This document shows positions 1-64,000 of a DNA stretch of 64,000 nucleotides, in pieces. The DNA is from Closterium sp. NIES-65 (Eukaryota; Streptophyta; Zygnematophyceae; Desmidiales; Closteriaceae). Numbering within the stretch: the first letter of the stretch is position 1; every line of letters starts with the position of its first letter. Where the stretch lies: assembly GCA_948144175.1 (NCBI GenBank), contig CANXME010002006.1:558001-622000 (forward strand), written 5' to 3'. A model generated the notes under the pieces. The model made no database searches. It was not told the DNA's origin and saw nothing but the letters and a program-made list of their open reading frames with translations. The translations under genes were made by a program, and so were the position numbers.

Positions 1-1173
1 CACGAGGAAGGGCCCACGGGTCCAGCTGTCACCTGGAGTTCGTTCTGCGAGACCGCCCAATACAGCACGTAGGATGCGTGGTGCGCAGGGCTTCGGGCGC
101 GCTTCGAGCCGATTGCGGCTTCAATTTCGGCGCGTAAGAGATTGCGCACTTGGCGCCAGCTCGGGTCAGTTCAAGATTATACAAGCGGTTTTCTCGCATT
201 TTGCGAGCAGGTTGGCTACAATCACGAAGCGGAGCGGGGGGACCGTTACGTCGGAGGGCTGAAGCCGGATATCTCGCACGAAATAATGCTGCGCGGACTC
301 TCTAATTTCAACGAGATTCTCGCGCTCGCCGAGAAGATCGACATTCTACGCCGACCGAGACCGGGGTCCTATTACGGACATCGCCCTCGGGGACCGACCG
401 AGCACGCCACTGTACACGGCGTTGCAAAGAATGCAGCTGCCGCACCGTTTAAGGGGCGTTGCTTTGCTTGCAACAGGCCGGGCCATCGCAAGAGCGAATG
501 CCCAGAGGAGCTGAGGCGCCGAGGAGCAGAGCAGGGGAGGGAGTCTCAGAGGCAGGGAAACGCCAGCAGTCGGTAGAAGTTGGGCCAACTACTGACGAGA
601 CTGCCTGCTCGCCCAACCACACCGACCCTCACCGAGTCACAGTACCGATTCACGCCATCGATCGGGCTCGGATGAATAAGGAGGGTACAGCGACGGATTG
701 CCCGGTACTGATCTACGGGAAAATACAGGGAGCAGCAATGAAGATTTTTATTGACGGAGGAGCAAGTCACAGCTTAGTTAATACCGCAACCGCACGGAAA
801 TTACAGTTAACACTTAACCCATGCTTACCTAAGATAGATGCACGCTTAGTCGACGGAACGCCACTGGCCATACGGGAAAAGGTGGAGCGAGTAAAAGTCC
901 GCTGCGGAGGGAACTTCGGGTTTACACAGGAAATGCTCGCAATGACACTGGATGGGCACGACATTTTACTGGGACGTGATTGGCTGCGACGGTATAGCCC
1001 ACGAATTGACTGGACGACGGGTAGTTGCACAGTGCGAAGTAGTGGTAACTAGGTCGTCCTACCTCGCTGGCAGCCACCCGAGTCTTCGACGGTCTAGGTC
1101 AACGCCATCACGATGAAACGGGCTGTCGCTGCTAGAGCTGACGTGTACGCAGTGGATATAGCATTAGTGTAAG
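1..1173 (+). pseudogene. Gypsy-1 gag C-terminus and protease (Ty3/gypsy chromovirus, 5' part)
   Basis: Left-hand piece of a Ty3/gypsy retrotransposon whose 5' LTR and early gag lie outside the window. A reading frame at 142-576 carries the Gag nucleocapsid zinc knuckle (CFACNRPGHRKSEC, CX2CX4HX4C, about 463-504). A second frame at 459-1052, offset by -1, carries the aspartic protease with the active-site motif IDGGAS (about 750) and the C-terminal ILLGRDWL typical of gypsy retropepsins. The frame change between Gag and protease could be a programmed shift or simple decay; with so many other lesions I favour decay. Coding continues past a TAG at about 1050 to YAVDIALV, where Copia-A is inserted at 1174. 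Removing Copia-A and one target copy restores the frame into 8406. Family assignment is firm; function is lost. Confidence 0.85.
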
Positions 1174-1305
1174 TGTCAGAACATTATAGCTTATGCTGTT
1201 GTGTAGGCTATAGTGGGGTATCCCATAGGGGGTACAACCCAATTAGGGTTTCCTATATGTACTCACTTCATTCATAGTTCATTCATCCTTGTTCATATTT
1301 TCACA
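1174..1305 (+). repeat. Copia-A 5' LTR
   Basis: 132-bp LTR, TGTCAGAACATT to TTTTCACA. It shares the core GGGGTACAACCCAATTAGGG with the Copia-D LTR, so the two are sister families. The 3' partner is at 8269-8400. Confidence 0.92.
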
Positions 1306-1317
1306 TGGAATCAGAGC
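1306..1317 (+). promoter_or_regulatory. Copia-A primer binding site (initiator tRNA-Met)
   Basis: TGGAATCAGAGC directly after the 5' LTR. It differs at one base from TGGTATCAGAGC, the usual copia site complementary to the initiator tRNA-Met end. Minus-strand DNA synthesis would have started here. Confidence 0.8.
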
Positions 1318-1384
1318 AAGTCCCCTCCTAGGGACTGTTCCTAGGGCCCAACGAAGCGCGCCTCGAGTCGTGCTCCCTTTTTTT

Positions 1385-2195
1385 TAGCGACCCGCCGTGT
1401 CGCCCCTAGCGGCCCGTCGCGCCGCCCTTACGGTCGCGTCGAGCCGCCCTTCGCGGCCCTGCCGCCCTACTTCGCGGCCCCGCCACCTACCTTCGCAGCC
1501 CCGCCGCCCCACTTCGCGGCCCCGCCGCCTTCCTTAGCGGCCCCGCCGCCTACCTTCGCGTCCTCGCTGCCGCCTACCTTTGCGACCCCGCCACCTACCT
1601 TTGCGGCCCCGCCGCCCCACTTCGCGGCCCCGCCTCCTACGTTCGCGGCCCCGCCACCTACGTTCGCGGCCCCGCCGCCTACCTTCGCGGCCCCGCCGCC
1701 TACTCTCGCGGCCCCGCCGCCACCTACCTTCGCGGCCCCGCCACCTACCTTTGCGGCCCCGCCGCCCCACTTCGCGGCCCTGCCGCCTACGGTCGCGGCC
1801 CCGCCACCTACCTTCGCGGCCCCGCCGCCTACCTTCGCGGCCCCGCCGCCTACCCTCGCGGCCCCGCCGCCACCTACCTTCGCGGCCCCGCCGCCTACGG
1901 TCGCGGCCCCGCCGCCGACCTTCGCGGCCCCGCCGCCCTACCTTACCGGCCCCGCCGCGCCACCCTGAACCAGCGCCACCGCGCCGCCCTGCACCGGAGC
2001 CGCCTAGCAGCATACCCGCCGGGAGCCGAGCCGCCCTACCGCCGAGCCGCCCAGCAGCCGAGCCGCCCGGGAGCCGAGCCGCCCTACCGCCGAGCCGCCC
2101 TGCCGCCGAGCCGCCCAGTAGCCGAGCCGCTGAGCCGCCCAACCGCCGAGCCGCCCTACTGCCGAGCCGCCCGACCTGCCCTGCCCGGTGAGCAC
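1385..2195 (+). repeat. Copia-A leader: GC-rich tandem repeats
   Basis: About 800 bp between the primer binding site and gag, built from imperfect repeats around CTTCGCGGCCCCGCCGCCTA and later GAGCCGCCCTACCGCC. Both strands stay open for about 200 codons only because the repeat lacks stop triplets, so I do not call genes here. Comparable repeats fill the leader of every copia or short LTR element in the window except Copia-C. Confidence 0.8.
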
Positions 2196-2254
2196 AGCAC
2201 CACTGTTACTGCGTGCCCTTCCCCTACTGCTTGCACTGCTACACTATCGTCGTC

Positions 2255-5200
2255 ATGGCTACCCCTAGTGTCCTCGCTTTTGACGCTGAGGGTCGAGCCA
2301 TTGACTTTGAGGTCTCGGTCGACGACCTGCAGCTGTTCTTACAGTGCGATAGGGCAGACGGTCTTTCTCTCTTTGACCTCACCTCTGGCGCCTCTCCTGC
2401 CCCTGCTGCTGATGCTGACCCCACTGTTCGCTCTCAGTGGGCCACCCGCGATGCTGCTGCACGTCTTGCTGTGCGTCGCCACCTGCCTACCACTGAGCGC
2501 GCGCACTTTAGTTAGTACAAGAGTGCTCAGACCTTGTACGACGCTGTAGTTGCGCGTTACTCTTCCCCTGCCACTACTGCACTGAGCCGCCTCATGCTAC
2601 CGTACCTCTTTCCTGACCTTGCTGTCTTTCCCACAGTCGCTGACCTCATTACGCACCTCTGCACTAGTGACACTCGCTACCGCGCCGCGCTTCCTGCTGA
2701 GTTCTGTGCCAAGAACCCTCCCCCCATGTACATCACTCTCTATTACATAGTCACACGCCTCCTTGACTCCCTTCGCGTAGTCAGGGACCACTTCCTCTCA
2801 GTCTGTCCCACCACTCTCACTGTTGACTTCCTTGAGAAGGCCCTCCTGGCGGCGGAGAAGAGCATCGTCGTTGTAGGAGCCTCTCGTGGTGACCCTCGCG
2901 CCCCCATCTTTGAGGGGTGCTCTCCTTCCCCCCTGCTGCCTTCTGTTGCCTCTGCTGCTGCTGCCGACCTGCTTGGTCTTGAGTCGGTCGGCGCGGCGTC
3001 TGCCCCTAGCGGGAGACGCCACCCTGGCAAGGGCAAGGGGGGCAAGGGCGCGGGTGGAGCTGGCGGGGGCGGTGGAGGTGGTGGTGGAGGCGGCGGAGGG
3101 AGTGGGGGTGGCGGTGGGAGTGGTGGCAGGGGCGGTGGTGGTGGTGGCAGCAGCGGAGGAGGAGGCGGTGGCGGCGGCAGCGGTGGGAGCGGAGGTGGCG
3201 GTGGTGGCGGCGGTGGAGGCGGCGGTGGCGGAGGGGGTGGAGCTGGTCGGGGTGGTGCCCCGCAGCGGAGCGGCTCTGGTGGTGGTCAGCGCAAGCAGCA
3301 GCAGCAGCAGCAGCGTTTGCGCGACATCCCCCCGCCCCAGCAGCTCCGTGAGTGGTACACGCAGCGTCAGCGTGGTGGGGGTTTTGGCCCGTGCACCTAC
3401 GTTCTTCGTTCCAGAGACCGCGCGGGTGAGCAGTGTGGGGGTGCCCACCCCACCCAGCGCTGCTTTGGCCGCCTGACGGACGCGTGGCGTCAGCAGTTCC
3501 CCGAGGCTAGTGAGATTCCCCGCTGGGGAGAGCTGTCTAGGGCTGGCGTAGCGATCTTTGATCTTGACTTTGATGTTATCCTTGCTGCCATGTATGCTGT
3601 GACTATTAGTGATGAGGGTGACTGTTACCGGTGTTTCCCGCCCGACCCGGGCATTGGTACTGCTGCGCTAGGTGCTTGTGAGGCTGTTGCTCTAGGTGCC
3701 AGCGCGTCTGCGCTCTCAGGTACTGGTGAGGCTGCGCTCTCAGGTACTGCGTCGGCTTCGGCCTCCCTCACCTTCACACTTGACTCAGGGGCTTCTCGCT
3801 CCTTCTTTCGGGACCGCACCACACTCACGCCGCTTGGTCGGCCGGTTGCAGTCTCCCTGGCTGACCCCTCTGGGGGTCCAGTCCTCTCTCACTTCTCCAC
3901 TGTCCTCCCGTGTCCGACTGCCCCCTTGGGCACCCTGTGTGGTCTGTACCTCCCCTCGTTCTCGACGAACTTGGTGAGTGGTGCTGACCTGCAGGATGCG
4001 GGGGTTCACCAGTTTACTCTTGCGAGTCAGCGGGTGACCCACTACTCGGACGCCCGCACAGACCGACACCTGGCCACGTTTTCGCGTCGGCCGGGGTCGA
4101 GTCTCTACACCCTGACCACTGAGTCTCCTCCTGTCCCTGCGTCTGGCCAGGTAGCTGCGTCGGGTCAGGTGTTTGCTGCTGCGTCCAGGTCTGGTCCTGA
4201 GTCTGCCCCCTGTTCGTGTCGCCTCCTGTCTCACGAGACTCTCCTATGGCACCACCGTCTTGGCCACCCCTCCTTGCCTCGTCTTCGGGACATGGCTTCC
4301 CATGTCCTTGTCTCTGGTCTCCCCCGGTCTCTCCCTCCCCTTCCTTCGGGGCCTGGACCTTACTGTGTCCCCTGTGTCGAAGGGCGGCTCCGGGCTGCCC
4401 CCCACTCCTCCCAGTTTCCTCCGATAGGGGCTCCTCTGCAGACGCTTCACATGGACGTGTGGGGCCCGGCCCGCGTCCGTGGACAGGATCACGAGCGCTA
4501 CTTCCTGCTGGTGGTTGACGACTACTCGCGTTACACCACTATCTTCCCCTTGCGCAGCAAGGGTGATGTTACTGAGGTGTTGATCGACTGGATCCGCGCA
4601 GCTCGTCTCCACCTCAGGAGGAGCTTCGGCTCGGACTTTCCTGTTCTGCGTCTGCACTCTGATCGAGGCGGAGAGTTCTCCTCTGGCCTTCTGCGAGCCT
4701 ACTGTCGTGCACGAGGCATCCGCCAGACCTTTACGCTTCCGGACTCTCCGCAGCAAAATGGGATTGCTGAGCGCCGCATTGGCATGGTCATGGACGTCGC
4801 TCGTACGTCCATGATGCATGCGGCTGCCCCCCATTTTCTGTGGCCGTTTGCGGTTCGGTACGCGGCGCATCAGATCAACCTTCACTCCGGGGTTTCCCGG
4901 CCGAGGAAGGTCCGTACCTCCCCAGCTCTGATGTGGACGGGGAAGGTTGGCGATGCGTCTGCGTTCCGTGTCTGGGGATCTCGGGCGTTTGTCCGCGACT
5001 TGTCTGCGGACAAGCTGTCCCCTCGTGCTGCTCCCTCTGTCTTCCTTGGCTTCCCCCCTGACGCTCCAGGGTGGCAGTTCTACCACCCCTCCTCTCGTCG
5101 TGTTCTGTCCTCCCAGGTCGTCACGTTCGACGAGTCAGTCCCCTTCTACCATCTCTTCCCCTACCGCACTCCTTCCCTCCCCCCGCCGCCACACTTCCTT

Positions 5201-8056
5201 GTGCCAGGTCCCCCCCCGGTAGACCCCCTCCCCCCTCAGGGTCCTGCCCTTTCAGGTGTGTCCCAGGTTGACGCAGTCGAGCCGGTCGAGGTTGCTGGTG
5301 ACTCTGGTACTGCTGCGGATGCTGAGCCTGGGGGTGCTAACTCTGGGGGTGCCGTGCGCGTGGGTGCTGAGCCTGGGGGTGCTGAGTCCGGGGGTGATGC
5401 GACTGGGGGTGCTGAGTCTGGGGTGCTACGTCAGGAGCTACTGAGCCTTGGGGTGCTCCGTCTGGAGCTGCTGAGCCTGGGGGTGCTGCGTCTGGAGCTG
5501 CTGAGCCTCGAGCTGCGGAGCCTGCCACCGCTGGACCTCCCCTTGTGGCGTCTGGCGGTGCGGGGCCTGGAGGTTCTCCGGGTGCTCCGTCTCGGCGGGA
5601 GCCACTCTCTCCACAGGAGCTGCGCGAGTGGTTTGCTAGCCGCTGGAGACGTACTGCTGGAGCTGGAGCTTCTTCGGCCGCTGAGGGTGCTGGTGCCGCT
5701 GGAGGTCCTGCCGCTGGAGGTGCTGTTCGTGCTGGTGCTGCCGCTGAGGGTGCTAGTGCTGCTGGAGGTCCTGCCGCTGGAGGTGCTGTTGCCGCTGGTG
5801 CTGCCGCTGAGGGTGCTGGTGCTGTCCCTGCTGTGTCTGGAGTTGCCCTGCGGCCTCGGCCGTACTTCGTTCCGCTCCTGCAGCAGGTTCTTGGTCCTTC
5901 TCCTCTTGTTGAGTGTCCCACTGCCTGCTCCCTCTCCTTACATTGGTCCTACTGGAGGTCTTGCTGAGCGTCGTGAGCATGCGTCTCGTCCTGCGTCGCC
6001 TGTTCGTGCTACTCGTGCTAGTGGTCGCTGTTCGCGTCAGCGTCCTCCTCCTGTCCCTGGCACGCACCGGATGTCTCTGCGTCCGTCCACTGCTCCTCTG
6101 CATGTCCCTTTGCCTTCTCCTCCTAAGTCCTCTCTTCTTGCGCTTACCGACCCGGATTCGGACTCTCTTCGTGCTGCCAGTCCTACTGTCACGCGTCTTC
6201 TTGCTACTGTCGTCACTGACCCCTCTTTTGAGTCCACTGCTGCGTCTGCTCTTGTTGCTGAGCTCGTCGACTTTGCTGCTCGCTGTCGTCTAGACTTCGC
6301 TGCTAGTCTTGTTGCTATGTCTGCGTCTGTCTGTCCTCTGTCCGTCGGGGGTGAGTGTGCTCTTGGCACGGACGTCCTTGAGGACAGGCAGGAGGATTTC
6401 CAGTGTCTGGCTGCTGCTTCACCCCATCTCGCGTCCGTACTGCTTGCCCCTGAGGGAGACCCGGATGCACTAGACATCCTGACTCCGCGCTCTTACGCGG
6501 AGGCCGTAGAGGGTCCCTACTCCTCTCAGTGGCAGGCAGCTATGGATGCAGAGATGGCTTCCTGGAAGTCCACAGGCACCTACGTTGACGCGGTTCCCCC
6601 TCCTAGGGCGAACATCGTCAGTGGCATGTGGATCTTCAGGGTGAAGCGGCCGCCGGGCTCTCCACCTGTCTTCAAGGCGCGGTACGTCGCTCGTGGCTTC
6701 AGTCAGCGGTAGGGAGTTGACTACTTTCAGACCTTCTCTCCCACCCCGAAGAAAACCACTCTTTGGGTGCTACTGCACATAACCGCTCAGCGCGACTAAA
6801 AGCTTCACTCTCTTGACTTCAGCAATGCTTTCTTGCAGGGTAGCCTGCACGAGGAGATCTGGCTGCGCCGTCCACCTGGCTTCACTGGGACTTTCCCTCC
6901 TGGCACCCAGTGGAGCCTCCGACGGCCAGTCTACGATCTCCGCCAGGCACCGCGTGAGTGGCACGACACACTGAGGACTATGCTTGCGGCTCTTGGGTTT
7001 GCTCCCTCTACTGCTGACCCGTCGTTGTTTCTGCGCACCGACACCTCTCTGCCGACGTTCTACATCCTCGTGTACGTCGACGACTTGGTCTTTGCCACAG
7101 CTGACACTGCTGGACTCGCCTACGTGAAGTCGGAGCTGCAGAAGAGACACACGTGCACAGACCTGGGTGAACTGCGCAGCTATCTTGGCTTGCAGATCAC
7201 CCGGGACAGAGCACGCCGCACCATTACCCTGACTCAGTCACACATGGTGCAGCAGGTCCTTCAGCGCTTCGGCTTCACGTACTCCTCGCCTCAGGCCACT
7301 CCTCTGTCTACTCGCCACTCGCTCTCAGCTCTGCCTTCGGATGAGTCCGTAGAGTCGAGTGGCCCGTACCCAGAGCTTGTTGGCTGCCTCATGTACCTGA
7401 TGACCTGCACACGACCTGACCTTGCATACCCTCTTAGCATTCTTGCACGCTATGTTGCTCCTGGGAGACACAGACCAGAGCATATGGCTGCAGCGAAGAG
7501 GGTGTTGCGCTACTTGTGCAGTACGTCGGGCATGGGGCTAGTGCTTGGAGGGCGGAGTCCAGTGGTCCTCACTGGACACGCGGACGCTTCTTGGGCTGAC
7601 GACCAGGCTACTCTGCGGTCGTCGCAGGGTTACACCTTCACTCTTGGTTCCGGCTCTGTCTCTTGGCGGGCTACTCGCTCGTCTTCTGTTCTCGGCTCCA
7701 GTTGTGAGGCCGAGATCTACGCCGGAGCCATGGCTGCATAGGAGCTTCGCTGGCTCACCTACTTGCTGACTGACCTTGGAGAGCCGCCTCGTTCTCCTCC
7801 AGTGCTGTACGTAGACAACAAGGCCATGCTGGCCTTGTGTCGAGAGCAGCGCCTGGAGCACAGAATGAAGCACATTGCTCTCCGCTACTTTCTTGCTCGT
7901 GAGCTGCAGCAGCGTGGTCAGTTGCGACTTGCGTACGTGGCCTCTGAGGCCAACACTGCTGATTTTTTCACCAAGGCACTTCCGCCTTGTGATCATCAGC
8001 GCTTCTGCACTCAGCTGGGACTTGTACCTGTCTTGCCTCACTTGCTCACCTCTTGA
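2255..8056 (+). pseudogene. Copia-A gag-pol polyprotein (broken by four stops and two frameshifts)
   Basis: Single gag-pol frame starting at ATG 2255 (MATPSVLAFD), the same start context as Copia-B. Domains in order: copia Gag; poly-Gly linker (about 3050-3250); unusual CX13CX3HX4C finger (about 3390-3465); protease TLDSGAS (about 3775); GAG-pre-integrase HHRLGHPSLP with CVPC (about 4250-4380); integrase core with D in MDVWGP, D in HSDRGGEF and E in QQNGIAERR; RT with YVDDLVFA (about 7075); RNase H with GHADASWADD, SCEAEIYA and YVDNK. In-frame stops lie at 2513, 6710, 6797 and 7739. Three of these read CAG in sister copies. Near 5425 the frame shifts and near 5935 it returns, scrambling about 170 residues of the linker. 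Not functional as it stands. Confidence 0.93.
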
Positions 8057-8268
8057 TCTTACTTGTACTGTTGCATATATATATACCTGCTCTTGCTTGT
8101 TTAGTGTTATATTTATATGTCTACTCCTGCATGTGAACTGGCCTTGTGGCCTTGACCTTGTGCTCGGACTGTGTGGTGACTTTGTGATCCACCCTGAGCT
8201 TGCTTTGCTTTGCTTTGCTTGACTGGTCTTGTGACCCCTTGTTCTCCCCCACTTTGCCTATGTGGGTG

Positions 8269-8400
8269 TGTCAGAACATTATAGCTTATGCTGTTGTGTA
8301 GGCTATAGTGGGGTATCCCATAGGGGGTACAACCCAATTAGGGTTTCCTATATGTACTCACTTCATTCATAGTTCATTCATCCTCGTTCATATTTTCGCA
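8269..8400 (+). repeat. Copia-A 3' LTR
   Basis: 132 bp, identical to the 5' LTR except T/C near the end (TCCTCG here) and CGCA for CACA. Between the stop at 8056 and this LTR lies a 3' UTR with CTTTG repeats that is shared with Copia-D. Confidence 0.92.
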
Positions 8401-9984
8401 GGAAGAAGAGGAGCAGCCGAGTGATTTTCAGAAACTTGTGGCAGCTGTACCACCCGAACTTCAGGCACTACTGAAACGGTTCCCGGGTATCTTTCCGGAT
8501 GACTTACCGCAAGGGCTGCCACCTCATCGGGCGCATGACCATAGGATCGAGTTAGAACCCGGGGCACAGCCAACTGTCGAACGCCAGTTCCGACTGACAC
8601 AGCCCGAGCTCGACGAACTGAGGAAGCAGTTAGATTATCTGTTAGAGAAGCAGTTTATCCGACCGAGCTCGTCACCATTTGCCGCACCGATACTGTTCAC
8701 ACCGAAAAAAGACGGAGGGTTTCGCATGTGCATCGACTACCGAGCGCTTAACAGGGTAACACTCAAATCGCGGTACCCCATCCCCCGCGCCGACGAACTG
8801 ATCGACCAGCTACGAACCGCACGAGTATTTTCAAAAATCGACTTACGATGAGGTTACCTTCAGATTCGGGTCGAACCCTCGGACTGCGCCAAGACAGCTT
8901 TTAGGACTAGGTACGGGTCATTTGAGTATACGGTGATGCCTTTCGGGCTGACCAACGTGCACGCCACATTTTAGATGACCATGAACGAGGCGTTTAGGCC
9001 ACTTTTAGATAAATGCGTGATAATTTACCTCGACGACATTCTCGTTTACAATCGGGACCAGTAGCAGCACTTAGTAGATCTCGTAGCAGTTTTAAAAATT
9101 TTAGAGGAACATCGGTTACTCACCAAGGGCTCCAAGTGCGAGTTTTTCCGGGACAGGCTATAATTTTTAGGACACGTTATTTCGGAGGCTGGGGTTTAGA
9201 TCGACCCAAAGAAGCTGGATACCGTAAAAGCGTGGCATCCACCGACGAACATCACGGAACTGTAGAGTTTTTTAGGCTTCGTTAATTACGTTCGTCGTCG
9301 GTTCGTCCCCGACATGGCACGCTTTACAGCCGCGCTCACTGATTTACTGCGTAAGGGGGTCGTTTTTACGTGGGGGGAGAAAGAGCATGCTGCCTTCTCT
9401 GCCCTGAAAACTGTTCTCTGTTCACCACCCGTCCTACGCATCGCTGACCTACACCGCCCCTTCGAGGTTGTTACCAACGCGAGCGAAATCGCCATTGGAG
9501 CCGTACTGTTACAGGACTTCGGCAACGGCCTCCAACCCATCGCCTACGAATCACGCAAACTGCATCCACTTGAGCGAAATTACCCGATACACGACCGCGA
9601 AATGCTCGCGATCGTGCATGCATTCAAAGTGTGGCGCTGCTACTTGACCGGCGCAGACGTGACAGTACGGACAGACCATCGATCCCTACAGTACCTCCGT
9701 GCACAGCCCCACCTCAACCCACGACAGATTCGGTGGCTCGACTTTCTCGAGTCGAACTTCCATCATACGGTCACCTATAAAAAAGGAGCCTCGAATATAG
9801 CCGACGCACTGACCCGCCCCACTGCCCAGATCCATGCGATACTACTCGCCCAGACCAGCCCGCTACTGACAGGACTATACCCACGGATATCAAACAGACC
9901 CATTCTTCACATGAGGAAACTCGCAGCAGTTCGCAGCAGCCAAGGGAGTCTATTACGTAAAAGCTGGAACTGACCGCATCTGGG
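8401..9984 (+). pseudogene. Gypsy-1 reverse transcriptase and RNase H segment
   Basis: Continues Gypsy-1 after Copia-A. The sequence starts [13 protein letters not shown] and runs through the RT N-terminus ([47 protein letters not shown]), the catalytic IYLDDILVY (about 9030) and the RNase H (RPFEVVTNASEIAIGAVL at about 9460, with N in the place of the usual first D; ESRKLHPLERNYPIHDREMLAI; VRTDHRSL; SNIADALTRP). In-frame stops interrupt it at about 8849, 8972, 9061, 9160, 9198 and 9263. The segment ends where T1 is inserted with target CTGGG (9980-9984). The order RT-RNase H-integrase confirms gypsy. Confidence 0.9.
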
Positions 9985-10238
9985 TGTCAGAATTATATTT
10001 ATTATAACTGCATGTAGTTCTAGCTGTAGTGTAGTTATTAAGTTTGTAGGTGGTGCACCTCTTCTTTTGTTTCCTATGCTATATGTTCCTTGAACCTATA
10101 GTGAAACTCATTCTCCTCCCAACTTTTTTCTCTCGACTCTCTTCTCCCTAGGAAAACCCACTCGATACCTAAGTTGGGCCTAGGCTCCTAAGCCTAGGCC
10201 CTAGTTAAATCTTACCATTCTCGCATAAGATTTTAACA
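9985..10238 (+). repeat. T1 5' LTR
   Basis: 254 bp, TGTCAGAATTATATTTATTA to TTTTAACA. It contains a TATA-rich start and the palindrome GGGCCTAGGCTCCTAAGCC region near its end. Pairs with 11192-11445. Confidence 0.9.
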
Positions 10239-11191
10239 TGGTAGCAGAGCGAGTTTCGTCCTGGCCTGTGGGCCCGCCCAATGCTTCCGCTGCTGTAATT
10301 CTGGTCACGCGCCTCGGGCGCGTGACGTTTTTCTTTTCTACCCGTCGCGGACCCGCCCCCTTTGGCGCCCGCGGCGGTGCTCTTGGCGCCCGCGGACCCG
10401 CCTTCGGCGCCCGCGGCGGTGCTCTTGGCGCCCGCGGACCCGCCTCTGGCGCCCGCGGCGGTGCCCTTTGCCGTCGCGGACCCGCCCCTGGCGCCCGCGG
10501 CGGTGCTCTTGGCGCCCGCGGACCCGCCTCTGGCGCCCGCGGCGGTGCCCTTTGCCGTCGCGGACCCGCCCCTGGCGCCCGCGGCGGTGCCCTTGGCGCC
10601 CGCGGACCCGCCTCTGGCGCCCGCGGCGGTGCCCTGCGCCATCGCGGACCCGCCCCTGGCGCCCGCGGCGGTGCCCTTGAGCCGCCGCGGACCCGCCCCT
10701 GGCGCCTGCGACGGTGCTCTCCGCACCTGCATTCCCTGCAGCCGCCCCTGACCTACCTGCCCCGGCTTTCTTCCCGCCCACCCCCTCCTCCTTCGTCTCC
10801 CTGCAGCTGTGGGGGGGAGGGTATGGGGGTGGCGGGTGTTAGAGTGCTGGGCCGTATCCTTCCCTTCCCCTCCTCCTCCGTTTGTTCCCACTGCTGCAGC
10901 TGCCGCTGGGGGGGGGGGTGTGAGGGTGTGGGGGAGCAGGGGGAGTGGCATCGCGGTGGCGGGTGTGAGGCAACCAGCAGCCGTCCCTCCACCTCTCCTC
11001 TCTTCCCCCCCTCTCTGCTGCTCCAGCAGCAGTGTGGGGGAGGGGAAGGAGGAGGGTGAGAAGATGGTGGAGGTGACCAGCGTGTGTCAGCCCGCCTGGA
11101 GTACCTGCTGTTGCTTGATTTATTGTTTGTTGGTGTACCTCTGCAGGTTGTGCTCTGCACTTAGCTAATCCTGCATGCAGTTACGGGGGGA

Positions 11192-11445
11192 TGTCAGAAT
11201 TATATTTATTATAACTGCATGTAGTTCTAGCTGTAGTGTAGTTATTAAGTTTGTAGGTGGTGCACCTCTTCTTTTGTTTCCTATGCTATATGTTCCTTGA
11301 ACCTATAGTGAAACTCATTCTCCTCCCAACTTTTTTCTCTCGACTCTCTTCTCCCTAGGAAAACCCACTCGATACCTAAGTTGGGCCTAGGCTCCTAAGC
11401 CTAGGCCCTAGTTAAATCTTACCATTCTCGCATAAGATTTTAACA
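11192..11445 (+). repeat. T1 3' LTR
   Basis: 254 bp, identical to the 5' copy on visual comparison, followed by the CTGGG target duplicate. Confidence 0.9.
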
Positions 11446-11700
11446 CTGGGTACCAGGGTACACACTACTACGGGAATTACTATTACAGGAGGCACACGAC
11501 GGGGTTACCTCGGGACATTTCGGAGTAGAAAAAACACGGCAGCAGCTGCAGCGGTACTATTACTGGCCTGAAATGTTGACCGACGTGCAATGACACGTGG
11601 CATCGTGTCCCACTTGCCAGCTCATGAAGTCAACCAGGAAGCGGCCGGCGGGACAATTGCAACCAATCCCACCTCCAGAGCGTGCTTGGCAGCAAGTGAC
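11446..11700 (+). pseudogene. Gypsy-1 integrase N-terminal zinc-finger segment
   Basis: Short Gypsy-1 piece between T1 and T2. It translates as the H2C2 integrase finger: HDGVTSGHFGVEKTRQQLQ, YYYWPEMLTDVQ, a TGA in place of the usual Trp, HVASCPTCQLMK, then PPPERAWQQVT. It ends at the T2 target GTGAC (11696-11700). Removing T2 joins it to the integrase core at 13156. Confidence 0.85.
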
Positions 11701-11925
11701 TGTCAGAATAATATATAGTTTTATATATTGTTTTGTAACTGCCTGTAGTGTAGATTACTGTAGTTATACAATGTTCTGTTTTGGTGGTGCACCTTTTCAT
11801 TTTGCCTATATGTACTGCTCGCTCTATAGTGAAACCACTTCTTCTCTTCCAATTCTCTCGACTCTCCTAAACTTACTCGAACTCAACCATGGCTCCTAAG
11901 CCTACCCATTGCTAGTATCTTGACA
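11701..11925 (+). repeat. T2 5' LTR
   Basis: 225 bp, starts TGTCAGAATAATATATAG and ends CTTGACA. The central GGTGGTGCACCT box and CTATAGTGAAAC are shared with the T1 LTR. Confidence 0.9.
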
Positions 11926-12930
11926 TGCTATCAGAGTGACAAGGTCCTGACCTATGGGCCCCACTTTAAAGCTTCCGCTGCTACTCTGTGTTTGGCACGC
12001 CCCGTGGCGTGCCCCTTATTCCCTTCGAGCGGCCCCGCCACTTCGTCGCGGCCCCGCCACTCCTTCGAGCGGCCCCGCCACTCCGTCGCGGCCCACCCGC
12101 CGCCCTACCTGCGGCCGTCCCGCCGCCCTACCTGCGGCCTACTCGCCGCCCGTATCAGCCCGTCGCCGCCCTTCGCGGCGTCACGTACCGCCCGTACGAC
12201 GCGCCGCCGTCCGCTGCGGCCCCGTCGCCGCCCGTACCGGCCCGTCGCCGCCCGTCCCGGCCCGTCGCCGCCCGTGCGGTACCCGCCCCAGGCCCCGATG
12301 CCACCTGCGGCCCTGCCCTCTTGCGGCCCCGACCCCGCCCCGGCCATGCACTATCGCCAGCCGCGGCACACCGGGGGCACGTGCACCGCCCCCCCCCCTT
12401 TTCCCGTCACCTGTCGAGGCGACCTGAGGGGGCCGCGGCGACCTGAAAGGGGGGGGGAGTCGTCGCCCCCTCTGCCGCTTGCTTTGGCGCCCGGGGAGGC
12501 CGTGCGTCGGCCCCCCCCCCCCCCCCCCCCCCCCTTCCCCCCCCCACCCCTTTCTCCTCCTCCTTTTGTTCCCTCTGCTGCAGCTGCCGCTGGGGGGGAG
12601 GGTGTGAGAGTGTGGGGAGCCCGGGGAGGGACTGGAGGTGGCGGGTGTGGGGGTAATGGGTGAGTATGGTCCCCTGGCCCTACGGCTCCATTCTCCTCTG
12701 TTTGTCCCCCCCCCTCTGCTGCTCCTGCAGCAGGGGGAGGGGGAGGGGGAGGGGGAGGATGAGGGGATGTATGTGGTGACCAACCAGAGCCTATCACCTC
12801 CTCTCCTCTCTCTCCCTCTCTCTCTCTCCTCCTCCTTGCCTGCCCTCTCCCGTACTGCTACGCACTCTTGGTGTACCCCATTATGGGGGCGTTGACTGCA
12901 CATTCTTCCCTACAGGCACTTATGGGGGCG

Positions 12931-13155
12931 TGTCAGAATAATATATAGTTTTATATATTGTTTTGTAACTGCCTGTGGTGTAGATTACTGTAGTTATACA
13001 ATGTTCTGTTTTGGTGGTGCACCTTTTCATTTTGCCTATATGTACTGCTCGCTCTATAGTGAAACCACTTCTTCTCTTCCAATTCTCTCGACTCTCCTAA
13101 ACTTACTCGAACTCAACCATGGCTCCTAAGCCTACCCATTGCTAGTATCTTGACA
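12931..13155 (+). repeat. T2 3' LTR
   Basis: 225 bp copy of 11701-11925, followed by target duplicate GTGAC. Confidence 0.9.
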
Positions 13156-14222
13156 GTGACGATGGAATTCGTCACGGGGTTACCGGCCGGGGCGAGTGGG
13201 AATGACGCGATCCTGGTCGTCGTCGATCGACTGACGAAAATGGCACACTTCGCAGCCTGCAAGAAATCAATCAGAGCCGAGGAAACAGCCCGACTCTTCA
13301 TCACCACCGTCGTTCGACTGCACGGGATACCAGCGTCGATCATCAGCGACAGGGACACAAAGTTTACCAGCAATTTCTGGCGGAATCTGTGGCAGCAGTT
13401 CGGCACGCGACTACAGTTCAGTTCCTCGTATCACCCCGAAACCGACGGACAGACAAAACGGACAAACCAGACCATGGAGCAGCTCATTAGGCCACGTGCG
13501 ACGACCCAAACACGTGGGAATAGCAACTGCCACTCATCGAATTCGCATACAACAACGCCCCATCCGCCACGACCCAACAGTCACCGTTTTACCTGAATTA
13601 CTGTCAGGACCCAACAGTACCAATGACCCCAAATCCCGACAATCCCGTCCCACGCGCACAACAGTTCGCCGAGATTTTGCAAGCAGCACGGACCAGGGCA
13701 GCAGAAGCCATAAAAAAATCAAACATCATCGCTAAACGCAACGCCGACCGCCACCGCATACCTGTCACTTACCAACCCGACGACCTCGTTTTACTCGACA
13801 CTCAAAACCTCCGCCTGCCCATCACTCCCAAACTCCGCCCCCGATACTGTGGGCCATTTCGAATTAGCGACATGATAACACTGGTCACTTCGCACCTCCT
13901 CCTCCCTGCTGACTGGTACGTCAGCCCCTCGTTCCATGTCAGCCTGCTTCGCCCTTACGTACCATCCACCAGCCAACTCCCACAACATCGACCATCCAGC
14001 ATGGCACGACCACCAACCGAGCCAATCATCACCCCCGACAAAATTCTGAGCCACAGAGTTCGCGACCCTAGAGGAGCCCGAAAAATTGAGTTCCTGATCC
14101 GCTGGAAGGACCGCACACACACCGAGGACAACTGGGTTCCTCTGGATAGAATCGAAAACCACCCTGTCCTTACCGAATATCTGCGCAGCCGAAACTTCAG
14201 GGACGTCCACGCCCTTTCGTAA
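13156..14222 (+). pseudogene. Gypsy-1 integrase core and chromodomain
   Basis: Integrase core EFVTGLPAG, VVVDRLTKMAHF, SDRDTKFTSNFW and YHPETDGQTKRTNQ (13156-13490). A frameshift near 13490 moves into the frame used from about 13500 to 14222. The C-terminal part holds YCGPFRI and SFHVSLLRPY, then a chromodomain (KILSHRVRD, IEFLIRWKDRTHTEDNWVP, IENHPVLTEYL). This identifies the element as a chromovirus; such chromodomains are thought to steer integration to particular chromatin. At the first catalytic position, where MDF is usual, the sequence reads MEF. Stop TAA at 14220. Confidence 0.9.
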
Positions 14223-14235
14223 GGAGGACCTCCTT

Positions 14236-14594
14236 AGGAGGGGGGGGGGGTAGTGTAAGCAAAATCCCTTTTCCTTACTTCGCATCCCTGCTCAACGCGT
14301 ACATCAGTGTAGCACCTTACTCAGCACCGTTACCACTCGCGATCATCGCATCGACAATCATCCCGCCATTTTCGCACATCGCATCCCGACCTCACGGCTC
14401 GGCTGGTAACCCGCGCTCCGGGCATACGCTTCGACACTTACCCAACCTCAGTCCCAGGCTCGTCGCGCGACTACCACAGACCATTACCGTTACCACTGTA
14501 GTCTCGCTATATATTTTTCGCTCATGCCTTCGCTCATTGTATTCTTGCTTAAATTGTGCAATTCTCGTTCGTTCACTCAATTGCACTCGTAACA
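14236..14594 (+). repeat. Gypsy-1 polypurine tract and 3' LTR
   Basis: A purine tract (AGGAGGGGGGGGGG, 14236-14250) precedes an LTR starting TGTAAGCAAAATCCC at 14254. I place the end at GTAACA (14594), about 341 bp. Support: the minus-strand LTR at 50425-50747 has the same purine tract-TAG-TGTAAG junction and shared blocks such as CTCATGCCTTCGCTCA and GTGCAATTCTCG. The end is uncertain by a few bases. Confidence 0.75.
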
Positions 14595-15398
14595 CTAAGC
14601 GAAGATCGCCGGACAAGATTTATGCCACCGTGCCTTCTAACCGAACGTCGTTGCCTGTACAAGCCTGTCGCTGCACTTCCTGGCTTGCAGCCTGTCGCTG
14701 CACTTCTAGCGAAAAGTTGCTGCTGATGCAGACACCGCTAAATCCGCGTCAGCAGTGCCTTATCCAGCAAGCCTTTTTGGGCTCCTCTGCGTTCCAGCGA
14801 AGATTCACGAAGAATCGTGAGTGTTCGCACCTCCCCCTGGACAACTGAATCTGGAGCCAAACCTCATCGGAACCCCCCTGTCCAGCAATTCAGCCAGAAC
14901 GATGACACACTGACGACCCGAGGTCTCAAATCGCATTTAGTACTGGCCGGTGCTGTTTTGAGGTACTGGATCCCTGACACATTCTATAGTGCTTTGCCCA
15001 GTCTGTGGTTAGCGATTCTCGATGGTAGCAGTAAAACACTTATAAACTGTGCGCCTCGTGTCTTCATCTGAATGGAGCTTGGGTTTCATGAAACCAGCTT
15101 CGGACTTGCCGAACCGAGACTTCTAGGCTCTGTCGCTCAACCTTGCCTTGCCTCACTCCGACTTCTGGGTTCTGTGCGTACATCATACATAGGCCTCCTC
15201 GTCCGTGGAATCATCAGTTTCACTTCACTGTCCCTGCTTTCTCGTGGTTGTCAGCTCGTGTTGTCGCTGTGCTGTCTGAACTCTGCTGTGCCCGAAATCG
15301 TAGCGTTTTCTTCTCGGTGCCACTGCTATATTGCTTGTGCACTGATCTGTTTACTAGCTTGTTACGCTGCGAAAGAACTCTGCACAGGATTGGATAGC
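14595..15398. other. Intergenic region and presumed ZNG1 promoter
   Basis: About 800 bp between the Gypsy-1 LTR and the first coding ATG of the CobW-family gene. I see a short direct repeat (AGCCTGTCGCTGCACTTC, near 14660-14710) but no coding or RNA gene that I can support. It should contain the promoter and 5' UTR. Confidence 0.5.
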
Positions 15399-18300
15399 AT
15401 GGCAGCTTTGACAGCACTTGCCCGTTTCACGACTCGTTTCGCCGCACCGTCGATCGCGGCGAGTCGCGTGCGACAAAATGCGACTATTTCCAGTATCTCG
15501 AGCGTGGCGTTAAGAGTCGAACGACCTCTCCATGCCTCGCGAACGGTGCAGCGCGCCGCGCAACGAAGCTTCCCCGCGCGAACATTTTGCAGGTTCGTCT
15601 TCCAACACTTAGTAAGCGAGTGTGAAGAGAGAAATAAATAAGGACAGCATAATTTGGAACACATGCATTTCATCAGGATTCTTGTACAGAAATTATATAC
15701 TATTGCACGAAGAAACGAATAGAAGCACACATGCGAGAACGCGTTTGAACCCTTTGTCTTTTATGAACTAACCTAATATGGAGCTACAGATGAGTATTTA
15801 TTTTTCTGTCTCGCTTGGCTTGATGCACCACCCTTTTTTTTGTTGTTGTTTCCCCCTCCCCCTCCACCTTATCCTTCCCCACGCCTTCCCCTCCCCCTCG
15901 ATTTCTCCGCACCGTGTTCCTTTTTCCGCAAATCGCGGCAGCGTGGCGAACGAGCAGGCGGAGGCGGAGAAGGCGGCGCAGGACATGCTGTCGGACCTGG
16001 AGCCCGATAACCGCGCGCCCGTCACCATCATCACCGGCTTTCTCGGCTCCGGCAAGGTTAGTTTCGAGGCGCCTCAATACTAGAAGGGGAGGAAGAGGGG
16101 CCGAGGGGGGAGGGGGGAGGGGGGGAAGGGGGGAGGGATGGGGAATGGGGGAGGAGGGGAGGGGGCATGCTGTCGAATCTGGAGCCCGATAACCGCGCGC
16201 CCGTACACCATCATCAGCATCTTCCTCGGCTCCGGCAAGGTGCGACACCAATCGCTCAACCGTGCCATCCCACCTCGCTCCACCCCACCCCACCCCACTC
16301 CACCCCATCCCCCACCTTGAAGTTTTTGCCATGATCACCCACTTCCTCAGTTTCGGGCAGGGTGCGGCACCAGTGCTCATATTTGTTTGCGCGTGATCCG
16401 GATCAGGACTTTTCCGCGAACTGTAACCGTGGTTATTCATTTCATAACCGTAATTTAAGTTCTTATATGTTCGTAACCGGTAACCCTTGTGCTTGGCTGC
16501 AGACGACGCCGTTGAACTGCATCCCGAAGGCGGACCACCGTGATCTAATATAATCTGGTGTGAACCTTTTTTTTTTTTTTTTTTCAATTATTTTGTGTTC
16601 GTGTCTTCGTGGGTTTGGCTGGCCGCAGACGACGCTGCTGAACTACATCCTCAAGGCGGACCACGGCAAGCGAATTGCCGTCATCGAAAACGAGGTGAGC
16701 CAAGTCGACAGTTATGTTATGAGGCGGCTCAAAAGACGACGCTGCTGAATGCTTGTGACTCGACTCAAAAGTGAACTACATCCTCAAGGCGGACCACGGC
16801 AAGGGAATTGCCGTCATTGAAAACGAGGTAAGCGAGAGTTACAAGTCGCCAAGCTGTTGCGAACAAGGTACGCGAAGCTAATCGTCATTTCAATACTGGT
16901 ACACGGCGTAATAATCAGAACCAAGTATTCGAGATTTACTACGAGTTCGTTAAGAACCAGCCAAGCCAAGCGAGCGAGGGCCTGCGCACCGTCTTGGTGA
17001 CAAGCAAAGGGATCTGGGCCTTCTGTTATAATGCCGTCCGTGCGAGAGAGTTGAGAGTTGAGCTTTCAGGCCGTACTCTTGAGACATTTCGAAAATACTC
17101 TTTATACATCAGGCCGTACTCCACCTTGTGGACATTGACGGGTCGCCCGTGGCGTGGCGGTCGCGCTGGGAACTCGTTTGGTTCACGTTACTCGAATCCC
17201 GTTTCTTGAATCCCGTCCCGTGGATCCCGTTATTTGAATCCCGTCCGTCCATTGGTTTTCCGCAGTTGGATATCGATGGGTCGCTCGTGGCGGGCGCGCT
17301 GGGCACTCGTTTGGCTCGCTTACTCTAACCTCGAAATGCTGTTCCTTAGATTCATAAATCCCGTCCGTCCATTGGATTTCCTCAGTTCGGCGAGGTGGAC
17401 ATCGACGGGTCGCTCGTGGCGGACGCGCTGGCGGGGTCGGAGGACGTGGTGGTGCTCAACAACGGCTGCCTGTGCTGCACCGTTAGAGGCGACCTCGTTA
17501 GGATGCTCAGCGATCTCATCACGACGAAGAGGGACAAGTTCGACCATATTGTCATTGAGACCACGGGTGAGTGAGCCACTAGCGCTAGCCGGTAGCCTCT
17601 AGCCGTTAGACGGTGCACTGGCGGGGGGTGAGGGCGTGGTGGTGCTCAACAACGGGTGCCTGTGCTGCACCGTGCGAGGGGATCTAGTGCGCATGCTCAC
17701 TGATCTTATTACCACTAAGAGGGACAAGTTCGATCAGATTGTCATTGAAACAACAGGTGGTGGAGGGAGGGAGAGAGTGAGGGGGTGAATGGCTGTGTGG
17801 GTGGGTGAGTGAGGGAGTGAGTGGGAGTTAAAGAATGAGAGAGAATTAGCGGTCCGAGGATGTGCATGTGGTGGTGCTCAACAATAGATACCCGTGCTCT
17901 GCATGATGCAGGGGAAGCCTTGTTAGAATGTTTATGGCTTTCCTTTGCACAAGCATTCTCCCCATCTTTCCCCCCTCGTCCTCCCCAGGCCTAGCCAACC
18001 CAGCGCTCATCATGCAAACGCTCTTACTGGAAGAGGAGCTGGAGGAGGGGTTACACTGAATAAGAACACTTGGTGGTTGCAGGGAGCAGCAGCGCTGTTT
18101 ATCTGGGCTTTCCTGTCCTGCCCTCCCGTTCACCCTCAAACCCCCGTCCACCTTTTTTTTCTTCTTCTACGTACCGTCCCCTCTCCCCCCCTGTCCTCCC
18201 AGGCCTGGCGAACCCAGCGCCCATCATTCAGACGTTCTTCCTGGAAGAAGAGCTGGAGGAGGGGCAGAGGCTGGACGGATGGAGTGGTTCCTAATGCCCC

Positions 18301-20930
18301 AAACCCCATGCTCCCTCTCTCCCCTCCCTGCCCCCCCAGGCCTAGCGAACCCAGCGCCCATCATTCAGACGTTCTTTTTGGAAGCGGAGCTGGCAGAGGG
18401 GCTGCGGCTGGATGGAGTGGTGACGCTGGTGGACGCCAAGCACGTCACCCGCCACCTGGACGCCGCTTCTTCCCTTCCCCACTCTTCCTTGCTTTCATGA
18501 CATCCCATGACCCATTCTCCCCTCCATTTCCTTTTTTCATTTGCTTTTATTTGGCTCTTCCGTCCCCTCCTTCTCCCACAGGTCTAGCCAACCCAGCGCC
18601 CATCATTCAGACGTTCTTCCTGGAAGAGGAGCTGGTGGAGGGGCTGCGGCTGGATGGAGTGGTGACTCTCGTGGACGCCAAGCACGTCACGCGCCACCTG
18701 GACGCGGCAGAGAAGGCTGCAGCAGAGGGGTCAACGGAGGTCAACGAGGCCGTGGAGCAAGTGGCTTTCGCTGACCGGCTTATTGTTAACAAGGTGAGTT
18801 GAGGAGAAGTGGTAACCCTAGTGGACGCCAAGCACGTAACCCACCACCTGGACGCTTCGGAGAAGGCGGCAGCAGAGGGGTCAACGGAGGTCAACGAGGC
18901 CGTGGAGCAAGTGGCCGTCGCCGATAGGCTTATTGTTAACAAAGTGAGAAAAGAAAAGAAAAGAAAAGAAAAGTAAAAAGATCATGAGGGGTCAACGGAG
19001 GTCGACAAGGTCATGCAGCAAGTGGCGTTTGCTGAGCGGCTCATTGTTAACAAAGTGAGCCGGGGAAAAAGAAAAGAAAAAAAGTCAGAGAGGCCAACCA
19101 GGCTGTAGGCAGATGGCGTTCACCTTATCGTCAACAAGGTGAGTGGGAAGAAACACTCTTTCTCTCTCCGCCACACACTCAGTTTCGTTCCCCTCTCGCT
19201 AGCTAGCTTGCTCTCCCTCTCTACCACACACATCCCTCCTTCCTCTTCTATTTTCCTTGTTGCTCCTCGTCCCCACGTGCAACTGTAACAACAGCAGACA
19301 AATAGTTGTCACTATGATCTGATTTGGTTATGCTACGATCTGGCTCGCTGTGTGTTGCAGATCGACCTTGTGACGGACAGCGAACTCAAGGATCTCGTCG
19401 AGAGGCTTCAGGTAACTAGAATTCTCTGCGCTTCAGATCCGGTACTCAATGCCCGTCATGTCATTTCTCCCTTCTTTTAGTGTGTGTGTTAAGTTGCACC
19501 GTCTGATCTTGTGCACATCGGAGAATCAGACCCCCTGACCTTGTTTAACTCCGTATGGGTGGCAGGATATCAACTCCATGGCTCGCATGAGCAAGGCGTC
19601 GTACGGCAAGGTGGATCTGGACTATGTGCTCGGCATTGGGGGCTTCGACCTCGAGAGGTGCGTTTCTGTGGAGTCGACTTTAAGAAAAGGTGACTCTTTG
19701 AGTCGATTCAAAACGAGGTGGCTTTTGAGTCAGCTCGTATGAGCATGGCGTCGTACTGCAAGGTGGACCTGGGCTATGTGCTCGACATTGGTGTGTTAGA
19801 TGTTGAAACATCTCACGTGAGATCCATATTGCAATGATCCACCAGAAACCCCCAGCTCGAATGCTGTTATCGATACTGTATGGTCGTCCCGTCCCTTCAT
19901 TCTTTCTTTTCTTTCTTTCTTTTGCAGGATTGAGAGGGACGTGCAACCTCACATTCTGAATGAGGGAGCATCCCATGACCACCACCACCACCACGAGCAC
20001 GACCACGACCATGACCATGAGCATGAGCACTGTGGGACATGCGGTGGCGATCACTCCACAGAGGAGCACGGGCACGACCACCACCACCATCATGACCATG
20101 ACCACAGCCACAGCCACTGTAAGTGTCTCACTCTTGAACCGTACAGGAAGCTTTGGTGGGAGAAAGCAACCCCATTGTATTGGTGGGAGAAAGCAACCCC
20201 ATTGTATTGGTGGGAGAAGGCACTCTGACAGGATCTTGTCTGTGCATCCCTGCTGTGTGCATTCCTCCTTGCCTCCTCGCCTCCTTGCCTTTCTTTTTTT
20301 TCCAGCCCATGCGAAGCACGCAACAGGTGTCTCATCAGTCAGCATTCAGTGTGAAGGCAACCTCGACCTGGAGAAGGTACACTGCACCTCATCGTGTCCT
20401 CCATTGCCATTTCTTAGTTCTTTTCTTAATCGCCTTACTTCACCAAGCCATTGTTTTCCAGGCTGTGCTGTGTACGGTATTATTGCCTTTTTTTTTCACC
20501 TGTTTTGAAATATATGGCTCGGTTTTGCATTGATTAAATGTGCACCATTCTCTCCATGTGGCTTGCCTTTGCAATCCAGATTAACGACTGGTTGGGAGAC
20601 TTGCTTGCGGAGAAGAGTGATGACATCTATCGCATGAAGGGTGTCCTGTCCATTCACAAGTGCCGGGAACGATTTGTCTTCCAGGTAAGTCTACCATACA
20701 CTTAATTGTCCAACCTTCTCTAATCTTGGACATTACCTTGGCAACTTACCTGAAACACCATCCTCTATTGCGTGGTGGTCTTGTTGCAGGGCGTGCATGC
20801 TCTTTTTGAGGGTTCTCCAGACAAGCCATGGGGTCCGGATGAGAAGCGCTCCAACAGAATTGTCTTTATTGGCCGCAACCTGAATGAGGCAGAACTTAAT
20901 GAAGGGTTCAGGAGCTGCCTTCAAGCTTAG
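15399..20930 (+). CDS. CobW/COG0523 G3E GTPase, zinc chaperone ZNG1-like, 11 exons
   Basis: Predicted GTP-dependent metallochaperone of the COG0523 family, whose eukaryotic ZNG1 members hand zinc to client enzymes. Exons I join in frame: 15399-15592, 15942-16056, 16629-16694, 17386-17566, 18582-18793, 19361-19411, 19566-19657, 19928-20118, 20306-20376, 20580-20684, 20790-20930; about 472 aa. Exon 1 encodes an Arg/Ser/Ala-rich leader (MAALTALARFTTRF), likely an organelle presequence. Walker A GFLGSGKTT spans exons 2-3 (about residues 96-105). The zinc motif GCLCC (about 152-156) is in exon 4, ETTGLANP at the exon 4/5 junction, NKID at the exon 5/6 junction. A His/Asp-rich metal-binding loop lies at about 320-370 and the CobW C-terminal domain follows. 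All introns are GT-AG. Partial exon copies crowd the introns. Copia-B sits 18 bp after the stop. Exon 1 is the least certain part. Confidence 0.85.
16165..16373 (+). repeat. ZNG1 exon 2 echoes (3' part with donor, two copies)
   Basis: 16165-16239 repeats the end of exon 2 (GCATGCTGTCG, GAGCCCGATAACCGCGC, CTCGGCTCCGGCAAG) followed by GTGCG, a possible donor. A more eroded copy follows at about 16328-16373 (ACCCACTTCCTCAGTTTCGG, then GGTGCGGCACCAG). Both lie downstream of the full exon. Confidence 0.8.
16503..16827 (+). repeat. ZNG1 exon 3 echoes on both sides of the exon
   Basis: Upstream copy at 16503-16545, preceded by its own CTGCAG acceptor (ACGACGCCGTTGAACTGCAT), which runs into a stop. 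Downstream copy at 16733-16827, interrupted by about 23 bp, ends GAAAACGAG followed by GTAAGC. The full exon is 16629-16694, the copy with both good splice sites. Confidence 0.8.
17109..17935 (+). repeat. ZNG1 exon 4 echoes (two upstream, two downstream)
   Basis: Upstream copies at about 17115-17175 (GTGGACATTGACGGGTCGCC) and 17267-17320 after CCGCAG (TTGGATATCGATGGGTCGCT) hold only the start of the exon. Downstream copies at about 17607-17757 (near-intact from GCACTGGCGGG to the end, with GCLCC codons and a following GTGGTG) and 17850-17935 (eroded) hold only the later part. The full exon is 17386-17566. Confidence 0.85.
17989..19139 (+). repeat. ZNG1 exon 5 echoes (three upstream, three downstream)
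   Basis: Upstream partial copies start at 17989, 18203 and 18340, each straight after a polypyrimidine tract and CAG, and each beginning GCCTAGC or GCCTGGC as in the true exon. Downstream partial copies at about 18810-18943, 18986-19053 and 19095-19139 keep the exon end (CTTATTGTTAACAAA or similar) followed by GTGAG. The full exon, with both ends, is 18582-18793. Confidence 0.88.
19723..19790 (+). repeat. ZNG1 exon 7 echo
   Basis: Repeats the exon 7 core (GAGCATGGCGTCGTACTGCA, GGCTATGTGCTCGACATTGG) 70 bp after the true exon 19566-19657. No donor is retained. Confidence 0.75.
20152..20220 (+). repeat. Tandem 26-bp repeat in ZNG1 intron 8
   Basis: Unit TTGGTGGGAGAAAGCAACCC plus CATTGTA, present about 2.6 times between exon 8 and exon 9. 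Simple local duplication. Confidence 0.8.
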
Positions 20931-20948
20931 GAGTATCTACCATGCTGG

Positions 20949-21505
20949 TGTCAAATGTTGTAGCCTGTGTTGGAAACAATAAGTCCTAAGTGCGCTTCTG
21001 TCGTATCAAAATCCAAGGCACCAAGCGAAGCAGTCCCAATCGAAGCATCGAGTCAACCTCGGAGGTTAGGGTAACCGCCTGGAGGTTACGAGAAAGTCAA
21101 AGGTCGCTGACCTTTGACTCGACAATTACAGCGCGACAGTTAAGGACACACAACTGACTCGTTACAGAGCAGTTGCCCGAGTCGCACTATATCGAACCGC
21201 AACAGCAATACAGTTATCTATCTATCTATTCGTATTCCCTGTACTCTTATATAAATCCTTGTATTTGCTTGTTTAATTTAATCTACTTTGCTCTCACACA
21301 CCAGTGCAAGGTCGGTTCACAATCCTCATTAAAACGCTTCCGCTATTACAAGTTTCTACCCAAGAGTTCTCCTCTGCAAAGATCCTAAGGGCTATTTTTC
21401 AGCCCAACAGCCTGTAGTGAGGTTTGTCTTAGGGGGTACAGAAGTTAGGGTTTGTTATATGTACCCCAACCAACATCAATGGCATCATCATTCCTCATTT
21501 TGACA
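20949..21505 (+). repeat. Copia-B 5' LTR, interrupted
   Basis: Two pieces: 20949-20967 and 21415-21505, which align end to end with the Copia-A LTR (TAGGCTATAGTG against TAGCCTGTAGTG, then TAGGGGGTACA and TTAGGGTTT). The gap is exactly the solo LTR plus one GCCTG target copy. The LTR ends TTTTGACA directly before the primer site TGGTATCAGC at 21506. Confidence 0.88.
20968..21409 (+). mobile_element. Solo LTR of the Copia-C family, nested in the Copia-B 5' LTR
   Basis: 442 bp, TGTTGG to CCAACA, with perfect target duplication GCCTG (20963-20967, 21410-21414). It matches the reverse complement of the Copia-C LTRs at 50780-51214 and 56410-56844, so its sense orientation is +. TATA box TTATATAAA near 21247. 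A 25-bp hairpin at 21095-21119 (AGTCAAAGGTC arms) is conserved in all three copies. It was formed by recombination between two LTRs after insertion. Confidence 0.9.
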
Positions 21506-21517
21506 TGGTATCAGCTA
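21506..21517 (+). promoter_or_regulatory. Copia-B primer binding site
   Basis: TGGTATCAGCTA immediately after the LTR end, matching the first ten bases of the copia initiator tRNA-Met site. Confidence 0.75.
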
Positions 21518-21589
21518 GGTTAGGATCCTGTGGGATCCCGTTCCTCCGTTCTCCGTTCGTCCCTCCCGAGCCTGATCCTACCTCTCGTT

Positions 21590-22275
21590 CGTACCGGTTC
21601 CGTTGTTACCGCGCCTAGTACCGAGCCTAGCGCCCTCTCCCCCGTCGCTTAGCGCCCTTTCTCCCCGTCGCCTAGCGCCCTTTCCCCCCCCCCCCCCCGT
21701 CGCGTCGCGCCCTTTCCCCCCGTCGCATAGCGCTCTTTCCCCCCGTCGCGTCGCGCCCGTTCCCCCCGTCACGTCGTGCCCGCCCTTTCCCCCCCGTCCC
21801 GTCGCCCTGTCCCGTCGCGTCGCCCTGCCCCGTCCCGTCGCCCTGCCCCGTCGCGTCGCCCTGCCCCGTCCCGTCACCCTGCCCCGTCCCGTCGCCCTGC
21901 CCCGTCGCGTCGCCCTGCCCCGTCCCGTCGCCCTGCCCCGTCGCGTCGCCCTGCCCCGTCCCGTCACCCTGCCCCGTCGCGTCGCCCTGCCCCGTCGCGT
22001 CGCCCTGCCCCGTCCCGTCACCCTGCCCCATCGCGCCGCCCTGCCCCGTCGCGTCGCCCTGTCCCGTCCCTACGCCCTGGCCCGTCGCCCTACCCTACGC
22101 CCTGGCCCATCGCCCTACCCTACGCCCTGGCCCGTCGCCCTACCCTACGCCCTGGCCCGTCGCCCTACCCTACGCCCTGGCCCGTCGCCCTACCCTACGC
22201 CCTGGCCCGTCGCCCTACCCTACGCCCTAGCCCGTCGCCCTACCCTACGCCCTGGCCCGTCGCCCTAGCCCGCTC
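21590..22275 (+). repeat. Copia-B leader tandem repeats
   Basis: Two blocks. About 21650-22065: short units such as CCCCGTCGCGTCGCCCTG. About 22069-22265: a 24-bp unit (CCTACGCCCTGGCCCGTCGC plus CCTA) repeated about eight times. The open frames on both strands come from the repeat, so no gene is called. Confidence 0.85.
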
Positions 22276-22368
22276 TTCCGCTGCGACTGAGTCCCCTTCC
22301 CACCTGAACCCTAATTTGCCTCTTCTCCCCGGTTGTTACTCGCCTGTTCGTTCGCGTTAGTTCTCACT

Positions 22369-25300
22369 ATGGCGACTCCGCGAGTTCTTCGTTTCAACGC
22401 TGACGGTAGACCACTTGACTTTTCCGTCTGGCTTCTTCGCGCTCGCCATCTGTTAGAGAGTCAGGTCCAGGGGGGCGAGACCCTCTGGTCGCACGCTACT
22501 GGTGACCTCCCCGAGCCCCCCGAGCCTACAGCTTTAGGCTCTGCCCCTGACGACGCTGCTACGGCTCGCTTTGCCCGTCAGCGCGCTGACCGGACGGCTT
22601 GGACGTCGCGTGACGCTGCGGCCTGCATCGCACTCAGCAGCCTCCTCCCTGAGTCAGAGGAGGTCCACTTTACTCAGGTTCGCACCGCTGCTGCGTACCT
22701 CACTGCGATTAAGGCCCGCTACTCTACTCCCGCTACTGTCTCTCTTGGCCGTCTTTTCCTCCCGTTCCTGTTTCCTGATCTCGCCTCGTTTGAGCGCTCT
22801 GCTGACTTGATCGCTCACCTCCGCTCGCTCGATGCTAGTTACCGCGCTGCTTGCACTGAGGCACAGCTTGCACTGCTTCCTCCCCCCATGGCGATTACTG
22901 TCTATTTCATCGCCACTAGCCTCCCTGACCGCCTAGCCTCCGTTCGTGACGCGCTTCTGCTGAAGCACCCTAGTGAGCTGACTATCGAGGTCCTTGAGTC
23001 TGCACTCAAGGACGTCGAGAGCAACCTTCGCTCGGTAGCTGCCGCCTCTGGTACTGTGTCCCCCCCACTCTTCCACGGGTGCACAGTCCCGCAGTTACCC
23101 ACCTTCACTGCCTCTCTCGCCACTGCCGCTACTGACGCGACTGCGGCTGCTGTTACGACTGCGTCGCGGTCCCGCGGCAAGGGGGGCAAGAAAGGTAGTT
23201 CTGGTGGAGGTGGAGGTGGAGGTAGCGGAGGTAGTGGGGGTGCTGTTGCGACTGGCGGTGGTGGGAGTGCAGCGTCTGGAGAGACCCCTCGTGCAGCGGC
23301 TGGTGACTCCACTGCGCCTGCTGGTGGCGGCGACCCCCGAGCTCGTCAGTCGCCTCCTGTACTGCCGACCCCGCTAGGTGGAGCAGCGGCGTGGTACCAG
23401 GCTCAGCGTCAGCAGCACCTTCAGCAGCAGCAGCAGCCCCTTTCCTCCCGCCAGCCTCAGCAGCAGCAGCGTCAGCAGTTGGCTCCGGGGTCGGGGCTGC
23501 GTCAGCCCCAGCGCGGTGCTTCTTACCCTCCCTGCACCTATCAGGTTCTGACAGGTCCTCGTCGGGGCCACCCTTGTGGCCGCTTTCACCCCCCTGGTCA
23601 GTGCTTTGCTCAGCTCACTGACACGGTCCGGTTGGCCTACGGGGTTGGCGGTCCTGCTCTTGACTGGCTTCCTCTGGTTCAGCGCTACGGCTCCGCTCTG
23701 TGGGGCATGTCTGCTGAGCAGTTAGTTGATCTGATTGGTGCTCCTCATGCTATGTATGCTGTTGTTGACTCTAGTGTTTCTGACTCTGTTTACTCTGGTG
23801 TTGTTAGCTTTGGTGCTAGTCTTGCTCAGTTGCCTGTTGCTAGTGTAGGTTCTTGTGTAGACTCTAGACCAGCGACTACCTCAGAGGACGCTTCGCTGTC
23901 GTTCACGCTGGACTCTGGAGCCTCACACTGCTTCTTCCGGGACAGCACGACACTTACACCACTTCCTGCGCCTGTTTCTGTGGCTTTGGCTGATCCCACT
24001 ACGGGACCAGTCACTGCACGTCACACTACCACTTTACCGTGTCCTGCTGCTCCCTCCGGGTCTCTCACTGGGTTTCACGTCCCCTCGTTCTCCCGGAACT
24101 TGGTGGGCGTGCGACCCCTCGTGAGTCAGCACGTGGGTGTGTGGTTTGAGCCTTCTGGAGAGACTGCGGTGTGTGTTGACGGAGACTCTTACCAGCCTCT
24201 TGCTACCTTTACTGCTGAGCCGGGCTCAGGTCTCTACACTCTTCACACTGGCCCGCGTGCGCCGCAGCAGCAGCCGCAGCAGCAGCAGCAGCCGCAGCCG
24301 CAGTAGCAGCAGCAGCAGCAGCTGCTGCACCAGCGGTCGCACCAGCAGCCGCCCCTACTGCCACTGCCCCCGGTTCCCCCCCCCGTTCGGGTCCCCGCGT
24401 CTCACCAGGTTGCTTCGTCCCCCCAGGTGTCTGTGTCGTGTCAGGTTCCTACGTCTGCTCCAGTCGCTGCGTCGTGCTCCTGCCGGTCGCTTGCCCACCC
24501 CACCGTTCTGTGGCACCACCGGATGGGGCACCCGTCCCTTCCTCGTCTGCGCGCTATGTCTAGTCAGCGTCTTGTCCTAGGCCTCCCACGTGTCTTGCCG
24601 TCGCTGCCGCCTTCGCTTGCGCCGCCGTGTGGTCCCTGCGTCGAGGGTCGGCTGCGCGCCGCCCCTCACTCCTCCTCCCTTCGTCCGGCCACCGAGCCTT
24701 TTGAGACGCTTCACTTGGACGTCTGGGGCCCCGCCCCTCGTCTAGGCCCTGAGCGTGAGCGCTACTTTCTGGTGGTCGTTGACGACTTCTCCCGCTACAC
24801 CACAGTGTTCCCTCTGGCGAAGAAGTCTGAGGTGACTTCTACGCTGATCAGGTGGTTGCTCACCACCGAGGACACTCGTGGTCGTCGTGTCAGCTGCCTC
24901 CACTCCGACCGTGGGGGTGAGTTTCGCTCCGGCATTCTCGCTGGATTCTGTCGCGAGCAGGGCATTCGTCAGTCCTGGACGCTTCCAGAGTCCCCACAGC
25001 AGAATGGGGTTGCTGAGCGCCGCATAGGCCTGGTCATGGAGATCGCCCGCACCTCCCTGACTCACGCCTGTGCCCCCCTTTTTCTGTGGCCCTACGCGGT
25101 CAGGTACGCCGCGCACCAGCTGAACCTCTGGCCACGTGTCTCTCGACCAGAGGTTTCACCGACAAGTCTTTGGACAGGGTCCCCTGGTGTTGCGTCGCGG
25201 TTTCGTGTCTGGGGGTGCTTGGCTCTTGTCCGCGACACCTCCGCGGACAAGCTCTCGCCTCGTGCCGTCCCCTGTGTCTTCCTTGGTTTCCCTGAGGACT

Positions 25301-28299
25301 CCTCTGACTTCACCTTTTACCACCCTCCCTCTCACCGGTTCTTTGACTCCCGTGACGTCTGTTTCGAGGAGTCCACTCCGTACTACGTCAGGTACCCCAG
25401 TCGAGGTCTCCAGGTTCCTCCTCCCCCCCTCTTCCTGACTGCCGCTCCCCCTCCTGTTCCCCCGGTACAGCCTCCCCCCCCTGGTCCAGCCCCGTCGGGT
25501 GTGTCCCACGCTACCCCTCCTCCTTCGGTAGCCTCTCCGGTACATCCTCCCTCCCCACAGTCCTCCTCGCAGCGTGCCGCAGGTGCTAGCTCTTGAGAGG
25601 TTGGTGCTGCGCCTGTTCCTGTACCGGTTTCTGGTTCTGGGGGTGGTGGAGTTGGAGCTGGAGTTGGAGCTGGAGTTGGAGCTGGAGTTGGCACTGGAGT
25701 TTCTGGTTCTGGGGGTGCTGGGGTTGGAGCTGGAGTTGGAGCTGGAGTTTCTGATTCTGGAGTTGGAGCTGACCCGGTGGGTGCAGAGGACTCTTGTCGT
25801 CCGGGAGCTGGTGCTGGTCGCGCGGACACTGGGGGTGAGAGTGCGCCTCCTTCGGGTTCTGGCGAGCCTGGGTCTGGAGCTGGTGTTAGTGCTGCCTCTA
25901 GGGGTGGTGCGCCTGATTCTTCGGGGGTGGACTCTGGAGCTACCGCTGCTTCGGACACTACTCCGCCCCCCCACCCCTACCCGACTAGGCACCAGGCTCG
26001 TGTTCGCCGTGCCCGTGACGAGCAGCTGGCGTTGGAGAGAGAGGAGAGGGAGTTACAGCGGCTGGAGGAGCAGCAGCAGCAGCTGGACCCGCAGGAGCAG
26101 CAGTCCCAGCAGCAGCCGCTTCCGCAGCAGCAGCAGTCGCAGCAGCAGCAGGAGCAGCCACTTCCTCCTCCTGTCTCGGGTCTTCGGACCCTTGGTCTCC
26201 CCTCCCCTTCTCCTCCCTCCTCCGCCTCTCCTCCTGTCTACGGTCCCACGTTTCCTCCGCCTGACTCCTCCCCCTCTGTTTTCTCCAGTTCTCCGCCTTT
26301 GTCCTCTCCTCCTCCGTCTTGTTCTTGGGCTACTCGTCGCTCCCCTCGTGCTCGTCACTCGTCTCCTGTTCCCTTCACTGACCTTCGTACTGCCTTACTT
26401 TGTTCTAGTCCACCTCGTCCGTCTCAGTCTGTGCTTCCGTCTCCTCCTGAGTCGGCCCTGACCGTGTCGCTCCCTGCTCCCGTCAATGACTAGTACCGCA
26501 CGTACCGTCCTGTTCTCTCTCGTGTTCTCGCCTCTCTTGTTACTCACCCTCGTGCCTCTGTGTCCTCTGTGTCCGCTCTTACTGCCGCAGTTACTGACTT
26601 TGCCTCTACCCGCCGCCTTGACTACGCCACCACGCTTGTGGCTGCTCCTCCTACCAGTCCTCTGGCCGTCGGGGGTGTGTCTGCCCTTGGCTGTGACGCC
26701 CTAGAGGACAGGCAGTTTGAGCTAGAGTTCCTGGCGGCCGCTTCCCCTCATCTCTGTGCCATGCTCCTCGCCCCTGAGGGTGACCCCGACGCCCTTGACA
26801 TTCCGACTCCTCGCACTTACGCTGAGGCAGTGTCAGGGCCTTGGGCCTCTCAGTGGAGAGCTGCCATGGACGCAGAGATGGCCTCCTACAGATCCACAGG
26901 CACCTACGTCGATGAGGTTCCCCCCCCTGGGGCGAACGTAGTCGACGGCATGTGGATCTACAGGGTGAAGCGGCCACCGGGATCTCCCCCGGTCTTCAAG
27001 GCGCGCTACGTGGCTAGAGGTTTCAGTCAGCGCGAGGGAGTTGACTTCTTTCAGACCTTCGCACCTACCCCGAAGATGACCACTCTTCGGGTGTTACTAC
27101 ACGTAGCAGCACAGAGAGACTACGAGTTACACTCTCTTGACTTCTCCACTGCTTTCCTTCAGGGCAGCCTACACGAGGAGGTCTGGTTGCGTCGTCCCTC
27201 GGCCTTCACTGGCACCTTCCCTCCTGGGACCCAGTGGAGGCTGAGGCGACCTGTTTACGGTCTTCGCCAGGCCCCTCGTGAGTGGCACGACACTCTGCGT
27301 TCTACCCTCTCTGACCTTGGGTTCCAGCCGTCTTCTGCCGACCCGTCGCTGTTCGTTCGTCGTGGCTCCACACCGTTCTTTGTTCTGGTTTACGTCGACG
27401 ACCTCGTTTTCGCCACTCCGGACAGGGTTGCTTTGGCAGACGTGAAGTCCGAACTGCAGAAGAGACACACGTGCACTGATCTTGGTGAGCTGCGCCACTA
27501 CCTTGGCCTGCAGATCACCAGGGACAGAGCCGCTCGCACCATTACACTCTCACAGTCACACATGGTGCAGCAGGTCCTTCAGCGGTTCGGGCTTCAGCAC
27601 TCCACCGTACAGCGCACACCTCTCGCTGTTGACCACAGACTCACTGGTCCCTTTCCTGACGAGCCGTTTGAGCCTAGTGGTCCCTACGCAGAGCTTGTGG
27701 GTTGCCTCATGTACCTGATGACTTGTACTCGCCCGGACCTCGCCTTCCCTCTCAGCATCCTTGCGCGCTTTGTTGCGCCAGGGAGACACCGTCCTGTTCA
27801 CTGGACGGCAGCTGTGAGGGTGGCGAAGTACCTAGCGACTACATCAGGCGTGGGGCTAGTTCTTGGAGGGCAGCAGTCTGTCGTACTCACTGGTCACTGT
27901 GACTCCTCTTACGCTGACGACGTTGAGACTCACAGGTCTACTCAGGGGTACTGTTTCAGTCTGGGTTCTGGAGCTGTTTCCTGGCGTTCCACGCGCTCCT
28001 CTTCTGTCTCGACCTCTACAGCTGAGGCTGAGATTTACGCTGGTGCCATGGCGGCACAGGAGTTGCGTTGGTTGACCTTCTTGCTCGCCGACCTTGGTGA
28101 GCGGCCGAGCTCTGCACCGACCTTGTTCACTGACAACAAGGCGTCGATCCTCCTCTGTCGTGAGCCGCGACTGGAGAGCAGAGTGAAGCACATTCACGTC
28201 AGGTACTTTCTTCTGCGAGAGTTGCAGAGACGTGGACAGGCTCGCTTCGAGTTTGTGGAGTCCAACCAACATCAATGGCATCATCATTCCTCATTTTGA
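22369..28299 (+). pseudogene. Copia-B gag-pol polyprotein (three nonsense codons, 3' truncated)
   Basis: One frame from ATG 22369 (MATPRVLRFNADG) to 28299 with no frameshift but stops at 24304 (TAG inside a CAG run), 25594 (TGA) and 26491 (TAG). Gag; Gly-rich linker (about 23200-23260); CX13CX3HX4C finger (about 23540-23610); protease TLDSGASHCFFRD (about 23910); GAG-pre-integrase HHRMGHPSLP with CGPC; integrase LHLDVWGP, HSDRGGEF, QQNGVAERR; RT YVDDLVFATPD (about 27390); RNase H GHCDSSYADD, STAEAEIYA and FTDNK. The normal C-terminus is replaced by NQHQWHHHSSF read from LTR sequence. The catalytic residues I can check are all present. Close relative of Copia-A and -D, clearly diverged. Confidence 0.93.
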
Positions 28300-28301
28300 C
28301 A
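28262..28301 (+). repeat. Copia-B 3' LTR remnant
   Basis: The last 40 bp of the LTR (CCAACCAACATCAATGGCAT onward), identical to 21466-21505 by eye, fused to the RNase H coding sequence. Confidence 0.9.
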
Positions 28302-28306
28302 GCTGG

Positions 28307-28744
28307 TGCTGCTTTGTACCCACTATGGTAGTTGCCATGAAACTGCCTCACTATACAACAGTAGCAGAGGGTGTAACCATTCAAACATATAACCTAGGTT
28401 TCCTCTTTCTAATCTAAGCTGCAACTTTAGTCACATCCAGTTTTACAGCATGGGTTCTGTGGGCTATGGATCAGATTGCTCCCTGCCTGAGCATGTCCAC
28501 CTTTTTCTTGCAGCAGTTCTAATGCACAACTATTGCAACCAACCTGTCCTAGTAACCATGGAATCTTGGATCAGTAGAATAGAATGGTAGTAGTAATCTG
28601 AATGGAATCAACAAAGCATGCATCATCTTGGCTTCTACGTACTTGAAGCAGAGTAATAACTGCAGCAGCAGCTGAGCCATGTTATTTTGTTATGGTGCAG
28701 GCACTGGCGATAAAATTGACTTCAGAGGTTTTCACATTGTTTTG
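28307..28744. other. Displaced ZNG1 3' flank and SCE1 3' UTR (convergent genes)
   Basis: About 440 bp of AT-richer, repeat-free sequence between Copia-B and the SCE1 stop. Before insertion it directly followed the ZNG1 stop, so it should contain the original polyadenylation signals of both convergent genes. I could not single out either signal. Confidence 0.5.
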
Positions 28745-29638
28745 TCAAATGAGAGAAGGGTATTGCTTTGCCTGCTCCTTCACCCTCTTTTTGTACTCCA
28801 CCGTGTCCTGAAAGAAAATCACCCAGCACAATCAAATCAGGTGTCAAAAGCAGCCATGCACATCATGCAAACAAATGATGTAGCTGAAGAAATTAACGGA
28901 CCTGCGTGAAGAGCTGGTAAGCATCAGTTTGAGCTGGATCGGCAGGGTTTGGCTGGTCAAGCAACTCTTGAATACCAACAAGAATTTGCTTCACAGAAAT
29001 AGCTGGTCTCCAGCCCTGAAGACGGAGAACAGAGACGCGGAAGAAAGAAAGAATAAGAGAGATAGAAAGAGGCAGGTAGCGGGGGAGGGGAAAGAAAGTG
29101 GAGGAAAAAAAAGTTTGCACAGACACAAGCGGCGCCGAACGAGAAGCAGCATGCTACTGCAAGAGATACTGACATAGTCTTCGTTGAGAATGCTGAGGCA
29201 CACCGTGCCTGACGGATAGACGTTCGGATGGAAAAAGCCTGGAGGGAACTTGCACTTTGGCGGCTTCGATGGGTAGTCTTCTGTAAAATGTATCGTCAGC
29301 GGATAATGGCCACCTTCCCAGTCCGTCTGCGATAAGGCGAGTGTTAGATGAATACTACGGGAGCAAAACAGAAACAGAAAGAGCTACTCGATATCTACTC
29401 ACGTCCTTCTTTCCAGGTATAACGCATTTCCATGTCATCATGTCTGTCGAGCCGTCATCTTTTGCCTCTGGTCTGGCGACAAATCCCTGCACGGTGTGAC
29501 AATAGTCCACGTGTCATCCTACGTAAACGCTCAAAACCGCATCTTGCGAGCATCAAGTCACTCACGACTCACGTGCGGATGGTTCTTCCGCCAAGCTTTT
29601 CGTTCTTCCGTCAGCCTACCCAAAGAGATCCCCGTCAT
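28745..29638 (-). CDS. SCE1: SUMO-conjugating enzyme E2 (UBC9/SCE1), 5 exons
   Basis: Exons on the minus strand: 29573-29638, 29403-29486, 29174-29326, 28902-29015, 28745-28807. Every junction is GT-AG and in frame. The product is 159 aa, the standard length. It accepts SUMO from the E1 and passes it to substrate lysines, mainly in the nucleus. The N-terminus ([22 protein letters not shown]) has the basic helix that binds SUMO and E1. The catalytic signature [17 protein letters not shown] places the active cysteine at residue 93, as in human UBC9. The plant-type NEDYGWRPA, the [12 protein letters not shown] segment and the C-terminus [18 protein letters not shown] are complete. No stops, frameshifts or exon copies, which contrasts with the neighbouring genes. 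Very likely functional. Confidence 0.97.
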
Positions 29639-30571
29639 GGAGTCGAAGTACGGCAAATATGTTTTTGGCCAGCGATTATACAAATAAGGCGGTCGTTCAA
29701 CGTCGAACGGTTCCTAGTGGCACACTATCTTAGAGCAGCGCTGACAGATTCGGGACAGGACGGGACTGCAGCTTTCTGTTGGTCGCAGTGATCCAGAGAG
29801 GTCTGACACCTCGAGAACTGAAGCGGGAAGAAAAGGAACCTGGCTTGATACACGCAGTTCGCTCGTTTGCTGGGTCGATAAGGCAAGTAAAGAAAGAAAC
29901 ATGGCATCATGCGATCATAATCCTTCAACATAGTTTTCCAAGCAAAATTCTTCATCACTAGAACCATGTCATATACTTCAGGCATCGGTGCCACAACTGA
30001 CAAAAACCAGAGGTTTTGAATTTTTTATGATTTGAGACAATCATCGTACAGTTTGAGCTTAGGCTCAAAGGGTTGTTAGAACAACACATAAACCTGACCT
30101 CTAGGGACGGGAACAAGAAATTGCTCAGATTTAGAAAGCTTGCTTTCTCTTACTTATCATTTGGCATCGTTCTCATTTCAACTGGCAAATTACAACATGC
30201 ACCTCGAGCTAGGAAGCAGAAGTGCTAGTACATGTTACTATACTGCGTATCAATCATTGTACTAGCGATTCCTCATGCTACTTGATGTCTATCATGCTAC
30301 AAGCTATCGATCTTCTCGTTCAAGCAGCGTCGATGATGCCCGTCAGTGTTGGGGCGGGGGGTGGGAGAGTTGCATGAGCCGTTGGAAAACGAGAGACGTG
30401 GGTGGAGGGAAATGAGCTCCAACCCACGATTTGTAGTTGGAGAAGGGCGTTTAGCGCGCTTCGACGATGCCAAAACATGCGTTACAAGCAGCTGCGCTTT
30501 CGAAATACGTAATTTTGAAAAACACTTCGTGTGTTTAAAAATTATAATATGTTGAAGCAACAAACCACACC
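29639..30571. other. Intergenic region between SCE1 and the DnaJ-type gene
   Basis: About 930 bp upstream of SCE1 (minus strand) and downstream of the DnaJ-type gene. It should hold the SCE1 promoter and 5' UTR and the other gene's 3' UTR. No ORF, repeat or RNA gene that I can support. Confidence 0.5.
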
Positions 30572-32263
30572 TTAATCGTCTACAGCACCACCATCAACGC
30601 CATCTGGAAATGTGACACATTTGTACACTTTACACTTCTGACAGAGCGTCATCCCCAGCTGCAAAGACCAAGAAAAGAAGTTCAGTGAACAGGTTACTGG
30701 AGAGAGGAAGTAAAATGGGGTAACACACAAGCAGCCTGGAAGAGGACGCCTCGCAGGTGCAGTTCAAACTGTTGCAAGGACAGAAGACTGGGTGCTGCTA
30801 GGCCTGTGTGTAGAAGCGTCAGAAGCTTACCATACACAAAAATATGCATGCAGTCACACACACTTGAGTTAACTCAGAACGAGGTGACTACATAGCCTAA
30901 CATAAAACCCACTGTTTGTAAAAACGGGCCAAGATGACCATACACACGAAGATACATGCAGTCTCACACAGACTAGCATGCAGAGGCATGTACATATACA
31001 CACACGTCCCCTCATCTCTCTCCTGCCAACCCCTTCCTTCCCTTAACCCACCAAACCCTCCAAACCACACACAGCCACACGGACTCACGGCGTAGCAGCC
31101 AGGGCAGCGGCGGAAGAGGCGTTTGTTGACCTTCACGTTCACCCTCTCCCCCTGGCACACCTCACACTGCAGCCAGCCCTGGCCGCTGCAGTCCGGGCAT
31201 GGAATAGTGGAGCTGGAGAGAACAGCCTGGGAAACAGCAGGCGTTGGGAGTAAAGAGGCAGAGGGGAGGATGCGGTGTTTGTTGACTTCACTGTGTGACC
31301 CTCACGTTCACTCGCTGCCCCTCGCACACACACCTCGCACTGCAGCCAGCCAGCCAGCCAGCCCTGGCCGCTGCATTCCGGGCATGGAATAGTGAGGCTG
31401 GGGAGAACAGCCTGGGAAGTACCAGGCGTTGGGAGTAAAGGGGGGGAGGGAGAAGGCAAGAAAGAAAGAGGCGTTTGCTGATTTCATTGTGACTGCACGT
31501 TGACCCGCTGCTCCTGGCATACCTCGCACTGCCCCCAGCCCTGGCCGCTGCAGTCCGGGCATGGGATGGACGGGCTGGGGAGAAGCGCCTGGGCGACAGC
31601 AGGCGCTGGGAATCAGAAGGGGGAAGAGAGAACAGGAGGAGGGCACAGGGAATGGTAGGGCTTTGGGGTGGAGACTGAGGATGGGGAAGGGAGGAACAGG
31701 TGAGCTGGAAGGGATGCCTCGGTAAGCAACAACCATCAGCGACGTGTGCTTCTGCCAATGCAGCAAAACTGACGTTGGAAGTGTACGATTGGACTTTATA
31801 TGAAGTGTACATGTATTGGTGGTCCATAGACCGTGTAACATAACGTGGTGGTGGTTAATGGTGGTGGTGAAGCATGATCTCGTGCTTCCAGGGTCAACGG
31901 AGTCAACGGCGGCGATGCAACAGATGCATCAGACGCACGAAACCTTGGGGCGCGCGCCTCAAAACTTTAAGCAGGTGAATCGGAAATCGGGAATGCACTA
32001 ACCTCTGAGGTAGACGATGACGATGACGACGCGGCCAGTACGACGTTTCGCGTGGAATCAGCTACTGGAAATGTGGAAGATGGTCGTCGGAGAGAGGAGG
32101 ACCGGCGGCGTAACCGTCCTTGGAGGGTATTGGTTGACGTAACGAGCTTGTGACCAGAGAGCGGTTGGGAAGCTCCTGATGCGGATCGGACAGCCGTTCT
32201 GTGTGCAGCAGCGCAACCTACGGCGGCTGGGACGGCGGAATGCGGAGCGAGAAGAGAGGTCAT
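30572..32263 (-). CDS. Small Cys-rich DnaJ-type zinc-finger protein, probably plastid-targeted
   Basis: Exons: 32003-32263, 31089-31226, 30572-30658, all joining in phase 0 with GT-AG introns; 161 aa. Residues 1-87 are rich in Ser, Arg and Ala with few acids (MTSLLAPHSAVPAAVG), a typical plastid transit peptide. The mature part has four CXXC pairs: CPDCSGQGW, CEVCQGE, CPGCYA, LCQKCKVYKC. This matches the zinc-finger domain of DnaJ proteins without a J domain, the class that includes plant BSD2-like chaperones. Such proteins bind two zinc ions and assist folding or assembly of plastid proteins; the client here is unknown. Two non-spliceable copies of exon 2 lie in intron 1. The start at 32263 is the first ATG of an open exon; upstream exons cannot be excluded. 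Confidence 0.75.
31306..31588 (-). repeat. DnaJ-type gene exon 2 echoes (two copies upstream in transcription)
   Basis: Copies at about 31490-31588 and 31306-31411 repeat the acceptor side of exon 2 (CCCAG then GCGCTTCTCCCC or GCTGTTCTCCCC) and the zinc-finger codons for IPCPDC/ECSGQGW and CEVC. The second copy has extra GGCT units adding LAGWLAGW. Neither ends at a good donor. The true exon at 31089-31226 is the only one with both sites. Confidence 0.85.
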
Positions 32264-32743
32264 GGTTGACGGGTGACCAGTTCAGGCGAATCGAGACTAA
32301 ACGAGGTCGATGAGACGAAACAGCCGCGAAGAGACTAAACCGTAGCGAGCGACGAGCCAGAACGCGAGCTCGGGAAAATTGAATGGCACGATAGCGACGC
32401 CAGCCTCCGAGGCCACGTCGAGCCTCTTTTCCCGCCAAATCCGCGTCCTCCGCACCACCTCGTAAGCCAGCAACTAACTAAACACACACCGCCTGCTAAA
32501 TGGCAGCAGGAGGAAACGTGGAGTGTTCCTCCTATTATGCTTCATTGGACACCAACTTGCGGCGACTACTATAAGGCGATGATATTGTACAACTGTAGGA
32601 AAAGCCTACTTATATCATTTGGTCCCAATTTGTAAAACGCGTACCCCGTCACTTCTGCTCTCTTCGCTCCACCAACCCGACGTGTCCGTCGCTGCTGATT
32701 GGCGTTCGCAACCCACGAGCGTAACGACGAGCCTGCTGTCTGT
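32264..32743. other. Upstream region of the DnaJ-type gene
   Basis: About 480 bp 5' of the minus-strand gene up to the foldback element. Presumed promoter and 5' UTR. No other feature seen. Confidence 0.45.
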
Positions 32744-32753
32744 CCGCTGCCTT

Positions 32754-33603
32754 GGGAAAAATAACGCGACTTGACGGTTTTCGGTTTTGTGTCAATCCGG
32801 TCGACCACTCGTGCACCACGTCAGCACAATTTAGAATTCCAAAACTCCGATCGACCTTACAATGAGTTACGCGTTATGGTGTCATGTTTATTGGTTGGTG
32901 TTGAGTGTGTCACCGCAGGTAAGTAACTTTGTCATAGTTAGCTTGGTTTAGGCTCTCTAACGTCTCGCATGATATTGGTTTTGTCGTGGTGCAGGTCTGC
33001 ACAGTACATACGACGCTGTCGTGTAGGCAGGGTTTAGATATGGCAATCTGGGAAATTATGCCTGTGACTGCTTGTGACATAGGAAACGCCCAATCAAAAT
33101 CTGTAACTCCTCAAATTTAGGCTAGAATCATGCGCGAGGGTAACAAGCAATCGAGATTGGGTTTCCTACATTTCTCTACAGTTTCTTTTGTGGTTTCAAT
33201 AAAATTATGCTCGTTTCATTGAGTGACCAAAAGTGATAGCTTTTCGGGGCAAGGTATGACCATCTGTGATAGCACCATGGTCACCAGCGATAAAAATTTA
33301 CTTTACTGTAACTGTTTGTGATATCCTTGTGACCAAACGTAATCATGGTAGGCATATCGCACCTACTGACACGCGTAATCTTACTCTGCAAAAAACGACA
33401 GACACTACCACCCACAAACCTACGAATTTGGAGAAACCCTAACGCAGGATTACTACTTGCGACAGAGTGACCATTTCATGCTTGCAAGTGTAGAAAAAGG
33501 GTCGGTCGATCGGAGTTTTGGAATTCTAAATTGTGCTGACGTGGTGCACGAGTGGTCGACCGGATTGACACAAATCTGAAAACCGTCGAGTCGCGTGATT
33601 TTT
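32754..33603. mobile_element. Foldback/MULE-like element with 100-bp terminal inverted repeats
   Basis: Arms 32754-32856 and 33504-33603 are inverted copies. About 69 bp are perfect (from TGTGTCAATCCGGTCGACCA inward to CTCCGATCGACC) and the outer part is slightly diverged. The ends begin GGGAAAAAT or GGAAAAATC. The 10-bp direct repeat CCGCTGCCTT flanks both sides (32744-32753, 33604-33613), the length class of Mutator-like elements. Exact target length (8-10 bp) depends on where the inverted repeats are judged to end. The interior of about 650 bp has no ORF or transposase motif, so it would be non-autonomous. A plain inverted duplication is the alternative, but would not explain the flanking repeat. 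Confidence 0.7.
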
Positions 33604-33613
33604 CCGCTGCCTT

Positions 33614-34941
33614 CCGTTCCGTACTGCTGACTGCTGGCAGCGTCGCTGCGTCCAGTCACCTCACCAGTCATAGGGGGGAAGAGGGAGATTGGGAATGAGA
33701 AGTGGGAGTGGGTGAGGGGGTGAGGGGCTGTGAACGAGTGAGAATGTGAATGGGACGGGGGAGGGGGGGAGCTGGGGGTGAGCTGAGGGGTGAGCTGAGC
33801 ACGAGCCTCGGTGCAACTGGAAAAGGGAGTGTGTGGTGTCTGTGTCTCTGTGTGTGAATTTTGTCTTGTTGTCGTGGGTGTGTGTGTGGATGGAGCGTTA
33901 CCTGCCAGCCCGCTTCAGTCCGCTCCGCACGGAAATACCTTTTTAGGGCACGACTTGCTTAGCAACTCGGTGAACCGTACATATTATTTTAGGTTACGGA
34001 CGGCCGCCGGATAACCTACGCGAATGGAGCTCATATCTGGAAGCCGGAAATTAGTCAGAACCATAAATATTTCGTGCGTGACGTTATTAGAAGTTCTTCA
34101 CGAATAAGTGAGGACTTCGGTGTAAAACGTGAGGGACATTGGCACTGAAATGGAATGGATGTCATCAACGGCAGCTGGAAGCTAGTCAGGTCAATCAGCC
34201 GCATCGGACGGACCAGAGGACGAGGTAATGACATCAACGGCTAGCCATCGTTCTCCTAAGAAACAGTTTCTCCTCGCTCGTCCCGTGAACCGTCAAAGTC
34301 GCATCCAGTTTAGGCTCGAATAAACCGTTGAGGAGTCGACTTGAATGTTGTATTCTAATAGTAGACACTAATCGCCTGCTAACAGCCGGCCATGTCGTTT
34401 CAAATGAGCCGGGTTTCCATGCACCATGTATCAATAGACAAGGTGTCAACACACCGACTATCCCTCGTTCCGTAAACGTCCACAACCCCTCGTGCTCCAC
34501 GTAACGATACTAGCTACTTTCTACTATGAACCCACTGAACAGGTCTAATCATGAACAGGTATCATCTCGTAGCTCACCTTGTAACCGTGTCTATTCTCAG
34601 TATCGCTTTTTGTGCTCGTCGCGTCACCAAAACCCCCTCCACTAACTCACCGCGTCGTGTAACTCCCCCTCCTCGTGCCAACTGTCCCCGCCGGGTCATC
34701 TGCGCGTCATCTGCGCTTCCCCTCCCCTCCTCCCTAACTCGTCCCCTAAATCCACCCACATGACGACTTGGTAATTGACATAGGCGCGGGCGCGAGAAAG
34801 TAGTTTCCCCCTGAAACATTCCCAACGAAACTTCCACCCTCTCCCCTCTCCCCCCACCTCTCTCCCCTCCCCCTCCCCCTCCCCCTCCTCCTCCCCCTCC
34901 CCGCTCCCCCCTTCCCCGCGCTTCCCCCGCAATCCCCGCAG
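33614..34941. other. Region upstream of the recognisable RopGAP exons
   Basis: About 1.3 kb. G-rich and C-rich low-complexity tracts (33665-33800 and 34840-34925) surround unique sequence. It probably contains the RopGAP promoter, 5' UTR and first coding exon, since the known protein family has a stretch before the CRIB motif, but I could not identify that exon. An eroded copy of the CRIB exon start lies at about 34761-34795. Confidence 0.45.
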
Positions 34942-35234
34942 ATGACGAGCGGGAGATTGAGATAGGCGCGCCAACCGGCGTGAGCCACGTGACGCACGTC
35001 ACCTTCGACCGCTTCCAGGGCTTCCTCGGCCTCCCGGATGACTTTCACGGCGAGCTGCCGGCACGAGCTCCCAGCGCCAGGTAGGGGGATTCAGAGAACT
35101 ATTCAGGGAGATTGCACGCCAAGGGCATATGAAGTTGCTGTTAGGGTCTCTCGGGTCTCCTGAGCTTCCAGGGCTTCCTCGGCCTCCAGGACGACTTTCA
35201 CGGCGAGCTGCCTGCTCGAGCCCCCGGTGCAAGG
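34761..35234 (+). repeat. RopGAP CRIB-exon echoes (one upstream, one downstream)
   Basis: The upstream fragment at 34761-34795 repeats the exon start with a stop (ATGACGACTTGG, TTGACATAGGCGCG). The downstream fragment at 35166-35234 repeats the end (CTTCCAGGGCTTCCTCGGCC onward) and is followed by GTGAAC. Intron sequence is duplicated as well: GGGAGTTTGCAGGTCAGGTG and following bases occur twice between 35259 and 35362. Confidence 0.8.
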
Positions 35235-38200
35235 TGAACATGAAGGGAGGCTCTTGGGAGTTTGCAGGTCAGGTGCATATGAAGTTGCTGTAGGTGACTT
35301 TTGAGGCGCCTCAAAAGTCTCTTGGGAGTTTGCAGGTCAGGTGCATATCAAGTTGCTGTAGGTGTTGATGGTGCACCTCTCCTCACACCTTTGCACCTCC
35401 TCCCTCTTCCCCCACCCCAACTCCACCCCCCTCCCAACGCACTCCCCCGCTGCCCGGTCAGTCGGAGTGTGTTTGGGGTGTGGCCGGAGACGCTGCAGTG
35501 CTCGCACGAAACATCCCGTCTTTCGTTTCGTGCAGATGGTGCAGCTCTCCGTATTCTCACCAACATCCCGTCTTCCGTTCTGTTCTGTTACACACAAACC
35601 CCCATCAACCCCCCACCAGTCGGACTGTCTTTGGGGTGCGACCGGAGACACTGCAGTGTTCGCACGACTTGGAGGGCAACCAGGTGCCGGACATTCTGCT
35701 GCAGCTGCAGGCGATGCTCTACGGCAAGAACGGACTGCAGGTGCGTGCTGTGCTGGTGGTGGTGGTGCCTGGGACGAGTCGCCTGTCGCCTGGGCCCTTG
35801 GTTGGGTATCTGTTCTGTGGTCGTTTCTGTTTCACACAGCTGCAGCTGCAGGCGCTGCTCTACAGCAAGAGCGACTTGCAGGTGCATGCTGGTGCTGGTG
35901 CTGGTGCTGGTGCTGCTGCCTGGGGTGGGTGGGTGTGAGTGAAGCCGGCAAGCACGTGCCAGTCTGCTCCTTGATCGCCATCCTGCCTGCCAATCATCCC
36001 ACCTGCCAGCTTCGCTTGCCAATACAATGTTAGATTCTGTCCCTTCCTGTCTCACCGCTCACATCCCTCAACCCTGTCCTCGCCCATCCCCAACCCTCTT
36101 CGCCCCACAACTTTCATTGGAGGGTGGCAGACGGAGGGCATATTCCGAGTGGCAGCGCAGAACGACCATGAGGACTTGATCCGAGAGCAGGTGGGCCTGA
36201 CAGTGTGTGTGTGCGTCTGTGTCTGTGTCTGTCTGGTGCGAGCTGCTTCTGGTTGTGAGACACCTCAAAGCTCGAAAATGGCAGCACAGAACGGCCACGA
36301 GGATTGGATCCGAGAGCAGGTGCGTTGTCTGGCTGGCTATGTGTCGTGCCAGCTGCATTGCTTGCTGCCTGCACCCACCAATCATCAACCATCAACCATC
36401 AACCATCAACCACCAACCATCAACCATCAACCATCAACCATCAACCACCAACCATCAACCATCAACCATCAACCATCAACCATCAACCATCAACCATCAA
36501 CCATCAACCATCAACCATCAACCATCAACCATCAATCATCAATCATCAATCATCAGGCATGGCATGGCATCGTTGAATCCTCCCCCCACCACCACGGTCG
36601 CATCACCTTCATATCACGCACCACCTTCATATCATGCACCACCTTCATGTCATGCACCACCTTCATATCATGCTATGAAGGAGGTGAAGCATGATATGAA
36701 GGCACGGACACCAAACCTGCATCGTGTTGATGTCCATCCCTGCATCGTGTTGATGTCCATCCCTGCATCGTGTTGGTGTCCATCCCTGCATCGTGTTGAT
36801 GTCCATTCCCTGCATCGTGTTGATGTCCATCCCTGCATCGTGTTGATGTCCATCCCTGCATCGTGTTGATGTCCATCCCTGCATCGTGTTGATGTCCATC
36901 CCTGCATCGTGTTGATGTCCATCCCTGCATCGTGTTGATGTCCATCCCTGCATCGTGTTGATGTCCATCCCTGCATCGTGTTGATGTCCATCCCTGCATC
37001 GTGTTGATGTCCATCCCTGCATCGTGTTGATGTCCATCCCTGCATCGTGTTGATGTCCATCCCTGCATCGTGTTGATGTCCATCCCTGCATCGTGTTGAT
37101 GTCCATCCCTGCATCGTGTTGATGTCCATCCCTGCATCGTGTTGATGTCCATCCCTGCATCGTGTTGATGTCCATCCCTGCATCGTGTTGATGTCCATCC
37201 CTGCATCGTGTTGATGTCCATCCCTGCATCGTGTTGATGTCCATCCCTGCATCGTGTTGATGTCCATCCCTGCATCGTGTTGATGTCCATCCCTGCATCG
37301 TGTTGATGTCCATCCCTGCATCGTGTTGATGTCCATCCCTGCATCGTGTTGATGTCCATCCCTGCATCGTGTTGATGTCCATCCCTGCATCGTGTTGATG
37401 TCCATCCCTGCATCGTGTTGATGTCCATCCCTGCATCGTGTTGATGTCCATCCCTGCATCGTGTTGATGTCCATCCCTGCATCGTGTTGATGTCCATCCC
37501 TGCATCGTGTTGATGTCCATCCCTGCATCGTGTTGATGTCCATCCCTGCATCGTGTTGATGTCCATCCCTGCATCGTGTTGATGTCCATCCCTGCATCGT
37601 GTTGATGTCCATCCCTGCATCGTGTTGATGTCCATCCCTGCATCGTGTTGATGTCCATCCCTGCATCGTGTTGATGTCCATCCCTGCATCGTGTTCATGT
37701 CCATCCCTGCATCGCGTCACCTCCCTTCCGTACGCTGTAACGTGTGCCGGTCATGCATGCTATACTCTCCCTCTCTTTCTCCCTCTCCCTCTCTGTGTGC
37801 TCCTTGCCTGCACCTCGCCTTGCCTCGCGCCATGCTGCAGGTCAACCTGAGTCTGGTGCCGCGCAACATCTGTCCCTGCATTTTCTCCTCTCCTTGTGCT
37901 TCCCTCACCCCCCCCCCCCCCCCCCCCCCCCCCCCCGCCTCGCCTCACCCCATGCAGGTCAACCTGGGTCTGGTGCCGCGCAACATCGACGTGCATGCCA
38001 TCGCAGGCCTCATCAAGGTACGCCCCTCTCTCCCTCCCCTCTCCTCCCCTCCCCTTCTCTCCGTCATCTTTTTCCTTTCCCCTCTTCTCCCTCACTCCCT
38101 TGCCTCCCCTCCTCTCCCTCCTCTCCTTCCGCTCCCCTCTTTTCCCTCTTCCCCATCTTCCCCTTCCTCTCCCCCTTCTCCCGCTTCTCCCACCCATCTT

Positions 38201-41200
38201 TCCCTCCCATCTTTCCCTCCTCTCCCTCTTCTCTCTCCTCTCTCCCCTCTTCCGTCCCCTCCCTACCTCCTCCCCTCCTTTCCCTCCGCATTGCTGTGCC
38301 TCTCCGTTACCCCCATCCGCATCCTTATCTCCATGCCCACCCCCAGGGTGTTTTTGAGAATTCTCAAAAACACCCTGCAGCATTGCTGTGCCTCTCTTTT
38401 ACCCCCATCCGCATCCTCATCTCCATTCCCACCCCCAACCCCATCCCCATCCCCTTCTTCCCGTTCTCCCCCTCCCTTCTCTTCAACTTTCCCATTTCAC
38501 CCCTCATCCAGGCGTGGTTCCGCGAGTTACCAGAGGGCCTACTGGACCGCTTGAAGCCAGAGAAGGTAGCGGCAGCAGAGAGGGAGGAGCAGATGCTGGC
38601 GCTCGTGGCCACACTGCCCGCCCTGCCTGACCTGTACCCCCACCCCCGCACCGCACCCTCCCACTCAATGCAGGCGTGGTTTAGGGAGTTACCAGAGGGT
38701 CTACTGGACCGCTTGAAGCCAGAGAAGGTGGCAGCAGCGGAGAGGGAGGAGCAGATGCTGGCGCTCGTGGCCACACTGCCCGCCCTGCAGGCTGGCATGC
38801 TGGACTGGGCGGTGGGGCTGATGGCGGACGTGGTGCAGCACGAGGCGAGCAACAAGATGAACGCGCATAACATCGCTGTGGTGTTCGCTCCAAATATGAC
38901 GCAGGTGTGTGGGTGCATTGGGTGGGCCGGGGTGTGGGGTTCTGGGAATGGGCAGTGGTTGGGGTGAATTTGGCGGTGGATGGGTTGGGTTGGGTTGGGT
39001 TGGGTGTAGTTCAGTCTTGAGAGCTCTCACTGCTGGACTGGGCGGTGGGGCTGATGGCGGACGTGGTGCGGCACGAGGCGAGCAACAAGATGAACGCGCA
39101 TAACATCGCTGTGGTGTTCGCGCCCAACATGGCCCAGGTGGGTTGCTAGGTGCCTCAGGTGGGGTTTCAGGTAGCCCAGGTGGGTTGGCCAGATGGCCCA
39201 GGTGGGTTTTGAGGTGGCTCAAAAGGCAGCAAGAAGATGGGGAAGGGCGTCGTTTATCCTTCTTTCCTCCGTCCAACTCTGTCTCTTGCTCCTACCCTCC
39301 TCCCCTCTCCTTCCCTCCTCTCTTCCTCGTTCCCCACCCCCGGACCCTCTCCCACCCAGATCGTTGACCCCCTCCCACCCAGATCGTTGACCCCCTCCCA
39401 CCCAGATCGTTGACCCCCTCCCACCCAGATCGTTGACCCCCTCCCACCCAGATCGTTGACCCTCTCATCGTCTTCCAGCACGGCAGCAAGGTGACGGACG
39501 GACCTCCTCTCAGAGCGCTTGTGCAGCGCAAGCTCAAGCACACAGCTCAAGCACACAGCTCAAGCACACAGCTCAAGCACACAGCTCAAGCACACAGCTC
39601 AAGCACACAGCTCAAGCACACAGCTCAAGCACACAGCTCAAGCACACAGCTCAAGCACACAGCTCAAGCACACAGCTCAAGCACACAGCTCAAGCACACA
39701 GCTCAAGAAGCCCTTCTTTCTGCCTTTCCCCTCCTTCCTTCTCCCTCCTTCCCCCTCCTCACTCAGATCATGGACCTCCTCAGAGCGCTTCACACTTGCC
39801 CCTTCCTCTCCTCTCCCCAACCAATCCCTCTCCCTCCCTCCACTGGCCCCCTGCTCTGCCCCCAATGGCCCCCGGCTCTCCCCCCACTGGCCCCGGCTCT
39901 CCCCCCACTGGTCCCCGGCTCTGCCCCCAATGGCCCCCGGCTCTGCCCCAGATTGTGGACCCGCTAATCGGCTTCCAGCATGTCATCAAGCTCATGGACC
40001 TGCTCAGAGTGCTCGTGCAACGCAAGCTCAAGCAGCGCCTCGACAACCCCCCTCTGTCCGCCGCTCCTCTCACGGACCAACCAGCACAGGACGGGGCAGA
40101 GAGGGGGGAGAGGGAGGAGGAAGGGGAGGAGGAGGAGGAGGAGGAGGGACAGGAGCGGCACGGTTCAGGCAGATATGGTGGCTTTCTCGGGAATGGTGTG
40201 CATGAAGAGAGCACAGGTCATGAGGAGGAAAGGGAGGAAGATGATGAGAGGGGGGGAGAGCCGTTATTGGATGAGTGCACAGCACCTCTGGCAGGAGATG
40301 ACCCTCACACGCCCATTGCCAGACCTCTTGTTCCCGAACCTCTCCTTGCCGAGCCTCTCATTCCCGGACCTCATGGCGAGCGTCCGTTTGGTTCGCCTAG
40401 CAGAATGGGAGAGAGGAGATGCGGAGGAGGAGGGGATGGAGGTCGGGCGGTGGAAGGAAGAGGGGGGAGAAGAGGACGACCGAGCAAAGGGAGAGGGGCA
40501 GGGCGAGGGGGGAGGGGGGTCGGGCGAGGGGCAGAGGGAGAAAGAGTGGCACTAGGAGTTGCAGGAGGGGCAGGAGTGGGAGGGGTAACGGGAGGGGTTG
40601 GAGGGGTAACAGGAGGGTTTGGAGGGGTTGGAGGGAGCCGAGGTTGTGGTGTTCCCGTGTGCAGGAGTGAGGAGGTACAGGGGTCAACTTGGATCGTTGA
40701 TAATAGGCTTGAGGGGGACAGTGCATGTGATCGGCAAGAGGGGAGCAGCGGCAGCGAGGGGGAGGCAGTGGTGTGTCATGGGTGGGACATGATGCCAGCT
40801 GTAACGGGCAATTCGCTTCCGGTTTCGACCAGTGCTGGCGATTCTGCACACCAACGGCAGCAGCAGCAGCAGCAGCCGTTTAAGCCGGCGTGGAAGCAGC
40901 GCGGTGCAGAGCGGTGCAGCACATTGAGCATGGAGTGCGGGCTGAGCATGGATGGCAGCAGCATGTTCAGTCCACACGGGGGCATGCTGAGTCCGTGTGA
41001 GAGCATAGACAGCCCGGGGGGGGTCCTTGCCACGCCCGTGGGTCTCACAGGGGCAGCTGCAGCTGCTGCTGCTTCTGACCCTGCCTTGTTCCTGAGGTTC
41101 CGCAGCGATTCGCGGGAACAGCAGCAGGGGCTTCTCACTCAGGCGCCTCAGCAGGCGATCCTGCCTGCTGCGCCCCCCGTTGGAGGGACTGTTGGCCTCT

Positions 41201-41217
41201 ACGCACGGGCGCATGCA

Positions 41218-41248
<31 letters not shown>

Positions 41249-44040
41249 CTTCCCCTGCTTCCTCCCCTGCTGCTGCGCTTGGGTTGGCATCCTCCTCAGC
41301 AGCAGGCAGTGCAGCCTCCTCTCCCACGGTAGCAAGCCCTGCACTGAGCCCTGCGGCCTTCTCTCCCACTACCGGCACCCCCAGCTCGGCAGGAGAGAGG
41401 CGGCACGGGGGGCACAAGGGAGGGTTCAAGGGCGACCTGTGGTCCAGACGAAAAGGGCCTGCAGTGCCCCACTCCCGCCTCTCCCTCCCTGCTGCCTCCT
41501 CCCCCTCTGCTGCTGCTGCTGCTGCTGCTGCTGCTTGTGCCAACAATGGTGCTTACCCGGCTAATGCCAGTGCCTCTCGCACTGCCAGCAACAGCAGTGC
41601 TGGCAGCGATGCTGCTGCTAGAGCTGCCACCAGCAGCAGCGGTGACCTGACCCCCACCCCTCCCGCCAGCACTGGTGGCTTCACACCCACCCATCCCCTC
41701 ACACCCACGCCTCCCTTAACTCCCACGCCTCCCTCCCGTCCGCTCAAGGACCCCTCCGCCCACTCCCCATCCCCCCTTCGCTCCCCTCTGCTGGGACGGA
41801 GACGAGGGTACAAAGAGAAGAAGCACTCTCCGGGTAGCAAGCAGCAGCAGCAGCAGCAGCAGCAGCACGCAGTGCTGGCGTCGGCACCATCAGCTGGGGC
41901 AGCAGGTGAGTGTGCCCCAGCGCTGACCCCCCGGTCAGGGTTTGGTGCTGTGCCCCCAGGCACGCCCCCTTCAGAGGCCGCTCAGAACCCTGCTGTGACT
42001 CCTCGCTCGTTCCTCTCCCGGCAGTTCCCAGGAGGGTCGGGCTTTGGTGCGGTCCCAGGCACGCCTCCCCCTCACTCGCCCCGCCTATTCCCCCTGTCGC
42101 CGCGGAACTTCTTTAGAAAGCACAAGTCGGAGGGGGGCGTGGAGAGGAGAGACGGGGTAGAGCGGGACGAGGGGAGAGAAGGTGGAGAAGGGAGAGAAGC
42201 GAGAGAAGGGAGAGAAGGGGGAGAGGGGCATGAGCATCACTTGCAACACTCTAGGCTGATGGTGGTGGGTGAAAGTTCAGACAACCACGTGGGGGAATCA
42301 GGAGGCATTCCAGGTTCAGAGCACACTGAAGCAGGGGCGTTTCCAGAGACAGGTGGTGGGGTTGGTGGAGACAGGGAGGGAGGGGTTTGTGCTGTTTCTC
42401 AAGTCAGTTCTGTTCCTCAAGTCGGTTCTGTTCCTCAAGTCGGTTCTGATTCTCAAGTCGGTTCTGTTCCTCAAGTCGGTTCTGTTCCCCAAGCTGGTTC
42501 TGCCCCTCGGTTGCCAATTACCTGGTCTGACACGCAGTGTGCTTTTGAGAGCTCTCCACACCAATCTCCCCTGGGGTATGAGCAGCAGCATCAGGTGCAG
42601 TGGGGTGACAGCAGCACGGGAAATGTGGGAGAGCATGCGGGGGAAGCGGGGGGGACAAGAGGAACAGGATGGGCGGCAGTAGAAGCAGCAGCGGCAACAG
42701 CAACTGGAGGGCGGCCAAAGTCGAGTGGGGGTTGGAGAAGAGGGTGGTCTGGGCCTCATGGGGTGGCAGGGGTGGGTAAGGGCATGCACCTGCTCAGCCC
42801 ACACAGGGGTGATGCACACAGGCCAGGGCATTGGGACACCGCTGCTGCTGCTTCCGCTGCCGCTGCCGCCGCCGCCGCCGCCGCCACCGCTGCTGCTGCT
42901 GCTGGTGCTGGTGCTGGTGCTGGCGCTGGTGCTGGTGCTGCTGGTGCTGCTAGCGATAGTGCCACTGCTGCCAGTGGTGCCAATCCAGGTGGTTCGGCCA
43001 GCAGGAGCGGCCGAACGAAGCTGGGAGCAGCAGGGTCGGGGCTGGCAGCAGCAATGAAAACATCGGTGAAAACGTCTATGAAGGTACTCGCCCCGCTTGC
43101 ACCCACCAAGACCTGGGCGTCAGGCATGGGCGATATGTTTGGGGCCAAGTCCCCCCGCGCTCTCCTCTCCCCGCACTCTCTCCTCTCCCCCCGCGGCTTC
43201 CTTTCCCCTGGTGGTTTCCGCTCCCCCCACCCGTCCGGACACGGAGAGAGGGCGGATGGGGGAAACAGGGGGGGTGAGGGGGACAGGGCATATGGGGAAG
43301 GCAGTGTGAAAACGCCAGGAAGGGGAGAGGGGGCAGGCAGGGGAGAGGGGGCAGGCAGGGGAGAGGGGGCAGGCAGGGGAGAGGGGGCAGGCAGGGGAGA
43401 GGGGGCAGGCAGGGGAGAGGGGGCAGGCATGGCGGATTTCTTACCCAGCGAAGAGGAGAAAGGAGGGAGAGAGGAGGGAAGAGAGGAGGACGGGGAGGAG
43501 CGGCGATTCCCAGCCGAACAGGCGTCTCTCGACTTGCCTGTCAAATCACCAAGGGCATTTCGGAAACTAACCCGGAGGTCGAGTGGGTTTCAGCTGCCGA
43601 CGCGGGCAGCAGTAGCAGCAGCCATGACCCTCCCCTCGTCCCTCTCCATGAAAGAGCGGCGCTCCGAATCATCAGCAGCACCAGCCATTTTCTCCCTCCC
43701 TCCCTCTGCTTCTCTCTCCTCTGCCTCCCCTTCCTCGGCAAAGCCTCCGTGGGGCTCCGGGTCGATGCAGGAACGGCCTCTGCACCTGCAGCAGCAGCAG
43801 CAGCAGCGCCTGGCGCAGGCTCGGCAGCAGGAGGTTCGGCAGCCGGAGGCTCGGCAACTGGAGGCTCGGCAACTGGAGGCTCAGCAGTCGGGCGTCTCCC
43901 AGGCTCCGCTGGAGGGTCGGTTGCGGCAGGTCCGGAAGGGGAAGGTGCAGCTTCCTCGGGCTATTTCAGCGGATCAGTATCAGCAACACGATGGGAGGGA
44001 GTTCTTCCAGGAACAGCTATCGCTGCAGCAACAGCACCTT

Positions 44041-44091
<51 letters not shown>

Positions 44092-45390
44092 GCTCCTCTA
44101 GAGAAGGCAAGCAGTGCGAGTGCAGCTCTGGCAGCGTGGGCCAAGCGGTCAAAGCAAGGGGGGCAGAGGCAGGGGCAGGCACGCAGAGAGGGGGTTGGTG
44201 GTGGTGGTGGTGGTGTTAACGGTGGCGGTGGAGGTGCTGGTGGGTGGCATGGTGTGGCTCGTAGTGTGTCGGTCGATGTGGTGACACATGGCATGGCCTC
44301 TCAGGCAGCAGAGCTTGGGGGAAACTCTGGAGCAGGAGGAGGAGGGGAAGGAGCAGGAGGAGGAGGGGAAGGAGGAGGAGGAGGAGGAGGAGGAGGAGGA
44401 GGAGGAGGAGGAGGAGGAGGAGGAGGAGGAGGAGGAGGAGGAGGAGGAGGAGGAGGAGGAGGAGGAGGAGGAGGAGGAGGAGGGGTGGGGAAGGTGAGAA
44501 GACATGCAGGAGGGGCTGTGGGTGTGAGTGGCAGCGGGGAGAGAGTGAGGGCGCCGACACTGGAAAGACCACGTGTGCCCATTGCACGGTCAGAGTCAGA
44601 GTCAATCCCTAGGTCGTCCAGTTTCAACAGCCACCACCAGCCACCGCTGCCGCAGCAGCAGGTGCAGGGAGCACACTTAACAGCAGCAGCACAGCTGCTG
44701 CAGCAGCAGCAGGGAGCGCAATCGTCTGATTACTCAAGGTCGGTTATCCGGTCGTCCAGTTTCAACAGTCACCACCAACCTCTGCCGCCCCAGCAGCAGA
44801 TGCAGGGATTGCTGTCATCTGACCACTCTAGGTTGGTTCCCCGGTCGTCCAGTTTCAACAGCCATCACCAGCCACTGCAGCCGCCGCAGCTGCAGGGATC
44901 ACCAGCAGCGGCACAGCTGCAGCTGCAGGGAGCGTACTCGTCTGACCACTCAAGGTTGGTTCCCCGGTCGTCCAGTTTCAACAGCCATCACCATCCTCTG
45001 CCGCCGTATCACCCACCATCACAACTGGCAGCAGCAGCAGGAGCAGCAGCAGCACCACCACTATCACCACTGCAAAAGCAGCACCAGCAGCAGCAACAGC
45101 CAGGTGACAATGTCAGGTCCTGGGGCCATGTCCCAACCGCCGCTTCAGGCTCGAGGCCTGGCTCGGGCCAAGGCTCGAGGCCCGGATCCAGGCCCGGATC
45201 CAGACCTGGGTCGTCCCAAGGGATTGTGAGAAGTGGGTCTGGTTCTGTATTGAACCAAGATGCTCCCATGGTTGCTGGTGCTGTTGCTACGGCCTTGACT
45301 GAAGGAATGCCGAGTGAGGGTAGGGTGGGGTCTGGTGTAAGATTAGCGGTAGGAGCGGTTGGTTTACCCAGGAGAAAGAGTACTAGGTAG
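34942..45390 (+). CDS. CRIB-RhoGAP protein (RopGAP) with giant low-complexity C-terminal tail; 5' end unresolved
   Basis: GTPase-activating protein for Rop/Rac GTPases. Exons: 34942-35080 (5' part of the gene not found), 35620-35740, 36131-36190, 37958-38017, 38674-38904, 39952-45390. The first encodes the CRIB motif (IGAPTGVSHVTHVTFDRFQG, then FLGLP), which binds active Rop. The next five carry the RhoGAP domain: TVFGVRPETLQCSH, the arginine finger in TEGIFRVAA, NLGLVPRNIDVHAIAGLIK, AWFRELPEGLLDRL, NKMNAHNIAVVFAPNMTQ, then IVDPLIGFQHVIKLMDLL. Junctions agree in phase. The last exon gives 1812 aa, of which only about the first 35 belong to the GAP fold. The rest is disordered-looking Gly, Gln, Ser, Pro, Ala and Glu runs. 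Known plant RopGAPs are about 400-500 aa. Exon fragments surround most exons. Confidence 0.85.
35462..35881 (+). repeat. RopGAP second-exon echoes on both sides
   Basis: Upstream 35462 to about 35517: the exon start after its own CAG (TCGGAGTGTGTTTGGGGTGT). Downstream 35840-35881: the exon end (CTGCAGGCGCTGCTCTACAG, GACTTGCAG) followed by GTGCAT. The full exon is 35620-35740. Confidence 0.82.
36280..36319 (+). repeat. RopGAP arginine-finger exon echo
   Basis: Repeats TGGCAGCACAGAACGGCCAC through CCGAGAGCAG, followed by GTGCG, downstream of the true exon 36131-36190. It lacks the arginine finger, which is in the missing 5' part. Confidence 0.8.
36375..36556. repeat. (ATCAACC)n microsatellite in a RopGAP intron
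   Basis: About 25 copies of a 7-bp unit ATCAACC with ACCA and ATCA variants. It is not the plant telomere unit CCCTAAA. Confidence 0.92.
36713..37720. repeat. 23-bp minisatellite, about 43 copies, in a RopGAP intron
   Basis: Unit TGCATCGTGTTGATGTCCAT plus CCC, nearly perfect across 1 kb, with a G variant, one 1-bp insertion near 36809 and a C variant near 37694. Because 23 is not a multiple of 3 and the unit has no stop on the minus strand, all three minus frames stay open with a 23-residue period. I treat these as repeat artefacts, not genes. Confidence 0.95.
37841..37885 (+). repeat. RopGAP fourth-exon echo (5' part with acceptor)
   Basis: After ATGCTGCAG the sequence GTCAACCTGAGTCTGGTGCC and GCGCAACATC repeats the start of exon 37958-38017. 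A 20+ base C tract separates the two. Confidence 0.82.
38512..39137 (+). repeat. RopGAP fifth-exon echoes on both sides
   Basis: Upstream 38512-38628 after ATCCAG: about 115 bp of exon start (AWFRELPEGLLDRLKPEKVA codons) ending at CCCTGC. Downstream about 39030-39137: exon end from CTGCTGGACTGGGCGGTG to ATGGCCCAG followed by GTGGG. The full exon is 38674-38904. Either downstream end could in principle be spliced, giving APNMTQ or APNMAQ. Confidence 0.85.
39361..39537 (+). repeat. Array of tandem acceptors and copy of the last-exon start
   Basis: Four to five copies of a 23-bp unit (ATCGTTGACCCCCTCCCACC plus CAG), each placing a CCCAG acceptor before ATCGTTGACC, the start of the last exon. 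The final copy extends for about 80 bp (ATCGTTGACCCTCTCATCGT to GTGCAGCGCAAGCTCAAG) and matches 39952-40032. Confidence 0.88.
39529..39708 (+). repeat. 13-bp minisatellite derived from the exon echo
   Basis: CTCAAGCACACAG repeated about 13-14 times. It begins exactly at the end of the exon echo (CGCAAGCTCAAG), so slippage at that end seems to have seeded it. Confidence 0.9.
42395..42510 (+). repeat. Coding 18-bp repeats in the RopGAP tail (PQVGSV)
   Basis: CCTCAAGTCGGTTCTGTT and variants, about six copies in frame, encode a PQVGSV/PQVGSD hexapeptide array. Confidence 0.88.
43318..43430 (+). repeat. Coding 18-bp repeats in the RopGAP tail (GRGEGA)
   Basis: GGAGAGGGGGCAGGCAGG, six near-perfect copies in frame, coding GRGEGA. 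Confidence 0.9.
44041..44490 (+). repeat. Poly-Gln and poly-Gly tracts in the RopGAP tail
   Basis: A CAG run at 44041-44090 encodes about 17 Gln. A GGA run at about 44365-44483 encodes about 40 Gly. Shorter Gln and Ala runs lie elsewhere (41221-41250, 41841-41866, 43789-43807). Frame is kept throughout. Confidence 0.92.
44608..45003 (+). repeat. RSSSFNSHH motif repeats in the RopGAP tail
   Basis: Four copies of RSSSFNSHHQPLPP-like segments, spaced about 30-45 residues, most preceded by SSDHSRLVP. The Arg-Ser-Ser-Ser core looks like a basophilic kinase site; that role is inference. Confidence 0.8.
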
Positions 45391-46471
45391 TAAGGGCATG
45401 TTTGTAATGTAATGATGGAGTAATTGGTGTGTTTCGGCTGAAATATGCGGGTGTGGTTGGTTGGGCTGCTTAGGAATACCGTATCTTTCTGTGCGATTGT
45501 CTTGCTGGAAACGTAGTGTAGGCCATCTTTTAAGGTTGTGCAGTGCAATGCTGTGTAATGTGGAAAGAAGGAATCCTTCAATCTACCATATCGTCTGATT
45601 TCCGCCTCAGCACAGCACTGAATGCATGCCTGGGAAGTGGAGAGAGTGTCATGTCATGTACGGTAGTGTTTCTTTGGTTATGGTACCATTTGGAAAGGCA
45701 AATATCTGACCATTGCATTGAAAGTATCATATAATATAAAGCGTTAAAAACAATATGAGCAATATATATAAGGGAGCCCCTCCCCACCAATCGCAAGAGG
45801 CTTGTAAGGAGATCGGTGTGACATTAGACCCAGTTCGAGTCAACGCCCCCCTTGGTGCGAGCTACGGTAGCTGAGAGGAGTATGAGCAATTATTCTCCAC
45901 GAGCATCCATCTTGGTCACTACCACAATACCGGTAGTGTGAATATACATGCTAGCAGTTGGGAGGTTCCAGTGAGGTTGATGCGGGCTTCCGCTTGTTGA
46001 TTAGCTGTGGGTCACACGAGCAGGTAACAGCAGCACACCTGTTGCTGCAAGAATGGGAGGAACCCGTTAGTAAACATGCATTAGTAAACCGACGGTTGCA
46101 CATCAGCAGCTTCAGTAGATTGAAGGTTGCAGATCAGGCTTAGTAGATTGACAGTTGCAGATCAGCTGAAGATGATTGACGGTTGCAGATCAGGCTTAGT
46201 CGATCGACCATAACACGCCAGCTGCTGCTGCATGCTCCGCAACACACCCCGCCCGCACCAAGTTCCGAAAGAACTCTCACCCCGCAACTCTGTTTCGCGA
46301 CGACTAGAACAGAGAGCGCGGTGGTATACCACCAGCAGCAAAGCTCCACCAGCAGCACCCAAGCTCCACACCACCGAACTAACTCAATTCCTAGGATTTC
46401 CAAGTCGACTCAAAAAGCTCGGGCAGCACAGGGAGCAGGGGGGTCAAAGGTTTCAGTATCGGATTGCGTAA
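45391..46471. other. Convergent intergenic region with short tandem repeats
   Basis: About 1.1 kb between the RopGAP stop and the end of the minus-strand ORF. Presumed 3' UTRs; AATATAAAG near 45735 might be part of a polyadenylation region. At about 46088-46200 a unit around TAGATTGACAGTTGCAGATC plus AGGCT occurs four times with variation. No gene seen. Confidence 0.5.
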
Positions 46472-49372
46472 TCATGATCTTGCTGACGCAACTGATGCGC
46501 AGGTCGAGCCGTGGCGGGGATGCGGCCACGACCCTGCTGACGTGGCCTCCTCGAACCACACCTCTAAGCGCTGCGCGACCAGCGACACGGGAGAAACCGG
46601 GCTCGCGACTTCGACGCGCGCGCGCCCGCGCGAGTCGCCCGCCAGGCTGAGCGGACGGATAGGCGTGTAGTACCGCGGCGAGACCGCGCGGCATTGAACC
46701 CGCGCCACGTCAGCACCCAACGGGTTTACGTTCGAAACGGAGTCATTATTAGGAGCGCGTCCGGCGGAGTGCGCTTCGTGAGGGCCATAGCGCGGCGCGC
46801 AGGTTGCAGCGGCCGTAGGTCGAGAATAATACAGCTGATGGCGCCGCGGATTAAGCCCGTAGTGATCGTGAACGTTGGATGACGGTCCCGCGCCACCCGC
46901 GCGCGGCATGGTCATTGCAGTGCTTCGCCCGAGCGGCCCCTGTTGTACTAGCTGATGATTCGCCTGTCGCAACCGCGACCGCGGCCGCTCTTCCTCCTCT
47001 CCTTCCGTCTTGACCTGTCGCGACCGCGGCCGCTGTTCCTCTTCTCCTTCCGTCATGATCTGCCGCGACTGCGGGTGCTGTTCCCGATATCCAATGTCCT
47101 GTGCGGCGATGCGAAATCGCTGCTGCTGCGCGTGGGCTTCGCGGCAGAGATTGGATCGCGGGCAGCTGGACTCGGACCGCGGGCAGTTAGAAGCGTGCGC
47201 AGCTGCGCAAGCGGGCTGCGGAGAGCGGTTTCGAAGCGCGGTGGCTGCAGGCGGTCGCGACGACAACGGCGAGGAACTCAGAGGGGAGAAGGGTAGCGGC
47301 GAGGACGGGGCGGAGGGCGCGAAGTGGGCGGAGGGCGCGAAGTGGGCGGAGGGGGAGATGTGGGCGGAGCGGGAGAAATGGGCGGAGGGCGAGAAGTGGG
47401 CGGAGGGGGAGAAGTGGGCGGAGGGCGAAAATGGGGCGGAAGGGGAGAAAGGGGACAGGGGCGAGAGGTGGCGTTTGAACTCGCAGCTGCGGCCAACATA
47501 ATGTCTGCTTTGATTGGCCCCGCAAAAATTTTCCCCACTACCCGCAGCAGCAGCTGCTGCTTCCGTTCCGTTCGCAGTCGCGCCACCAGCTGTAGCAGTT
47601 TTCCGCGCCGCTGCTGCTGCTACTGCCGGCGGCGAGTACGGCTGGCCGCGGGAGTCCGCTAGTGACTGCAGGCTGCGCTGCGTGCGCGGGGAAGGATGCG
47701 CGGGCTTGGGATACGCGGGCGGGGACGGGACCTCCGCGCAAAATAGACGGCCTGCCCCGTCTTCCCCTCTGAGCGGAAGCGTTCTCGCCCGCCGCATGAC
47801 CCTCGGGCCTGTCGCGGCGGCTTCCCCCAGGGAAAACGCGCCGTCCTCCGAATGCACTGCGTCCGCGCCGGCGCCGGTGGGCGATGCCGCGCGCGCCGTA
47901 CTCCGCGGACTCGTTCGGCGCCGCGAGATCATCCTCGGGCCGCTGGGTGCCACAGTGCACCTAGTTGGACTCGGCTGACTGTAACGGAACGAATTCTCCG
48001 CCCTACCCGCCGCCGCCGCCGCCGCCGCCGCTGCCGTCGCGCAATGCACCGGGGATAGGTCCGCCCCTAGTAATGTGTCTCTGCGGTACTCTGGCGGCCG
48101 CGGGATCCGCCGCGCCCATGGGGAAACGGAGGGCGGGGAAACTTCCGAGGATGGGGAAGCTTCCGAGGACTGCGGTGATTCTACCGAGAGCGCCGTTGGT
48201 TGTCGAAATTTCTCAAGTGCCAGCTGGACAGATCGGCGGTTTGTTGTAGTACCGCTGAAAGAGCGACTCCCCATGGTTGTTAAGCCTCGTTCCACGCGCC
48301 TCGCGTACACCTGCCGTGCTGCCGCAGCCGCCGCCGCTGTTGTCGTCGCCGCGGAAGATGGAGACAACTCTGGGACCGCCGCCGCTCGTGCGGCCTGATG
48401 GGTCGAGCATATGCCGCTGTCCCGCGACTGTGCCACAACTGTCGGGCTCTGCGTCCTTGACGGCGGCTGATGCGGCGGATGATGCGGCGGCGAGCACGGA
48501 CCTCCTGGACTCCGAGCCCCAGACCTGCTGTCGTCGGGCCCCGCGATTGTTGCTGATTTGACGAGTAGGTGCGGGCGACGCTCCCTGTTGAAGCCACCAT
48601 TGTCGCTGGCAGCGGCTGCGGCGGCTGTGGCGGCGCAGATGGGTCGTCGATCAGAGCAGTACTGAGCGCCTCTTCGCGCTGCGTCGTTCGCGGCGCGATG
48701 GCTTACAGAATCGCTGCTACTGCGGCAAGGGCTGGGCGCGAGGTCGTCGCTTTCCGCCGCGGCGCCGTCCGCCACGAGTGTTTCCAGCTCGACCAGGCGG
48801 CGGCGATTTCCGGCGGAGGCCATGCTGATGCTCCGCGCGACGTCATTCCCACGATGCGCCACGGCGACATTACCATATTGCGGCGCGTTTTCACAATCCA
48901 GGGGTACGTCTTCATGACAAGCTGACGGTAACATGGCGGCGGAGCTTGAAGGGATCGCAACGCGGAGCTGCAACCGGCGGGGACCGCCGGACTCCGGACC
49001 GGCTGCGCGTTTTGGTTCCTGGTGCGGTAAAAGAAGCTTCCGTGGCGCGTAAAAAACTTGCAGAGGCTGGACTTGCGAGTGCTCTAGTGATGGCTTGGCT
49101 ACAGTTTGAGGTAGCAGTGTTGCCGCCGCTCGGATGGGTAGCTCCACGCGGGGCAGTGGTGACACCCGACCGCGCCGCGCGAGCAATGGCGTGCTGCTGC
49201 TGCTTCGCGGTGCGACATCATCCGCGCTGCAGTTGGTGGTGGTAAGACCGCTGTTCGAAGTTTCCGATATGCTGTTGCTGCTAGTGCTCCCGCAAGAGCT
49301 GTCTAGGAAATCAAGGGCACTGATGCTGCTGGTATTGCTGCTGCTAAGTGAAGGATTCGTGGTGGTTAGCAT
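46472..49372 (-). CDS. Unrecognised 966-aa Ser/Pro/Ala/Arg-rich protein
   Basis: Single uninterrupted frame from ATG 49372 to 46472. I do not recognise the product. The composition is strongly disordered: Ala runs, many SP pairs (SPSSEVSPPSVSPWARR), and a tandem hexapeptide FSPSAH (about nine imperfect copies, 47290-47440) followed by LSSSPLSSRPP. A more ordered-looking segment near the C-terminus reads LVAQRLEVWFEEAT. No signal peptide or clear membrane segment. Length without stops in a GC-rich, repeat-poor stretch supports real coding, but GC-rich DNA has few stops by chance and a spurious or partial exon is possible. The first Met is in a plausible Ser/Thr-rich start; an upstream exon cannot be excluded. 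Confidence 0.5.
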   Translation of the reverse strand: MLTTTNPSLSSSNTSSISALDFLDSSCGSTSSNSISETSNSGLTTTNCSADDVAPRSSSSTPLLARRGRVSPLPRVELPIRAAATLLPQTVAKPSLEHSQVQPLQVFYAPRKLLLPHQEPKRAAGPESGGPRRLQLRVAIPSSSAAMLPSACHEDVPLDCENAPQYGNVAVAHRGNDVARSISMASAGNRRRLVELETLVADGAAAESDDLAPSPCRSSSDSVSHRAANDAARRGAQYCSDRRPICAATAAAAAASDNGGFNRERRPHLLVKSATIAGPDDSRSGARSPGGPCSPPHHPPHQPPSRTQSPTVVAQSRDSGICSTHQAARAAAVPELSPSSAATTTAAAAAAARQVYARRVERGLTTMGSRSFSGTTTNRRSVQLALEKFRQPTALSVESPQSSEASPSSEVSPPSVSPWARRIPRPPEYRRDTLLGADLSPVHCATAAAAAAAAAGRAENSFRYSQPSPTRCTVAPSGPRMISRRRTSPRSTARAASPTGAGADAVHSEDGAFSLGEAAATGPRVMRRARTLPLRGEDGAGRLFCAEVPSPPAYPKPAHPSPRTQRSLQSLADSRGQPYSPPAVAAAAARKTATAGGATANGTEAAAAAAGSGENFCGANQSRHYVGRSCEFKRHLSPLSPFSPSAPFSPSAHFSPSAHFSPSAHFSRSAHISPSAHFAPSAHFAPSAPSSPLPFSPLSSSPLSSRPPAATALRNRSPQPACAAAHASNCPRSESSCPRSNLCREAHAQQQRFRIAAQDIGYREQHPQSRQIMTEGEEEQRPRSRQVKTEGEEEERPRSRLRQANHQLVQQGPLGRSTAMTMPRAGGAGPSSNVHDHYGLNPRRHQLYYSRPTAAATCAPRYGPHEAHSAGRAPNNDSVSNVNPLGADVARVQCRAVSPRYYTPIRPLSLAGDSRGRARVEVASPVSPVSLVAQRLEVWFEEATSAGSWPHPRHGSTCASVASARS

Positions 49373-50424
49373 GCCGGGCTATGCGCTCGTGGGCTTCGGT
49401 GTGGCAAGGAGGCTGTTGGAAGGGAGGGCTATCTGGGGTGTGTGGCGAATTCAGAGGTAAAGCGCAGGCTGCGACTGCAAGGATTCTGCGAGGCTGTCAG
49501 CACTTGCTGTGCTGTGCTGTATTTCAACGGCAGTGAGAGGGTTTTGAAGCTCCCCCCGACCAACAAAGTTTCGACAGCCGAGCCGAGTCGTTAACTCTGC
49601 ACGGTGTTGCCGAGGCGAGCTGAAGCAAGCTAGGCTGACGTGAGGGAGTACACGTGTAGTTTTTGGAACCATAGTGTACGGAATAATATACACGTGTCCT
49701 GGGACGGATTATGAGATTGGATGAAGAGGTCACATCACACATCCGTCACATCAGATGTCTGTAGTGAGGTGAATCGTGATTCGTGAATCGTGATGAAGCT
49801 CAGTTTGACGCGACGCGATAGTGGTGGTGAGGCGATTTGGAATGAAGGACAGACCGGACAGCGCAAGCAAGTGGGCGACCTAGCTGACAGCCACAATCAT
49901 CTCTCTGGAGTACAGAACAAGACGCCCTCAGAAAGCCTTGTGCGGTTGGAGGACTTGGTGAGACGTTGAGGTAAGTCAGGAAGTGCCTCGTTGGCGACGA
50001 AACGTGTGAAGGAAGAACGAAGGAACTTGCCATCCCCTGAAGTGAACTAGAAAGTACAGTACCAAATCGGATGTGTTGGATTGTCGAAGGGGCAGGGAAA
50101 ATGAAATGTATTCGGCACTAGAGCTGAGTTGGAAAGTGACGCGTGTGGCGTACTGTACTTTCTGCGAGAACTATTCCAGCGTAATTTGTGTTGACTAGTC
50201 AGCACAAGTCGCCCCTGATTCTTACTGTTGCGTGCGCAGTCAGATATTTATTTCGTTTTGGGCCCAGTCAAAAAAGAATGACTGACGCGTGCCACTCAAT
50301 ATGGGTAAAGGCTTGGTAAAATCGGTGGTGCACTACACTGAGCCGAGTGCAAAATCGCTGTACTCTTTTGAAGCCATCACATATAGCAACGTAGCCATAA
50401 TTTTGGACTGTCCTATACTCTTTT
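49373..50424. other. Upstream region of the 966-aa ORF
   Basis: About 1 kb up to the Gypsy-2 LTR. Only a small direct repeat (GTGAATCGTGATTCGTGAAT, near 49770) is visible. Presumed promoter and 5' UTR. Confidence 0.45.
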
Positions 50425-50772
50425 TACGGGTGCAATGAATCGAAGTAGCGAGAATTGCACTAAGGTGTCAAACGAGTACAAAACGTGAGCGAAGGCATGA
50501 GCGAACATTTATACGCGGAACATGCAAACGCTAACGCGGTGCGTGCGAGCTAGCTAGTGCTACGCTGGAAGCAGGGCTCGGGCTAGTCCCGAAGCGTAGG
50601 CCGACACGGCTGATCCAGTAGTGCGAGGTTTGGGAAACAGTGAGTGCGAAGTCGGCCAAGCCCCATTACCAGCAACGGGCGAACAATGGCTGCTGCCATA
50701 CGCGGTGTTGCAGGGTGCTCTAAGGAATATCGAGAAAAATCCTTACACTACCCCCCCCCCCCCCCCCCCCCC
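50425..50772 (-). repeat. Gypsy-2 3' LTR and polypurine tract (minus strand)
   Basis: Read on the minus strand: a G run (50752-50772), TAG, then TGTAAGG at 50747, the same junction as the Gypsy-1 LTR. Shared blocks include GCTCATGCCTTCGCTCA and GTGCAATTCTCG. The far end, near CCCGTAAAA at about 50425, is approximate. It ends the Gypsy-2 element, whose coding part resumes beyond Copia-C. Confidence 0.8.
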
Positions 50773-50779
50773 TCTGAAG

Positions 50780-51214
50780 TGTTGGGCTGAGAAGCCCTAG
50801 GATCTTTGTAGAGTTTAAGGACTGAGTAGGATTGTAATAGCGGAAGCGTTGTAATACAGAGTGGTTGAACCACCTTGCACTAGTATGTGAGAGCAAAGTA
50901 AGTTAGATTAAACAAGCAAATACAAGGTTTATATAAGAGTATAAGGAATACGAATAGATAGATTTAAACCGTTTTACTGTTGCGATTCGATACAGTGCGA
51001 CTCGGGCGACTGCTCAATGTCGAGTCAGTTGTGTGTCCTTGCTGTCGCGCTGTAATTGTCGAGTCAAAGGTCGCTGACCTTTGACTTTCCCGTAACCTCT
51101 AGGCGGTTACCCTAACCTCCGAGGGTTGACTCGTGATGCTTCGATTTGGGCTGCTTCGCTAGTGTCCTGAGTTTCGACACGACAGAGGCGCCTTAAGACT
51201 TATTGTTCCCAACA
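50780..51214 (-). repeat. Copia-C 3' LTR
   Basis: 435 bp; includes the 25-bp hairpin at 51062-51086 and, on the sense strand, a TTATATAAA TATA box. Pairs with 56410-56844; homologous to the solo LTR at 20968-21409. Confidence 0.93.
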
Positions 51215-54200
51215 CTCCCCTTCGCTTCTGGAGTGTCGCTGATGGTGACGTGGCTTTGTCCAGTCAGCAGCATGCAGTACTCGAACTTCTGTTTTCCGAG
51301 CTTCTTGGTCAAATAATCGGCTGCCATCTCGGACGTGGGACAGTAGGATAACTCGAGTCTTCCTTTCTCGATCTCGTCTTTCACGAAGAAGTATCGCAGA
51401 GCGATATGCTTCGTTCTGTTCGCGAATCCGTTTTTGTTGGCGATGCGAATTGCAGATTGGTTGTCGCAGTGCAGGGTGAAGCTGGGTAACTCAGCTAACT
51501 TTGCTTCTTCCAGCAGTTCGCGAAGGTAGAGTCCTTCCTTGGTGGCTGAGCAGAGGGCGATATATTCTGCTTCAGCTGAAGAGAGAGCGATTAGTTCCTG
51601 CTTACTCGACTGCCAGGAGATAGGCCCGATAGGCTCGAGACGATAGACGTAGCCGGTACGAGAACGCCTGTTATCAGAATCGCCGGCATGGTCAGCATCG
51701 ACGTAGCCGATTAGTTTCGTCGTCGTAGCTTCGCCCTTGTAGTAAGTTAGGCCGATCGTCGGTGTGCTCACGAAGTAGTGCAGTGCGCGATCGAGCTCCG
51801 CCATGTGCTCAGCTTCGGGTTTCTTGAGATAGGTGGCGAGTTGACTCGCGGAGTAGGATAGATCCGGGCGACAGGTTACGGCTGCGAAGAGGAGGCAGCC
51901 TAGTTTCCTCTGGTAGTCTCGTATTCCGGCAGCCTTAAGTGGAGCGGGATTTCCTTTGCCGCTTCCTGTCGTGTGGCGGTATGGCGTGGCGATGGCGGTA
52001 GGCGTGAGAGAGAAGCGCTTGGCGATAGTGTCGGCGTATTTCTCGGCGTTGAGGTAGATAGCATTTTCTTCTTCGCGGATGTTGAGCCCGAGATACTGGG
52101 TGACGGTGGAGGAGACGGTGAGCGTGAGGTCCTTCTGCAGCTCCCCTTCGAACCAGGTGATGACGTCGTCGGTAGAGCCGATGTAGAGCAAGTCGTCGAC
52201 ATAGACGATCAGTAAGATGTAGTCAGCGCCTTTGGTGAGGCGATACATTCCTTGGTCGTGAGGCAGTTGTCGGAATCCGATGCGGGTGAGGCGGGTGTGT
52301 AGGTGCTGTTGCCACAGTCGCGGGGCTTGTTTGATTCCGTAGAGCGACTTCTGTAGTTGACAGACTTGGTTGGGGTTTCCGTGAGTGCCGTGTGGGAGTT
52401 CGACGAAGATGTCTGCGTCGACGGGTGCGTAGAGGAATGCGTTGGCGACATCGATCTGTCGCAGCTTCTTCTTCTTCATGGCGGCGACGGCGAGAAGAAT
52501 GCGGAGAGAGGTATGTCGACTAACTGGGGCGAAGGTCTCGGTGAAGTCTCGTCCTTGTTCCTGGTCGAATCCACGCACGACCCAGCGTGCTTTGAACTTC
52601 TCGATTGTGCCGTCAGCTTTCGTCTTGATGCGGAAGACCCATTTCCCGGTGAGAATGGTTTTGTTCCGTGCCACACTTGCGGGAACGACCTTCCAGGTGT
52701 TGCGTTCCTCCAATGCCTTTAATTCCCTGTCCATGGCTTCACGCCATTTTTCCCTGTGTTCCCCCCCCAGAGCCTGCTGAACTGTCGCAGGCTCTTTAGG
52801 AAGAGTGTTGCCGGCAGTCCCGTGGACTGCGGTGACGAGGCCAAGGATTTGTAGCCGAGTCTGTGAGTATCGAGGGAGTTCTGGATCCTCGGGATAAGCT
52901 GCTTCGTCTCCCGCTTCTGGGTCGGGGATGAAATTTGGCCCTATCCTTTCTACTTCGTTGGTGTTGACTGTCGCAGGTGTTACGTAACCGTTGTCGGCGA
53001 AGTGGTAGAAGACTTCGGCGTTGTTACTGTCGCGAGGATTATCTTCATCCATGGGCACATCGACGGAGCAGTACGGGAGAGGTCCGGCTTCCTCCGATGC
53101 GTTGTCGACGTTCTGTTCATCCCAGTCTGCTTCGTCCGCTGCTGAGGCGAAGGCTCGATCACCACGAAAGCCACCTGTGGGGTCCCGATTCTCGTGCAAG
53201 TTGGCGAGGTACGTCTGAAGGGTGAGTCTTTCGTAGAAGATCACATCACGTGCTGCTACTGTTTCCTTTGAGTGGACGTCGAAGATTTTCCATGCGTTGT
53301 AATTTTTCTCGATGCCGAGGTGTAGTCCCCACTGTGCCCGTTGCGAAAATCTTCCCGCTCGTGCTTCTGGGGGTCGGTACTGTACCATGCACCCAAAAAC
53401 TCTCAACATTTTTGTGCTGCCCTGCTTTCGTGTCCACAGCAGATGCGGTGATGAGTTGTTCGGGAGTGACGACGACGAAAGCAAGTTGTGCAGCATGACA
53501 GCATGGTCCATTGCTGCTGGCCACTGGTGGTTGGGTAGCCGCATGCCACGTAGTAGTTTGCGCATGCTGTTCTGCAGGGTCCTGTTCATTCTTTCTGCAA
53601 CACCCTGCTGCTGATGTGCGTAGGGAAGGGAGAGGAGTTGCTTGATCCCCCTTTCCGCCAGGTACTGCTTGAAGCGCTGAGAGGTGTATTCGCCACCTCC
53701 GTCGACTGGAAGCTTTTCAGCTGCGTTCCTGATTCCCTTTCTGCTACCGGTAGCCAAGCGGCGAATGCTGCGAGTGCCATGTCGCGGCTGGGTAGGTTGC
53801 GATGCCAGACGTATCGAGTGGCGGCGTCGATGAAGGTAATCGTGTAATTATAGGTTACTTGGCCTGGTTCTCGATTGTAGAGGATGTCGCTGTAGACTTT
53901 TTCGAGTGGTGCGTATGCAGGTGCGCTCGGGTTGTGGTGAGAAGAAAAAGGTCGATGTGGTAAGTCGGCCTCGGGGCAGATGAGGCAAGTCCCCCGTGCA
54001 TGTTGAAGTTCTCTGCCGTCGAGTAGTAGTAGCGAGTCTTTGTCTAGCACTCCTACTCGTATCGTATTATTTAACACCGTGTTACTTGGATGTCCTGTGC
54101 GTGCGTGCCAGATGTCTTCGGAGGCGCGGTGTCCGGGTGAACGTTGATATGCGTCGGAGTTGGAGTAGAAGCTGGCGATGAAGTTGGCGCTGCGGTGGAC

Positions 54201-56342
54201 TTCTCATTAAGTCGGGTTCAGCTGTTGTGCGGGTGTTGGTGGTGCTTCGTCGACGATGACTGGTGTCGTTGTTCCTGCTGCTGCCGATGTTGTTGTTGCT
54301 GCCGATGTTGTCTCTGCTGCTGCCGATGTTGTCTCTGCTGCTGCCGATGTTGTCTCTGCTGCTGTCGATTGTTGAATTGTTGCTAATGCTCGTGTTCGCT
54401 CTGCTTCAGGGATGGTGTGTGAGTACCAGAAGCCTCCTGGACTGAAATCAGGATCGAGGTCCGGAGGGTGTGTCCAGTCGGTAAAGTTGACGATGGCGTC
54501 GCTGTCTGCAGTGCCCAGATCTGGGACGAAGTCAAGAACGAAGACGTTATTCTTCAACACTGCTTTCCCGATGTAGAGGCCGCCCCTCCCGTGGTATAAC
54601 TTAAATTCCTGGGTGGTGCTGTCGGCTTCCAAGTGAATCCCCTTCGCCATCAGCTGGCTAACACTCAGTAAGTTGTAACCGAGTCCTTCTGCGATGAGTA
54701 CTTTTGACATGTGTAGTATAACGTTGGTCTCTCTTGATTGAAGCTGAACGACTCCTTGTCGTCTTGTGCGCAGGTTCTGGTTGTTGGCGACCGTGATGAC
54801 TACTTCTCGCTGGAGTCGATGTTCGCGTTGTACGAAGCGCCCGGAGGAGCACATGTGTTGTCCGCAGCAACTATCCAAGAACCAAGTGTCTTGGCCGGAC
54901 GGTTCGCTTTGAGCGATGGCGGCGTACGTCGGATTCGGCTGGAGTGATTCGCGGCGAGGCGTCCTGTTGTCGAGCTCCTCTTCTGGTGAGTAGTAGGGTG
55001 GCGACTCTGTAATGCAGGAATCGTTTATCTTTACCATGCAGTTGACGATGCTTCTTGCTCCTTGTGCAGGTTGTCCAGTTGAAGTCGTTGAAGCTTGGAT
55101 CGTGGCTGTCGGACTTGCTTGCGTTGAAGCAACTTGGGAGCTTGAAGGCCGGAGTTGTCGCTGTGATGTTGTCGACTGCTGACGAGACGGGCAGTGTGTG
55201 CGGGGATGACCCGAGGTCTTGCAGATGTGACAAAATGGAGGTACCGTCTTCACTTGTTGCTGTTGTCGATTGTTGTGTCGTCGCTGAGTGTGAAACGCAA
55301 ACTCTGGTGCTAATGTTTTCTTCTTGTGCCTTTCTTCTTGCAGGTCCATATCCTGCTGCTCAGCGTGGATTTCGGCGCAGAGTGCCGCTTCGGAGATCCT
55401 CCCGTGTGCTCGGAGTATGGCGCGAGTGGAGCGCCAGTGGGGGCCAAGACCGCCAATGACTACCGTGACAAAGGCGTTTTCGGAGATTGACCCTCCGCAT
55501 CGAAGGAGCCTGTCACGCAGTTCGCGACAGCGGCTGATATAAGCCATGCCTTTCTCGCCTGGTTTCATTTCAATCGTTGTCAACTGCGCCATTAACCTGC
55601 TCTGATTTACGCTGTCTGTTGCTTGATACAGGTTCTTCAGGTGGTTGTACGCGAGCTCCGCGGAGTTGCTGTAGCCTCGGTAAGTCCTGATGATCTGCTG
55701 CTGGGTCGGGGTGATGTTTCTTAGCAGTATCGTGTACGCCATCATTGATTGATAGGTGTACTGCTGCTTCTCATATTGTGTCCCGTTTGTTGGATATGGC
55801 AGGGACCCGTCGAAGAAGCCGAGAATCTGTGCTCCTTCCATCATCAATTCGAACTCGAACGACCAGGTGAAGAAGTCTTTTCCGTCGAAAGGCTTTGTCG
55901 TTTGCAGCTTGAGAACGTGCGCGAATTGCGACTAGACTTGTAACGCGTCCAACGTCTTTTCTTGTCCCGATGCAGGTTGCGGTTGCGGCATGAAGCTGAC
56001 GGAGCCACGTTGGGGCTCGTACAGCGCAAAGGTAGGCTGCTGTTGTTGTTGTTGCATCCCGCGTGCATAGGATGAGCCGTCGAGGCTCATCGGAGTAACA
56101 TTGTTGTTGTTGTTGCTGTTGTTTGACTGCGCAGGCACTCCTTGCTGGTGTTGCTCGTAGAAGGACATGAAGGAGAAAAATTTCTCCATCATGTTTGAAT
56201 CGAAGCCTGCTGGTGTTTCCGTGGACCCAGCTGCTGGTCTTGCGGTGGTGCCTTCCTCTGTCTGTAGGCCAGAGGCAGGAGGTGGAGTAGGAGTAGTGCC
56301 TGGGGAGCCGTTGGAGGAGCTCCTCTCCTTCCTTGCAGACAT
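51193..56342 (-). pseudogene. Copia-C gag-pol polyprotein (two stops, one frameshift)
   Basis: Reads from ATG 56342 (MSARKERSSSNGSPG) to 51193, the stop lying just inside the 3' LTR. Stops at 55932 (TAG) and 54207 (TAA); a frameshift near 53720 in the integrase. Gag with a UBN2-like region and a canonical knuckle CHICKTSGHPRTHC (about 55190-55232). The protease reads FLDSCCGQHM where DSGAS-HM is usual. GAG-pre-integrase HARTGHPS with CLIC. Integrase VDGGGEY, HQQQGVAERMNRT. RT KTILTGKWVFRIK, IDVANAFLYAPVDADIF, YVDDLLYIGS (about 52205). RNase H YVDADHAGD, SSAEAEYIAL, CDNQSAI, and C-terminal AADYLTKKLG. RT and RNase H look intact in an 854-codon open stretch, so decay is mild. Confidence 0.94.
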
Positions 56343-56397
56343 GTCTTCTTTCTTTGTATTTAAGTATTGAGAGAGAAAATGATCTTAAACTCTAACT

Positions 56398-56409
56398 GCT
56401 CTCATACCA
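56398..56409 (-). promoter_or_regulatory. Copia-C primer binding site
   Basis: Minus strand TGGTATGAGAGC immediately inside the 5' LTR; one base from the standard TGGTATCAGAGC initiator-Met site. Confidence 0.8.
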
Positions 56410-56844
56410 TGTTGGGCTGAGAAGCCCTAGGATCTTTGTAGAGTTTAAGGACTGAGTAGGATTGTAATAGCGGAAGCGTTGTAATACAGAGTGGTTGAAC
56501 CACCTTGCACTAGTATGTGAGAGCAAAGTAAGTTAGATTAAACAAGCAAATACAAGGTTTATATAAGAGTACAAGGAATACGAATAGATAGATTTAAACC
56601 GTTTTACTGTTGCGATTCGATACAGTGCGACTCGAGCAACTGCTCAATGTCGAGTCAGTTGTGTGTCCTTGCTGTCGCGCTGTAACTGTCGAGTCAAAGG
56701 TCGCTGACCTTTGACTTTCCCGTAACCTCTAGGCGGTTACCCTAACCTCCGAGGGTTGACTCGCGATGCTTCGATTTGGGCTGCTTCGCTAGTGTCCTGA
56801 GTTTCGACACGACAGAGGCGCCTTAAGACTTATTGTTCCCAACA
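56410..56844 (-). repeat. Copia-C 5' LTR
   Basis: 435 bp, the transcription-start LTR of the minus-strand element; the hairpin is at 56692-56716. Confidence 0.93.
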
Positions 56845-56849
56845 TGAAG

Positions 56850-58158
56850 AAGCCCCCTCCGCTACGCGAGTGCGTGGCTCCTCAGGTACACTTGCAGGAC
56901 AGGGTGGTTTTCAATGTTGGCCAGGGGCACCCAACTATCTTCAGATGGCGTGCGATCCTTCCAGCGAGCGAGGAATTCAATCGTCCTGATTCCCGTGGGG
57001 TGTCGAATCCGATGGCTCGGGATTTTTTCGAGCTCGATGATCGGCTCTGATGCAGGGCGAGTCATGGATGGCAGGCGGTGACGAGGCAGTTGACTTGTGG
57101 TTGGGATGTATGGGCGAAGCAGGCTGACGTGGAATGAAGGGCTGATGTACCAGCCCGTCGGCAATAGTAGGTGGGCTGTCACTGGGGTAATCATGTGGTT
57201 GATTTGGAATGGTCCACAGTAGCGGGGTCGCAATTTCGGTACGACGGGCAGTCTTAAGTTATGTGTGTCGAGCAGTACGTAGTCTCCTGACTGGTACGTG
57301 ACCTGGCGGCGATGGCGGTCAGCGTTGCGCTTAGCGATAACATTGGCTTTTTTAATTGCTTCTGCGGCTCTGGTATGGGGAGCTTGTAGAATTTCGGCAA
57401 ATTGCTGTGCACGTGGTGTTGGGTTGTTTGGACTCGGCGTCATGGGCAGTGTAGGGTTCTGCTCGTAGTTCAGGTAGAAAGGGGACTGATTTGCGTCGTT
57501 GACGTGACGTTGTTATACGTGAACTCGATTAGCGGCAGCTGCTGCTCCCAAGTGGTCGGGTCGTAGCACGTGGCACGAATAAATTGCTCCATCGTCTGAT
57601 TCGTCCGCTCCGTTTGACCGTCGGTCTCGGGGGTGGTAAGACGAGCTGAACTGTAGCCTTGTCCCGAACTGCCCCAGAGGTTTTTCCAGAAATTGCTGGT
57701 GAACTTCGTGTCGGGGACGAACCGGTGCACGTAGTTGACGAACCCCAGAAAACTCAGCAACTCGGTCAAGTTGGTCGGTGCGTGCCACGCTTGAACCGTC
57801 GTGATTTTCTTCGGGTCTATTTCCACTACTGCAGCTCAAATGATGTGTCCCAAAAATTCCAGTCGGTCCTGTAAAAACTCACACTTAGACGCTTTTGTTA
57901 GTAGGCGGTTCTCACTCAGTATCTTAAAAACTGCTTCGATGTCTTGTAAAGGCTGTGCTCTGTCGGAGCTGTAAATCAAGGTGTATTTGAAGGATCCGTA
58001 GCGTGTTCGGAAGGCTGTCTTGGGGCAGTCGAGTAGGTTGACGCGAATTTGGTGGTAGCCTCCCCGAAGGTCGATTTTCGAAAAAACCTGGGCTGTGCGC
58101 AGTTGGTCGATCAGTTCGTCGGCTTGCGGGATGGGGTAACAGTATTTGATGGTAACCC
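56850..58158 (-). pseudogene. Gypsy-2 RT remnant, integrase and chromodomain (internally deleted)
   Basis: Minus strand from 58158: RT pieces [27 protein letters not shown] and [15 protein letters not shown], then a jump to DIEAVFKILSENRLLTKASK, so the catalytic YLDD segment is deleted. Further on FLGFVNYVHRFVPD is fused directly to TKFTSNFWKNLW of the integrase, so all of RNase H and half of the integrase are gone. A frameshift near 57470 leads into the last part (56862-57443): YCGPFQINHM, SFHVSLLRPY, and the chromodomain KIPSHRIRHP, IEFLARWKDRTPSEDSWVP, stop at 56862. Clearly the same family as Gypsy-1. Confidence 0.9.
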
Positions 58159-58294
58159 TATCAGATGATTATATTACTGATGCATATATTTAGGCTGTAG
58201 TGGGGTAGCCCATAAGGGGTACAACCCAATTAGGGTTGGTACTTGTACTTGTTTCATTTTCATAGTGCACTCATTCCTCGCCTCTATCTCAACA
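58159..58294 (+). repeat. Copia-D 5' LTR
   Basis: 136 bp. The terminal dinucleotide is mutated to TA, which should impair integrase end recognition of this end. Pairs with 62702-62837. Confidence 0.92.
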
Positions 58295-58399
58295 TGGTAT
58301 CGAGCAGGTTCCCTAGTGGGAACTGTTCCTAGAGCCCACCTACTATTCCGTCCTGCCCGGAGCGCGCTCTGCCCTAGCCCGAGTCGCGCTGGGCCTTTT

Positions 58400-58857
58400 T
58401 TTTTTTTCCTTTGGCGGCCCGATCGCGTCAAGCCGCCCGCGAATTTTTGACGCGCCACCTACGCGGCCTCGTCGCGCCGCCCCTAGACGGCCGCGCCGCG
58501 TCGCGCGTGCCGCCCTCCAGTCGCGCGCCCCCCCCCTCTGACCCTCGCGACGCCGGCGCCGTCTCTGACGGCCCCCGCGATCGCCTGCGACGGCCCCCCC
58601 CGTCCCCTCCGCTGCGCTTGACGGCCCCGCCGTCCCCTCTGCCGGCCCCGCAGCTGCGCTTGACGGCCCCGATGTCCCCTCTGCCGGCCCCGCCGCTGCA
58701 CCCGACGGCCCCGCTGTCCCCTCTGCCGGCCCCGCCGCTGCTTCAGACGGCCCCGCCGCTGCACCTGACGGCCCCGCCGTCCCCTCTGACGGCCCCGCCG
58801 CTGCACCTAACAGCCCCGCCGTCCCCTCTGACGGCCCCGCCACTGCACCTACCGGCC
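58400..58857 (+). repeat. Copia-D leader repeats
   Basis: Imperfect units of about 42 bp around GACGGCCCCGCCGTCCCCTC and TGCCGGCCCCGCCGCTGCAC, seven or so copies, running directly into the integrase coding sequence at about 58858. Confidence 0.85.
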
Positions 58858-61800
58858 CGGAGCTTCGGCTCGGACTTTCCTGTTTTGCGTCTGCACTCGG
58901 ACAGAGGCGGAGAGTTCTCCTCCGGCCTTCTGCGAGCCTACTGTCAGGCACGAGGCATCCGCCAGACCTTCACGCTTCCGGACTCTCCACAGCAGAATGG
59001 GATTGCTGAGCGCCGCATCGGCATTGTCATGGACGTCGCCCGTACGTCCATGGTGCATGCGGCTGCCCCCCATTTTCTGTGGCCGTTTGCGCTGAGGTAC
59101 GCCGCACATCAGATCAACCTTCAGCCCAGGGTCTCCAGACCGGAGACCTCCCCAGCTTTGCTGTGGACGGGGAAGGTTGGCGATGCGTCGGCGTTCCGTG
59201 TCTGGGGATCTCGGGCGTTTGTCCGCGACTTGTCTGCGGACAAGCTGTCCCCTCGTGCTGCTCCTTGCGTCTTCCTGGGTTTCCCCCCTGACGCACCTGG
59301 GTGGCAGTTTTACCACCCCACCTCTCGTCGTGTTCTGTCCTCCCAGGACGTCACGTTCGACGAGTCGGTTCCCTTCTACCGGCTCTTCCCCTACCGCACT
59401 CCGTCCCTCCCCCCCCCGCCCCTCTTCCTGGTCCCAGGTCCCCCCCCGGTAGACCCCCTCCCCCCTCAGGGTCCTGCCCCTTCAGGTGTGTCTCAGGTAG
59501 ACGCGGTCGAGCCTGTCGAGGTCACTGGTGACTCTGGTGCTGCTGCGGGTGCGTTGCCTCGGGGTGCTGAGACTGGGGGTGCTGAGACTAAGGGTGCTGA
59601 GACTGGGGGTGCTGAGCCTGGGGGTACTGAGCCTGGGGGTGCTGAGACTGGGGGTGCTGAGCCTGGGGGTGCTGAGCCTGGGGGTACTGAGCCTGGGGGT
59701 GCTGTGACTGGGGGTGCTGAGCCTGGGGGTGCTGAGCCTGGGGGTGCTGTGCGTGGGGGTGCTGAGCCTGGGGGTTCTGCGTCTGGGAGTGCTGCGCCTG
59801 CTGCTTCTGTTCCTGGTGGTTCTCCAGACCGTTCTTCGCGCCGCGAGCCGCTCTCTCCTCTGGAGCTGCGTGAGTGGTTTGCCCGGCGCTGGAGGCGAGC
59901 TGCTGGAGCCGGGGGTACTGCGGGTGCTGGAGGTTCCGTTGCTGCCGAGGGAGCTGGTACCACGGGTCCCGGAGGTGCTCGTATTGAGGGTACTAGAGCT
60001 GCCGGGCCCGGGGGTGCCTCTGGAGCTGGAGCTGCTGCGGGTGCTGGCGCTGAGGCTACGACTGTCGGTCCTACTGCGGGTACTTCTGCAGCTGCTGGTG
60101 GTGCTGGAGTTGGAGCTGCTACTGGTGCTGGTGCTGCCTCTGGAGGTGTTGGTCCTGTCCCTGCTGTCTCTGGCGGTGCTGCGCGGCCTCGGCCGTACTT
60201 CGTTCCGCTCCTTCAGCAGGTTCTTGGTCTCCCGCCTTCCACTGGTCCTTCTCCTCCCGTAGAGTGTCCGCAGCCTGTCCCGTCACGGTCACAGTTACAG
60301 CCCGCCTCTCCCCTGCCTTCTCCTTCTCCCTACGCTGGTCCTACTGGAGGTCTTGCTGAGCGTCGTGAGCCTGCGTCCCGCCCTGCGTCGCCAGTCCGAG
60401 CGGCTCGCCCTAGTGGTTGCGGTTCGCGTCGGCGTCCTCCTCCTGTCCCTGGCACGCACCAGATGTCTCTGCGTCCGTCCACTGCTCCTCTGCGTGCCCC
60501 TTTGCCTTCTCCTCCTCAGTCTTCTCTTCCTACACTTGCCGACCCGGAGTCGGACTCTCACCGTGCTGCCAGTCCTTCTGTCACGCGTCTTCTTGCTACT
60601 CTTGTCACTGACCCTTCCTTTGAGTCCGCTGCTGCGTCTGCCCTAGTTGCTGAGCTGGTCGACTTTGCTGCTGCGTGTTGTCTGGACTACGCTGCCAGTC
60701 TTGTTGCTGAGTCTGCTGAGACTGCTGAGTCTGCGTCTGCTGCGTCTGCGTCTGCCTGTCCTCCGTCCGTCGGGGGTGACTGTGCTCTTGGCACGGACGT
60801 CCTTGAGGACAGGCAGGAGGAGTTCCAGTGCTTTGCCGCCGCTTTGCCCCATCTCGTGTCCATGCTTGTTGCCCCTGAGGGAGACCCGGATGCTCTAGAC
60901 ATCCCGACCCCACGCTCTTACGCAGAGGCGATGGCCGGTCCCTACTCCTCTCAGTGGCAGTCACCCATGGACGCAGAGATGGCTTCCTGGAAGTCCACAG
61001 GCACCTACGTTGACGGTGTTCCCCCTCTTGGGGCGAACATTGTCAGTGGCATGTGGATCTTCAGGGTGAAGCGGCCGCCGGGTTCTCCGCCTGTCTTCAA
61101 GGCGCGCTACGTGGCTCGTGGCTTCAGTCAGCGACAGGGAGTTGACTTCTTTCAGACCTTCTCCCCGACCCCGAAGATGACCACTCTTCGGGTTCTACTG
61201 CACGTCGCTGCTCAGCGTGACTACGAGCTACACTCTCTTGACTTCAGCACTGCTTTCCTGCAGGGCCGCCTGCACGAGGAGATCTGGCTGCGCCGCCCTC
61301 CTGGCTTCACTGGGTCGTTCCCTCCTGGTACCCAGTGGAGCCTCGGGCGGCCAGTCTACGGTCTCCGCCAGGCGCCGCGTGAGTGGCACGACACACTGAG
61401 GACTACACTTGCGGCTCTTGGGTTTGCTCGTTCTACTGCTGACCCGTCGCTGCTTCTGCGCACCGACACCTCGCTGCCGCCGTTCTACATCCTCGTGTAC
61501 GTTAACGACTTGGTCTTTGCCACTGCGGACACTGCCGCACTCGCCCACGTGAAGTCCGAGCTGCAGAAGAGACACACGTGCACAGACCTGGGTGAACTGA
61601 CAAGCTATCTTGGCTTGCGGATCACCCGGGACAGAGCACGCCGCACCATTACTCTGACTCAGTCACACATGGTGCAGCAGGTCCTTCAGCGCTTCGGCTT
61701 CACGTACTCCTCGCCTCAGTCCACTCCTCTGCCTACGGGACACTCGCTCTCAGCTCTGCCTTCGGATGAGTCCGTAGAGTCGAGTGGTCCGTATCCAGAG

Positions 61801-62481
61801 CTTGTGGGCTGCCTCATGTACCTGATGACTTGCACTCGACCTGACCTCGCATACCCTCTCAGCATCTTAGCACGCTATGTTGCTCCCGGCCGTCACCGGA
61901 AGGAGCACATGGATGCAGCTAAGAGGGTGTTGCGCTACTTGTGCAGTACGTCGGGCATGGGGCTAGTGCTTGGAGGGCGTGAGCGGCCTGTGCTCACTGG
62001 GCACTCAGACGCTTCTTGGGCTGACGACCAGGCTACTCAGAGGTCGTCTCAGGGTTACACCTTCAGTCTTGGCTCTGGCTCTGTCTCTTGGCGCTCTACT
62101 CGCTCTTCTTCGGTTCTCAGCTCCAGCTGTGAGGCTGAGATCTACGCCACGGCCATGGCTGCCCAGGAGCTTCGCTGGCTCACCTACCTACTGACTGACC
62201 TTGGAGAGCGGCCTCGTTCTCCTCCAGTGCTGTACGTCGACAACAAGGCAACCATTGCCTTGTGTGAGGAGCACAGACTGGAGCACAGGACGAAGCACAT
62301 TGCTCTGCGCTACTTTCTTGCTCGAGAGCTGCAGCAGCGTGATCAGCTTCGCCTGCGTTTCGTGGCCACTGAGGCCAACACTGCTGATGTGTTCACCAAG
62401 GCACTTCCGCCTCGTGACCATCAGCGCTTTTGCACTCTGCTAGGCCTTGTGCCCACTGGGCCTCACTTGCTTACCTCTTGA
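58411..62481 (+). pseudogene. Copia-D pol remnant: leader fused to integrase-RT-RNase H, open for 1356 codons
   Basis: A single open frame, but the first ~150 codons translate leader repeats. Real homology starts at RSFGSDFPVLRLHSDRGGEF, which aligns with Copia-A near 4620. Gag, protease, the GAG-pre-integrase domain and the first integrase Asp (MDVWGP) are therefore deleted. After that all of integrase C-terminus, linker, RT and RNase H read through without a stop: QQNGIAERRIG, KMTTLRVLLHVAAQRDYELH, VYGLRQAPREW, GHSDASWADD, SCEAEIYA, YVDNKATIAL, TADVFTKALPP. The RT catalytic motif is YVNDLVFA (about 61500) instead of YVDDLVFA, so polymerase activity should be lost. The intact frame reflects youth, not function. 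I would not annotate 58411 as a genuine start. Confidence 0.88.
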
Positions 62482-62701
62482 CCTTGCTTGTACTGCTGCA
62501 TATATATATCCTTGCTCTTGCTTGTTTAGCACTGTTATATATATATGCTCTGCTGCATGTGAACTGGCCTTGTGGCCTTGACCTTGTGCTCGGAATTTGT
62601 GTGGTATCCTTGAGATCCACCCTGAGCTTGCTTTGCTTTGCTTTGCTTTGCTTGACTGGTCTTGTGACCCCTTGCTCTCCCCCACTTTGCCTATGGGGGT
62701 G

Positions 62702-62837
62702 TGTCAGATGATTATATTACTGATGCATATATTTAGGCTGTAGTGGGGTAGCCCATAGGGGGTACAACCCAATTAGGGTTGGTACTTGTACTTGTTTCAT
62801 TTTCATAGTGCACTCATTCCTCGCCTCTATCTCAACA
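62702..62837 (+). repeat. Copia-D 3' LTR
   Basis: 136 bp with canonical TGTCAG start and CAACA end, followed by target duplicate AACCC. Confidence 0.93.
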
Positions 62838-62889
62838 AACCCTGTTTAGTGCTCTCTAGTCTACGCACATGCGAAAACCCCCGTCCTTT
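62838..62889 (-). pseudogene. Gypsy-2 RT fragment between two insertions
   Basis: 52 bp which on the minus strand encode [10 protein letters not shown], a TAG, then RALNRV, the RT motif found in Gypsy-1 at 8708-8758. It proves that the solo LTR and Copia-D sit in the same Gypsy-2 copy. Confidence 0.85.
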
Positions 62890-63012
62890 TGTCAAACACT
62901 ATGTGTTATTATTGTGTAGGCTATAGTGGGTTAGCCTTTAGGGGGTACACAAAGTTAGGGTTTCCTTCTTGTACTCCAACTTTCATAGTGCAATCACTTC
63001 TTCTTCGTATCA
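62890..63012 (+). mobile_element. Solo copia LTR (123 bp) in Gypsy-2 RT
   Basis: TGTCAAACACTATG to CGTATCA with perfect target duplication CCTTT (62885-62889, 63013-63017). Internal GTAGGCTATAGTG, TAGGGGGTACA and TTAGGGTTTCC match the Copia-A/B/D LTR class, + orientation. Its full-length source is not in the window. Confidence 0.9.
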
Positions 63013-63570
63013 CCTTTTTCGGTTGTGAACAGTATCGGTGCTACGAAGGGTGACGAACCAGGGCGAATGAACTCCTTCTCGAGTAGGTGATCCAGCTGCT
63101 TCCTCAGTTCGTCCAGTTCGGGTTGGGTCAGTCGGAACTGTCGCTGTACTGTTGGTTGTGCCCCTGGTTTGAGTTCTATCCCGTGGTCGTGCGGTCACTG
63201 AGGTGGCAGTCTTGTCGGTAGGTCGTCCGGGAAAATGTCACTATACTGCTTCAATAGTGTTGTCAGATCACCCGGTACGTCGGCTAGCAGTTTCTGTAAA
63301 TCCCCCCCTTTGTCTGCTGCCTCGGCTTCCCGAATGTCAACCGCGTATACGTCAGCTCCTACCGCTACGTCGCGTTTCATCGTGATTGCATTGACACGCA
63401 CCGACGAAGACTCATGCGAGCCCCAGCGAGGCAAGGCGATGTTGTTACCATCCACGCGCACAATGCAGTCATCCGTCGTCTAGTCGATTCATGGATTGTG
63501 TCGTCGCAGCCAATCACGGTCGAGTAAAATGTCGGTTCCGTCGAGGGTCGTTGCGAGCAGCAGTGAAGAC
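63013..63570 (-). pseudogene. Gypsy-2 protease C-terminus and RT N-terminus
   Basis: Minus strand from about 63570: ATTLDGTDILLDRDWLRRHN (protease end), stops near 63499 and 63481, then VRVDGNNIALPRWGSHES, RVNAITMKRDVAVGADVYAV, and the RT start YSDIFPDDLPTRLPPQ, a stop at 63195-63197, [40 protein letters not shown]. The upstream part of protease and Gag is missing: homology stops at about 63571, so the element is truncated there or interrupted by something I do not recognise. Confidence 0.85.
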
Positions 63571-64000
63571 GCGTTGTGCCCACAAATACCATAACTCCTC
63601 GAGTTTTGAGATACTGCAGCTGGTATTATCTCAACTCCTTATCGCCTTCATGATTTATATGTGGAGAAGCAGACGCCAATCTACCAAGCACAGAAGCTCC
63701 GCTTCCTCCTCTTCGATAGAAGCGGTACACCCTCCGTTCACCCCGACCTCTGATTCTCATGGCTCCTGGGTAAACTATTCCGACCTCCGTAGACAGCTAC
63801 CGCATAGAGTGTTTCCCCAGTCTGCTGGCGGTTGTCATTAGGACAAGGAAATAACGTGTGTTCCACGCGCTCTTTGTAGGATGATGGCCATCTCGGCCAT
63901 GTTTCTAGATAGCTCTATGGTATTACTCTTTGTACATTGATCAAAATCAATATATACTAACTTAACCTTAACTCTTCAGTCATCACAACAGGAGAGGCTT
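63571..64000. other. Unassigned right edge
   Basis: Sequence changes character after 63571. A + frame at 63491-63841 crosses the Gypsy-2 junction and shows no motif. The segment 63840-63995 is AT-rich, with TCAAAATCAATATATACTAA and an end TCATCACAACA at 63990 that would suit an LTR end, but I see no partner copy or primer site within the window. Confidence 0.35.

Follow-up and report, generated by a model that had tools for sequence, protein, structure and literature searches.

The DNA analysed here (the window) is a stretch of 64,000 nt from Closterium sp. NIES-65. It carries a ZNG1/CobW-type GTPase gene, part of a RopGAP-like gene and a zinc-finger gene, in all of which partial copies of exons, here called echoes, were found. 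The genes and their exons are as follows.

15399..20930, plus strand: ZNG1/CobW-type GTPase gene with 11 exons, defined by the translation of the joined exons and by homologues
15399-15592, 15942-16056 (E2), 16629-16694 (E3) and 17386-17566 (E4), plus strand: ZNG1 exons 1-4
18582-18793 (E5), 19361-19411, 19566-19657 (E7) and 19928-20118, plus strand: ZNG1 exons 5-8
20306-20376, 20580-20684 and 20790-20930, plus strand: ZNG1 exons 9-11
34942..40060, plus strand: part of a RopGAP-like gene with a RhoGAP domain and a domain that we take to be CRIB; same exon order as NIES-68 protein P0121
34942-35080, 35620-35740 and 36131-36190, plus strand: RopGAP exons R1-R3
37958-38017, 38674-38904 and 39952 onward, plus strand: RopGAP exons R4-R6
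31089..31628, minus strand: zinc-finger gene, presumably of the DnaJ type given its CXXCXG motif; exon 31089-31226, upstream echoes 31262-31450 and 31487-31628

Analysis of the ZNG1 exon junctions revealed GT..AG at all of them, and the joined complete exons translate into an intact protein of 472 residues, so that the initial annotation was right in stating that the complete copies join in frame to a full CobW protein. The translation contains the P-loop GFLGSGKTT and a CLCC motif, which we take as markers of the CobW-type (ZNG1) GTPase family, and it matches the family over its full length. Its best match, protein P0001 of Closterium sp. NIES-64, carries PF02492 and PF07683 and differs by three substitutions and one gap of a single residue. 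In NIES-68 the ZNG1 and RopGAP genes are found on contigs of equal length (1,661,439) under close gene numbers (CLOM_g4243 and CLOM_g4246), which is consistent with the gene order in the window.

Several further long open frames in the window encode Copia-type retrotransposon proteins. Minus-strand frames of this type are bracketed by direct repeats at 50780-51214 and 56410-56844, which are 98.9% alike and probably mark a young insertion as its LTRs. A sequence related to them (84%) follows ZNG1 directly, at 20967-21409. Two other direct repeat pairs, 9982-10238 / 11189-11445 and 11701-11925 / 12931-13155, are each more than 99% identical and about 1.2 kb apart. No repeat pair was listed at the minus-strand gene at 28700-29750, which we take to resemble a SUMO/ubiquitin-conjugating enzyme.

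BLAST comparison of the 17 exons of ZNG1 and RopGAP with the introns (E≤0.01) gave 23 matches to the exons' own gene, 13 of them from five of the 11 ZNG1 exons (E2, E3, E4, E5 and E7) and ten from all six RopGAP exons examined. All 23 were on the same strand and adjoined their own exon, with 25-140 nt of exon matched, while the control, in which exons were compared with the introns of the other gene, gave a single low-complexity match on the opposite strand. ZNG1 exons 1, 6 and 8-11 had no echoes at this threshold. One weak RopGAP match (34760-34788, E 0.007) lies 5' of R1, the first exon examined, in a stretch that is perhaps not intron. The partial self-copies around E2, E3, E4, E5 and E7 described in the initial annotation were thus confirmed, and its count of at least 15 ZNG1 fragments is reached when the weaker E2d2 and E5d3 are added to the 13. 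The echoes are not confined to the one gene that it describes, as RopGAP and one exon of the zinc-finger gene have them too. The echo pattern is real, above control and wider than first described. The individual echoes are listed below.

16163..16239, plus strand: E2d1, 3' part of E2 with donor; one-base insertion; neutral-looking
16329..16363, plus strand: E2d2, weak 3' fragment of E2, donor
16503..16549, plus strand: E3u1, acceptor and 5' part of E3; null fraction of the flank score 0.037
16736..16827, plus strand: E3d1, full copy of E3 split by a 26-nt insertion with a palindromic motif; donor
17128..17169, plus strand: E4u1, 5' part of E4
17237..17302, plus strand: E4u2, acceptor and 5' part of E4; intron flank copied
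17615..17756, plus strand: E4d1, 3' part of E4 with donor; gap-free; intron flank unrelated
17851..17930, plus strand: E4d2, degenerate internal fragment of E4
17989..18050, plus strand: E5u1, acceptor and 5' part of E5
18203..18288, plus strand: E5u2, acceptor and 5' part of E5
18340..18466, plus strand: E5u3, acceptor and 5' part of E5; coding part gap-free; flank unrelated
18808..18943, plus strand: E5d1, 3' part of E5 with donor; 47-nt tract identical to E5
18986..19054, plus strand: E5d2, 3' part of E5 with donor; neutral-looking
19090..19138, plus strand: E5d3, 3' part of E5 with donor; degenerate
19733..19800, plus strand: E7d1, fragment of E7, neutral-looking
35164..35233, plus strand: R1d1, 3' part with donor; intron flank copied; 6 synonymous and 2 nonsynonymous differences
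35462..35509, plus strand: R2u1, acceptor, 5' part
35839..35881, plus strand: R2d1, 3' part with donor; intron flank copied; neutral-looking
36279..36319, plus strand: R3d1, 3' part, donor
37841..37870, plus strand: R4u1, acceptor, 5' part
38512..38626, plus strand: R5u1, acceptor, 5' half
39031..39137, plus strand: R5d1, 3' half with donor; complements R5u1 with a 9-nt gap
39452..39540, plus strand: R6u1, acceptor, 5' part

The arrangement of the fragments follows the exon edges. The exon's first base and the start of the fragment are at most 9 nt apart in 11 of the 12 upstream fragments, and the exon's last base and the fragment's end at most 2 nt apart in nine of the 11 downstream ones; in 20 echoes the acceptor AG was present in 9/9 and the donor GT in 11/11. 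The geometry, which had been called strict, therefore holds for most fragments but not for R6u2, E4d2 and E7d1. That only one copy per exon is complete also holds, with the reservation that E3d1 is of full length, though interrupted. Each of the 23 matches contains sequence from a single exon only, and this, together with the splice dinucleotides and some intron flank in the 20 echoes, rules out fragments of retrocopies (cDNA) and agrees with the earlier attribution of the copies to DNA duplication. Tandem whole-gene copies later collapsed by deletion were ruled out by the exon-by-exon interleaving of the echoes, and the idea that the E5 fragments are nested like Russian dolls (u3/d1, u2/d2, u1/d3) was rejected since the end points are not complementary. 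Multiples of three in the echo spacings were inspected by eye only.

Comparison of the intron sequences next to the echoes showed that the flank was copied (null fraction 0.04 or less) in six of 20 echoes, clearly in R1d1, R2d1, E4u2 and E5u2 (null fraction ≤0.009) and marginally in E3u1 and R3d1; about one such call is expected by chance among 20. A copied flank was not detected in the other 14, a number that includes E5d1, E5d2 and E5d3, which are uninformative and lie beyond the reach of the test because the first of them starts about 14 nt after E5. The statement that intron flanks are copied too is consequently valid for a minority of echoes. The flanks of E4d1, E5u3 and R5u1 scored as unrelated (null fractions 0.93, 0.69 and 0.69, respectively), and these three echoes are 83-94% alike in the exon, with a match that stops at the exon edge.

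A direct duplication across one splice junction yields either an upstream fragment with acceptor and 5' part or a downstream fragment with 3' part and donor, and leaves one intact exon. Random duplications of about 140 nt were simulated over ZNG1-like exons with 300-nt introns, and 42% of them gave the observed geometry (21% upstream with acceptor and 5' part, 21% downstream with 3' part and donor), so that a process targeting splice junctions, as raised in the initial annotation, is not needed. The remaining simulated duplications were confined to introns (38%), doubled a whole exon (14%), lay inside an exon (5%) or were mixed (about 1%). Because whole-exon, in-exon and mixed duplications alter the encoded protein or introduce a second full exon, most of them should be lost, while a duplication across one junction or none has no effect on the protein. 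Unselective local duplication combined with purifying selection would thus leave the sides and splice sites that are observed. Intron-only local duplications do occur in the window, at 35248-35296 / 35316-35364 and at 38288-38343 / 38380-38435 (52 of 56 positions identical).

One possible account of the echoes is ordinary tandem duplication alone, with copies identical at birth that decay neutrally and any synonymous excess due to chance or mutation bias. Such an explanation fits the geometry and the existence of intron-only duplications. Under free decay from identity, nonsynonymous differences per site should accumulate at no less than about half the synonymous rate. On the contrary, hand-summed counts over 26 exon-echo pairs gave 124 synonymous differences at 462 sites and 118 nonsynonymous differences at 1428 sites (pS about 0.27, pN about 0.08), the nonsynonymous count being somewhat inflated by alignment ends; the ratio pN/pS is about 0.3, while the value assumed for copies that start out identical is about 0.55. 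The excess is concentrated in a few echoes. Synonymous and nonsynonymous differences from the exon number 19 and 6 in E4d1, 8 and 2 in E5u3, and 12-13 and 3-4 in E5d1, while R5u1 has seven nucleotide differences and yet the same amino acid in 38/38 codons. E4d1, E5u3, E5d1 and R5u1 together show 56 differences in their gap-free coding portions, where the lack of indels partly reflects how these echoes were picked. The four clearest pairs show 0.20-0.57 synonymous differences per site.

Codon simulations of copies identical at birth, run at transition biases of 1, 2 and 4 on the 19 gap-free matches among the 23 (the four gapped ones were only counted), gave P<0.05 at all three biases for five echoes: E4d1 (0/1500 runs at each bias), E5d1 (≤0.0007), E5u3 (≤0.010), R5u1 (≤0.012) and R1d1 (≤0.028). 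R5d1 was borderline (P 0.03-0.07) and the remaining 13 were compatible with plain duplication. Simulation on eight chosen pairs likewise gave P≤0.0083 for E4d1, E5u3, E5d1 and R5u1. After correction for 19 tests only E4d1 and E5d1 still reject duplication from identity. Among the five synonymous-biased echoes three have the unrelated flanks described above (E4d1, E5u3 and R5u1), which also argue against plain duplication, one has a copied flank (R1d1) and one lies beyond the reach of the flank test (E5d1). At least two of the synonymous-biased fragments, and probably more, thus seem to have separated from the exon now in use when each was still coding. E4d1 carries missense changes (S>G, D>G, S>T and H>Q) at residues kept in all five Closterium proteins seen and is therefore no longer, or not fully, constrained. 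Plain duplication as the sole source, although it would suffice for 13 or 14 of the 19 gap-free echoes, is for these reasons rather unlikely.

Two observations bear on the internal structure of the echoes. The 47-nt tract of E5d1 matches E5 without a difference (P 0.013). At R5, 12 of the 13 differences fall in the outer 82 of 222 nt, in zones chosen post hoc. These mosaic signs suggest several switches. A conversion patch inside E5d1 was not adopted, its P being 0.013 only.

The explanation that we tentatively prefer, at somewhat less than an even chance, is that the echoes are many short same-strand local duplications produced by break repair or template switching from templates of two kinds. 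DNA break repair, or template switching during replication, at or near exons would generate the duplications. Where the template was the same gene copy (class i), the products would be tandem duplications identical at birth that then decayed, for which E2d1, E3u1, E7d1, E5d2 and R2d1 are candidates. Where the template was a putative diverged functional copy, either a homeolog or an allele from a different lineage (class ii), the echo piece or the present intact exon would derive from that copy, and the synonymous differences would predate the adjacency of the two; E4d1 and E5d1 would be the clearest examples, and E5u3, R5u1 and R1d1 less clear ones. As diverged copies can be aligned mainly in exons, strand exchange would be anchored there, and subsequent joining in unrelated introns would leave exon-edged pieces with unrelated flanks. 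Alternatively, the piece may have arisen by ordinary duplication and the exon may later have been overwritten by sequence of the other copy, a course of events that would match the copied flank of R1d1. No function of the echoes is needed. The two classes separate imperfectly, since R1d1 combines a copied flank with differences that are mostly synonymous, and after correction for 19 tests class (ii) stands on two fragments of one gene. The unequal pS of E5u3 (0.24) and E4d1 (0.57) does not fit a single common source copy.

According to PMC10407611, the vegetative cells of the C. psl. complex are haploid with many duplicated genes, within-strain gene pairs peak near Ks 0.35, and in NIES-4550 recombination has joined sequences of unlike origin, as PCR and Sanger sequencing of the borders confirmed. 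The Ks peak and the recombination in NIES-4550 make a diverged source plausible, and the pS of the clearest echoes is of that order.

Upstream and downstream echoes nearly meet at three exons, R5 (38788/38798), E4 (17431/17425) and E5 (18663/18658). Exon transplantation could produce such ends: breaks in exons would repeatedly be repaired with a diverged version of the gene as template, the whole exon and both of its splice sites being copied in, the two halves of the resident exon would become intron, the newcomer would be spliced in its place, and the complementary halves around R5, E4 and E5 would be scars. If so, exons turn over while the protein remains unchanged. Given several fragments per exon, the near-meeting ends may be coincidence, and we consider transplantation unlikely.

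The preserved splice sites and synonymous-biased divergence would also be expected if some echoes are used, now or until recently, as putative alternative partial exons under coding selection. In gene model P0005 of NIES-54 the final 23 residues of E4 appear a second time with no missense change, and in model P0003 of Naga37s-1 E7 is present twice; these models, however, are predictions and not transcripts. Every fragment apart from the interrupted E3d1 is without one side of the exon, and the missense changes in E4d1 fall at conserved residues, so that use as alternative exons appears improbable.

Some pairs differ as functional homologues do, and haploid cultures with many duplicated genes, as PMC10407611 describes them, could in principle lead consensus building or scaffolding to place diverged copies in series. 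The initial annotation had proposed such stitching of divergent haplotypes at conserved exons. Stitching is disfavoured by the graded decay, the inserted base and the missense changes at kept residues, by the six extra E5 pieces, and by the gene models of the two other strains, in which the E4 and E7 pieces repeat directly after E4 and E7. According to PMC10407611, four published C. psl. assemblies were made from PacBio reads (N50 17-30 kb), and for NIES-54 the assembly program was not the one applied to the PacBio strains. An assembly artefact is accordingly quite improbable; the hint of diverged copies in that proposal may nevertheless point the right way, since some echo-exon pairs differ like diverged functional copies.

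The window contains a family of 18-nt palindromes, TTTTGAG-N4-CTCAAAA, whose centre is variable and often itself palindromic; eight of 11 lie in introns of ZNG1 or RopGAP. Nine of the sites are at 16062, 16717, 16753, 19696, 35299, 36253, 38352, 39207 and 42543. The two intron-only duplications enclose perfect palindromes.

35296..35319, no strand assigned: perfect palindrome between intron copies 35248-35296 and 35316-35364
38344..38377, no strand assigned: perfect 34-nt palindrome between intron copies 38288-38343 and 38380-38435

With a four-base centre 11 sites matched at 12 or more of 14 positions, against one for ten other centre lengths together, and over centre lengths 2-10 there were 12 sites, where ten first-order random sequences lead one to expect about 1.6. 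Palindromic sequence that may be breakpoint filler lies between the copies of both intron-only pairs and near some echo junctions. A mutagenic process that targets splice junctions, perhaps tied to this motif, would agree with the preference for one centre length and with the proximity of four of eight intronic palindromes to a listed junction (≤10 bp; expected 0.53, P 0.0008). This test omitted three of the 11 palindromes, at 20804 (exon), 42543 (open frame treated as exon) and 50256 (outside both genes), and placed the E3d1 junction at 16729, the true position being 16736 and the palindrome ending at 16734. Two of the junctions had been recognised through the palindrome itself, which makes the test partly circular; without these two intron-only junctions, 2/8 palindromes lie within 10 bp (P 0.07) and 3/8 within 20 bp (P 0.03). 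The ten upstream-type junctions have no palindrome inside the 20-bp limit. As the geometry is explicable without targeting, such a process is very unlikely, and the modest, partly circular association led us to reject the palindrome as a general cause of the echoes.

Other repeats occur within RopGAP. An array of about 1 kb (36716-37717) in one of its introns consists of near-identical copies of a 23-nt unit, and at 39353-39465 a unit of about 24 nt, recognised by eye, repeats in tandem the acceptor and first codons of exon 6, possibly forming a row of acceptors.

Tandem duplications have reportedly been found in paired-nick work in Arabidopsis and in insertion studies in rice. The closest parallel to the duplication by break repair or template switching that we prefer is provided by the vertebrate local duplications that Pace et al. 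(2009, PMC2671141) attribute to synthesis-dependent strand annealing. Those copies are likewise short (up to 619 bp) and closely linked, sometimes include exon parts and splice sites, and have filler and microhomology at their breakpoints; the Closterium copies are also short and lie within 5 kb of their donor. Exon content is rare in vertebrates, where the donors in Table 2 of that paper comprise 4 partial exon/intron, 2 full exon and 2 intron/full exon/intron cases per 824, whereas 23 echoes are present within two Closterium genes. The two duplicated vertebrate exons tested there showed no coding constraint, whereas a few Closterium echoes diverge as if constrained.

Small tandem duplications formed by fill-in at breaks, as outlined in PMC8355091, are likewise head-to-tail and fit class (i). 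Such fill-in would predict copies identical at birth with copied flanks, unlike the synonymous-biased echoes with unrelated flanks. In tandem exon duplication with mutually exclusive exons (PMC9013439), adjacent copies are also conserved mainly in the exon, but they are complete, with acceptor and donor, and one of them is included in the transcript; the ZNG1 and RopGAP echoes are partial, E3d1 being interrupted. In the hybrid Closterium NIES-4550, too, a single contig can hold joined sequences that differ in origin, though PMC10407611 describes contigs with genes of different origins and not joins inside single exons. Titles and abstract openings of the literature searched reported no partial exon copies around exons in Closterium or other Zygnematophyceae.

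Should echoes prove as dense throughout Closterium, which is closely related to land plants, past repair events could be read from its introns, and swapping of pieces between gene copies of different origin, within single exons and without harm to the protein, would be indicated by the synonymous-biased echoes. This would offer a direct route to exon-anchored recombination, to intron growth and to the high copy-number variation reported for Closterium strains. Closterium gene models can also wrongly take in echo fragments: models P0003, P0004 and P0005 appear to contain exon echoes or an odd start, and two of the five ZNG1 models listed seem to have incorporated such fragments.
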